A program made the translations under genes and the position numbers. From a virus: 30,904 nucleotides of DNA. Positions 1 through 30,904 of this stretch are shown here, piece after piece (position 1 is the stretch's first letter; every line of letters begins with the position of its first letter). The notes beneath the pieces were generated by a model. It was not told where the DNA came from. It did no database searches and saw nothing but the letters and a program-made list of their open reading frames with translations. The stretch covers positions 1 through 30,904 of the IMG/VR virus record IMGVR_UViG_3300012926_000014, one strand, 5' to 3'.

Positions 1-257
1 ATGGGATTGCCATCAAGATCCTGACCGCTCTGGGCCATCTTCGTGGCAGCCTGCCGTGTCTGCATCGCCGCCTGTTGCCGCTGCGCCTCGGCCTGCTGCT
101 GCTGCTGGATGAACGTTCCGGTCTGTAGATTTTGCTGCTGCTGCTGGATGCCGATCTGCTTCTGCTGCAGGCCCATGAGCTCGCCGAGCGTCTGTATGCC
201 CTTGTTCGGGCTTACATCGACGTTCTGAGCTATGGGCGGTCCGCCAAAATCCGGCAT
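1..257 (-). CDS. Gln-rich virion/ejection-type protein (partial, C-terminus missing)
   Basis: A reading frame starting with ATG at 257 runs open to the left edge, so at least 85 residues are visible and the C-terminus is lost. It begins MPDFGGPPIAQNVDVSPN and then becomes very rich in glutamine, with several runs of four or five Gln separated by Ala, Glu and Arg, consistent with a long helix or coiled coil. The start overlaps the stop of the preceding gene as TGATG, so the two are probably translationally coupled. Its place after the virion genes and its Gln/Ala helix composition resemble DNA-ejection proteins of P22-like phages; this is inference from position and composition, with no specific family motif. 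Confidence 0.72.
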   Translation of the reverse strand, partial: MPDFGGPPIAQNVDVSPNKGIQTLGELMGLQQKQIGIQQQQQNLQTGTFIQQQQQAEAQRQQAAMQTRQAATKMAQSGQDLDGNP

Positions 258-1213
258 CAGAATGGCACCGCTGGATTGGGAGTTCCGGGCGTCCAATTGC
301 CTATCGAGCTGCTTGTACCGCCGCCTCCTTGCCCGGCCATCAGATATGCGAGCGGCACGGCAGATCCACCGAGCGCATTGGTCGCACCCACGATTCCGCC
401 CGCCTGCGACGCGGCCGCCCCGGCCTGCGCTCCGGCGATGCCAGTACCGAGCACGGTGCCCTGCGTCCCGACATTGGCTGCGGCATTCTGGCCGAGGCCG
501 GCGATACCGGAGAGGCGGGAGAAGATGTTTTGATTCGTGGTCTGGAAGCGGTTGTACGCGTTCTGATATCCGGTGGCCGCCATGCTCTGATTGAAGGACA
601 TCAGATCCTTCAGCGCCGGCCCGGAGAGCGCCCCGACGCCCGGAGTGTCCTGATTGCGGATCGCCTGGCCGCCTGTCTGAAGCTGGAACTGGTAGCCCGG
701 ATCCAGGTTATTCAGGAAGTCTTGGGGCGTAAAATTGCTCGTGAGCTGGCCGAAGCTCAGATCGCCGCCGCCCGTGGCGCTCCCCGGCACGCCAGCGGCA
801 GTGCGGCCTGGCGCCTGGGTTGGCATCCCGCTTGTCGGCCGAATCGCCTGACTTGAAATTGGATCGATCCTGCCTTGAAGAGAATCGATGATCGGATTGC
901 CGGTAGGATTGACTGCGGTCCCTGTGCCAGAGGTGGCAGTGCCCACTCCAACCGACGGCTGACTACCGCCGCCTCCAGCCGCAGTGCCGCCCATGCTCAC
1001 CGGATTGATGCCCAGCCCATAGAGCAGTTTGTTCAGCGCGCCATAGCCGCCCTGAATGAACGGCTGCTGCTGCTGGTTGATCGTGTTGAACATGTTCCAC
1101 TGGGTCTGCGCAGCCTGTTGCTGCCCGCTGGCCTGTGTACCTGCTGCAGCACTGGAACCAATGGCGCCAATGGCTGCGGAACCGAGGACAGCGCCCGCGA
1201 CCCAGAAACTCAC
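257..1213 (-). CDS. Putative DNA-ejection (internal virion) protein
   Basis: 318 residues from a GTG that overlaps the stop of the cupin gene as GTGA. An open frame continues upstream of this GTG but has no phage-like composition there. The N-terminus is a hydrophobic Gly/Ala segment of about 24 residues (FWVAGAVLGSAAIGAIGSSAA), followed by Gln-rich helix, then long Gly/Ser/Thr/Ala low-complexity stretches and a central segment around SFGQLTSNFTPQDFLNNLDP. P22-like phages carry internal head proteins that are ejected with DNA and often have a hydrophobic N-terminal segment and low-complexity tails; the layout fits that role. No catalytic motif is visible, so the function rests on position, composition and the membrane-active-looking N-terminus. 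Confidence 0.7.
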   Translation of the reverse strand: MSFWVAGAVLGSAAIGAIGSSAAAGTQASGQQQAAQTQWNMFNTINQQQQPFIQGGYGALNKLLYGLGINPVSMGGTAAGGGGSQPSVGVGTATSGTGTAVNPTGNPIIDSLQGRIDPISSQAIRPTSGMPTQAPGRTAAGVPGSATGGGDLSFGQLTSNFTPQDFLNNLDPGYQFQLQTGGQAIRNQDTPGVGALSGPALKDLMSFNQSMAATGYQNAYNRFQTTNQNIFSRLSGIAGLGQNAAANVGTQGTVLGTGIAGAQAGAAASQAGGIVGATNALGGSAVPLAYLMAGQGGGGTSSSIGNWTPGTPNPAVPF

Positions 1214-1659
1214 GTCAGCAACTCCTGCTTCAGCTTGTTGCCTGGAAGAAATGGAGAGCTTTCGTCCTCCTCGACCAGTTCCGCCTCCAGCGCCTCGATA
1301 TCCGTGATGTTGTCCGGATTGCGGTGCACATTCATGCGCCACGCGTCCTCGATCACGTAGACCGCGCGCTGAGTACCGACCGGACAGGTCATTATCTTCG
1401 GTCCGTCCGCCGCGTCGAGTTCGACCGAGGCATGCTCCGTCGTCACCCGCACGCGCCCACTGAGCACAAGATAGAAATGCTCCGTCTTGTGGACCTTGCC
1501 GACGATCACGCTGCCGGCCGGCGACCAGACGGTACGCACGTACATGCCATCGGCGAAGTAGTGCTGCGTCTTCGGCTCATATTGCGGTAGCTTGATTATC
1601 TCGGACTGCAGCCGCTTCAATGCCGCGCGCATTTCCATGCGGACGCTGATCTTGCTCAC
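1210..1659 (-). CDS. Cupin-fold protein in the virion gene cluster
   Basis: 149 residues, GTG start overlapping the previous stop as GTGA. Residues about 50-115 read as a single cupin barrel: GKVHKTEHFYLVLSGRVRV matches the first cupin motif with its two histidines and conserved G-x-V, followed by the turn CPVGTQRAVYVIED where the second motif lies. The second motif lacks the usual metal-binding histidine (Arg or Ala at that place), so metal-dependent catalysis is uncertain. The N-terminus is helical and basic, the C-terminus acidic. Its place between beta-rich virion proteins and the ejection gene suggests a structural or assembly role rather than metabolism, but this is inference. Confidence 0.78.
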   Translation of the reverse strand: MSKISVRMEMRAALKRLQSEIIKLPQYEPKTQHYFADGMYVRTVWSPAGSVIVGKVHKTEHFYLVLSGRVRVTTEHASVELDAADGPKIMTCPVGTQRAVYVIEDAWRMNVHRNPDNITDIEALEAELVEEDESSPFLPGNKLKQELLT

Positions 1660-1994
1660 TGGATTAGCAGCCCGGAAACCATCAGCGTGATCGAGGCCAC
1701 CGCATTGGCGTAGGCATGCAAGGCGGAGCCGGCCGGGATGACGGCGCCGGAAAGCTCAGGCGAGACATAGGATTCGCCTGCTGCGACGCTTCGAGCTGAA
1801 ATCACGGTCGTTGCCGCTGTGAGCGCTCCACCGGTAGTGATTCCGGCAGTGATGGTGACTGCGCTCGCCGTGGTGTTGGTGAACACCGCGCGGCCGACCT
1901 TGGCCGTTGAAGACGTGGGCGCAGTGTAAACCGAGGCGTCCGCATTGCCAAGCTGGGCCGGCGCAACCAGCTGGATCTGGGTGATGGTGGTCAT
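1656..1994 (-). CDS. Small beta-rich phage structural protein
   Basis: 112 residues, rich in Thr, Ala, Val and Ser with alternating hydrophobic strands, for example KVGRAVFTNTTASAVTIT and ALHAYANAVASITLMVSGLL. This pattern is typical of small immunoglobulin-like or jelly-roll proteins found among tail and head decoration genes of podoviruses. No enzyme motif is seen. The stop overlaps the GTG start of the cupin gene. The start at 1994 follows the 366-residue virion gene by 13 bases. Precise role in the particle cannot be assigned. Confidence 0.75.
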   Translation of the reverse strand: MTTITQIQLVAPAQLGNADASVYTAPTSSTAKVGRAVFTNTTASAVTITAGITTGGALTAATTVISARSVAAGESYVSPELSGAVIPAGSALHAYANAVASITLMVSGLLIQ

Positions 1995-2007
1995 CAGACT
2001 GCACGAA

Positions 2008-3108
2008 TCAGAGATTCTTCACGAACACGGCAGTTATGCTGTACCGCCCTGCGTTCACAGAACAAGTCGCCGTCCAGTTGTTGGCCGCTACGGCTTGCGG
2101 AATCGGCGGATCGAAGTTGATCATGAAAGCATCCGATGGAGCTAAAGCTGCATTTGGATAATCAAGAGTTATCCTCGTGGTACCAGCAGTAGCATCCTTT
2201 ATGGTAATAATGCTGGCAGCCGCGTTCGTGGTAGTGATAATGAGCGCAGACAGATCATTGAACACTCCAGCCGCGCCCGCTGTGATGATGGTGGTCTCGG
2301 CCGTGCTGGCAACGATCGCTGTCGTTTGTGGTGCAACGAGCTCGCGCACATTGGCGGATGTGACAACGACTCGTCCGGCCTTATCCCCCATGATTGCAAC
2401 CGCATTGCCGGCTGTCGCATTGGCCGGATTCGCGGTCGCCGCTTTGATTCCGATTTGTAAAGCATTCGCCGGAGGTACCGCAGCGATCGCGCCATCGATA
2501 GCAGCGCCCGCCACGCCGCCGGCTATCCCGACCTTTAATACGCCGGCCGAAGAAGCTACTGCTGTCGTGCCGATGACCGAATTGATATCGGAGCGCAGCG
2601 CGCCGGCCGTCGTGAGCGATAAGGGATCCGTCTGAGCGGTGACGTAGGCAGGTGCGGCCGTGGTAACGGCGCCTTGCACAAGCGTTCCAAGCTGCCCGGC
2701 AGTAACTGCGGCCTGCGCTATGCCTGTCGTTACCTGCTGCTCATTGGTGCCCTGCGAGGCCACCATGGACACGGTGGCCGATCCTGAGGTATAGGCAGAG
2801 CAGCGGGTGCGGACCTGATACATGCCGGCACACACGAAGATCCATTGCCCGGTGGTCGTAGTCGAAGCGATTGGTGCGCCGCTGAAACCACCGATCGGAA
2901 ATACCGTCAGACCGTAGAAGTTAACCCCGTCCGTCGTCCCCTCGAATACCAGCGTCTGGGTGCCAATGGCGGTGACTTGTACGGTGCAACTCGATTGTCC
3001 GCGAAGCTGCAGCAGAACTTGCGCATTGAGTGCAGCAACCGTCTGCGCCTGACTGACAACATCGGTGAAGACCGGGTTGGCAGAGGCGTCGCCGACCTGG
3101 ATCGTCAT
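2008..3108 (-). CDS. Beta-rich virion protein
   Basis: 366 residues from ATG 3108, which overlaps the stop of the preceding gene as ATGA; a longer open frame to 3273 exists but its extra 55 residues are Arg-rich and out of keeping with the protein. The N-terminal 110 residues (VGDASANPVFTDVVSQAQTV, then LVFEGTTDGVNFYGL) form a beta domain seen in many phage fibre-like or decoration proteins. A central Ala/Thr/Pro-rich linker of about 110 residues follows, and the last 120 residues form a second beta domain around VFNDLSALIITTTNAAASII. Two beta domains joined by a low-complexity linker suggest a surface or tail-associated fibre-like protein; this is inference. Confidence 0.75.
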   Translation of the reverse strand: MTIQVGDASANPVFTDVVSQAQTVAALNAQVLLQLRGQSSCTVQVTAIGTQTLVFEGTTDGVNFYGLTVFPIGGFSGAPIASTTTTGQWIFVCAGMYQVRTRCSAYTSGSATVSMVASQGTNEQQVTTGIAQAAVTAGQLGTLVQGAVTTAAPAYVTAQTDPLSLTTAGALRSDINSVIGTTAVASSAGVLKVGIAGGVAGAAIDGAIAAVPPANALQIGIKAATANPANATAGNAVAIMGDKAGRVVVTSANVRELVAPQTTAIVASTAETTIITAGAAGVFNDLSALIITTTNAAASIITIKDATAGTTRITLDYPNAALAPSDAFMINFDPPIPQAVAANNWTATCSVNAGRYSITAVFVKNL

Positions 3109-3671
3109 GCCCAGCTCCAGTTGACGACGTACTGGCCGAATGCGCGCCCGCTGCGGCAGAACGCGTAGACGGTGAACCCGGTCCCGGCGATGATGTCGCC
3201 CGCGAAGATGGCGATGTCCTCGGCAAATCCTGCATCCGTCAGATTGTTGGCCGTCGCCAGCCCGGACAGCCATGCCTGCACCCGGCTGCCGGAAGCAATT
3301 GTTCCCTGACCGGTCACGGCAATTTTCGCGTCCAGCGCACCAGTGCCGAAATCGATCGTCGCGGAACCTTGGTTGACGCTGCTGCTCGATTTCGGATTCG
3401 GCGGCACGCTGTCATCGAGCAGCGCCAGCAAATCGGCCGCACTCAATGAGATGGGCGCTTGTGGAGCACTCAGGGTCTGTCTGGACAGGTTGTAAAGAAA
3501 CAGGTACCAGTTGACATCGATGGTGACGATGCCAACCGTAGCGCCAGTGGCATCCCTGGCCTCGCCAAGGGGAACACCCTGCGGCGGGATCTGTTGCAGC
3601 AATCCGCCGGCCGTGGGCGGAACCGCAGCGCCGGGCCTGCCGACCGGATGGATATTGATCGGGATCGGCAT
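3105..3671 (-). CDS. Phage protein of unknown function, near tail connector genes
   Basis: 188 residues. The N-terminus MPIPINIHPVGRPGAAVPPT is Pro-rich and followed by VNWYLFLYNLSRQTLS, a pattern often seen at the start of short phage proteins downstream of gp10-like genes. The C-terminal half looks beta-rich (IDFGTGALDAKIAVTG, VQAWLSGLATANNLTDAGF). The stop overlaps the start of the next gene by 4 bases and the start lies 3 bases after the gp10-like gene, so it is in the same translation-coupled string. I do not recognise a named family; a virion role is likely from context only. Confidence 0.72.
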   Translation of the reverse strand: MPIPINIHPVGRPGAAVPPTAGGLLQQIPPQGVPLGEARDATGATVGIVTIDVNWYLFLYNLSRQTLSAPQAPISLSAADLLALLDDSVPPNPKSSSSVNQGSATIDFGTGALDAKIAVTGQGTIASGSRVQAWLSGLATANNLTDAGFAEDIAIFAGDIIAGTGFTVYAFCRSGRAFGQYVVNWSWA

Positions 3672-3674
3672 GGG

Positions 3675-5237
3675 CTATGCGGAAAACGCCCTCAAGGTCA
3701 CGCCGACCACATCGCGCGGCACCGGATCGATCACCTGCAGCTCGATCACGTTGTCACGCCCGAAACCGAGCCTGCGCCAGATGGTCCGATTCTTGTACTG
3801 CCCGGTTTGCCAGATTGGTCGCTTCCAGCACTGTCCGAACGTTGCGGCGCCGTCGCGCGCAATCCTGATGCCAGCCTGCGGATTCGACCCCAAGCCGCTC
3901 GGATTGCCCACGCCCGGCCTGAAATCGACCTGCAGGCTCGCCATGAACACGCGCCCGCGCTGCCCCTTGTCCCAGATGTGCGCAGAGCGCCTGACCGCGA
4001 ACAGGGGCCAACCGGCATCATTTTGCACATTGCGCGTGAGCTGATAGAGCGCGCCGTTCTGATAATCGCCCACGATCCGCATGCCCTGGAAATTCATGAA
4101 TGAGTTGGAACGATGCCGATGCCATGCCTGCGCATATGGGTCGTAGGACATCCGCTTGTGCAACAGCTCCGTCTGCGAGTCGTAGCACCACGTCACGTCG
4201 GCGGTCGGGAAGGTGAGCACGTAGAACTCATGCGTATCCTCCTGATAGACGTAGCCGACAGCATCCGCGGTGATCGGATAGGTTGCCACTTCCTTCGAAA
4301 AGGCCGCGCTCGATACCACTTCCGCATTGAATCCGTGTGTCTTGATGATGGCGTTTTCGCCGCGCTCGGAACGACCGAACCAGATCAGGCCCTCGGTGTT
4401 GAAACGCTGCACCGAGTGCTTGGCCTTGCAGCCGGCCTGTATGAGCGTTCCGACCAGACGCTGGAACGGAAAATACTGTCCGCCCGCGTCGTACCAGATT
4501 TCGGTCGTCTTGTCGCCGACCAGCCAGAGCTCCTCCTTGTTCTCGATCACGGCGACCAAGTTGTCTGGTGCGCCATCCTTCAGCGCGAAATACGAACCGT
4601 TGAATCCGGTGCCGTACTGCGGAAAGTTCGTGTAGAAGTTCTGCGTGCCTGGCTGGTTGAACACCCACCAGCCGTCGATGAATGCAACACGGTCAGCACC
4701 GAGAAAAGCCGGATCGGTTATCTGAGCGAAGGCGCGCGTGGCGATGTTGTACAGGTACCCATACAGGCCGTCCACGATCACCGCATAGCCGCCCACGTTG
4801 TTGTCGCGGATGCTGACCGGGCCGGCGCTGGTGAGAAGCGTGCCGACGCTCGTCAATGCCAGCGTGGCAAACGATGTGGCAGACGCGGCGGATGCCAGCG
4901 TTACGAGGTAGCAGGTATTACCGATCACTGCCAAGGCCGTAGTAAGTCCCGGCAATTCCCACTGACCGCGCACCGGCAGATTCGTGACGGTCGATGGCAG
5001 AGGCCACGTCGTCATCATGTTGGTGAAGCCGGGAGCGCCGCCGCCAGGAGCCGCGACGAGCTGCACGAGGCCAGGGCATGCATTCATGCCTAGGATTTCC
5101 TTCGCGTTCTGCTTGTTGACCTCGGCATACCAGTTCACGCAGGTTTGCGCATCCTGCAGAGGATTCGGGGCTAGATCTTCGCCGCCCGACCATCCAAAGT
5201 CGCCGAAGAGTTGCAGAGGTTCGGAGATGCCGGCCAT
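3675..5237 (-). CDS. P22 gp10-like packaged-DNA stabilization / tail hub protein
   Basis: 520 residues. In P22, gp10 binds below the gp4 ring, closes the portal channel after packaging and holds the tail needle. The N-terminus here shows the family signature region QDAQTCVNWYAEVNKQNAKE, followed by many short beta strands with regularly spaced Gly and aromatic residues (GGYAVIVDGLYGYLYN, RVAFIDGWWVFNQPGTQNFY), consistent with a beta-propeller-like body. The length is close to P22 gp10 (about 470). The immediate neighbour is the gp4-like gene, the same order as in P22-type genomes. Confident family-level call; fine structure is inferred. Confidence 0.85.
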   Translation of the reverse strand: MAGISEPLQLFGDFGWSGGEDLAPNPLQDAQTCVNWYAEVNKQNAKEILGMNACPGLVQLVAAPGGGAPGFTNMMTTWPLPSTVTNLPVRGQWELPGLTTALAVIGNTCYLVTLASAASATSFATLALTSVGTLLTSAGPVSIRDNNVGGYAVIVDGLYGYLYNIATRAFAQITDPAFLGADRVAFIDGWWVFNQPGTQNFYTNFPQYGTGFNGSYFALKDGAPDNLVAVIENKEELWLVGDKTTEIWYDAGGQYFPFQRLVGTLIQAGCKAKHSVQRFNTEGLIWFGRSERGENAIIKTHGFNAEVVSSAAFSKEVATYPITADAVGYVYQEDTHEFYVLTFPTADVTWCYDSQTELLHKRMSYDPYAQAWHRHRSNSFMNFQGMRIVGDYQNGALYQLTRNVQNDAGWPLFAVRRSAHIWDKGQRGRVFMASLQVDFRPGVGNPSGLGSNPQAGIRIARDGAATFGQCWKRPIWQTGQYKNRTIWRRLGFGRDNVIELQVIDPVPRDVVGVTLRAFSA

Positions 5238-6431
5238 CTATCGATAGCCTCCATGGAGAATCCAGCCCGCATCATACCGATTGCCCCGCACCAGCTCCCG
5301 ATCATATCTCGACACCGCCGCCGGCCGCGCATTGAGCGCCTTGATGAAGCTGAGCGATTCCTGCGCGTTGACCTTGATTGCCTCCGACAGCGGAAATCCG
5401 TACTCCGCGCACAACTCCTTCGCCAAGAGCCACTTGAGCATCCTTGAGTAGCCTTGCGGCATGATGAGCACCTGATTGAGCGTGAGATTACTCAACAGCG
5501 TGTCGGTGAAGAGGTGCAGCTCCGCATTGTTGCCAGGGGTCTGGTAGGCATTGAGCTGCCCGTACGGAAACTGGTTGTTCCACCAGGCCACGGTAGGCCA
5601 TGGCCCCGGCTGCGCCTTGTACAGCAGCTCGGTGTATTCCGATTGCGTCTGCGCGACGTACAGCGTGAAGTCGAGCGCGTTGAAACGCGTGAAACCGTGC
5701 GTGATGCGCAACGGGCGCGGAATCGGCAGATCGCCCGGCACCGTATAGGTGATCGTGTCGAGCGAGGCCGTGAAGGACGTCGCAACGGCCGACATCGTGA
5801 CGGTCGAAGCGCCGATCGCGGTCACGGTGGTATTTAGTGGGATGATCGCCTGCAAGTCGGTCAGAATCGAGCCGGAGCCGACTGCATAGGCAGCGGTTGC
5901 GCCCGCGACGAGATTCGCCGGCACGTTCGTTACCTGCGCGATCACCGATGACAGAGAAGTCATCGCCTCGGCCGCGATCGTGCCGGGAACCGTCGATAAG
6001 TTGTAGGTGCCGGTGCCGCCGGTGCCGGTGCCGAACGTCGTGATCTTCGTGTTGGCGGGCAGGCCGGCGCCCAGGATCTGATCGCCGACAGAGAAGACGC
6101 CACTCGTGATGCTGTTGACGGTCAGCACCGAGGTCGCGGTCTGCCCATTGAAGGAGGCGCCGATCGTGCCGGTGAAAGGCTGCGAACCCAGCAGCGTGCA
6201 AACAGGGTTGCCGACTGTATACAGACGCTTCTGCGCGGTCCAGTTGAGGATGCTCTCGTTGGAGCCGAACACGTACTGCTTGTCGGTCGAGAGCGAGTCC
6301 AGCAGATCGTTCAGCGTGTCCAGGCAGTCGGTCGCATCCGGACTGTCGATCGGCTCGCCCGACTGGTAGGAGTTGATCCGGCGCAGCGCTCCTTGGATCA
6401 GGTTCAGCGCGGTCGTGATGCCAAGGCTCAT
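5238..6431 (-). CDS. P22 gp4-like head-to-tail connector with inserted domain
   Basis: 397 residues, with a good ribosome binding site (GGAGGG) before ATG 6431. Residues 1-75 (TALNLIQGALRRINSYQSGE, then DCLDTLNDLLDSLSTDKQYV) and about 250-397 (SEYTELLYKAQPGPWPTVAWW, QGYSRMLKWLLAKELCAEYG) match the gp4-type accessory factor that extends the portal. P22 gp4 is only about 166 residues; the extra length is a Gly/Thr-rich beta segment at roughly 85-215 with FTGTIGASFNGQTATSVLTV and GTGTGGTGTYNLS, resembling beta-repeats of phage fibre proteins. The insertion probably projects from the connector. The stop is followed directly by the gp10-like start. Confidence 0.83.
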   Translation of the reverse strand: MSLGITTALNLIQGALRRINSYQSGEPIDSPDATDCLDTLNDLLDSLSTDKQYVFGSNESILNWTAQKRLYTVGNPVCTLLGSQPFTGTIGASFNGQTATSVLTVNSITSGVFSVGDQILGAGLPANTKITTFGTGTGGTGTYNLSTVPGTIAAEAMTSLSSVIAQVTNVPANLVAGATAAYAVGSGSILTDLQAIIPLNTTVTAIGASTVTMSAVATSFTASLDTITYTVPGDLPIPRPLRITHGFTRFNALDFTLYVAQTQSEYTELLYKAQPGPWPTVAWWNNQFPYGQLNAYQTPGNNAELHLFTDTLLSNLTLNQVLIMPQGYSRMLKWLLAKELCAEYGFPLSEAIKVNAQESLSFIKALNARPAAVSRYDRELVRGNRYDAGWILHGGYR

Positions 6432-6700
6432 ACCTGTGTCCCTCCGGCTGGATAGGCAATGCTGACCGCATAGTTCGACACGGTGAGCGTCACAGCGGAG
6501 TTTGCAACGACGCCGGTGGTCCCGGACGCCGGAGACTGCACGATCACGAAGCCGGGCTTAGCGGCAGTCGTCTTCATCCATTTCAATACGACCGGGTCAG
6601 TCTGGAAGTAGCCGAGCGGCAGCACGCGCACGCCGGCTACGACCATCGCCCTCAACGCGTCCGGATACTCCAGCCCGATGAGGTTCGGCATGGTCGGCAT
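6428..6700 (-). CDS. PASTA-like domain virion protein
   Basis: 90 residues. MPNLIGLEYPDALRAMVVAG followed by VIVQSPASGT and VANSAVTLTVS is the classic PASTA pattern: P-x-L-x-G-x-x-x-x-x-A at the start, the Q-x-P-x-x-G turn, and a final V-T-L-x-V-S strand. PASTA domains bind peptidoglycan stem peptides or muropeptides in bacterial kinases and penicillin-binding proteins. Here a single domain fills the whole protein. It lies between small head genes and the connector gene and overlaps the latter by 4 bases. A virion-borne cell-wall-binding or purely structural use of the fold are both possible. Confidence 0.72.
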   Translation of the reverse strand: MPTMPNLIGLEYPDALRAMVVAGVRVLPLGYFQTDPVVLKWMKTTAAKPGFVIVQSPASGTTGVVANSAVTLTVSNYAVSIAYPAGGTQV

Positions 6701-6706
6701 CGATTG

Positions 6707-7087
6707 TCATACGATGACGCACGCGCCGATCGTATAAGTAGCCGGATTCGCGTTGTTTGCGACAACCGAGACGCGCCAGGTCCGCGGCACCACATCGTTC
6801 GCGCTCACGTTGGCAGTGGCCGGCAGGCCTGGATAGACCGACAGCACGGTGAGCAAGTTCGTCACGATCGCGGCCGAGGCCAGCAGCGTGAAGTAGGCCC
6901 CGGATGCCGGATCCTTGCCCTGGATCGTCACCGTGATCGATCCGGTTCCGATCGCCGTGGTGTTGACGAAGACCTTGACGCCGCGCCCGTAAGGATTCGG
7001 AAGGTCCGGACTCGTCTGCGATGCGGTAGCCCCGACTCCGATGACTACCTGACTTGCAATCAGGTCATTGTTGCTCGCAGTGGACAC
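6707..7087 (-). CDS. Small beta-sandwich head or decoration protein
   Basis: 126 residues from a GTG start. The sequence has the pattern VKVFVNTTAIGTGSITVTIQ then KDPASGAYFTLLASAA and a final RVSVVANNANPATYTIG, typical of a small all-beta phage head or adaptor protein with an immunoglobulin-like topology. There is no catalytic motif. It belongs to a run of four short genes between coat protein and connector, the place where head-completion or decoration proteins are found in P22-like genomes. No strong ribosome binding site is seen; the gene begins one base after the previous stop, so coupling is likely. Confidence 0.72.
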   Translation of the reverse strand: MSTASNNDLIASQVVIGVGATASQTSPDLPNPYGRGVKVFVNTTAIGTGSITVTIQGKDPASGAYFTLLASAAIVTNLLTVLSVYPGLPATANVSANDVVPRTWRVSVVANNANPATYTIGACVIV

Positions 7088-7088
7088 G

Positions 7089-7430
7089 TCAGCTCAGCGA
7101 GGTCGGAAAGCCAGCGGTGCCCAGGCTCTGATTCTCGCAGCGCAGGATCTCGAAGAGCACCTGGACAGTGCCGGTGGAAATGCCGGTCCCATCCGAGCTC
7201 CACAGGATCGTGACGACCCCGGCTGCCGATACAAAGGCGTTGTCCAGCACCAGGTGCGCGGGCGGGGACTGCATGTTCCACGACACCATGTCTCCTGGCA
7301 GAACGCCCGGGATGGCTAGCGTGTTGCTGCCAGAGGCGTTGACTCCGAGCGTTGGGAACGTGACCGCCTGCACGTTGATCATCTGCCCGAAAAGCTCGTT
7401 TCCGAGCTGCGGTCGAGTTGCCCCTGGCAT
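7089..7430 (-). CDS. Small beta-rich phage protein (paralogue of the next upstream gene)
   Basis: 113 residues with RBS AGGGG before ATG 7430. The core GDMVSWNMQSPPAHLVLDNA, FVSAAGVVTILWSS and TVQVLFEILR has the same strand order and spacing as the 135-residue product encoded at 7440-7847 (TDTVIVTPPSATAGVALTSA, WVSAADQLTIQFVN, TYFVTVFR). The two look like a tandem duplication that has diverged. A structural role, such as capsid decoration or fibre, is likely from location; no specific function can be read. Confidence 0.7.
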   Translation of the reverse strand: MPGATRPQLGNELFGQMINVQAVTFPTLGVNASGSNTLAIPGVLPGDMVSWNMQSPPAHLVLDNAFVSAAGVVTILWSSDGTGISTGTVQVLFEILRCENQSLGTAGFPTSLS

Positions 7431-7439
7431 GATCGCCCC

Positions 7440-7847
7440 TTACCAATCGATTTGGCTGCCGGAGGCCGGCGCGGCCCAGTTCGGCTGCACCCGGAATACC
7501 GTCACGAAATAAGTGCCGGCGGGCGGCGTGAGCGATCCAGCCGTGGGGTTTACGAACTGGATCGTGAGCTGATCGGCAGCGCTCACCCAGGCCGAGGTCA
7601 GCGCCACCCCGGCCGTGGCGGACGGCGGCGTCACGATCACGGTATCGGTGGTCAGGAGCCCGATGCCGGTGGCGGCGAAGTTCTGCGCCGGCGCGGTGAC
7701 GGTCAGCACGGCCGCCGGCGTGAGTGATAGGGCAAAGCGCCCCATTTTCCAGACATTGCCGACCGGCGATTGGACGGTATCTGGCAGGACGCTGGAGTTC
7801 GGGCCCGGGTTGGAGCCGTCGACGTTGGTAACTGCTGGGAAGACCAT
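7440..7847 (-). CDS. Small beta-rich phage protein, directly downstream of coat gene
   Basis: 135 residues with a strong ribosome binding site (AAGGAG, 7 bases before ATG 7847). The N-terminal 40 residues are Pro/Asn/Ser-rich; the C-terminal 85 form a beta domain that resembles the product of the following gene (7089-7430). Genes directly after the coat protein often encode capsid decoration proteins; the small size, good translation signal and beta composition fit that, though no known decoration family is recognised with certainty. Confidence 0.7.
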   Translation of the reverse strand: MVFPAVTNVDGSNPGPNSSVLPDTVQSPVGNVWKMGRFALSLTPAAVLTVTAPAQNFAATGIGLLTTDTVIVTPPSATAGVALTSAWVSAADQLTIQFVNPTAGSLTPPAGTYFVTVFRVQPNWAAPASGSQIDW

Positions 7848-7856
7848 GTGTGCTCC

Positions 7857-9221
7857 TTAGCCGGAAACTCGGACGGCGAGCGGTCGGTACAGACTCGCAA
7901 ACCCGTAGGCAATGTCCATCCGCGTGGGCTCGGCATCGTTCTGCACGGTGTACTGCGTCACGATCCGGATCGAGATGCCCAGATCCTCATCGTAGGCGCG
8001 GGCAGCCTCCACCGCAGTGCGTGGCAATGGCAAGTCGACGAAGGCCAGCGCGAAGGCGTCGCGGTGAAAGTACAGGTTCTCTGTGGAGGCCGTACCGCTG
8101 GCCGCTCCGCCGTTGATCGTCACCGTAAAGGGCGACACCGGGGCGGCCGAGACATTCTGGAACTGGCCGCCGGAGATCAGGCACTCGCCCACCGTCACCG
8201 TAAGCAGTCCGGTGCCGCCAGCCGTGCTGTAGGCTCCGGTGGCCGCGTTGAAGGTACCGTGCAGCAGGGTGGCTGCGTTGAACTGCGGCCCGCCCGGGGC
8301 TGCCGTACCAGTCATCTGGGCATAGCCGGCCGGCGGCAGCACCACGAACTGCTTCAGGGCCGTACCATACCGGCCGCGGCTCTGCGGATTGACCGGGAAG
8401 ACGCCCGATACCTGCAGCGTGTCGCCCACCACGCACTGGGTCGTGTTCCCTGCTCCCAGGCCGGATATTTCGAAGGTGCCGGACTGCGCCCAGCCGGAAG
8501 TGAGCAGCGCGGTGCCACCTGAGGGCGCGGTAGCCCCCGCCAGCACCGGAGTGCCGGCCAGTGTGCCGGTCGTGTAATTGGCGATGTTCGGATCCTCGAA
8601 CCAGTCCGCCCCGGCCGTCTTGGCCGCGACCATGCCGGTTTCGTACAGCTCCGAGATGCGCGCCTGCGGGTTGAACAGGCCCTTCAGGGAATCGGTCATG
8701 CTTGAGTTCGCCAGCGGGTGAATCACCGCGGTCGGGATAACGCCCTTCGGCATGCCCTCGGACACCAGGATCGCGCGCGAGTCGGAGAACGACTTGAAAG
8801 CGGTCGGGACCGTGCCAGGAGTGCCGACCCGGTTGGCCGTGTTCTGGTAGGCGAAAAAGGCGCCGTCGTTGTCCACCCGGTTGGCCGCCGCCATGCAGGC
8901 CGGTTCGATGAACCGATCCTCGAAGTCATCGATGTCCAGCAGCATGTTGATGGTGTTGAACTGGATGTCGATGTGGAACTGGTACAGGATGTTCACCGGC
9001 ACGTAGTTCTCGGTCGAAGGCTCCACATTCAGCGCCGGACCGAAGGTGCCAAGGTAGCGGGGTGGCAGGCGCACGTTGCAGGTGGCCCCGATCTTGCGGC
9101 CCTTTTGGCCGAATTCCTTGTCCCACTGCCGGTTGAACTTGTCGGTGAGCACGCACATATTTGCGAGCACCGGCAGCGCCCGGTTCGTGATCATGCTGAT
9201 CGTTAGGAGTTGATTTGCCAC
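7857..9221 (-). CDS. Major capsid protein, P22 coat-like
   Basis: 454 residues from a GTG start with AGGTG eight bases upstream; no better ATG is present. P22 coat is 430 residues. The N-terminal part includes QKGRKIGATCNVRLPPRY and an acidic segment DIDDFEDRFIEPACMAAANR corresponding to the long helix region of HK97-fold coats. The C-terminus ARAYDEDLGISIRIVTQYTV then YGFASLYRPLAVRV matches the conserved end of the P22 coat family. The middle (about 230-375) holds Gly/Thr-rich beta segments compatible with the inserted I-domain of P22 coat. It follows the scaffold gene, as expected for this family. Confidence 0.86.
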   Translation of the reverse strand: MANQLLTISMITNRALPVLANMCVLTDKFNRQWDKEFGQKGRKIGATCNVRLPPRYLGTFGPALNVEPSTENYVPVNILYQFHIDIQFNTINMLLDIDDFEDRFIEPACMAAANRVDNDGAFFAYQNTANRVGTPGTVPTAFKSFSDSRAILVSEGMPKGVIPTAVIHPLANSSMTDSLKGLFNPQARISELYETGMVAAKTAGADWFEDPNIANYTTGTLAGTPVLAGATAPSGGTALLTSGWAQSGTFEISGLGAGNTTQCVVGDTLQVSGVFPVNPQSRGRYGTALKQFVVLPPAGYAQMTGTAAPGGPQFNAATLLHGTFNAATGAYSTAGGTGLLTVTVGECLISGGQFQNVSAAPVSPFTVTINGGAASGTASTENLYFHRDAFALAFVDLPLPRTAVEAARAYDEDLGISIRIVTQYTVQNDAEPTRMDIAYGFASLYRPLAVRVSG

Positions 9222-9235
9222 TGGCTATGCACCTC

Positions 9236-9285
9236 GCGCCCGCAAAGAGGGCGCAAACGCAACGAAAATCCGCTAGCTACGGATT
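9236..9285 (-). repeat. Two small hairpins between scaffold and coat genes
   Basis: The 74-base gap between scaffold stop and coat start holds two perfect inverted repeats: GCGCCC (9236-9241) with GGGCGC (9249-9254), and AATCCG (9267-9272) with CGGATT (9280-9285). In the leftward transcript the second is followed by TTTTCG, too weak a U-run for a convincing terminator. The first hairpin sits only a few bases from the coat ribosome binding site. They may tune or stabilise coat mRNA; this is inference from sequence symmetry. Confidence 0.45.
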
Positions 9286-9295
9286 CCGGGGCGAC

Positions 9296-10360
9296 TCAGT
9301 GCCGCTTGCGCAAGCCGAGATTGACCTGGCGCTTCTTGCTCCAGTCGTTGATCGTCTCGCGGATGTTCATGTCGCGCGGGTCGACCTCGACTGCCGCACC
9401 ACTGCCATTCAGAGGCTTGATCACCGGGGCCGCAGCGCGGGCCCTGCTCTGGGCTATGCCCGTTTCGTCGTCGCTCGGCGCAGCGCTTTTCTGCTGCCCG
9501 TTGGTGCTTGCTGATGTACTCGGCTTTGCGCCGTCATTCGCCTTCGAATCATCGTCTGTCTTGGACGATCCGAATGGTTTAAGCGTACTCTCGATTTTTC
9601 CGATTGTCACCAGTTGCTCGTCGGGCGGCAACTTGGCGAGCTTTGCCAGAAGATCCGGGTTTTTAGCCAGATGGTAGCCCAGCTCGGCGAACATCTCGGA
9701 TTTCTGCATGTAGCCGGCCACCACAGGCGGCACTTCGGCGTCTACCGCCTCGGTCACATCACGAAAATCCGGAACCAGTTCCAGGGCTTTCAAAATGCGA
9801 CCTTTGGCGGTCTCAAGGATCTCAGCAGTGCGGCGCTCGGCCGCCAGTCGGGCGTTTTCCTCGGCCTGCTTGGCTAGCTTCTGATCAACGCGCCAGTCAG
9901 TCATCGCCTCCCAGAACGCCTCGTCCGAAGCAAACTTGTCTCGCTGCGGCTTGCCGGTATCCGGCGCCGCTTCGGGCGGAATCTTGGCCTTCGCCGCCTG
10001 CAGCTCCTGCTCGAGCAGCTGCGCACGCTGCTCGGTTGCCCGTTTTTCCCTGTACTGCTCCGCTGCGAATTCTTCCGCATCCCGCATCCGGGCGACGCGC
10101 CGGCCGATGGCCTTTTGCATCTTGAAGCTCAGTTCGCGCTTTTCGCGCGGCGTCAGACCGTCCTCGCCCTCATCATCATCCGGGTCATGGTCCGGATCCG
10201 GCTCGCCCGCTTTCGGTGCCGGCTTCTCGGGCGGCTTATCCGTTCTGGAGGGAGCAGGCTTTTCCGGTTCTACCGGAACGCCAGGAATCGGCTCCTGATC
10301 ATCGGCTTGTGTCTGCAGTGCCGTAATTTCCGCCTTGCTGTCGATCGTCACTACGGCCAT
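9296..10360 (-). CDS. Scaffolding protein (P22 gp8-like)
   Basis: 354 residues, highly charged, with RBS GGGAGA before ATG 10360. The N-terminal third is Pro/Glu/Asp-rich and disordered-looking (DPDHDPDDDEGEDGLTPREK). It continues as a long helical, coiled-coil-prone centre (AAEQYREKRATEQRAQLLEQ) and ends in a short basic tail with SKKRQVNLGLRKRH. P22 scaffold (303 residues) is also mostly helical with a basic coat-binding C-terminal helix-turn-helix. Position between portal and coat is the canonical P22 order (portal, scaffold, coat). The function is assembly of the procapsid, after which the scaffold is released. Confidence 0.84.
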   Translation of the reverse strand: MAVVTIDSKAEITALQTQADDQEPIPGVPVEPEKPAPSRTDKPPEKPAPKAGEPDPDHDPDDDEGEDGLTPREKRELSFKMQKAIGRRVARMRDAEEFAAEQYREKRATEQRAQLLEQELQAAKAKIPPEAAPDTGKPQRDKFASDEAFWEAMTDWRVDQKLAKQAEENARLAAERRTAEILETAKGRILKALELVPDFRDVTEAVDAEVPPVVAGYMQKSEMFAELGYHLAKNPDLLAKLAKLPPDEQLVTIGKIESTLKPFGSSKTDDDSKANDGAKPSTSASTNGQQKSAAPSDDETGIAQSRARAAAPVIKPLNGSGAAVEVDPRDMNIRETINDWSKKRQVNLGLRKRH

Positions 10361-10374
10361 TTCATTCTCCCGAA

Positions 10375-10390
10375 TGTTTCACGCGGAACA
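10375..10390. other. parS-like palindromic site
   Basis: TGTTTCACGCGGAACA matches the widespread chromosomal parS consensus TGTTTCACGTGAAACA at 14 of 16 positions, with both outer half-site blocks intact. parS is bound by ParB proteins. The site lies in the 43-base gap between the portal and scaffold genes, just upstream of the scaffold ribosome binding site. In the leftward strand the same bases would encode a 9-codon frame starting ATGTTCCGC, which looks incidental. The phage also encodes a ParB-domain protein at 24452-25135; whether either host or phage ParB binds here is unknown. Confidence 0.5.
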
Positions 10391-10403
10391 TGTCCCCGAT
10401 ATC

Positions 10404-12578
10404 TCACTGCTTCGCCTCTGCATTGAGCCCGGCCGACACCATTCGATCGGCGTCGGCCGCCTTGCCAGCCTGATCGATCCGCGAGTCGATGATCTTGCCG
10501 GCGGCTCGGATTTCCTCCACCGCGATGGCCGTGCCGGAGCGCGTCTCGGTGTCGTGGATTTTGGTCTGTGACGACAGTTCGGTGTCGTGTGCTTTGACGA
10601 CTGCGGCCATGTGGGCTTTTGTGATCCCATGCTTCAGATCGTCCTGCACCTGCTGCAGCTGCTGCTTCAGCGCCGCGTTCTCGTTTGCCAGCGACTGCAC
10701 GATTGATCGAGCGCGGCTCGAAAGCCCTTCCATGATCTTCTGCAAGCCTTCCGGGTTGGACGCCATCAGCCGGTCGGCCAGCTCCTGCATGTACGGGTGG
10801 TCGATCGAGCGGAACACGAGATCCGGTCCCTGCTTAGCGATGATCTCGGCCAGCGGCCCCACACGCAGCAGGTCGATCAGGTTCTCGGCGCCTTCTTCGC
10901 GCTTCGTTTCGTAGCCAGGTCCAGTATCCATTACGATGTCATAGCGGCCCACCGAAAGATCGTTTTTGACCTTGTGGATCGGCGAGCCGTCCGGATTGCT
11001 GCCGACCTGCTCGCTCTGGTTGATCTGCACCATTTCCGGAGTCGAATCCTCGCCGATGATGCGCTGCATGCGCTGTTCGGAGAAGTAGAACGGGATCCAC
11101 TCGACCATCACGCGCCAGCACTGGGCGATGGCCAGGGTCAGGTTGTCGTAGTACTGGAAATGCGATTGATCCGACAACCACTGCCGGCGCTTGATCGCCC
11201 GACCTGATACCACCACGCCCTGCTGGTCCTGGCCTGGTTCGTTCGGCATGCCGGCCACCGCGTTCAGGTTCGAGCGCATGCCCTGAACGAACTCGGAAAA
11301 GCCTTGCTCGATCTGCGCTGGCGGCTGGCGTGTCGGTGGCGGCAGCAGGATGTCGCCCTGCGCGGTCGAGATCGTGACCGGCTTGTAGACGAGCTTCGAA
11401 TGGGCCCGGCGATTGGCCTCGTCCCATTCCTCGTGCCCGTCGAACTGGCCCTCCGCGCCGACCCACGGCGCCTTCGGGGCGAGTCCGAGCCGCTTGATCT
11501 TTGCGACCTCCCCATAATTGACCATCCGGGCCGGATCCATCATGGCCTCGACCATGCCGCGGCGGATGATGCGACCGTCGATGTCGGTAATGTTGCCCTC
11601 GACGCGGAAAATCGGAATCCAGCTGCCTGGAATCTGCTGTCGCTCGACCACTACCAGGCCGTTGAGCCGGAACCACTCCACTTGGCGCTTGACCGAATCG
11701 CGCTCTCCTTCGATCGTGGCGCCGCGCTCCTTGAATTTGCGCTCGACATCCTGCATGACGACCTTGCCATCCCCGTTGCGAGGCAGTTCGGAGCGGTAAC
11801 GCGTCAACTCGGAGCCGTTGGCGCCACGAATGAGATACAGCTTTTCCTCCTTCTCGCGAATGCGGAAGTACTCGGCCAGGCGCACCTCTTCCTTGTCCTC
11901 CCAGTTCAGGCGCATCTCGTCGCGGCCGACGTCGTTCCAGGCGACGTTGCGCGCGTTCGGATAGCGGCGCTTGTACTCCGGCCGCTTCATTTTGATCGAG
12001 ATCAGGCACCAGTTCTGATCCGCCCCGCTCGGCATGATCGCGCCGGGATCCATCGAAACGGTGAATAGGTTCCGGATCGGCAGAATACGCAGATCCTTGT
12101 AAAAGGATTTCGGATCGAGCCATTCGGCGATCAAGCGAAAGTAGCCCCAACCGGCGGTTAGTGCAGACGTTGCGGCCGTGTCGTAGGCAACGGATGCTTC
12201 CGAGCGCGTCTCGACGTGCCGGCCGATGCCGTTGATGATCTCGGCGATCTCCACGTCAGCGCCTTCGCCAACCGGATGGCACTTGCCGCGTGGACGCTGC
12301 TGCTTGATGTTGTTCTCGACGCGCTTGACGAACGCATCGGTCAGGTTGATGGTGAGCTCCGGCTCATTTTGGGAGACGCTCGAAGTGACGTTCGTGTCCC
12401 ACTGCTGGCCCTCGCGGAACAGCAACGCCTCCTTGGCCCGCTTGCGGTTGTCGGCTTCGGCGTCGGCGCAGATCTGGAGACGGTCGCGCGCTTCGGACCA
12501 AATTTCCTCGTCGGTGAGCGCGGCGAACTCGCGGTCTTCCTCGGTGCGGGCGGGGGCGCGGTTGGGTTCGTCAGCCAT
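10404..12578 (-). CDS. Portal protein, P22-like
   Basis: 724 residues from ATG 12578, almost identical in length to P22 gp1 (725). Family-typical segments include ADNRKRAKEALLFREGQQW near residue 40, LTINLTDAFVKRVENNIKQQ, and TAATSALTAGWGYFRLIAEW. The C-terminal 150 residues are helical (SRARSIVQSLANENAALKQQ and following), consistent with the long barrel helix of P22-type portals. The portal dodecamer forms the DNA channel at one head vertex and works with terminase during headful packaging. The start overlaps the stop of a small upstream gene by 8 bases. A TTG one codon upstream is a less likely start. Confidence 0.92.
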   Translation of the reverse strand: MADEPNRAPARTEEDREFAALTDEEIWSEARDRLQICADAEADNRKRAKEALLFREGQQWDTNVTSSVSQNEPELTINLTDAFVKRVENNIKQQRPRGKCHPVGEGADVEIAEIINGIGRHVETRSEASVAYDTAATSALTAGWGYFRLIAEWLDPKSFYKDLRILPIRNLFTVSMDPGAIMPSGADQNWCLISIKMKRPEYKRRYPNARNVAWNDVGRDEMRLNWEDKEEVRLAEYFRIREKEEKLYLIRGANGSELTRYRSELPRNGDGKVVMQDVERKFKERGATIEGERDSVKRQVEWFRLNGLVVVERQQIPGSWIPIFRVEGNITDIDGRIIRRGMVEAMMDPARMVNYGEVAKIKRLGLAPKAPWVGAEGQFDGHEEWDEANRRAHSKLVYKPVTISTAQGDILLPPPTRQPPAQIEQGFSEFVQGMRSNLNAVAGMPNEPGQDQQGVVVSGRAIKRRQWLSDQSHFQYYDNLTLAIAQCWRVMVEWIPFYFSEQRMQRIIGEDSTPEMVQINQSEQVGSNPDGSPIHKVKNDLSVGRYDIVMDTGPGYETKREEGAENLIDLLRVGPLAEIIAKQGPDLVFRSIDHPYMQELADRLMASNPEGLQKIMEGLSSRARSIVQSLANENAALKQQLQQVQDDLKHGITKAHMAAVVKAHDTELSSQTKIHDTETRSGTAIAVEEIRAAGKIIDSRIDQAGKAADADRMVSAGLNAEAKQ

Positions 12579-12738
12579 CAACGTTCATGACTACATGGAT
12601 TGGCAACAACGCATAGCCTGCCTTCTCGATCGCTTCAATCGCGCGCAGACCCAGCGTTCGCGCGTCCCAGTCAATATTTCCCTGGACAACGGCTTCGCCG
12701 ATGATTTCTGCGAGCTTCTCGTGCTCCGACCAGTTCAT
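12571..12738 (-). CDS. Small acidic protein between terminase and portal
   Basis: 55 residues from ATG 12738, which overlaps the terminase stop as ATGA; a TTG start 15 bases upstream is less likely. The product is a short amphipathic helical protein (MNWSEHEKLAEIIGEAVVQG then LRAIEAIEKAGYALLPIHVV). It is linked by overlaps to both terL and portal, so it is surely translated with them. Many phages carry a tiny gene at this place with unknown role; no named family is recognised. Confidence 0.65.
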   Translation of the reverse strand: MNWSEHEKLAEIIGEAVVQGNIDWDARTLGLRAIEAIEKAGYALLPIHVVMNVDG

Positions 12739-14201
12739 AGAGTCCTCATCCAACTGTTCGGACCGCCGCGGCGTATCGGCGCATGCCCATTGCTCGGCGG
12801 GGCCGGCAGCTTCGGACTGTTGGCGAACTCAAGTCCGCGGCCGATCAAGCTCAGCACGTCTACTCCATCGTCATACTTGCCGGCCGGGAAGCGCATGAGT
12901 TGCGACATGAGATCCGCCTTCCATGGCGCCGCCTTCGGCAGATGCACCTTGCCCATCGCACAGCGCGCCTGAATCGCGCGCGCCCGCACGACCTTATCGG
13001 CGATGCTCGGCAGCCACTCAAGTCGGCACGGCGTCTCGCGCTCCTGCATCCGTTTGCGCAAAAAAGGCTCGATCGCGCGCCGGATCGGCCCGGATTCGCC
13101 GAACCAGATGAGCGGCTTGTAGCGTGCAATGAAGTCGCATTGCCGCTCGATCCACACATCGCTCTTGGCCTGCTCGCGCCACCAGTCGATCGCGTACAGG
13201 TCCCCGTTGTAGTCCAGGGCGAAGACGCCGTGCTCCGTATAGTCGCCGTCGCCTTCGCTCACCGCATAGTCGGATGCGCCGTAGTAGTGCAGCTGTTGGG
13301 GCAGCTCGAGCCAATCATTGAAGTCGTCGCGCTGGAAAAAGTCGCCCTGCTCCGGAGCCGGATCCTGCTGATACAGGGCGTTCCAGGCACGATGATCAAG
13401 CTTCGCCTGATCGATCATTTCCTGCGTGAACCACTCAGGCCACAGGCGCTCGCCCGGTTTGCGGTCCAAGGGGTCTGAGGCTTGCGCGACCATCGGGAGT
13501 TTCACGACCGTCCAGCGGTTCGTCTCGCGCTCGAGGATGCGACCGCCGAGGTCGTCCTCATGCCATCGAGTCTGGATAAGGATTTGCCTCGCTCCGGGCT
13601 TGAGACGCGGCGTAAAGTCGTTGACGTACCAGTCCCACTGCTTCTGCCGCAGCCGATCGGAATCGGCCTCCTCGCGCGACTTGATCGGATCATCGATGAG
13701 GCCCAGGTCCGCGCGCCGGCCCGCGATCGTGGTGCCGATGCCGGCCGCGAAGAACTCGCCTCCGGCATCGGTTTCCCAGTTGCCGGCTGCCTGCGAGTCC
13801 TCGGCGACGCCACAGGCGAACACGTTGCGATAACGCTTGGAGTCCACCGTATTGCGTGCGCGCCGGCTGAACCGCTCGGCCAGGTCCGTGGTATTGGACA
13901 CTCCGAGCACCGCGGCGCCGAGGTTGCGGCCCATGAACCAGGGGGGAAACAGAACGCTCGCATAGGTGCTCTTGGCGCTGCCCGGTGGCATCAGGACCAT
14001 CAGCCGTTCGATATCGCCTCGCTCAACAGCCTCCAGGTGCCCGATCAGCAGCAGATGATGGCGGGCCGGGACGAACCCGAGGTCCAGGTATTCAATGAAC
14101 GCCGCCAGCGACGCTCTCGCCTTCCTGCGGGCCAGCAATTCGGCTGCTGCTTGGGCTGGCGATAATTTCGACGAGCTCGGCGTCGCTAAACTCGGTTGCA
14201 T
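12735..14201 (-). CDS. terL: Terminase large subunit
   Basis: 488 residues from ATG 14201 with a GGTGGA sequence upstream. This is the packaging motor and headful nuclease. Walker A is PPGSAKST at residues 72-79, Walker B is DLGLIDD at 165-171, and the coupling segment lies around ILIQTRWHEDDLGGRILE. The C-terminal RNase H-like nuclease domain shows YYGASDYAVSEGDGDYTEHG, with Asp in the first acidic position, and later WFGESGPIRRAIEPF. Residue length is typical for P22-type large terminases. The start lies inside the small-terminase frame (110-base overlap), and the stop overlaps the small gene before the portal. Confidence 0.93.
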   Translation of the reverse strand: MQPSLATPSSSKLSPAQAAAELLARRKARASLAAFIEYLDLGFVPARHHLLLIGHLEAVERGDIERLMVLMPPGSAKSTYASVLFPPWFMGRNLGAAVLGVSNTTDLAERFSRRARNTVDSKRYRNVFACGVAEDSQAAGNWETDAGGEFFAAGIGTTIAGRRADLGLIDDPIKSREEADSDRLRQKQWDWYVNDFTPRLKPGARQILIQTRWHEDDLGGRILERETNRWTVVKLPMVAQASDPLDRKPGERLWPEWFTQEMIDQAKLDHRAWNALYQQDPAPEQGDFFQRDDFNDWLELPQQLHYYGASDYAVSEGDGDYTEHGVFALDYNGDLYAIDWWREQAKSDVWIERQCDFIARYKPLIWFGESGPIRRAIEPFLRKRMQERETPCRLEWLPSIADKVVRARAIQARCAMGKVHLPKAAPWKADLMSQLMRFPAGKYDDGVDVLSLIGRGLEFANSPKLPAPPSNGHAPIRRGGPNSWMRTL

Positions 14202-14463
14202 CGCGCAAATCCACCGTCGCAATCACTTGAGTCGGAATCAGCCGCGAGTACATCCGGTAGAACTCGGTCTTGTTGCGGCGCGCCCAGGCCACCATGGTCT
14301 TGATGCCGCCGATCTGGGAGAACACCGTCACGACGTTCTCTTTCACTTGTGCGCCGATCTTGTTCGGCGTGCCGACCGGACGGCCACGACCGCGCGGCAA
14401 CGGCCCACCGACCGGATACGGATTGCCTATCGGATTTCGATTGCCGGAGTTTGCATTGCCCAT
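14092..14463 (-). CDS. Terminase small subunit (putative)
   Basis: 123 residues. It starts with a Gly/Asn/Pro-rich tail (residues 1-25), then GRPVGTPNKIGAQVKENVVT, a basic segment often seen at the N-terminus of small terminases, then a helical region with TMVAWARRNKTEFYRMYSRLIPTQV and DATEFSDAELVEIIA. The RMYSRLIPTQV-type segment is characteristic of phage proteins encoded immediately before terL in beta- and gammaproteobacterial phages. The role, DNA recognition for packaging, rests on position and this resemblance. It overlaps terL by 110 bases, an unusually long but plausible overlap in a different frame. Confidence 0.72.
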   Translation of the reverse strand: MGNANSGNRNPIGNPYPVGGPLPRGRGRPVGTPNKIGAQVKENVVTVFSQIGGIKTMVAWARRNKTEFYRMYSRLIPTQVIATVDLRDATEFSDAELVEIIASPSSSRIAGPQEGESVAGGVH

Positions 14464-14466
14464 GAT

Positions 14467-14817
14467 TCAACGTGCCCTCGGATCGCAGTACTCGCGCGCG
14501 TACCAAGCTGAAACAAAGTTCTGGCACAGCGCCGGATTGGTGAACTTGAGCGCGCGCTCCGGATGGCGCGGATCGAACTCCTCGCCCAGCAGCGTGACGA
14601 CGTAGCACTCGCCAGCGTTGCGCACAGTGAGCAGCTGGCCCTTGATCCAGTCGGCCGGGACGCGAAGCGGCTGCTCTGCTTCGTCATCGATCGGAACAGC
14701 GGGCGAGAATACCTCGGATGCTTGCTCAAGAATCGGAGTAGCGATTTCCATCATTTTATTGATGACAGCGGTGTGCTCGGCGCGCTTGCTGCGCAGGCCG
14801 AGGGTGTGCTCAGCCAT
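14467..14817 (-). CDS. Phage protein of unknown function upstream of terminase
   Basis: 116 residues from ATG 14817, chosen because the open frame upstream of it only shadows the GroES-like gene, whose stop it overlaps by 8 bases. The N-terminal half is helical (TLGLRSKRAEHTAVINKMME), the C-terminal half includes KGQLLTVRNAGECYVVTLLG and ALCQNFVSAWYAREYCDPRA. No enzyme motif is visible. Three bases separate it from the small terminase gene. Function unknown; co-transcription with packaging genes is evident. Confidence 0.65.
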   Translation of the reverse strand: MAEHTLGLRSKRAEHTAVINKMMEIATPILEQASEVFSPAVPIDDEAEQPLRVPADWIKGQLLTVRNAGECYVVTLLGEEFDPRHPERALKFTNPALCQNFVSAWYAREYCDPRAR

Positions 14818-15376
14818 GGGCAGCCGTCCGGTAAAAATCGATCCTGGGGTCGGTTTGGTCCATTTCCGAGCGTTCTGACAGTCCATTGACCACCACGCCC
14901 GACACATCGCCCTCGCGGCAAATCAGGTGCACCTTGTCGCCCCAGAGAAACGTCTGGAACGCATAGCCGCCGAAGTCATAGCCGCCCAGCTCGATCACAT
15001 CGCCCGGCTTCACTTCGGTCGGCTGGAACGTGCGGCTGTCCCAGACCTTGGTGCGCCGGTGCTTGTCCGGGTGGTCGTAACGCTTCGGATAGCACCCGGG
15101 ACCGACCGCCTTGACGATGCCGCGCAGCGGCTTGGTCTGCCGTATCACGGCAAGGAGCGTGCCATGGTCCACATCAAGCGGCTCGACCACCATGTAATCG
15201 CGCCGGCAGCGGATCGTTTCGTGCGCTGCAACGTAGGACAGCGAGGCCCAGGAGAGCTCGGCGGAGCGAGAGGAGGTTGGGCGGATGGGCATTGGATTCC
15301 AGACGCCGATGGGTGTGATTCCGATGGAAAAATCAGCCGGGTGGTACGCGGATAAGGACCCCTGCCACATCTCCAT
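14810..15376 (-). CDS. GroES/Cpn10-like phage co-chaperonin
   Basis: 188 residues. The segment from about 60 to 163 has the Cpn10 layout: RDYMVVEPLDVDHG (first strand), GIVKAVGPG at 86-94 (the conserved G-x-V-x-A-V-G-P-G), PTEVKPGDVIELGGYDFGGY (the V-K-x-G-D-x-V turn), and WGDKVHLICREGDVSGVVV, equivalent to the closing strand of GroES. The mobile-loop region is longer than in host GroES and carries the basic insert KRYDHPDKHRRTK. T4 gp31 is the known example of a phage Cpn10 that adapts GroEL to fold the coat protein. Here the gene lies among packaging genes, consistent with a coat-folding role. The first 55 residues have no GroES counterpart; a start at Met29 is possible. Confidence 0.72.
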   Translation of the reverse strand: MEMWQGSLSAYHPADFSIGITPIGVWNPMPIRPTSSRSAELSWASLSYVAAHETIRCRRDYMVVEPLDVDHGTLLAVIRQTKPLRGIVKAVGPGCYPKRYDHPDKHRRTKVWDSRTFQPTEVKPGDVIELGGYDFGGYAFQTFLWGDKVHLICREGDVSGVVVNGLSERSEMDQTDPRIDFYRTAAHG

Positions 15377-15382
15377 CTGTGC

Positions 15383-15667
15383 TCATTCTGTCCCCGATGT
15401 AGATTGGCTCTGGGCGTGGACAAGTAAAAGCTTAGGATCGTATTTGTGCTCGACCTCCGACAGCATAAAGCCGTGCTGATTCGCCCTGAACCCGGCTTCA
15501 TGCATTTCAGCAGCCGTTAGGCAGCGGCGGGTTGATGGTTTGGAGGCAGTTGCAAACTTGCCAAGACGATGAGCGTCGAAGGCATCCGACGTTTCGAACA
15601 TGACGCCGCAGCTCGGACATTCATTCCGATCCTTGATGAGTTCGATTTCCGGATGGATTCTCGGCAT
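15383..15667 (-). CDS. Small C2H2-like zinc-finger phage protein (copy 1)
   Basis: 94 residues from ATG 15667. CPSCGVMFETSDAFDAHRLG has a C-x2-C pair followed 13 residues later by His, then RRCLTAAEMHEAGFRANQHG, a pattern common to a widespread family of small phage proteins (CxxC-H finger, then an R-C-L-x-x-x-E-M segment). A second member is encoded at 16750-16965. DNA or RNA binding is a reasonable guess; the family has no established function that I know of. The frame upstream of Met1 overlaps a basic 56-residue protein and is a shadow. Confidence 0.72.
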   Translation of the reverse strand: MPRIHPEIELIKDRNECPSCGVMFETSDAFDAHRLGKFATASKPSTRRCLTAAEMHEAGFRANQHGFMLSEVEHKYDPKLLLVHAQSQSTSGTE

Positions 15668-15668
15668 G

Positions 15669-15839
15669 TCAATGCCTCTTGCGCCCGTAACTTGCGCCAG
15701 CCTTCTCCGGCAGCTTGCCAGCGGTAGCCTTGCCAGCTGCTGGGTCATCGGGCTTCGGAGCCGGCTTCGCGGCCGCTGCCGCCCTGACCGCCTCGGTCGC
15801 CTGCGACTTCACCGGCCGGCCGCGGATGTCCCGGGGCAT
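15669..15839 (-). CDS. Small basic Ala/Lys-rich protein
   Basis: 56 residues, starting MPRDIRGRPVKSQATEAVRA and ending ASYGRKRH. Composition is dominated by Ala, Lys, Arg and Pro, so the protein is likely disordered and nucleic-acid-binding. It fits exactly between its neighbours: it starts 2 bases after one stop and ends 1 base before the next ATG, which supports it being real despite its size. Function unknown. Confidence 0.6.
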   Translation of the reverse strand: MPRDIRGRPVKSQATEAVRAAAAAKPAPKPDDPAAGKATAGKLPEKAGASYGRKRH

Positions 15840-15841
15840 GG

Positions 15842-16021
15842 TCAGTACTCCCGCTTGGCTGGCGTGGACTCGCCGCGTTCGCGCGGGCCCTGGTAGGCGT
15901 CAGGTGTCGGCCGGACCGCGCCTGCGGGCTTGCCTTGGCTCACGCCATCGGAGTCGAAGTGGCCCTTGGGCACGCGCTGATTCGGCTGTGGCTCGGATCG
16001 ATGCTCATCGCGTTTTGGCAT
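15842..16021 (-). CDS. Small hydrophilic protein
   Basis: 59 residues from ATG 16021 with AAAGGAA upstream as ribosome binding site. The sequence (MPKRDEHRSEPQPNQRVPKG and onwards) is charged, Pro/Gly-rich and predicted to be disordered. It overlaps the preceding gene by 17 bases in another frame. Nothing in it indicates function; tight packing between similar tiny genes is the only support beyond the ribosome binding site. Confidence 0.58.
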   Translation of the reverse strand: MPKRDEHRSEPQPNQRVPKGHFDSDGVSQGKPAGAVRPTPDAYQGPRERGESTPAKREY

Positions 16022-16169
16022 GGGATTCCTTTCTCGATCGTTCGCGTGCTTCGGCATATCCAATCGCGAGTCGTTGCTTGAGCTCCGGAAATTTCTTGCG
16101 CTCCCGCTTGTTGCTCACAAAACGGCCGATAAAGCTCGAAAGTGGCTCACCTTTCTCGCGCTGCGGCAT
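16005..16169 (-). CDS. Small basic phage protein
   Basis: 54 residues beginning MPQREKGEPLSSFIGRFVSN followed by a Lys/Arg-rich helix with FPELKQRLAIGYAEARERSR. The arrangement, a Ser-rich start, a basic helix and an A-I-x-Y/A-x-x-A-R segment near the end, resembles the many 50-60 residue basic proteins found in podovirus genomes near packaging genes. The ATG follows an A-rich stretch rather than a clear Shine-Dalgarno sequence. Function unknown. Confidence 0.58.
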   Translation of the reverse strand: MPQREKGEPLSSFIGRFVSNKRERKKFPELKQRLAIGYAEARERSRKESHAKTR

Positions 16170-16178
16170 TTTTTTTGC

Positions 16179-16409
16179 TCAGAAAAAATCCTCGCGGGTG
16201 ATGGCGCAGACCAGCGTATGGCAGGCTGTCTTCAGCATGAAGCGTGCCCAGATGAGCCCTTGCCGCTCAACGTTGCGATTTGCCTCGAGCTCCTTGACCA
16301 AGGCGCGGGCCTGGCGTTCGAGCGCGCGCACGTGCATCACGAGGGCTTCCTGCTCGACGGTGCGCTGGGCTTGCATGGCGAGTGAGGCTGGCGCACCGTG
16401 ATCTTTCAC
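16179..16409 (-). CDS. Small helical protein of unknown function
   Basis: 76 residues from a GTG at 16409 that overlaps the stop of a 12-codon mini-ORF as GTGA; ATG 16376 is an alternative start giving 65 residues. The centre is a charged amphipathic helix (EQEALVMHVRALERQARALV) suggestive of a coiled coil. A short Cys-containing tail follows (ARFMLKTACHTLVCA). No family recognised. Confidence 0.55.
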   Translation of the reverse strand: MKDHGAPASLAMQAQRTVEQEALVMHVRALERQARALVKELEANRNVERQGLIWARFMLKTACHTLVCAITREDFF

Positions 16410-16444
16410 GTTGTGGGTCTGGCAAGTGGCAGCCGGACGCTCAT
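16406..16444 (-). CDS. 12-codon mini-ORF coupled to the next gene
   Basis: ATG 16444 opens a frame encoding MSVRLPLARPTT whose TGA overlaps the GTG start at 16409 as GTGA. There is no clear ribosome binding site. It is listed because several such mini-ORFs occur in this window in the same overlapping position; it may act as a leader for translational coupling instead of making a functional peptide. Confidence 0.3.
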   Translation of the reverse strand: MSVRLPLARPTT

Positions 16445-16452
16445 GCGGCGGC

Positions 16453-16482
16453 AGTGTATGCCCGCTCTCGCGTCCAGGTCAA
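16453..16482 (-). promoter_or_regulatory. Candidate leftward promoter before small-gene/packaging block
   Basis: Reading leftward, TTGACC (16482-16477) and TACACT (16458-16453) are separated by 18 bases, resembling sigma70 -35 and -10 boxes (5 of 6 and 4 of 6 matches). It lies in an 80-base gap after the membrane-protein gene, one of the few gaps in the leftward block, so it could start a late transcript into the packaging and head genes. Based on sequence resemblance only. Confidence 0.33.
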
Positions 16483-16489
16483 CGGGTGG

Positions 16490-16636
16490 TCAGATCCCGA
16501 TCTTCTTCGACGCGGCGGCGATGTCCTCGGCCACCTTTGCCGCGATCGTCGGATGAGCCTTGCCGTACATCATGCCGAGGACGCCGACTGCACCGTGCGA
16601 GACGATCAAAGCGATGATCCAGAGCCAGGTCGTCAT
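16490..16636 (-). CDS. Small single-span membrane protein
   Basis: 48 residues from ATG 16636, preceded by GGAGGTGAG, the best ribosome binding site in the area. Residues 3-23 (TWLWIIALIVSHGAVGVLGMM) form one transmembrane helix, followed by a short polar helix (TIAAKVAEDIAAASKKIGI). A longer open frame extends upstream of this ATG but lacks hydrophobic or familiar features. Short one-span phage proteins can be lysis, superinfection-exclusion or host-takeover factors; nothing here decides between them. Confidence 0.68.
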   Translation of the reverse strand: MTTWLWIIALIVSHGAVGVLGMMYGKAHPTIAAKVAEDIAAASKKIGI

Positions 16637-16650
16637 GTCGCTCACCTCCG

Positions 16651-16675
16651 AAAAAAGCCGGCCCCGGAAGCCCGC
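16651..16675 (-). terminator. Possible weak rho-independent terminator or attenuator
   Basis: In the leftward transcript GCGGGC (16675-16670) can pair with GCCGGC (16662-16657) with one mismatch, and six U residues follow (16656-16651). It lies in the 113-base gap between a zinc-finger gene and the membrane-protein gene, so it would partly stop transcription inside the operon. The mismatch and short stem make this uncertain. The remainder of the gap shows nothing else recognisable. Confidence 0.33.
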
Positions 16676-16749
16676 CGCAATGCGATTGGGAGGGGAACGT
16701 CGGCTGGCTTGCGGATCCGGGGTCGGCGCGCGAAGCGTACACCGCAGTG

Positions 16750-16965
16750 CTAGCCGTTGGAATACTTCGCCACCCAGGCGCCGCCGGATGTCTGCCGCAT
16801 GCCCATGGCCCTCATTTCGGCCTGATCGCGACATCGGCGCCGTGAACCGGGAGACGGCTCGAGCGTTCCGGCGGCGTGCTTTGTGAACGCGTCCAGGTCC
16901 AGGAACTTTTCTCCACAGCCGGCGCATCGGCCATTTCCGCGCCAGCGCGGGCGCGATTTGTTCAT
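16750..16965 (-). CDS. Small C2H2-like zinc-finger phage protein (copy 2)
   Basis: 71 residues from ATG 16965, which overlaps the previous stop as ATGA. CAGCGEKFLDLDAFTKHAAG followed by RRCRDQAEMRAMGMRQTSGG has the same layout as the protein at 15383-15667: C-x2-C, His 13 residues on, then an R-C-x(4)-E-M segment. The basic N-terminus (MNKSRPRWRGNGR) would suit nucleic-acid binding. The two copies are separated by about 1.1 kb and have diverged strongly, so they are old paralogues. Confidence 0.7.
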   Translation of the reverse strand: MNKSRPRWRGNGRCAGCGEKFLDLDAFTKHAAGTLEPSPGSRRRCRDQAEMRAMGMRQTSGGAWVAKYSNG

Positions 16966-17123
16966 CGCCCATGCGCGAATGCGACCACGAGCGCCGCCAC
17001 GATAACGACGATGCAAACGCCGAGAATCCAAAGCAACATTCGCGTACCGCGTTCGAATCGCTCGCGTTCCGTGAGATCGCGCGAATTCTCGGCACGCGTG
17101 CTGCGGTGATGGCCGTCAGTCAT
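16962..17123 (-). CDS. Small membrane protein with charged N-terminus
   Basis: 53 residues. Residues 1-28 are polar and charged (MTDGHHRSTRAENSRDLTER), followed by a single hydrophobic segment of about 22 residues (MLLWILGVCIVVIVAALVVA) and a short end AFAHGR. This gives a cytoplasmic N-tail and one transmembrane helix. Its stop overlaps the zinc-finger gene start as ATGA, and its start lies inside the end of a 15-codon acidic mini-ORF. A start one codon upstream (ATG 17126) is equally possible. Function unknown; holin-like or exclusion roles are open. Confidence 0.62.
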   Translation of the reverse strand: MTDGHHRSTRAENSRDLTERERFERGTRMLLWILGVCIVVIVAALVVAFAHGR

Positions 17124-17163
17124 CATCCGGATCGGGATCGTCGTCTGGATCGGGGATCGTCAT
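17116..17163 (-). CDS. 15-codon acidic mini-ORF
   Basis: ATG 17163 overlaps the stop of the upstream gene as ATGA and encodes MTIPDPDDDPDPDDD, of which nine of fifteen residues are Asp; the frame stops inside the start of the membrane-protein gene. Position in a chain of overlapping starts and stops suggests ribosomes pass through it. It could be a coupling device, or the acidic tail may be functional. No homology is known to me. Confidence 0.35.
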   Translation of the reverse strand: MTIPDPDDDPDPDDD

Positions 17164-17528
17164 TCGCCGATTTCTTCAAAAAGGAGCGACAACTGCATCG
17201 CGTCGCGCTTCTTGTCCGGGAGGTTTTCGCCGGCGCGGGCCGCGATGAACTTGCGCAGCACGGACGACTGAAGTCCGGCCTTCTCTGCCCATGCCTTGAT
17301 CGATCCGCCTAGCACCGCTGCAGCATCCTGCGCGTGTTTGAAGTCAGCAATCATCGTCTCGATCGCGAGCGGATGCAGCTCATCGAGCTTGATGATCGCC
17401 TCTTGGTGATCGCTCGTTTTCGCCTTGCGACCGCGCACCTTGCGAGCGGCTTTCTCGACTGCTTCATCGGCGGCGAGGGCAGCGGAAATCTCGGCGGATT
17501 TACTCGGAGATTGACGATCGGCTTGCAT
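17160..17528 (-). CDS. Phage protein of unknown function, helical
   Basis: 122 residues with a strong ribosome binding site (AAAGGAG, 7 bases before ATG 17528). The N-terminal 40 residues are polar and Ala/Lys-rich (EAVEKAARKVRGRKAKTSDH). The rest is helical with PLAIETMIADFKHAQDAAAV, SIKAWAEKAGLQSSVLRKFI and a C-terminal segment KKRDAMQLSLLFEEIGE. The central part could be a helix-turn-helix-like DNA-binding unit, but no family is recognised. It follows the RusA gene, suggesting a late-replication or regulatory role in the same operon. Confidence 0.7.
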   Translation of the reverse strand: MQADRQSPSKSAEISAALAADEAVEKAARKVRGRKAKTSDHQEAIIKLDELHPLAIETMIADFKHAQDAAAVLGGSIKAWAEKAGLQSSVLRKFIAARAGENLPDKKRDAMQLSLLFEEIGE

Positions 17529-17545
17529 TGCGAGCTCCTTTGCGG

Positions 17546-18022
17546 TTAGCCGAAGATTTCGGCGGCCAGGTCCTCTGGGTCCGGCAGCGGCAGGCCGGAC
17601 TGCTGCGGAGTCAAAGCGACGACGGTGATTTCGGCGCGCGGATTGCGGTAGTCAATCGCATGGAAGATATGTTTTTCTCTCACCTGACGATCATTGCGTA
17701 TCACACCGGCCTGCAGCAGCACACGCGGGCCCTTGGCGCTGAGCCGATGGAAGCGATCCTGCAGGCAGTCGAGGATGATCGATTCGTCCAGATCCGGCAG
17801 CTCGCTCGCGTACCAGATCCGGATCGTCACGGCGACCGGTCCTTCGAGGCGTTGGCGTGCGGCAGCCGGAATCTGATGCAGGGCGTCGCGTTCGTAGGCG
17901 AGTGCTTCCTTCGATTTTACGACGGCCACGCGCTGATCCTCGTCGCCGCGATTCAGCGTAACAATGCGCCGGCGGTTCGCCTTGCTGCACGGCTGGCCGC
18001 GGATGGTGAAGGAAATCACCAT
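17546..18022 (-). CDS. rusA: RusA-type Holliday junction resolvase
   Basis: 158 residues from ATG 18022, chosen because family members begin with a short strand ending in the G-x-P-x-x-K-x-R motif, here ISFTIRGQPCSKANRRR. RusA resolves four-way junctions in recombination and replication intermediates. The catalytic acidic residues appear as PDLDE (Asp77, Asp79) with further Asp in ILDCLQD, and the later AGVIRNDRQV segment carries Asp111, matching the D-D-x-x-V motif region of the family with one Asp replaced by Asn. The start overlaps the previous gene by 7 bases. The family is common in phage replication modules. Confidence 0.83.
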   Translation of the reverse strand: MVISFTIRGQPCSKANRRRIVTLNRGDEDQRVAVVKSKEALAYERDALHQIPAAARQRLEGPVAVTIRIWYASELPDLDESIILDCLQDRFHRLSAKGPRVLLQAGVIRNDRQVREKHIFHAIDYRNPRAEITVVALTPQQSGLPLPDPEDLAAEIFG

Positions 18023-18561
18023 GATCCTTCGGCCTGGATCGCCTCGCGCTCGAGCTGGGCCTCGGCGTCTGGGGGTGTCCATTCAGACGGCTTGCCCGCC
18101 CGCTCCCACGCCAGTTTCGCATTCACGATCTGCGCATATTCAAGCGATTCGCCGAGGCGCCAGCGGCCGATGATCCTGTGCCACCAATCGTCCGGATCTT
18201 CCGGGCCTGCGCCATGCAGAATGCGCGCGATCTTGTCGAGGTTGGCGCGGGCAATGCGGCTGCTGGCATCGGACATGATGCGCTTAACGCCGGCGCTGTA
18301 GGCGTCGCGTTCGGCTGCGGCGTGATGCTCGATACGATCCGACAGGCGCCCAGCAAGAATGCCGCGAATCTCGGCGGGTGCCGGCATTTTCGGTTTCGTG
18401 CGCAGCCAAATATCGAGCGCATCGACGACGTATGGCATTGCGAAATCGCTGAGCGCTGCCAGCCAAGCCTTCAGGCCGGCCTCGCCAGGGGCTTTGGAAC
18501 CGACGGCATCGGCGAGTTCGGATAAGCGCGCGCGCAGTGTCGGCAAGTCGGAAGGATTCAC
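18016..18561 (-). CDS. Putative replication accessory (helicase-loader-like) protein
   Basis: 181 residues, GTG start overlapping the upstream stop as GTGA. The first half is helical, with PYVVDALDIWLRTKPKMPAP and AEIRGILAGRL; the W-x(7)-K-M-P-x-P-x-E-I-R pattern is typical of phage replication proteins that partner a DUF1376-type initiator or act as helicase loaders. The C-terminal half has DDWWHRIIGRWRLGESLEYA. Its location between the DUF1376 gene and rusA supports a replication role. Not a confident family assignment; a hypothetical replication-associated protein is the cautious label. Confidence 0.65.
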   Translation of the reverse strand: MNPSDLPTLRARLSELADAVGSKAPGEAGLKAWLAALSDFAMPYVVDALDIWLRTKPKMPAPAEIRGILAGRLSDRIEHHAAAERDAYSAGVKRIMSDASSRIARANLDKIARILHGAGPEDPDDWWHRIIGRWRLGESLEYAQIVNAKLAWERAGKPSEWTPPDAEAQLEREAIQAEGSW

Positions 18562-19265
18562 GATTTTCCTTTGAAACGTGGATCATTTTCCATCGAAGCG
18601 ATCAGCGCCGCATCGGCGTCCATGCCGCGGTTCGGATTGTCGCGCCGGATCCAGTTGCGCCAAGTGGCGAACCAATCGAGCTTAGTTCCTTTCGCGCCAG
18701 GGATCGCGATCCAGTAGTCGCGGAATCGCTGGAATGCCTGCGAAGCCGAAACGCCCGGGAAGTCCTCGGCGGCCCAAGCCGCCCAGCTCGCCGGTAGGGA
18801 TTTCAACGTCATGCGGGAGGCCTTTGCGTACCGACTCCCTTGACCTTTCTCTTGAATTTCTGGTGGTGAGTGTGGGGGTGGGGGTAGAGGCTCTTGCTCA
18901 GCATTTGCCTGAAACATGTCTCGCGTCAATAACTTAGCCTTCGCGTCATACCCTTTTCGACCTGCGCTGGACCGTTTCGAGCTGAGCGCGTCCGCACGCT
19001 CAATTTCCAATTGAATCCGACGGTTATAGTGCCCGTCGTCCATTCTTGTGAAAAACTCGGCGAGGATGTGCCGCACCGCGCCCATTTCCTCGTTCGACCG
19101 GGCGTTACAAATACCAAAAACGCGGCGTTCGTCCAGCGGCAGCGGTCCGCGCAAATCCCAGCAATGCGCCAGCATCAGCATGTAGGCGCCGTGCTCCATC
19201 ATCGACAAATGTTGCGTGTCGCGGCGATAGTCGCCGGTGTAGAACGGCATGAACGCGAAGCTCAC
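18558..19265 (-). CDS. DUF1376 phage replication protein
   Basis: 235 residues from GTG 19265, which overlaps the HNH stop as GTGA; ATG 19250 is an alternative only five codons later. The N-terminus FMPFYTGDYRRDTQHLSMME then HGAYMLMLAHCWDLRGPLP is the DUF1376 signature (M-P-x-x-x-G-D-Y-x-x-D-T-x-H-L). DUF1376 proteins resemble the winged-helix N-terminal domain of phage replisome organisers. A Pro/Glu/Gln-rich linker (PLPPPPHSPPEIQEK) separates it from a C-terminal part with WFATWRNWIRRDNPN, as in replication initiators. Likely binds the phage replication origin. Confidence 0.82.
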   Translation of the reverse strand: MSFAFMPFYTGDYRRDTQHLSMMEHGAYMLMLAHCWDLRGPLPLDERRVFGICNARSNEEMGAVRHILAEFFTRMDDGHYNRRIQLEIERADALSSKRSSAGRKGYDAKAKLLTRDMFQANAEQEPLPPPPHSPPEIQEKGQGSRYAKASRMTLKSLPASWAAWAAEDFPGVSASQAFQRFRDYWIAIPGAKGTKLDWFATWRNWIRRDNPNRGMDADAALIASMENDPRFKGKS

Positions 19266-19762
19266 GATGCCGACCGCTCGAGCGCTTCTTCTAACCAATG
19301 AGCCAAAACTGACGCTCCAACGGATTGCGGATCGTTCATGCGCGGGCGTCCTTTGCCGGCAGTGAATCCGCAGATGAACCAGGAGCTGTCTTCCGCATAT
19401 TCCGATATGCGGCGGGCCAAATCAACGCACCTGTCCTCTGAGCTTGGCGAGCTTGACGCGCAGTAGCCCAGCACTAGCAGCGCCAGATGAACGCGCGTCA
19501 CGTCGTTGAGGTCGGCGTGCCCGATGACCTCGCGGATAATTTGGTCAATTTCATGCCGGTCAGCGTGACAGCCTTCACACAGCGCGATCAGTTCATTGTC
19601 CTCATATTCCCACGGCTCGGCAGCGCGTCGATAGCATTTATGGTGAACGTGAAGAATCACATCCTCTATATCGCATTCTTCGCAACGAGAGTTGGCGCGA
19701 GCAAGGATTTCCCGCCGCCGCCGCTGCCAGCGAGGATCGCGCAGCTTCTCGGCGTAGGTCAT
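19262..19762 (-). CDS. HNH-family endonuclease-like protein
   Basis: 166 residues from ATG 19762. Residues 1-70 form an HNH/zinc fold: LRDPRWQRRRREILARANSR leads into C27-E-E-C30, then LHVHHKCY with the general-base His region, Asn57 in EDNELIALCEGCH, and a second C62-x2-C65-H66 knuckle. This arrangement is typical of phage HNH enzymes found in replication or packaging modules. The C-terminal 95 residues are helical and not recognisable. Both ends overlap neighbours by 4 bases. It may act as a homing or packaging nuclease or as a replication accessory. Confidence 0.75.
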   Translation of the reverse strand: MTYAEKLRDPRWQRRRREILARANSRCEECDIEDVILHVHHKCYRRAAEPWEYEDNELIALCEGCHADRHEIDQIIREVIGHADLNDVTRVHLALLVLGYCASSSPSSEDRCVDLARRISEYAEDSSWFICGFTAGKGRPRMNDPQSVGASVLAHWLEEALERSAS

Positions 19763-19947
19763 GAGATGCCCGGCCGACGGGCTATTTCGACGCTGGCGAG
19801 GTCCCGCTCGGCCGGCGTTGCTTCCGGATGGTGCGCGTCCCAATTGCGCTTGGCGAGCTCGTACACCTGCCAGCGCCTCTGCCGCTGAGCGACGCGGGAG
19901 CGGAAAGTGAAAGTGCGCAGGCTTGGCAGCGAGATATACGACGGCAT
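19759..19947 (-). CDS. Small basic protein upstream of HNH gene
   Basis: 62 residues with ribosome binding site TAGGAG before ATG 19947. The sequence is Arg-rich in the middle (FTFRSRVAQRQRRWQVYELA) with a helical C-terminus containing TPAERDLASVEIARR. The stop overlaps the HNH start as ATGA. Function unknown; DNA binding is possible from its basic charge. Confidence 0.65.
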   Translation of the reverse strand: MPSYISLPSLRTFTFRSRVAQRQRRWQVYELAKRNWDAHHPEATPAERDLASVEIARRPGIS

Positions 19948-19957
19948 TCGACGACTC

Positions 19958-20086
19958 CTACAAGTCGAATCGAGAAGCGGGCTGCGTGATGGTGTAGGCC
20001 ACCACGCCGCGGCAGCGGCCGAAGTCGCATCCGCACCCGCGCGCGAATTGTCCGGTTTTTATACGCCGGCCGGAAGAAGGCGCCAA
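19958..20086 (-). CDS. Possible small Cys-rich protein
   Basis: A 42-residue frame from TTG 20086 ends 10 bases before the next ATG, and its stop TAG forms part of the next gene's ribosome binding site region. It contains GCGCDFGRCRGVVAYTITQP, with three Cys that could form a small zinc knuckle. No ATG or strong ribosome binding site is present, so this may be incidental; the protein-like C-terminus is what makes it worth listing. Confidence 0.35.
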   Translation of the reverse strand: MAPSSGRRIKTGQFARGCGCDFGRCRGVVAYTITQPASRFDL

Positions 20087-20129
20087 CGAAGACTTACGCG
20101 GCCCTCATTTTTTAGGGGATAGCGGGGGC

Positions 20130-20363
20130 TTACTGTTTCCTGACGGCGCGGATCTTGACGGCCCTCAGCTCATAGCCGAAGTATTCGAGCAGTGTGGCCG
20201 CAGTCTCGACCGATAGGCGCGGCGTACCGTGCCGCTGAAGCCTGGACAGCGTAGCGATGTCCACTCCGGTCGCGTTCCGGATCGCGGAAAGCGTCGTATC
20301 TTTGCGATCTGCCAAATTGGCCCGGACTTGTTCTATAATCGGATGGTTCATGTTTGTTGACAT
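20130..20363 (-). CDS. Cro/CI-like helix-turn-helix regulator
   Basis: 77 residues from ATG 20363, or 73 from ATG 20351; neither has a good ribosome binding site. Residues about 23-60 form an XRE-type helix-turn-helix: TTLSAIRNATGVDIATLSRL, then QRHGTPRLSVETAATLLEYF. The C-terminus is basic and there is no dimerisation or protease domain, so the protein has the size of a Cro-type repressor. It is the first leftward gene and sits at the divergent control region, facing a rightward operon, the expected place for a lytic/lysogenic switch protein. Confidence 0.8.
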   Translation of the reverse strand: MSTNMNHPIIEQVRANLADRKDTTLSAIRNATGVDIATLSRLQRHGTPRLSVETAATLLEYFGYELRAVKIRAVRKQ

Positions 20364-20384
20364 CTGCCAAAACAAGCGTATTGT
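20357..20384 (+). promoter_or_regulatory. Rightward early promoter (candidate)
   Basis: TTGACA at 20357-20362 is a perfect sigma70 -35 box. TATTGT at 20379-20384, 16 bases later, matches the -10 consensus at 4 of 6 positions. The first rightward gene starts at 20424, giving a leader of about 35 bases. The -35 box lies inside the first codons of the leftward HTH gene, so rightward initiation and leftward regulator synthesis would interfere. Confidence 0.55.
20372..20384. promoter_or_regulatory. Candidate repressor operator (ACAA-N5-TTGT palindrome)
   Basis: ACAAGCGTATTGT is an inverted repeat with perfect 4-base arms and a 5-base centre, overlapping the -10 region of the rightward promoter. 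A further TTGT at 20354-20357 may be half of a second site. Small HTH repressors of phages typically bind such sites. Proposed from symmetry and location next to the HTH gene. Confidence 0.45.
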
Positions 20385-20408
20385 CCGCTCTATCGAATCT
20401 AAACGCAA
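20380..20408 (-). promoter_or_regulatory. Weak candidate leftward promoter for the HTH gene
   Basis: On the leftward strand TTGCGT (20408-20403) and GACAAT (20385-20380) are 17 bases apart. The matches are only 3 of 6 and 4 of 6, but the -10 box overlaps the same palindrome as the rightward -10 box, which would let one repressor control both directions. Low confidence. Confidence 0.28.
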
Positions 20409-20423
20409 GCAGGAGTCCCGCCC

Positions 20424-20594
20424 ATGAAACCGATCGAACGCCTCTGGAACCTCCCCGGCCTCGCCGCCTGGTCCGATGTCGCCTATCTCGCGATGATGCT
20501 GATGACGACCGGATCGGTTCTCGAAGCGGCGACGTATCTGCGCAGCCTCGGGGCGCCGCTGAGCATCGCGCGAGCGATTTTGCTGGGAGTGTGA
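20424..20594 (+). CDS. First gene of the rightward operon, small hydrophobic-helix protein
   Basis: 56 residues with ribosome binding site AGGAG, 8 bases before ATG 20424. The sequence MKPIERLWNLPGLAAWSDVA is followed by a moderately hydrophobic helix (YLAMMLMTTGSVLEAATYLR). The helix is too polar to be a certain membrane span. As the first gene after the switch promoter it would be expressed earliest; such genes often encode host-takeover or regulatory peptides. No family is recognised. Confidence 0.62.
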   Translation: MKPIERLWNLPGLAAWSDVAYLAMMLMTTGSVLEAATYLRSLGAPLSIARAILLGV

Positions 20595-20597
20595 GTG

Positions 20598-20888
20598 ATG
20601 CATACGCCCGGACCGTGGGAAGCAAAGCGTCTTGACTCGCATCATTCCCATATTCAATCTGAGAATGGTCTGATTGCCAGAACGGCGTTAGGAATCGATC
20701 AACCTCCGGAAGCGCTCCACGCCAATGCCCGCCTGATCGCCGCCGCGCCGGATATGCTGGAGGCGCTCGAAGAAGCGCGGATCGCACTGAAACATTGCGT
20801 CGAGTGCATGGAGCTTAATAGTCTTCCGGAAAGCGCGTTTCGCACAGTCCGCGCCGCAATCGCCAAAGCCACGGGAGCAGTCGCATGA
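20598..20888 (+). CDS. Phage protein with HTPGPW / NARLIAAAPDMLEAL signature
   Basis: 96 residues from ATG 20598 (a GTG one codon upstream is possible). It starts MHTPGPWEAKR and contains ANARLIAAAPDMLEALEEAR, the two hallmarks of a very common family of small phage and prophage early proteins of unknown function. The C-terminal part is an amphipathic helix with a Cys-x2-Cys (KHCVECMELN). The stop overlaps the next start as ATGA. Family recognised from memory, function unknown. Confidence 0.75.
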   Translation: MHTPGPWEAKRLDSHHSHIQSENGLIARTALGIDQPPEALHANARLIAAAPDMLEALEEARIALKHCVECMELNSLPESAFRTVRAAIAKATGAVA

Positions 20889-21313
20889 CAGACGCCGAAA
20901 ACGACCGCCCCGCGTGGGGCAAACGCGATCCGCTGGAGGTGGAAGCCAAGATGGACTCTTTCGATTCCGAGCGCTTGATCCTGGATGGTTCCACGCATAT
21001 ATGGGACGGCGAGCGATATCGCGCGAATGTTCGCGCAGTCGGCGACGATCAAGTCCTCGTTACGGTCACCATGCTCGCCGACGATGGCACCGATCTTGAC
21101 GCATCCTCTCATCTTGAGAGCCGCACGGACGATCGGCAGTCAGCCATCCATGACACCGTCTGGCATCTGATCTGCGAGCTCGGCGCGATCTGGCGCGGCC
21201 ACAAGGAGCATGAAGCGCGGCGCGAGTACATGGGCGGCAAGTGCATCGATCTGGAGACGGGGCGGCGGTTCAGCGATTTGGATTACGACACTGACTTCGA
21301 CTGCCGTCGATAA
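20885..21313 (+). CDS. Acidic phage protein of unknown function
   Basis: 142 residues, strongly acidic, starting MTDAENDRPAWGKRDPLEVE. It holds a predicted beta strand pair around RYRANVRAVGDDQVLVTVTM and a helix IHDTVWHLICELGAIWRGHK, and ends with LETGRRFSDLDYDTDFDCRR. Acidic early phage proteins may act as DNA mimics or inhibitors of host enzymes, but there is no specific support here. Coupled to the previous gene by a 4-base overlap. Confidence 0.68.
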   Translation: MTDAENDRPAWGKRDPLEVEAKMDSFDSERLILDGSTHIWDGERYRANVRAVGDDQVLVTVTMLADDGTDLDASSHLESRTDDRQSAIHDTVWHLICELGAIWRGHKEHEARREYMGGKCIDLETGRRFSDLDYDTDFDCRR

Positions 21314-21322
21314 AGAGCAGCG

Positions 21323-21454
21323 GTGCATACACGATCGCACCATCGCGGAAGGCCACTCGGCGTCCTGTACCTGCAGTCGCGACTGAAAGCAGCTCAGGAG
21401 AGATTCGTGACAGCGAAGAAAATGGTTCGTGTGACAGCCGGAGAGACGGCATGA
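21323..21454 (+). CDS. Small ORF with an internal strong start
   Basis: A frame from GTG 21323 encodes 43 residues with LQSRLKAAQERFVTAKKMVR, ending at a TGA that overlaps the next ATG as ATGA. The better start signal is internal: CAGGAG precedes GTG 21407 and would give only 15 residues (MTAKKMVRVTAGETA). The stretch is the only non-coding candidate between the neighbours, so one of the two frames is probably translated, at least to couple to the next gene. Confidence 0.4.
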   Translation: MHTRSHHRGRPLGVLYLQSRLKAAQERFVTAKKMVRVTAGETA

Positions 21455-21576
21455 CTCCCTCCATGCTCGACCTCCAGGAATCCGCCCATCGCTGGGACTA
21501 CTGGATCGCTGCGGCGATGATTGCGGCTCTGGCGTGTCTTGCGGTCGACGCAGCGGTCAACTTTGCGGGGTGGTGA
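21451..21576 (+). CDS. Small single-span membrane protein before queD
   Basis: 41 residues: MTPSMLDLQESAHRWDYWI followed by a hydrophobic helix AAAMIAALACLAVDAAVNFA and a short end GW. The Ala-rich helix could be a membrane span. The start overlaps the upstream stop as ATGA and the stop overlaps the queD start as TGATG, so it is embedded in the translated chain. Function unknown. Confidence 0.52.
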   Translation: MTPSMLDLQESAHRWDYWIAAAMIAALACLAVDAAVNFAGW

Positions 21577-21932
21577 TGACCTATTCAATCTGTCGCACCT
21601 ATCGCTTCGAGGCATCGCATCAGTTGCCGCTGCTTCCGGCCGATCACAAGTGCTTCAGATTGCACGGGCATAACTATCGCGTCGAAGTGGAAATCGACGG
21701 ACAGTTGACCGCTGGCATGATCCTTGAATTTAGCTTGCTTGACGCATACATGGCAATGGCGGTGCTTGATCGACTTGATCACCATCATTTGAACGACATT
21801 GTGCCAAACCCGACCGCCGAGAATTTGTCTTTTCATATTTACGAACGCCTCGCGCTATCGGCTTTCGGAGAAAGGATCAGACGCGTCCGCGTGTACGAAA
21901 ACGATGATTCATGGGCGGAATTTAAATGCTAG
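21576..21932 (+). CDS. queD: QueD, 6-carboxy-tetrahydropterin synthase
   Basis: 118 residues from ATG 21576, coupled to the preceding stop. QueD converts dihydroneopterin triphosphate to 6-carboxy-5,6,7,8-tetrahydropterin, the first committed step toward 7-deazaguanines (preQ0). All family features are present: zinc ligands His15 (FEASHQL), His30 and His32 (LHGHNY), catalytic Cys26 (DHKCFRLHGH), the LDHHHLND motif at 67-74, PTAENLS at 79-85 and Glu108 (RVYEN). The size is that of bacterial QueD. The next gene is DpdA-like, suggesting that the product feeds deazaguanine insertion into phage DNA; queC, queE and folE are not in this window and may be supplied by the host. Confidence 0.92.
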   Translation: MTYSICRTYRFEASHQLPLLPADHKCFRLHGHNYRVEVEIDGQLTAGMILEFSLLDAYMAMAVLDRLDHHHLNDIVPNPTAENLSFHIYERLALSAFGERIRRVRVYENDDSWAEFKC

Positions 21933-22522
21933 TACTGCTCGATACAAGCGAGGATCTTGCCGTTTGCGCTAGCGAGCTCGGGTGCGACGTCGGGCAATTA
22001 TTGACGCCGCTTACACGCTTCACCCTTCAGTACCCGGCGATGCCGTGGGCGATTGACAATGGCGCCTTCGCTGGCTTCGAAGAAAAGTCTTTCCTCTCGC
22101 TGCTTCAGCGCGAAGAACATCACAAGGTTCGTTGCCTATTCGTCGCAGCTCCAGATGTAGTCGGTTCTGCTAGGCGGACCCTCGAATGTTTCGAGGGTTG
22201 GCGCGGAAGGCTTGCGACGTGGCCGACTGCGCTCGTTATCCAAGACGGGCAGCAAGATTTGCCTATCCCTTGGAACGATATCGCTGCGGTCTTCATAGGC
22301 GGTACGACGCAATTCAAGATTTCCGATCACGCGAGCCACTGCATCAAGGCTGCAAAGATTCTCGGCAAATGGGCGCATGTCGGACGCGTGAATGATCCGG
22401 CCCGCTTCGAACATTTCGAGGAACTAGGCGCCGACAGCATCGACGGGACGGGCCTCTCGCGCTACAGCCACATGCGAGAAGCGATCAGCAAACGGGACGC
22501 GCAACAAAGGATCTTCGAGTGA
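21926..22522 (+). CDS. DpdA-like deazaguanine DNA transglycosylase (TGT-related)
   Basis: 198 residues, overlapping queD by 7 bases. Motifs in order: WAIDNGAF (41-48), APDVVG (75-80), ALVIQDGQ (102-109), FIGGTTQFK (123-131), HVGRVN (151-156) and GADSIDGT (168-175). This series is what I know from short phage proteins annotated as DpdA-family, distant relatives of tRNA-guanine transglycosylase that exchange guanine for preQ0-type bases in DNA. Asp residues in DNGAF and PDVVG are plausible active-site positions. It is about half the length of bacterial TGT, so it is a minimal barrel. The queD neighbour strongly supports a deazaguanine role. The assignment is from motif memory and context. Confidence 0.75.
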   Translation: MLVLLDTSEDLAVCASELGCDVGQLLTPLTRFTLQYPAMPWAIDNGAFAGFEEKSFLSLLQREEHHKVRCLFVAAPDVVGSARRTLECFEGWRGRLATWPTALVIQDGQQDLPIPWNDIAAVFIGGTTQFKISDHASHCIKAAKILGKWAHVGRVNDPARFEHFEELGADSIDGTGLSRYSHMREAISKRDAQQRIFE

Positions 22523-22683
22523 ATATCGATCAAGCCAAAGCCTACCTCGCCCATAGCTGGGTGCTGCATCCGGACTATCGGCCGGAGTCCAATCCACAGC
22601 ATTCGTGTTATGAGCCAGTCAATGTGAGGTTAACCTTTGCACACGTTAAACATGAGGGAGCCAAGCGTGAAAATAACTCTTGA
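22519..22683 (+). CDS. Small hydrophilic protein
   Basis: 54 residues from GTG 22519, which overlaps the DpdA-like stop as GTGA. Sequence: VNIDQAKAYLAHSWVLHPDY, then RPESNPQHSCYEPVNVRLTF. The K-A-Y-L-A-x-S-W-V-L-H-P-x-Y-R pattern looks like a real small early-phage protein. It overlaps the next gene by 17 bases. Function unknown. Confidence 0.6.
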   Translation: MNIDQAKAYLAHSWVLHPDYRPESNPQHSCYEPVNVRLTFAHVKHEGAKRENNS

Positions 22684-22915
22684 GAGCACAACGAAAATCG
22701 TTGACCTTTTCATCGACGGTGCGAAAGTGCCAGCGCGCATTTGGGAGGGCGTCACTGAAACCGGAACGCCGGTCCACGCTTTCATCACGCGCATTGCTCC
22801 GACGATTCCGTTGCCTCTGTCGGATCAAGTCGAAAAAGAGTTCGGACTCCAGTTGCAGGAATGCCGACCGCCGAGCGCTGTTATCGAAGCGATCCCGTTG
22901 AGGCTGATTCTGTGA
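22667..22915 (+). CDS. Small phage protein with VKITLESTTKIV signature
   Basis: 82 residues from GTG 22667, preceded by GAGGGAG as ribosome binding site; an ATG four codons earlier is possible. VKITLESTTKIVDLFIDGAK then ARIWEGVTETGTPVHAFITR is a recurrent family of short phage proteins of unknown function, with a beta-rich N-terminus. The C-terminal half includes DQVEKEFGLQLQE. No enzyme motif. Confidence 0.7.
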   Translation: MKITLESTTKIVDLFIDGAKVPARIWEGVTETGTPVHAFITRIAPTIPLPLSDQVEKEFGLQLQECRPPSAVIEAIPLRLIL

Positions 22916-22944
22916 AGCACGAGCAGGCGAAGGGGCGGGCGTGA
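22912..22944 (+). CDS. 10-codon mini-ORF between two coupled genes
   Basis: GTG 22912 overlaps the previous stop as GTGA; the frame encodes VKHEQAKGRA and its TGA overlaps the next GTG as GTGA. It contains AAGGGGCGG, the likely ribosome binding site of the next gene. It may simply bridge ribosomes across the gap. Confidence 0.3.
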   Translation: MKHEQAKGRA

Positions 22945-23144
22945 GCGCGACTGGATTATTTAAAGTGACGTTCTTCGATCCAGAAGAGAGCGGCATCGGC
23001 ACCGAAACGCACAATGTTCTCGCCGAGGACGGCGAAAGAGCAATCGCCAAGGCAAGGGCGATGCTGTTTCAGTCGCCGGATAAAGGTGCCGACCAAATCC
23101 CTTGGAAATTGTGCGGATTGAGCGTGATCGGCTGGGAAGACTGA
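22941..23144 (+). CDS. Small phage protein of unknown function
   Basis: 67 residues from GTG 22941 with AAGGGGCGG upstream. The sequence MSATGLFKVTFFDPEESGIG (first residue from GTG) is followed by ETHNVLAEDGERAIAKARAM, giving a strand-turn-helix unit, and ends WKLCGLSVIGWED. The pattern resembles small alpha/beta phage proteins of about 70 residues. Function unknown. Confidence 0.62.
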   Translation: MSATGLFKVTFFDPEESGIGTETHNVLAEDGERAIAKARAMLFQSPDKGADQIPWKLCGLSVIGWED

Positions 23145-23149
23145 TCGAT

Positions 23150-23518
23150 ATGTGGTCCCACCTCCCCATTGACGAGATGACCTATCGCTGGCACTGGATC
23201 GGCGCCGGCCCGATTAGTACGGCCGTGATCCGTGCCATCAATGAGGACGCAGGGCAATACTGGTACGTCGGCGTCCGCAAGGGATGCGCTCACGGCACAC
23301 ACGTCGATTTCGCGCAGTGCATCGACAAATTCGACGCTCTGATCTTCCGCCGTCTCGCCCGAGGCCTACCCTCGATCCTGGCCGGCATGACGATGGTCGA
23401 GCGGGAGGATGGAACGCTGAAGCCGATGCTGATCAGCGATCCGGCTTGGTACGAGGATCGGCGAAAGGGAGTGCGGAGGGGCGCAGAGTTTCGCAGAGAT
23501 GTGAGGATGCCAGCGTGA
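23150..23518 (+). CDS. Phage protein of unknown function
   Basis: 122 residues from ATG 23150; upstream codons in the same frame only shadow the previous gene. Contains WHWIGAGPISTAVIRAINED, YWYVGVRKGCAHGTHVDFAQ and a basic C-terminus RRKGVRRGAEFRRDVRMPA that might bind nucleic acid. No family motif recognised. The stop overlaps the next GTG start. Confidence 0.65.
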   Translation: MWSHLPIDEMTYRWHWIGAGPISTAVIRAINEDAGQYWYVGVRKGCAHGTHVDFAQCIDKFDALIFRRLARGLPSILAGMTMVEREDGTLKPMLISDPAWYEDRRKGVRRGAEFRRDVRMPA

Positions 23519-23760
23519 AGCCACGTGAGAAGAAGCCCGAGATTGTCTTTCGGATCATCGATCGTGAAACTGGACACGCAATCGGCTCGTACAGCAGAGC
23601 TTATTGCGATGAGTTCGATTTTTACAGTGTGGAAGAAGCCAGATCAGCCAATGTGCACGACATGTTTCAGGACACGGAGAAATATGCGATCGCAAAATAC
23701 CGGGTCAACTACGAACTGCTCGATCCGGATTGTTCGCCCCCGAGTTCGTCGAAGCCGTGA
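23515..23760 (+). CDS. Small phage protein of unknown function
   Basis: 81 residues from GTG 23515, overlapping the upstream stop as GTGA. It starts with a basic VKPREKKPEIVFRIIDRETG and continues with YSRAYCDEFDFYSVEEARSA and KYAIAKYRVNYELLDPDC, alternating strands and helices. Another long open frame through this region begins in the preceding gene and is a shadow upstream of this start. Function unknown. Confidence 0.62.
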   Translation: MKPREKKPEIVFRIIDRETGHAIGSYSRAYCDEFDFYSVEEARSANVHDMFQDTEKYAIAKYRVNYELLDPDCSPPSSSKP

Positions 23761-23770
23761 GGGAGTGCGA

Positions 23771-23923
23771 ATGACCGTCGCTGACCTGATCCGAGAATTG
23801 CAGTCCATGCCGCCGAATGCGGAAATTCGCATCTCGACGCTTCGTATCGTTCACTATGAAGAAGCACCGCCGCTCGCCTACGAAGTAAAGTACGAAGGCC
23901 AGTTCGTCGGGATTTACGCATGA
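23771..23923 (+). CDS. Small protein with MTVADLIRELQSMPPNAEI signature
   Basis: 50 residues from ATG 23771 with GAGGGAG as ribosome binding site. MTVADLIRELQSMPPNAEIR is the conserved start of a widespread family of short phage proteins (a helix then x-x-P-x-D/N-A-x-V/I), followed by strands HYEEAPPLAYEVKYEGQFVG. Function unknown. The stop overlaps the next ATG. Confidence 0.68.
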   Translation: MTVADLIRELQSMPPNAEIRISTLRIVHYEEAPPLAYEVKYEGQFVGIYA

Positions 23924-24213
23924 TCCCCCTCCCGCTCTCCGACCATCGCAAGGAAATCCACCGCGTCACGGTCAACGGCCGCGCGTGCGAGCGGATCAGC
24001 TTCGCGAATGGCGACGTCTTGTATTTCGCCCAGTCCGCCGACGTGCGCTTTCCGACGTTCCGGCTGGTGCCAAAAGCGCAGCATAAATTTCGCGCGGCGA
24101 TAGATAAAGCTATCGGTGTACCGATAGAGAAGTTCAAGCATTGCTCGGTATGCGGTTTGGGAGAAGGTGAATGGCGTGCATGCGAGGAACCTGATTGCGG
24201 AGAGCTCAAGTGA
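23920..24213 (+). CDS. Small Cys-rich protein
   Basis: 97 residues, ATGA overlap at the start. The N-terminal two thirds are beta-rich (RVTVNGRACERISFANGDVL). The C-terminus has C-S-V-C-G then R-A-C-E-E-P-D-C, four Cys that could form a zinc ribbon. Family not recognised. Confidence 0.65.
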   Translation: MIPLPLSDHRKEIHRVTVNGRACERISFANGDVLYFAQSADVRFPTFRLVPKAQHKFRAAIDKAIGVPIEKFKHCSVCGLGEGEWRACEEPDCGELK

Positions 24214-24455
24214 CAGAAATAGAAATCACTTCGCATGCACTGGCGGAATACATCGAATGGGTATACGCCAAGGAGCGCGTTCGCTTTCGCAATCGCGGAC
24301 TGCGTGGAGGCTACGGCACAAACATCTATCTTGAATTCGATCCGCTGGCAGCGACGTGCCTCGGCATGTTGATCCATAGCGTAGTAACTGGCCGCGTGCC
24401 GGTGCCACAGATCAAACTGAAGAAGATCGATGAGGCGATCAAGGGGATGACGTGA
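24210..24455 (+). CDS. Small protein of unknown function upstream of parB-like gene
   Basis: 81 residues from GTG 24210, overlapping the previous stop as GTGA. Contains ITSHALAEYIEWVYAKERVR and LEFDPLAATCLGMLIHSVVT, and a basic C-terminus QIKLKKIDEAIKGMT. It is joined by GTGA to the ParB-like gene, so it may be functionally linked to it. No motif recognised. Confidence 0.62.
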   Translation: MTEIEITSHALAEYIEWVYAKERVRFRNRGLRGGYGTNIYLEFDPLAATCLGMLIHSVVTGRVPVPQIKLKKIDEAIKGMT

Positions 24456-25135
24456 GTGATTCGATATTGGCTCAATTGGCGCATGCTTTTGAGCCTATCA
24501 AGGCGCTTCCGATCAATGATCGTATCGATGTACTAAACGCGATTCGCTTGGCTTTGCATCAGTTGAGTCCATTCGCCAATGAGCCGGTTGATTGCGTGCA
24601 GTGGGTGCGAGCCGAGCTCGTTCACGCGAATGATTACAACCCGAATAGCGTCGCTCCGCCCGAAATGGAATTATTGAGGCTTTCCATTCTAGCGGATGGC
24701 TACACGCAACCGATCGTGACGAACCCGGAAGGACCGCGCTTCGAAGTAATCGATGGATTCCACCGCAACCGCGTCGGCAAGGAATGCCTCGATATCCAAG
24801 CCCGCACGCTCGGTTATCTGCCGGTCGTCTTTATCAAGCAATCACAGACGGACCGCGGTGATCGTATCGCTTCGACCATTCGCCACAATCGCGCGCGCGG
24901 CAAGCATCGCGTCGATGCTATGTCTGAGATTGTGGTGGAACTCAAGCGCCGCAATTGGTCCGATGAAAAGATCGGCTCTCAGCTCGGCATGGATCCGGAC
25001 GAAGTGCTGCGACTAACACAAATCAGCGGGCTCGCGGAGATGTTCGCGGATCGAGATTTCAGCGAAGCGTGGTTGCCTGGCGTGATCACTGAAGAAGAAC
25101 TACAAGCGCTCGAGCTGGAGGAACCGAATGACTGA
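24452..25135 (+). CDS. ParB/IbrB-like nuclease-domain protein
   Basis: 227 residues from GTG 24452. A ParB/Srx-type domain covers about 50-150: DGYTQPIV (82-89, box I), VIDGFHRNRVGK (99-110) and STIRHNRARGKH (141-152, box II), the CTP- or nucleotide-binding signature. Residues 166-190 hold a helix-turn-helix (RRNWSDEKIGSQLGMDPDEV). The N-terminal 45 residues are an extra helix pair. IbrB of E. coli, which pairs with IbrA, has the same kind of domain. Here the next-but-one gene is an IbrA-like PP-loop protein, matching that pair. DNA binding is likely; the target is unknown, but a parS-like site lies at 10375. Confidence 0.83.
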   Translation: MSDSILAQLAHAFEPIKALPINDRIDVLNAIRLALHQLSPFANEPVDCVQWVRAELVHANDYNPNSVAPPEMELLRLSILADGYTQPIVTNPEGPRFEVIDGFHRNRVGKECLDIQARTLGYLPVVFIKQSQTDRGDRIASTIRHNRARGKHRVDAMSEIVVELKRRNWSDEKIGSQLGMDPDEVLRLTQISGLAEMFADRDFSEAWLPGVITEEELQALELEEPND

Positions 25136-25529
25136 GCGGCTGTACTTCCCATATCAGCAACTCGAGGAATATCAGCGCGGCATGTGGCGCATTGTGCGCG
25201 GAGAAGCGCGGCAGCGTTTCGCGGTTGCTGCGGCTGAGTTGATGCGCGACGCGGCGGCGTTCAAGGCGGCAATGTGCGAAGCGATCGATACGTGGCCGAT
25301 TTCCTGTTCGCACAACCTGACCGCCGAGAATACGAATCGGATCGCTTGGCTCGGGCATGCCGGCTGCTGCATCCGCGTCGGCTCGTGCGAAGAGAACACG
25401 CGCATCGGCTGGCACATGCTATCGCCCGAGCATCAGGCCATAGCAAATCGCGTTGCGGCCGAAGTGCTCGAGGAATGGTCGGGGCGGCAGCGGCCCGATG
25501 CGGCGCAGCCGGATTTCTTTAATGCTTAA
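25128..25529 (+). CDS. Small protein between ParB-like and IbrA-like genes
   Basis: 133 residues, overlapping both neighbours by 8 bases. MTERLYFPYQQLEEYQRGMW at the start, then SCSHNLTAENTNRIAWLGHA and a Cys pair (GCCIRVGSC), ending QRPDAAQPDFFNA. I recall short proteins of this look near ParB/PAPS-reductase-like pairs in other phages, so it may be a third component of the same unit. No enzyme motif is visible. Confidence 0.72.
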   Translation: MTERLYFPYQQLEEYQRGMWRIVRGEARQRFAVAAAELMRDAAAFKAAMCEAIDTWPISCSHNLTAENTNRIAWLGHAGCCIRVGSCEENTRIGWHMLSPEHQAIANRVAAEVLEEWSGRQRPDAAQPDFFNA

Positions 25530-26748
25530 AGAGCCGGCCGGTATCGATGTGCTGACCGCCGCGCGCGAACGCATTACGCGCGTCTTCGATGATTTCGATC
25601 GCATTTATCTATCCTTCAGCGCCGGCAAGGATTCGACCGTGATGCTGCATCTGGTCGCCGACGAGGCGCGCAAACGCGGCCGCAAGTTCGGCGTCCTCCT
25701 CGTGGACCTCGAGGCGCAGTACCGCCTGACGATGGAACACGCTTACCGGTGCGTCGAGATGTACCAAGACTGCATCGAACTTCACTGGGTATGTCTGCCG
25801 ATCCATCTGCGCAATTCGGTCAGCGTTTATGAGCCGTTCTGGATGTGCTGGGATCCGGACTCTCGAGGCGCCTGGGTGCGCGAGCTGCCGCACTGGGCAA
25901 TCAGCAGCGAGACGTTCTTTCCGTTCTTTCATCGCGGCATGGAATTCGAAGAGTTCGTGCCAGAGTTCGGGCACTGGTATTCGCGCGGCGAGCCGACCGC
26001 CTGCTTTGTCGGCATTCGCTGCGATGAAAGCCTGAATCGCTTTCGCACCATCGTACAGAGCAAGAAGGCGACGCACGCTGGCCTGCGCTGGACCTCGTAC
26101 GTTATCGGCTCAGTCTTCAATGCCTATCCGATTTACGACTGGAAATCGGCGGACCTCTGGACCTATCACGCGCGCTTCAAGGACAAGCCGTACAACGAGC
26201 TGTACAACCTGATGTATCGCGCTGGCGTGCCGATGGGGCACATGCGGATCTGCCAGCCCTATGGCGACGATCAGCGCCGTGGTCTATGGCTCTTCCATCT
26301 GATCGAGCCGGAAACGTGGAGCCGCGTGGTCGCACGCGTGAACGGTGCGAATGGCGGCGCGCTCTATATGCAGGAGTGGGGCAACATCAACGGCTATCGC
26401 AACATCACGAAGCCGAAAGGGCACACGTGGTTGAGCTTTGCCAAGCTTCTGATTGGCTCAATGCCACCGAAGACGCGCACGCACTATATCAACAAGATCA
26501 CGCTGTTCGAGCGGTGGTGGAAAGAGCGCGGCTACGCGGACGGCATTCCGGACGAGGCCGCTTACGAAATGGAAGCCGCACGCCGAGCGCCGAGCTGGCG
26601 TCGTGTCTGCAAGTCCATCCTGCGCAATGACTACTGGTGCAAGGGACTCGGCTTCAGTCAACACAATTCGGAAGCGTACAAGAAGTACCTAGCGCTGATG
26701 GAAAAACGCAAGACGGCGTGGAGTGGTCAATATGAACTACTTTCATAG
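25522..26748 (+). CDS. IbrA-like PAPS-reductase-family PP-loop protein (DUF3440-type)
   Basis: 408 residues from ATG 25522; upstream codons in frame only shadow the preceding gene. The PP-loop SFSAGKDS at 31-38 binds ATP and places it in the PAPS reductase / adenine nucleotide alpha-hydrolase superfamily. The later segments DWKSADLWTYHARFKDKPYN and GVPMGHMRICQPYGDDQRRG, and the long C-terminal part with KGHTWLSFAKLLIG, match the DUF3440-containing IbrA family and not sulfate-assimilating CysH. IbrA/IbrB were described as regulators of prophage genes in E. coli; DndC, a related PP-loop protein, works in DNA phosphorothioation. The reaction here is unknown. Confidence 0.85.
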   Translation: MLKEPAGIDVLTAARERITRVFDDFDRIYLSFSAGKDSTVMLHLVADEARKRGRKFGVLLVDLEAQYRLTMEHAYRCVEMYQDCIELHWVCLPIHLRNSVSVYEPFWMCWDPDSRGAWVRELPHWAISSETFFPFFHRGMEFEEFVPEFGHWYSRGEPTACFVGIRCDESLNRFRTIVQSKKATHAGLRWTSYVIGSVFNAYPIYDWKSADLWTYHARFKDKPYNELYNLMYRAGVPMGHMRICQPYGDDQRRGLWLFHLIEPETWSRVVARVNGANGGALYMQEWGNINGYRNITKPKGHTWLSFAKLLIGSMPPKTRTHYINKITLFERWWKERGYADGIPDEAAYEMEAARRAPSWRRVCKSILRNDYWCKGLGFSQHNSEAYKKYLALMEKRKTAWSGQYELLS

Positions 26749-26757
26749 GTTGATTCA

Positions 26758-27630
26758 ATGAGCATCATTGCGGTCTGCCACCAGGGCGTGAACGTCTACG
26801 ACGATATGCCGATGAGCGATTACGTCGCTGACCCGGCGCCAGAGCCGAGCCTGAATTCATCCGCTGCGAAGGCTCTCGTGACGCAAAGCCCGCTGCATGC
26901 CTGGACCGCTCACCCGCGCCTGAACGAGAACTACCGCCCAAAGGAGAGCGAGACATTCGACATCGGCTCGGCCGCTCATGCGCTGTTTCTTCAGGGCGAG
27001 GATTTGATGGTCGAGTGCGCGTTCAACGACTGGCGCACGAACGCCGCGAAGGATGCGCGCGATGAGGCCCGCGTGGCCGGCAAGCTTCCGCTGTTATCGA
27101 AGCACGTCGAGTCGATTCGCAAGATGGCCTGGATTGCAAGGAAGGCGCTAGCTGATTCAGAACTCGGCGTCTCGATCGATGATTTCTACGTTGAGCGGAC
27201 CGTGATCTGGCAAGACGACGGCACGTGGAAACGCGCGCGCTTCGACATGCAGCACCGCACGCGCGCGGTAATTCTCGACTACAAGACCTCGGAATCGGCG
27301 GACCCGTTTTCGTTCCCGAGCCTGATCGTGAGCTATGGCTACGACATCCAAGCCGCCCACTATTCGGACGCCTACCATGCCATGCATCCGGATGTGCTCG
27401 CCGTCGATTTCATCTTCCTCGTGCAGGAGCACACGCCACCTTATGCGTGCAGCCTTGTGGGCGTGGACCCGATGCTGTTCGACCTGGGCGCGCAGAAGGT
27501 CGAGCTCGCTACGTCAATTTGGCGCGAATGTATGAAGTCGAATCGCTGGCCCGGCTATTCCAAGAATATCGCCTGGGCGAGTGCGCCAGCCTGGGCGCTG
27601 AGTCAATTCGAGCAGAGGAAGCAATCATGA
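26758..27630 (+). CDS. RecE-like exonuclease, PD-(D/E)XK fold
   Basis: 290 residues. The nuclease core has GSAAHALFL (70-78), KRARFDMQHRTRAVILDYKT with Asp163, Asp174 and Lys176 as the D-x(n)-D-x-K active site, and YGYDIQAAHYSDAY (193-206), the Q-x-x-x-Y motif of lambda-exonuclease/RecB-type enzymes. The N-terminal YDDMPMSDYVADPAPEPSLN (14-33) matches the start of phage exodeoxyribonuclease VIII-like proteins. It would resect double-strand ends 5' to 3' for annealing-based recombination. The following gene is a Sak4-like ATPase, a typical partner. The stop overlaps that start as ATGA. Confidence 0.85.
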   Translation: MSIIAVCHQGVNVYDDMPMSDYVADPAPEPSLNSSAAKALVTQSPLHAWTAHPRLNENYRPKESETFDIGSAAHALFLQGEDLMVECAFNDWRTNAAKDARDEARVAGKLPLLSKHVESIRKMAWIARKALADSELGVSIDDFYVERTVIWQDDGTWKRARFDMQHRTRAVILDYKTSESADPFSFPSLIVSYGYDIQAAHYSDAYHAMHPDVLAVDFIFLVQEHTPPYACSLVGVDPMLFDLGAQKVELATSIWRECMKSNRWPGYSKNIAWASAPAWALSQFEQRKQS

Positions 27631-28574
27631 GCATTTCATTCGGCCGAGCGGTCCGCAGCAACGTTAACCTGCTGATCGGTGTGGCGGGCGCAAGCGGATC
27701 TGGCAAAACCTTCTCCGCGCTGCGCATGGCATCCGGCATTTGCGAGGGCGAGCCGTTCGCGGTAATCGATACCGAACGCGGCCGGTCGAAGCACTACGCG
27801 GATCAATTCGCATTCGACGTGTACGACCTGGAAGCGCCGTTCAGTCCGGCCCGCTACCTCGAAGCGATCGAGGCCGCAGACAAGGCTGGCTACGGTTGCA
27901 TCGTGGTGGATTCGATGTCGCACTCGTGGGCGGGCGAAGGCGGATGCATGGACATGCAGGAAGCCGAGCTGGACAAGCTGGCGGGCAACGACTACGCCAA
28001 GCGCGATCGGGTGAAGCTGCTCTCATGGTCGAGGCCGAAACAGGAGCATAAGCGCATGGTCTACAGCCTTCTGCAAGTCAAGGCACACGTGATCCTGGCC
28101 TTCCGCGCGGAACCGAAGGTCGAGATTGCGAAGGAAGGCGACAAGACGGTGATCGTTCCGAAGAAGACTCTCACGTCAGTAGACGGATGGGTGCCGATCT
28201 GCGAGAAGTCGCTGCCGTTCGAATTGACGGCCTCGGCTCTGCTCATGCCGGATCATCCGGGCGTGCCGAAGTGGATCAAGCTGCAGGAGCAGCACCGCGT
28301 GATGTTCCCGCCCGGCGAAGTCCTCGACGAGTCCTCTGGCCGATCGATCGCGCAGTGGGCCAAAGGCGGAAAGGAAAAACCGGCCGAGCCGAAGTCCAAC
28401 GGTCACATCGTCGTGTCCGAGTGGGAGAAACTCTTGAAAGAAGCTCCCGACGCCAAGCAACTCGCCGCACTCTGGACCGACTGCCAGGCCGCTTGCCGAA
28501 AAGCGAACGATCCGAAGGCCCGCGCGCATCTGCTCGGGGTGAAGGATGCGAGGAAGCACGCGCTCGGACTATGA
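27627..28574 (+). CDS. Sak4-like RecA-fold ATPase (recombination)
   Basis: 315 residues from ATG 27627. Walker A is GASGSGKTFS (21-30), Walker B is CIVVDSMSH (91-99), and FAVIDTERGRSKHYAD gives the intervening D-T-E segment typical of the phage AAA-type NTP-binding family (PF13479) that includes Sak4 single-strand annealing proteins. LKSLLQV-like and VILAFRAEPKVEIA segments follow. The C-terminal 90 residues (KEKPAEPKSNGHIVVSEWEK) are a linker plus a helical domain. With the RecE-like nuclease just upstream, it forms a recombination module for repair and genome exchange. Confidence 0.84.
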   Translation: MSISFGRAVRSNVNLLIGVAGASGSGKTFSALRMASGICEGEPFAVIDTERGRSKHYADQFAFDVYDLEAPFSPARYLEAIEAADKAGYGCIVVDSMSHSWAGEGGCMDMQEAELDKLAGNDYAKRDRVKLLSWSRPKQEHKRMVYSLLQVKAHVILAFRAEPKVEIAKEGDKTVIVPKKTLTSVDGWVPICEKSLPFELTASALLMPDHPGVPKWIKLQEQHRVMFPPGEVLDESSGRSIAQWAKGGKEKPAEPKSNGHIVVSEWEKLLKEAPDAKQLAALWTDCQAACRKANDPKARAHLLGVKDARKHALGL

Positions 28575-28783
28575 CAATCGCACGTTCACGTACTCCGATG
28601 CCTAAAGGTCGCCATGATCGCCCATATCGGCCTTCGGTAGCGGCAGGCATAACGACGGCGACCGCCTACGTGCTTCCGTTTCCGATGCGAGCCGACTTCT
28701 TAGCGCAGATCATCATCCCGCGCGACATGACCAATGAGGAAGCCGACCGGCTATGCACGTTCATCAAGGTCTACGCGCGATGA
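28571..28783 (+). CDS. Small basic protein after recombination module
   Basis: 70 residues from ATG 28571, overlapping the Sak4-like stop as ATGA. N-terminus basic (MTIARSRTPMPKGRHDRPYR), then AYVLPFPMRADFLAQIIIPR and a helix MTNEEADRLCTFIKVYAR. The frame upstream of this ATG is a shadow of the ATPase gene. The D-M-T-x-x-E-A-D-R-L helix is common in short phage proteins; function unknown. Confidence 0.65.
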   Translation: MTIARSRTPMPKGRHDRPYRPSVAAGITTATAYVLPFPMRADFLAQIIIPRDMTNEEADRLCTFIKVYAR

Positions 28784-28827
28784 TCGCCCACCGGCTGCGC
28801 TGCCTTCACTGCGGGAGGAGACTGTGA
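28780..28827 (+). CDS. 15-codon mini-ORF with CxxC
   Basis: ATG 28780 overlaps the upstream stop as ATGA and encodes MIAHRLRCLHCGRRL; its TGA overlaps the next GTG as GTGA. The GGGAGGAG inside it is the ribosome binding site for the next gene. The C-x2-C and basic charge resemble half a zinc knuckle. It may be a coupling ORF or a real micro-peptide. Confidence 0.35.
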   Translation: MIAHRLRCLHCGRRL

Positions 28828-29315
28828 CGACGGATCTGCGAGAGTTGCTAAAGGAGGTGCGCGACGAATTAGACGCAACGCTGAATGTTCAAGCCAGCCC
28901 GGACTTGAAGCGGTTCATTGATCGCATCGACGCCGCGCTGTCCGAGCCCGCGCCGGAGCCGACGATCTATTTATGCCCAGCCGGATGCGGTTGCACTTGG
29001 CGACCGGCCGTCTACATGGAGGCCGTCAAGCAGGAAATGTTCGGCTTATTCGGTCCGAACAGTAAATCGTGCGAGGTGTGCGAGAGCTTGCCACTTGACA
29101 AGCTGATTCCGCTCTACGCCGCCCCACCCCCGGCCAGTCCGTTGGATGCGAGGGATGCGGCGAGGTTGGACTGGGCTGAGCATCACCCAGAAGCGTTTCA
29201 CACCGTGATGAACAGTTGGTGGGCAAACGCAGGGCGTGGTCACCGGGAGATTCAATTCAATTGGCGCGGCGCTATCGATGACGCCATCGAGCGGGAAGGA
29301 GGAGCCAATGGATAA
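28824..29315 (+). CDS. Early phage protein with Cys-rich centre
   Basis: 163 residues from GTG 28824 with GGGAGGAG upstream. The N-terminal helix TDLRELLKEVRDELDATLNV is followed by RFIDRIDAALSEPAPEPTIY, a Cys-rich stretch CPAGCGCTW and CEVCESL, then IPLYAAPPPASPLDARDAAR and WRGAIDDAIEREGG. The L-Y-A-A-P-P and D-A-A-R-L-D-W segments are recurrent in variable phage early proteins. The four Cys (C-x3-C-x-C ... C-x2-C) may bind zinc. Function unknown. Confidence 0.68.
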   Translation: MTTDLRELLKEVRDELDATLNVQASPDLKRFIDRIDAALSEPAPEPTIYLCPAGCGCTWRPAVYMEAVKQEMFGLFGPNSKSCEVCESLPLDKLIPLYAAPPPASPLDARDAARLDWAEHHPEAFHTVMNSWWANAGRGHREIQFNWRGAIDDAIEREGGANG

Positions 29316-29496
29316 GACTCTAACCGCTGACCCGTCGAAACCTGATTCGATCATCCTGTCGGTACGTCTGCGCTCCGGCAAGTTCGAGTCTTCAATCGAA
29401 GTGCCGATGTACTCCACGCCAGCGGAGATGCGCGAATTCGCGATGACTTGGCTACAGTTGATGGATCAGGGAATCAAACTGGGGCAGAAACCATGA
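29308..29496 (+). CDS. Small protein of unknown function
   Basis: 62 residues from ATG 29308 with a strong ribosome binding site (AAGGAGGAG). A beta N-terminus (DSIILSVRLRSGKFESSIEV) is followed by a helix TPAEMREFAMTWLQLMDQGI. Coupled at both ends by overlaps. No family is recognised. Confidence 0.65.
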   Translation: MDKTLTADPSKPDSIILSVRLRSGKFESSIEVPMYSTPAEMREFAMTWLQLMDQGIKLGQKP

Positions 29497-29801
29497 CCTC
29501 ACCGCCGGATGTGCAGAACGTGCCGGATGTTTGGGCCTTGCTTGAACGAGCGCGCAGTGCTGCTGTTGAGTTATGCGTAGCGGCCATGCCAACGTCACCT
29601 GACTGGCACAAGTGGTTCGAAGTCCGACAGGAGATTGACGTTGCCATCGCCCAGCGCGACCGATTCGTGCTGGTGCCGCTGGAGCCGACGCCAGAAATTG
29701 AACACGCTTGGTACAACGGGCCGACAAGCACGCACAACAGATTCCGGGAGCATTGGAGAAATGCACTCGCCGCGTCGCCGAAGCCGGAGGGGAAGCCATG
29801 A
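29493..29801 (+). CDS. Small early phage protein of unknown function
   Basis: 102 residues from ATG 29493, ATGA overlap with the previous stop. It contains VWALLERARSAAVELCVAAM, VAIAQRDRFVLVPLEPTPEI and EHWRNALAASPKPEGKP. The V-L-V-P-x-E-P-T-x-E-M/I motif is frequent in variable prophage early proteins, where it often joins interchangeable modules. Function unknown. Confidence 0.66.
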   Translation: MTSPPDVQNVPDVWALLERARSAAVELCVAAMPTSPDWHKWFEVRQEIDVAIAQRDRFVLVPLEPTPEIEHAWYNGPTSTHNRFREHWRNALAASPKPEGKP

Positions 29802-30436
29802 CCCCTGCCGACGATCTGCCGCCGCTGCCAAAATCTAGTCGCGGAAGTTCTGGATACTGGGGCTGGAGCTGGGATGACATGCGCGTCTACGCCCTTGCCG
29901 CCCGCGCCCAGCGGGACGCCGAAATCGAGCGTCTTCGAGCCGCCCTATCGGCAGCTCAGCGCTTGCAAGAAGCCTACAAAGTCGCGGCCGACGTCGGAGA
30001 TTATCCGGAGCAGATTGCGCGGAGGGACGCGGAGATTGAGAGGCTTCAACATAATCTCGAAGTATCTGAGCATCATTACAACGAACAGATCACGAGGACG
30101 CTGGAGTTTGAACGGCGCGCCGAAGCGGCCGAGGCGCTGGTGCGGGAGCTAGAAGTTAAAAGAGATGTACATAACTATTCAGCCCTAAAAATAGCTGATC
30201 TCACAGATGAACGCGACATCCTCCGCACGCGCGTCGCCGAACTGGAAGAACGGCTGATGGTGATGTGTGTGGCACAGTTGAAGCAAGAGGCGGTGACGTT
30301 TCATATGACCGCCGACAAGACGACCTTTACGAAGGCCGATGTCGAAGCAATCACGGCGCTTGCTGTAGCGGCTGCACTCAAATTTAAACCGTCGCCGGAC
30401 CCGCCCGCCCCGGCGCCATCGGAAGAAAGATCATGA
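29798..30436 (+). CDS. Coiled-coil early protein
   Basis: 212 residues from ATG 29798. After a Pro/Ser-rich start with WGWSWDDMRVYALAARAQRD comes a long heptad-like coiled coil (DAEIERLRAALSAAQRLQEA, then RRDAEIERLQHNLEVSEHHY, and later ADLTDERDILRTRVAELEER) across residues 40-180. The R-D-A-E-I-E-R-L unit occurs twice, 47 residues apart, pointing to internal duplication. The C-terminal TFTKADVEAITALAVAAALK is a short helix. Such proteins are common in early operons of Pseudomonadota phages; function unknown. Confidence 0.7.
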   Translation: MTPADDLPPLPKSSRGSSGYWGWSWDDMRVYALAARAQRDAEIERLRAALSAAQRLQEAYKVAADVGDYPEQIARRDAEIERLQHNLEVSEHHYNEQITRTLEFERRAEAAEALVRELEVKRDVHNYSALKIADLTDERDILRTRVAELEERLMVMCVAQLKQEAVTFHMTADKTTFTKADVEAITALAVAAALKFKPSPDPPAPAPSEERS

Positions 30437-30726
30437 AACTATCCGAATTGAAGCCAACGCTATCCCCTTCAGGCGGTGAGTATCAAACGCTGAATTTCCT
30501 ATGCCCACTTTGTCGTTTGGGAACAGTCACAGTCGAAATCTGGTCGGGTAAGTCAGGCGATACACAACTAAGCGATGGAAAAATTCATCGCCTCTGGCAC
30601 GCCGAACAACACCCATACAGAGAATTAAACTGTCTGACCATAACACCGAGCATCAACTGCGACAATCAGCCACATCGAGGCTGTAAAGGTTGGCACGGAA
30701 CTATCACGAATGGAGAAGTGGTATGA
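30433..30726 (+). CDS. Cys/His-rich protein resembling DUF6527
   Basis: 97 residues, ATGA overlap with the previous gene. NFLCPLCRLG gives a C24-x2-C27 pair, LTITPSINCD is the conserved L-T-x-x-P-S-I segment, and CKGWHGTITNGEVV ends the protein with Cys84 and His88 in C-x3-H-G-x-I-x-x-G. This order (Cys pair, T-P-S-I, final C-x-x-x-H and G-E/R-V) resembles DUF6527 family proteins, some of which occur in bacterial ubiquitin-like operons. The phage branch is short and its role unknown. Likely one zinc site from the Cys/His set. Confidence 0.68.
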   Translation: MKLSELKPTLSPSGGEYQTLNFLCPLCRLGTVTVEIWSGKSGDTQLSDGKIHRLWHAEQHPYRELNCLTITPSINCDNQPHRGCKGWHGTITNGEVV

Positions 30727-30779
30727 ATTTGTACCGGCACCGGTCCGCCCGATCCCGTGCCGAGGCAGTCGCAGCATAG
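30723..30779 (+). CDS. 18-codon mini-ORF before GG-leader gene
   Basis: ATG 30723 overlaps the previous stop as ATGA and encodes MNLYRHRSARSRAEAVAA, a basic then Ala-rich peptide, ending at TAG 30777. No independent ribosome binding site is seen. The next gene has its own good site, so this ORF may be incidental. Confidence 0.25.
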   Translation: MNLYRHRSARSRAEAVAA

Positions 30780-30801
30780 GGCGTCGAAGGAGAACCACAT
30801 C

Positions 30802-30904
30802 ATGAGCGATGAAACCGAAGTCGTTGAAGTGGTGGAAATGGTGGAACTGACACCCGATGAGCTTCTCGAAGTTTCGGGTGGCATGCATCCCGACCCTTTC
30901 ATTC
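30802..30904 (+). CDS. Partial ORF with double-glycine (bacteriocin-type) leader
   Basis: ATG 30802 follows AAGGAGAACC, a good ribosome binding site. The 34 visible residues are strongly acidic and contain ELTPDELLEVSGG at 15-27. Counting back from the GG pair, Leu at -12, Glu at -8, Leu at -7 and Val at -4 match the canonical double-glycine leader recognised by peptidase-containing ABC transporters. The residues after GG begin MHPDPFI and the window ends there. This could be a small secreted peptide, a bacteriocin-like RiPP precursor, or a chance resemblance in an acidic phage protein. Confidence 0.6.
   Translation, partial: MSDETEVVEVVEMVELTPDELLEVSGGMHPDPFI

Follow-up and report, generated by a model that had tools for sequence, protein, structure and literature searches.

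A compact DpdA-like protein family of phages and its swappable 7-deazaguanine supply genes

Canonical phage DpdA, of the type found in 9g, CAjan and Rosebush and represented here by phiG7_16 and Sonali gp87, is proven to insert preQ0 into DNA (PMC6884629). Among loci with canonical DpdA that were no shorter than 14 kb, drawn from the closest relatives of the phiG7 DpdA, the full FolE-QueD-QueE-QueC set was present in 50 of 50. DpdA-type genes that lack a full preQ0 pathway, with supply by the host presumed, have been described in Salmonella 7-11, Orion and Pantoea MED16 (PMC6884629, PMC8306585), and the DNA of MED16 contains low dADG (PMC8306585). Phages carrying the compact gene family described below resemble these singleton-DpdA phages in usually having no full preQ0 pathway; the 24 GenBank records that matched the family included no Salmonella or Pantoea phage and not Orion.

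The window analysed here is the whole of a 30.9-kb viral record (IMGVR_UViG_3300012926_000014, positions 1 to 30,904), which may be an incomplete genome. It carries a pair of overlapping genes with the following features:

21576..21932, + strand: queD, encoding a 6-carboxytetrahydropterin synthase homologue of 118 aa, with matches in Pfam, PHROG, PDB and NCBIfam.
21926..22522, + strand: gene for a compact DpdA/TGT-like protein of 198 aa, PHROG 15826 family, assigned from AlphaFold2, Foldseek, hhalign and conserved residues.
21926..21932, + strand: 7-base overlap of the queD stop and the short-gene start, read from the sequence, with the same order in the nearest relative, L001.

The overlap suggests that the two genes are translationally coupled; queD has a second possible in-frame start, a GTG at 21534. 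L001 keeps the overlapping gene order from queD to the short gene, with identities to the window of 83% for the short protein and 66% for QueD, and comparison of the short gene with that of L001 gave a dN of 0.12 and a dS of 1.8. Because the pair persists in L001 and dN of the short gene lies far below dS, these are functional genes and not debris: queD and the 198-aa open reading frame are both genuine, conserved genes that purifying selection maintains. QueD matched the Pfam PTPS family (PF01242) at 7.7e-28, above the gathering cut-off, PHROG 2389 ('QueD-like') at 3.6e-15, and the PDB chains 2OBA (2.5e-19) and E. coli QueD 4NTK (3.4e-17). The zinc-binding and catalytic motifs ASH, HKCFRLHGH, LDHHHLND and VYEND lie in register with solved PTPS/QueD chains and provide the zinc-binding His triad and the catalytic Cys, Asp-His and Glu. 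Against the NCBIfam QueD equivalog TIGR03367 it scored 81.7 bits, just under the cut-off of 89.25; it is a diverged phage copy, and its family match and its residues, not the equivalog score, are the grounds for calling it QueD. The initial annotation had described a QueD with all zinc and catalytic residues that overlaps a 198-residue reading frame bearing a series of DpdA-like motifs (from DNGAF to GADSIDGT); the residues align as described, the overlap and its coordinates are correct, and every quoted motif is present. It had also listed FolE, QueE and QueC as missing, and this held throughout the 30.9-kb record, possibly a fragment: neither QueC, FolE nor the preQ0 transporter family was found in it, and custom-built models of QueE and canonical DpdA gave no match.

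The nearest isolated phages share only 30–38% portal identity with this phage. Three closer relatives with 75–83% portal identity (G002, G005 and G008) conserve the virion genes and lack the cassette, which therefore belongs to a variable early region. Most of the early half (17546-30904), including queD and the short gene, has no counterpart in these three relatives. Two further genes of this region were considered as cassette partners:

24452-25135: ParB-like gene, in the same early region as the cassette.
25453-26748: PAPS-reductase/DUF3440 gene, following the ParB-like gene in the early region.

DpdB is a ParB relative, and PAPS-reductase-type proteins are PP-loop enzymes. The ParB-like gene was rejected as a partner for having no meaningful match to the ParB of Sonali, and the PAPS-reductase/DUF3440 gene because a PAPS-type gene stands directly beside the short gene in just 2 of the 79 representative loci surveyed below (L011, ReqiPine5, and L172, Caballeronia). 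Both were accordingly left as context; together (24452-26748) they form what we take to be an IbrB/IbrA-like arrangement.

The only PHROG matched by the 198-aa protein was PHROG 15826, labelled 'unknown function', and sequence look-ups in Pfam, NCBIfam and the PDB gave nothing useful, with no Pfam or PDB sequence match. Relatives were nevertheless widespread, so the reading frame is no accident of the sequence: tblastn found them in 24 GenBank phage records, from phages of Synechococcus, Escherichia, Vibrio, Arthrobacter, Rhodococcus, Mycobacterium and Erythrobacter, and profile scans found the family in more than 570 IMG/VR stretches and, among bacterial and archaeal genomes, in 36 stretches. 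Members are typically about 195 aa long, the relatives measuring about 190–215 aa with the full set of active-site residues. The window protein is thus two-thirds the length of canonical phage DpdA (~300 aa) and half that of TGT (375 aa), and we know of no smaller member of the TGT superfamily than PHROG 15826. A truncated DpdA was considered and rejected, since the relatives all share this size and have a complete active site; the short protein belongs to a compact family in its own right. Several actinophage proteins that carry the annotation 'DpdA-like tRNA-guanine transglycosylase' (those of Fishburnevirus, Sonali gp81 and Aoka gp40) are members of the PHROG 15826 family, with 35–36% identity to the window protein, and have so far been known by annotation name only. 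In the literature searched, we found no paper describing the compact family, its size class or its linkage to supply genes. In Escherichia phage phiG7 (L006:11932-12524) and in SHIN8 (L261:1432-2024), the short gene is divided between two overlapping frames. Both phages are Seuratvirus isolates, one from China and one from Japan, and both also encode canonical DpdA; the split may reflect either a programmed frameshift or shared decay.

We next compared the compact family with canonical DpdA and TGT. Structure prediction, which the initial annotation had named as a check, gave a compact TIM barrel (AlphaFold2, pLDDT 95.1, pTM 0.91) with TGTs among the significant fold matches. They made up 14 of the 37 Foldseek matches to the PDB at E<=1e-3, the best match was thiazole synthase, and other TIM barrels were among the rest; in a viral structure library the matches included phage queuine tRNA-ribosyltransferases, and Bella96, Beppu virus and the canonical Sonali DpdA were among those matched. 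With TGT matches mixed among other TIM barrels, the fold alone is not decisive, and as judged from sequence profiles it is the match to canonical DpdA that decides the class. In hhalign, the profile of 77 short-family sequences matched the canonical phage DpdA profile at E 3.4e-6 with a probability of 88%; smaller short-family profiles reached only E 0.003–0.016, and the controls gave 0.09 or worse for column-shuffled profiles and 0.0026 for an unrelated transporter profile. The extended alignment placed D44, D77, G125-G126 and H151 opposite D63, D105, G153-G154 and H187, which are invariant in DpdA (phiG7 numbering), and D173 at or beside DpdA D206. Nine positions (P76, D77, Q106, F123, G125, G126, K131, H151 and D173) are identical in 77 of 77 relatives, and D44 is kept in 73 of the 77 sequences. 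Candidate catalytic residues are D44, D77, Q106, G125-G126, H151 and D173. Their order matches that of E. coli TGT, in which an acid/base Asp is followed by a base-binding Asp and Gln, the GG loop and the nucleophile Asp, roles that are established TGT biochemistry. With the profile match and the catalytic residues in register, the DpdA-like class proposed in the initial annotation stands; its description as a 'half-length DpdA' does not, the protein being two-thirds as long and belonging to a separate family. Along the TIM barrel, canonical DpdA and the short family both show the motifs D-x-G-A-F, D, GG, H and D in this order, and both are linked to preQ0 genes, but canonical DpdA is longer and pairwise sequence search does not detect it.

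The recurrence of TGT among the fold matches raises the alternative of a deazaguanine transglycosylase that acts on tRNA, a phage substitute for TGT that would keep or alter a queuosine-type modification during infection. TGT (PF01702) has the same fold and the same order of active-site residues along the barrel; unlike the short family, it is ~375 aa long, possesses a zinc subdomain and is specific for tRNA. The short protein stops after the barrel, its family has no conserved Cys cluster corresponding to the C-terminal Cys3-His zinc site, and the lack of this region at half the length of TGT argues against a tRNA substrate. None of 12 short-family members matched Pfam TGT PF01702, and comparison of the short protein with a single TGT sequence was not significant; the family profile thus fits DpdA better than it fits that sequence, a comparison that is not like for like. 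Two features of the genomic context, the neighbouring genes and the host genomes described below, also bear on this alternative, which we consider unlikely.

To survey the neighbours, 126 loci, a sample in which the highest-scoring matches of the window protein are over-represented, were clustered at 80% identity into 79 representatives, and pathway genes were sought within 600 bases of the short gene on the same strand. The commonest neighbours were a preQ0/queuosine-precursor transporter (Vut_1/TIGR00697), QueD, QueC and QueE, and when 105 neighbours were scanned independently against Pfam and NCBIfam, the top families were PTPS/QueD (12), the Vut_1 preQ0 transporter (8) and QueC (5). A 7-deazaguanine gene was present in 43 of the 79 representatives (32 of the 49 viral ones), adjacent or nearly so in 40 and within a canonical cluster in 3, and there was usually one kind of partner per locus. 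Outside the three canonical-cluster phages, the transporter, QueD, QueC and QueE adjoined the short gene in all but one case, and a rough binomial estimate for this adjacency gave P = 3e-30. Short-family loci thus usually have one supply gene or none, compared with the four-gene pathway of canonical-DpdA loci. The initial annotation had suggested that the phage may strengthen a single step and rely on its host for the others, and the single-partner pattern across dozens of relatives supports this. On a quick tree, made before the QueF-like gene described below became a label, the partner label (including 'none') changed 20 times, compared with 31.9 times for shuffled labels, and seven times among the partner-bearing rows alone; the changes are fewer than by shuffling, yet many, which indicates that partners are inherited for a while and swapped repeatedly. 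The main survey of phage deazaguanine systems found preQ0 transporters to be uncorrelated with any phage group (PMC6884629); that the transporter tracks the compact family bears on this open point of the survey (PMC6884629).

Canonical DpdA and the short gene occur together in phages phiG7, Sonali and R29Z and in locus L223, so the two enzymes may do different jobs, and they may differ in sequence specificity. In Synechococcus phage Ssp-JY42, Arthrobacter phage Aoka, Mycobacterium phage GreaseLightnin and Rhodococcus phage ReqiPine5, by contrast, no canonical DpdA was seen in the vicinity of the short gene. In L223 (8001-9490) the compact gene directly follows canonical DpdA, and the locus also holds FolE, QueC, QueD, QueE and a preQ0 transporter.

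A fifth kind of partner, absent from this window, is an 84-aa gene that always adjoins the short gene (L037:10600-10854, L020:10594-10839, L074:10588-10830 and six more loci). Its product gave no Pfam QueF match and belongs to PHROG 37496, of unknown function. Its best PDB profile match was the archaeosine synthase QueF-Like 5JYX (E 0.0023), and a confident structural model had QueF-Like proteins as all of its top four Foldseek matches (TM 0.83). It shares with QueF-Like archaeosine synthase (5JYX/5K0P) the fold, the catalytic Cys-Asp spacing and the Glu residues, and differs in its length of 84 aa, in being phage-encoded and in having 20% identity. On profile and model evidence we recognise it here for the first time as a QueF-like phage protein. 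QueF-L acts after base insertion, as established for tRNA.

These partners bear on whether the gene pair works together at all. It could be that QueD serves auxiliary pterin or queuosine metabolism and is functionally unrelated to the barrel, which would do another job, for example as a hydrolase. TIM barrels are diverse in function, and no supply gene could be recognised close to the short gene in 36 of the 79 representatives. This seems very improbable, however, given that the overlapping pair persists in L001, that five different deazaguanine families repeatedly adjoin the short gene and are almost never found elsewhere in the loci, and that partners were repeatedly swapped on the tree.

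Several loci also place the short gene near DNA methylases and replication genes; in Seuratvirus it lies between the sliding clamp and DNA polymerase, and in R29Z beside polymerase genes. All the helper genes would suit tRNA modification equally well, but the DNA methylase and replication-gene neighbours, the Seuratvirus position included, speak against a tRNA target. The same holds for four host genomes that carry the short gene with a transporter (L149, L150, L153 and L173), in which neither TGT nor a full-length QueC was found: the imported base would there be without another known user, which argues against simple feeding of host tRNA modification. In an actinobacterial clade, mostly Nonomuraea, QueC, TGT and the transporter were all undetected in the genomes; its members are L154, L160, L165, L166, L170 and L171, and several of them lie near DNA methylase-like genes. 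At a second site in the genome of Cellulomonas sp. KH9 (L144; G028:C2:306113-312071), a stretch of 6 kb holds a complete QueC together with a further transporter and a weak match to TGT.

Taken together, we consider it probable that the compact DpdA-type enzyme swaps guanine for preQ0 in phage DNA and that QueD lifts the supply from the host pathway. We infer preQ0 as the substrate, DNA as the target, protection as the benefit and the roles of the individual residues. PreQ0 is the likeliest substrate because it is the common denominator of the preQ0 makers, the importer and the preQ0-consuming QueF-like enzyme, and DNA the likeliest target because of the homology to DpdA, the missing tRNA-type zinc region and the DNA methylase and polymerase-gene neighbours. 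The two genes would form a small DNA-modification cassette, and the reaction would most likely be the base exchange of TGT and DpdA: D173 would attack C1' of a guanine deoxynucleotide, guanine would leave, and its place would be taken by a 7-deazaguanine, in all likelihood preQ0. D44 would act as the acid/base, while D77, Q106 and G125-G126 would hold the base. On the supply side, QueD would raise the flow from dihydroneopterin triphosphate towards preQ0, and the host would provide FolE, QueE and QueC; the modification would protect the DNA from the restriction enzymes of the host. Each phage would bring whichever supply step helps in its host, which in this window would be QueD. Counting against this reading are the 36 representatives that have no supply gene nearby, the actinobacterial clade described above, the many enzymes that TIM barrels match, with thiazole synthase as the best PDB hit, the hhalign value of 0.0026 for the unrelated transporter profile, the three phages that have canonical DpdA as well as the short gene, and Mycobacterium phage Orion, which has DpdA only and whose DNA is without deazaguanine (PMC6884629).

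The swap might instead take place at the nucleotide level, on dGMP, dGTP or a deoxynucleoside, with a polymerase incorporating the resulting 7-deaza-dGTP derivatives. Such a route through the polymerase has been put forward for phages of Campylobacter (PMC6884629), the short gene adjoins polymerase genes in Seuratvirus and R29Z, and the protein is a minimal barrel with no obvious nucleic-acid-binding addition and no basic bias (pI 5.6 in the window). The pI of canonical DpdA, however, is similarly low in three of four cases, known TGT and DpdA homologues work on polynucleotides, and the QueF-like partner resembles an enzyme that acts after insertion, all of which makes this route improbable.

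What is new here is the compact family with its swappable partners, more than this one phage. The evidence leans towards PHROG 15826 being a separate class of minimal DNA deazaguanine transglycosylase, a plug-in that comes with one gene that the host lacks or that is limiting there (QueD, QueC, QueE, the preQ0 importer or the mini QueF-like enzyme, the last of which would finish the modification by turning preQ0 into an archaeosine-like base). If so, 7-deazaguanine DNA modification would be far commoner in phages than counts of canonical DpdA suggest, and a family that Pfam lacks and to which PHROGs assigns no function would be a class of DNA-modifying enzyme present in hundreds of phages. It would offer a compact catalyst of ~195 aa for putting 7-deazaguanines into DNA, and the neighbouring gene would predict the precursor or the final base used by each phage.
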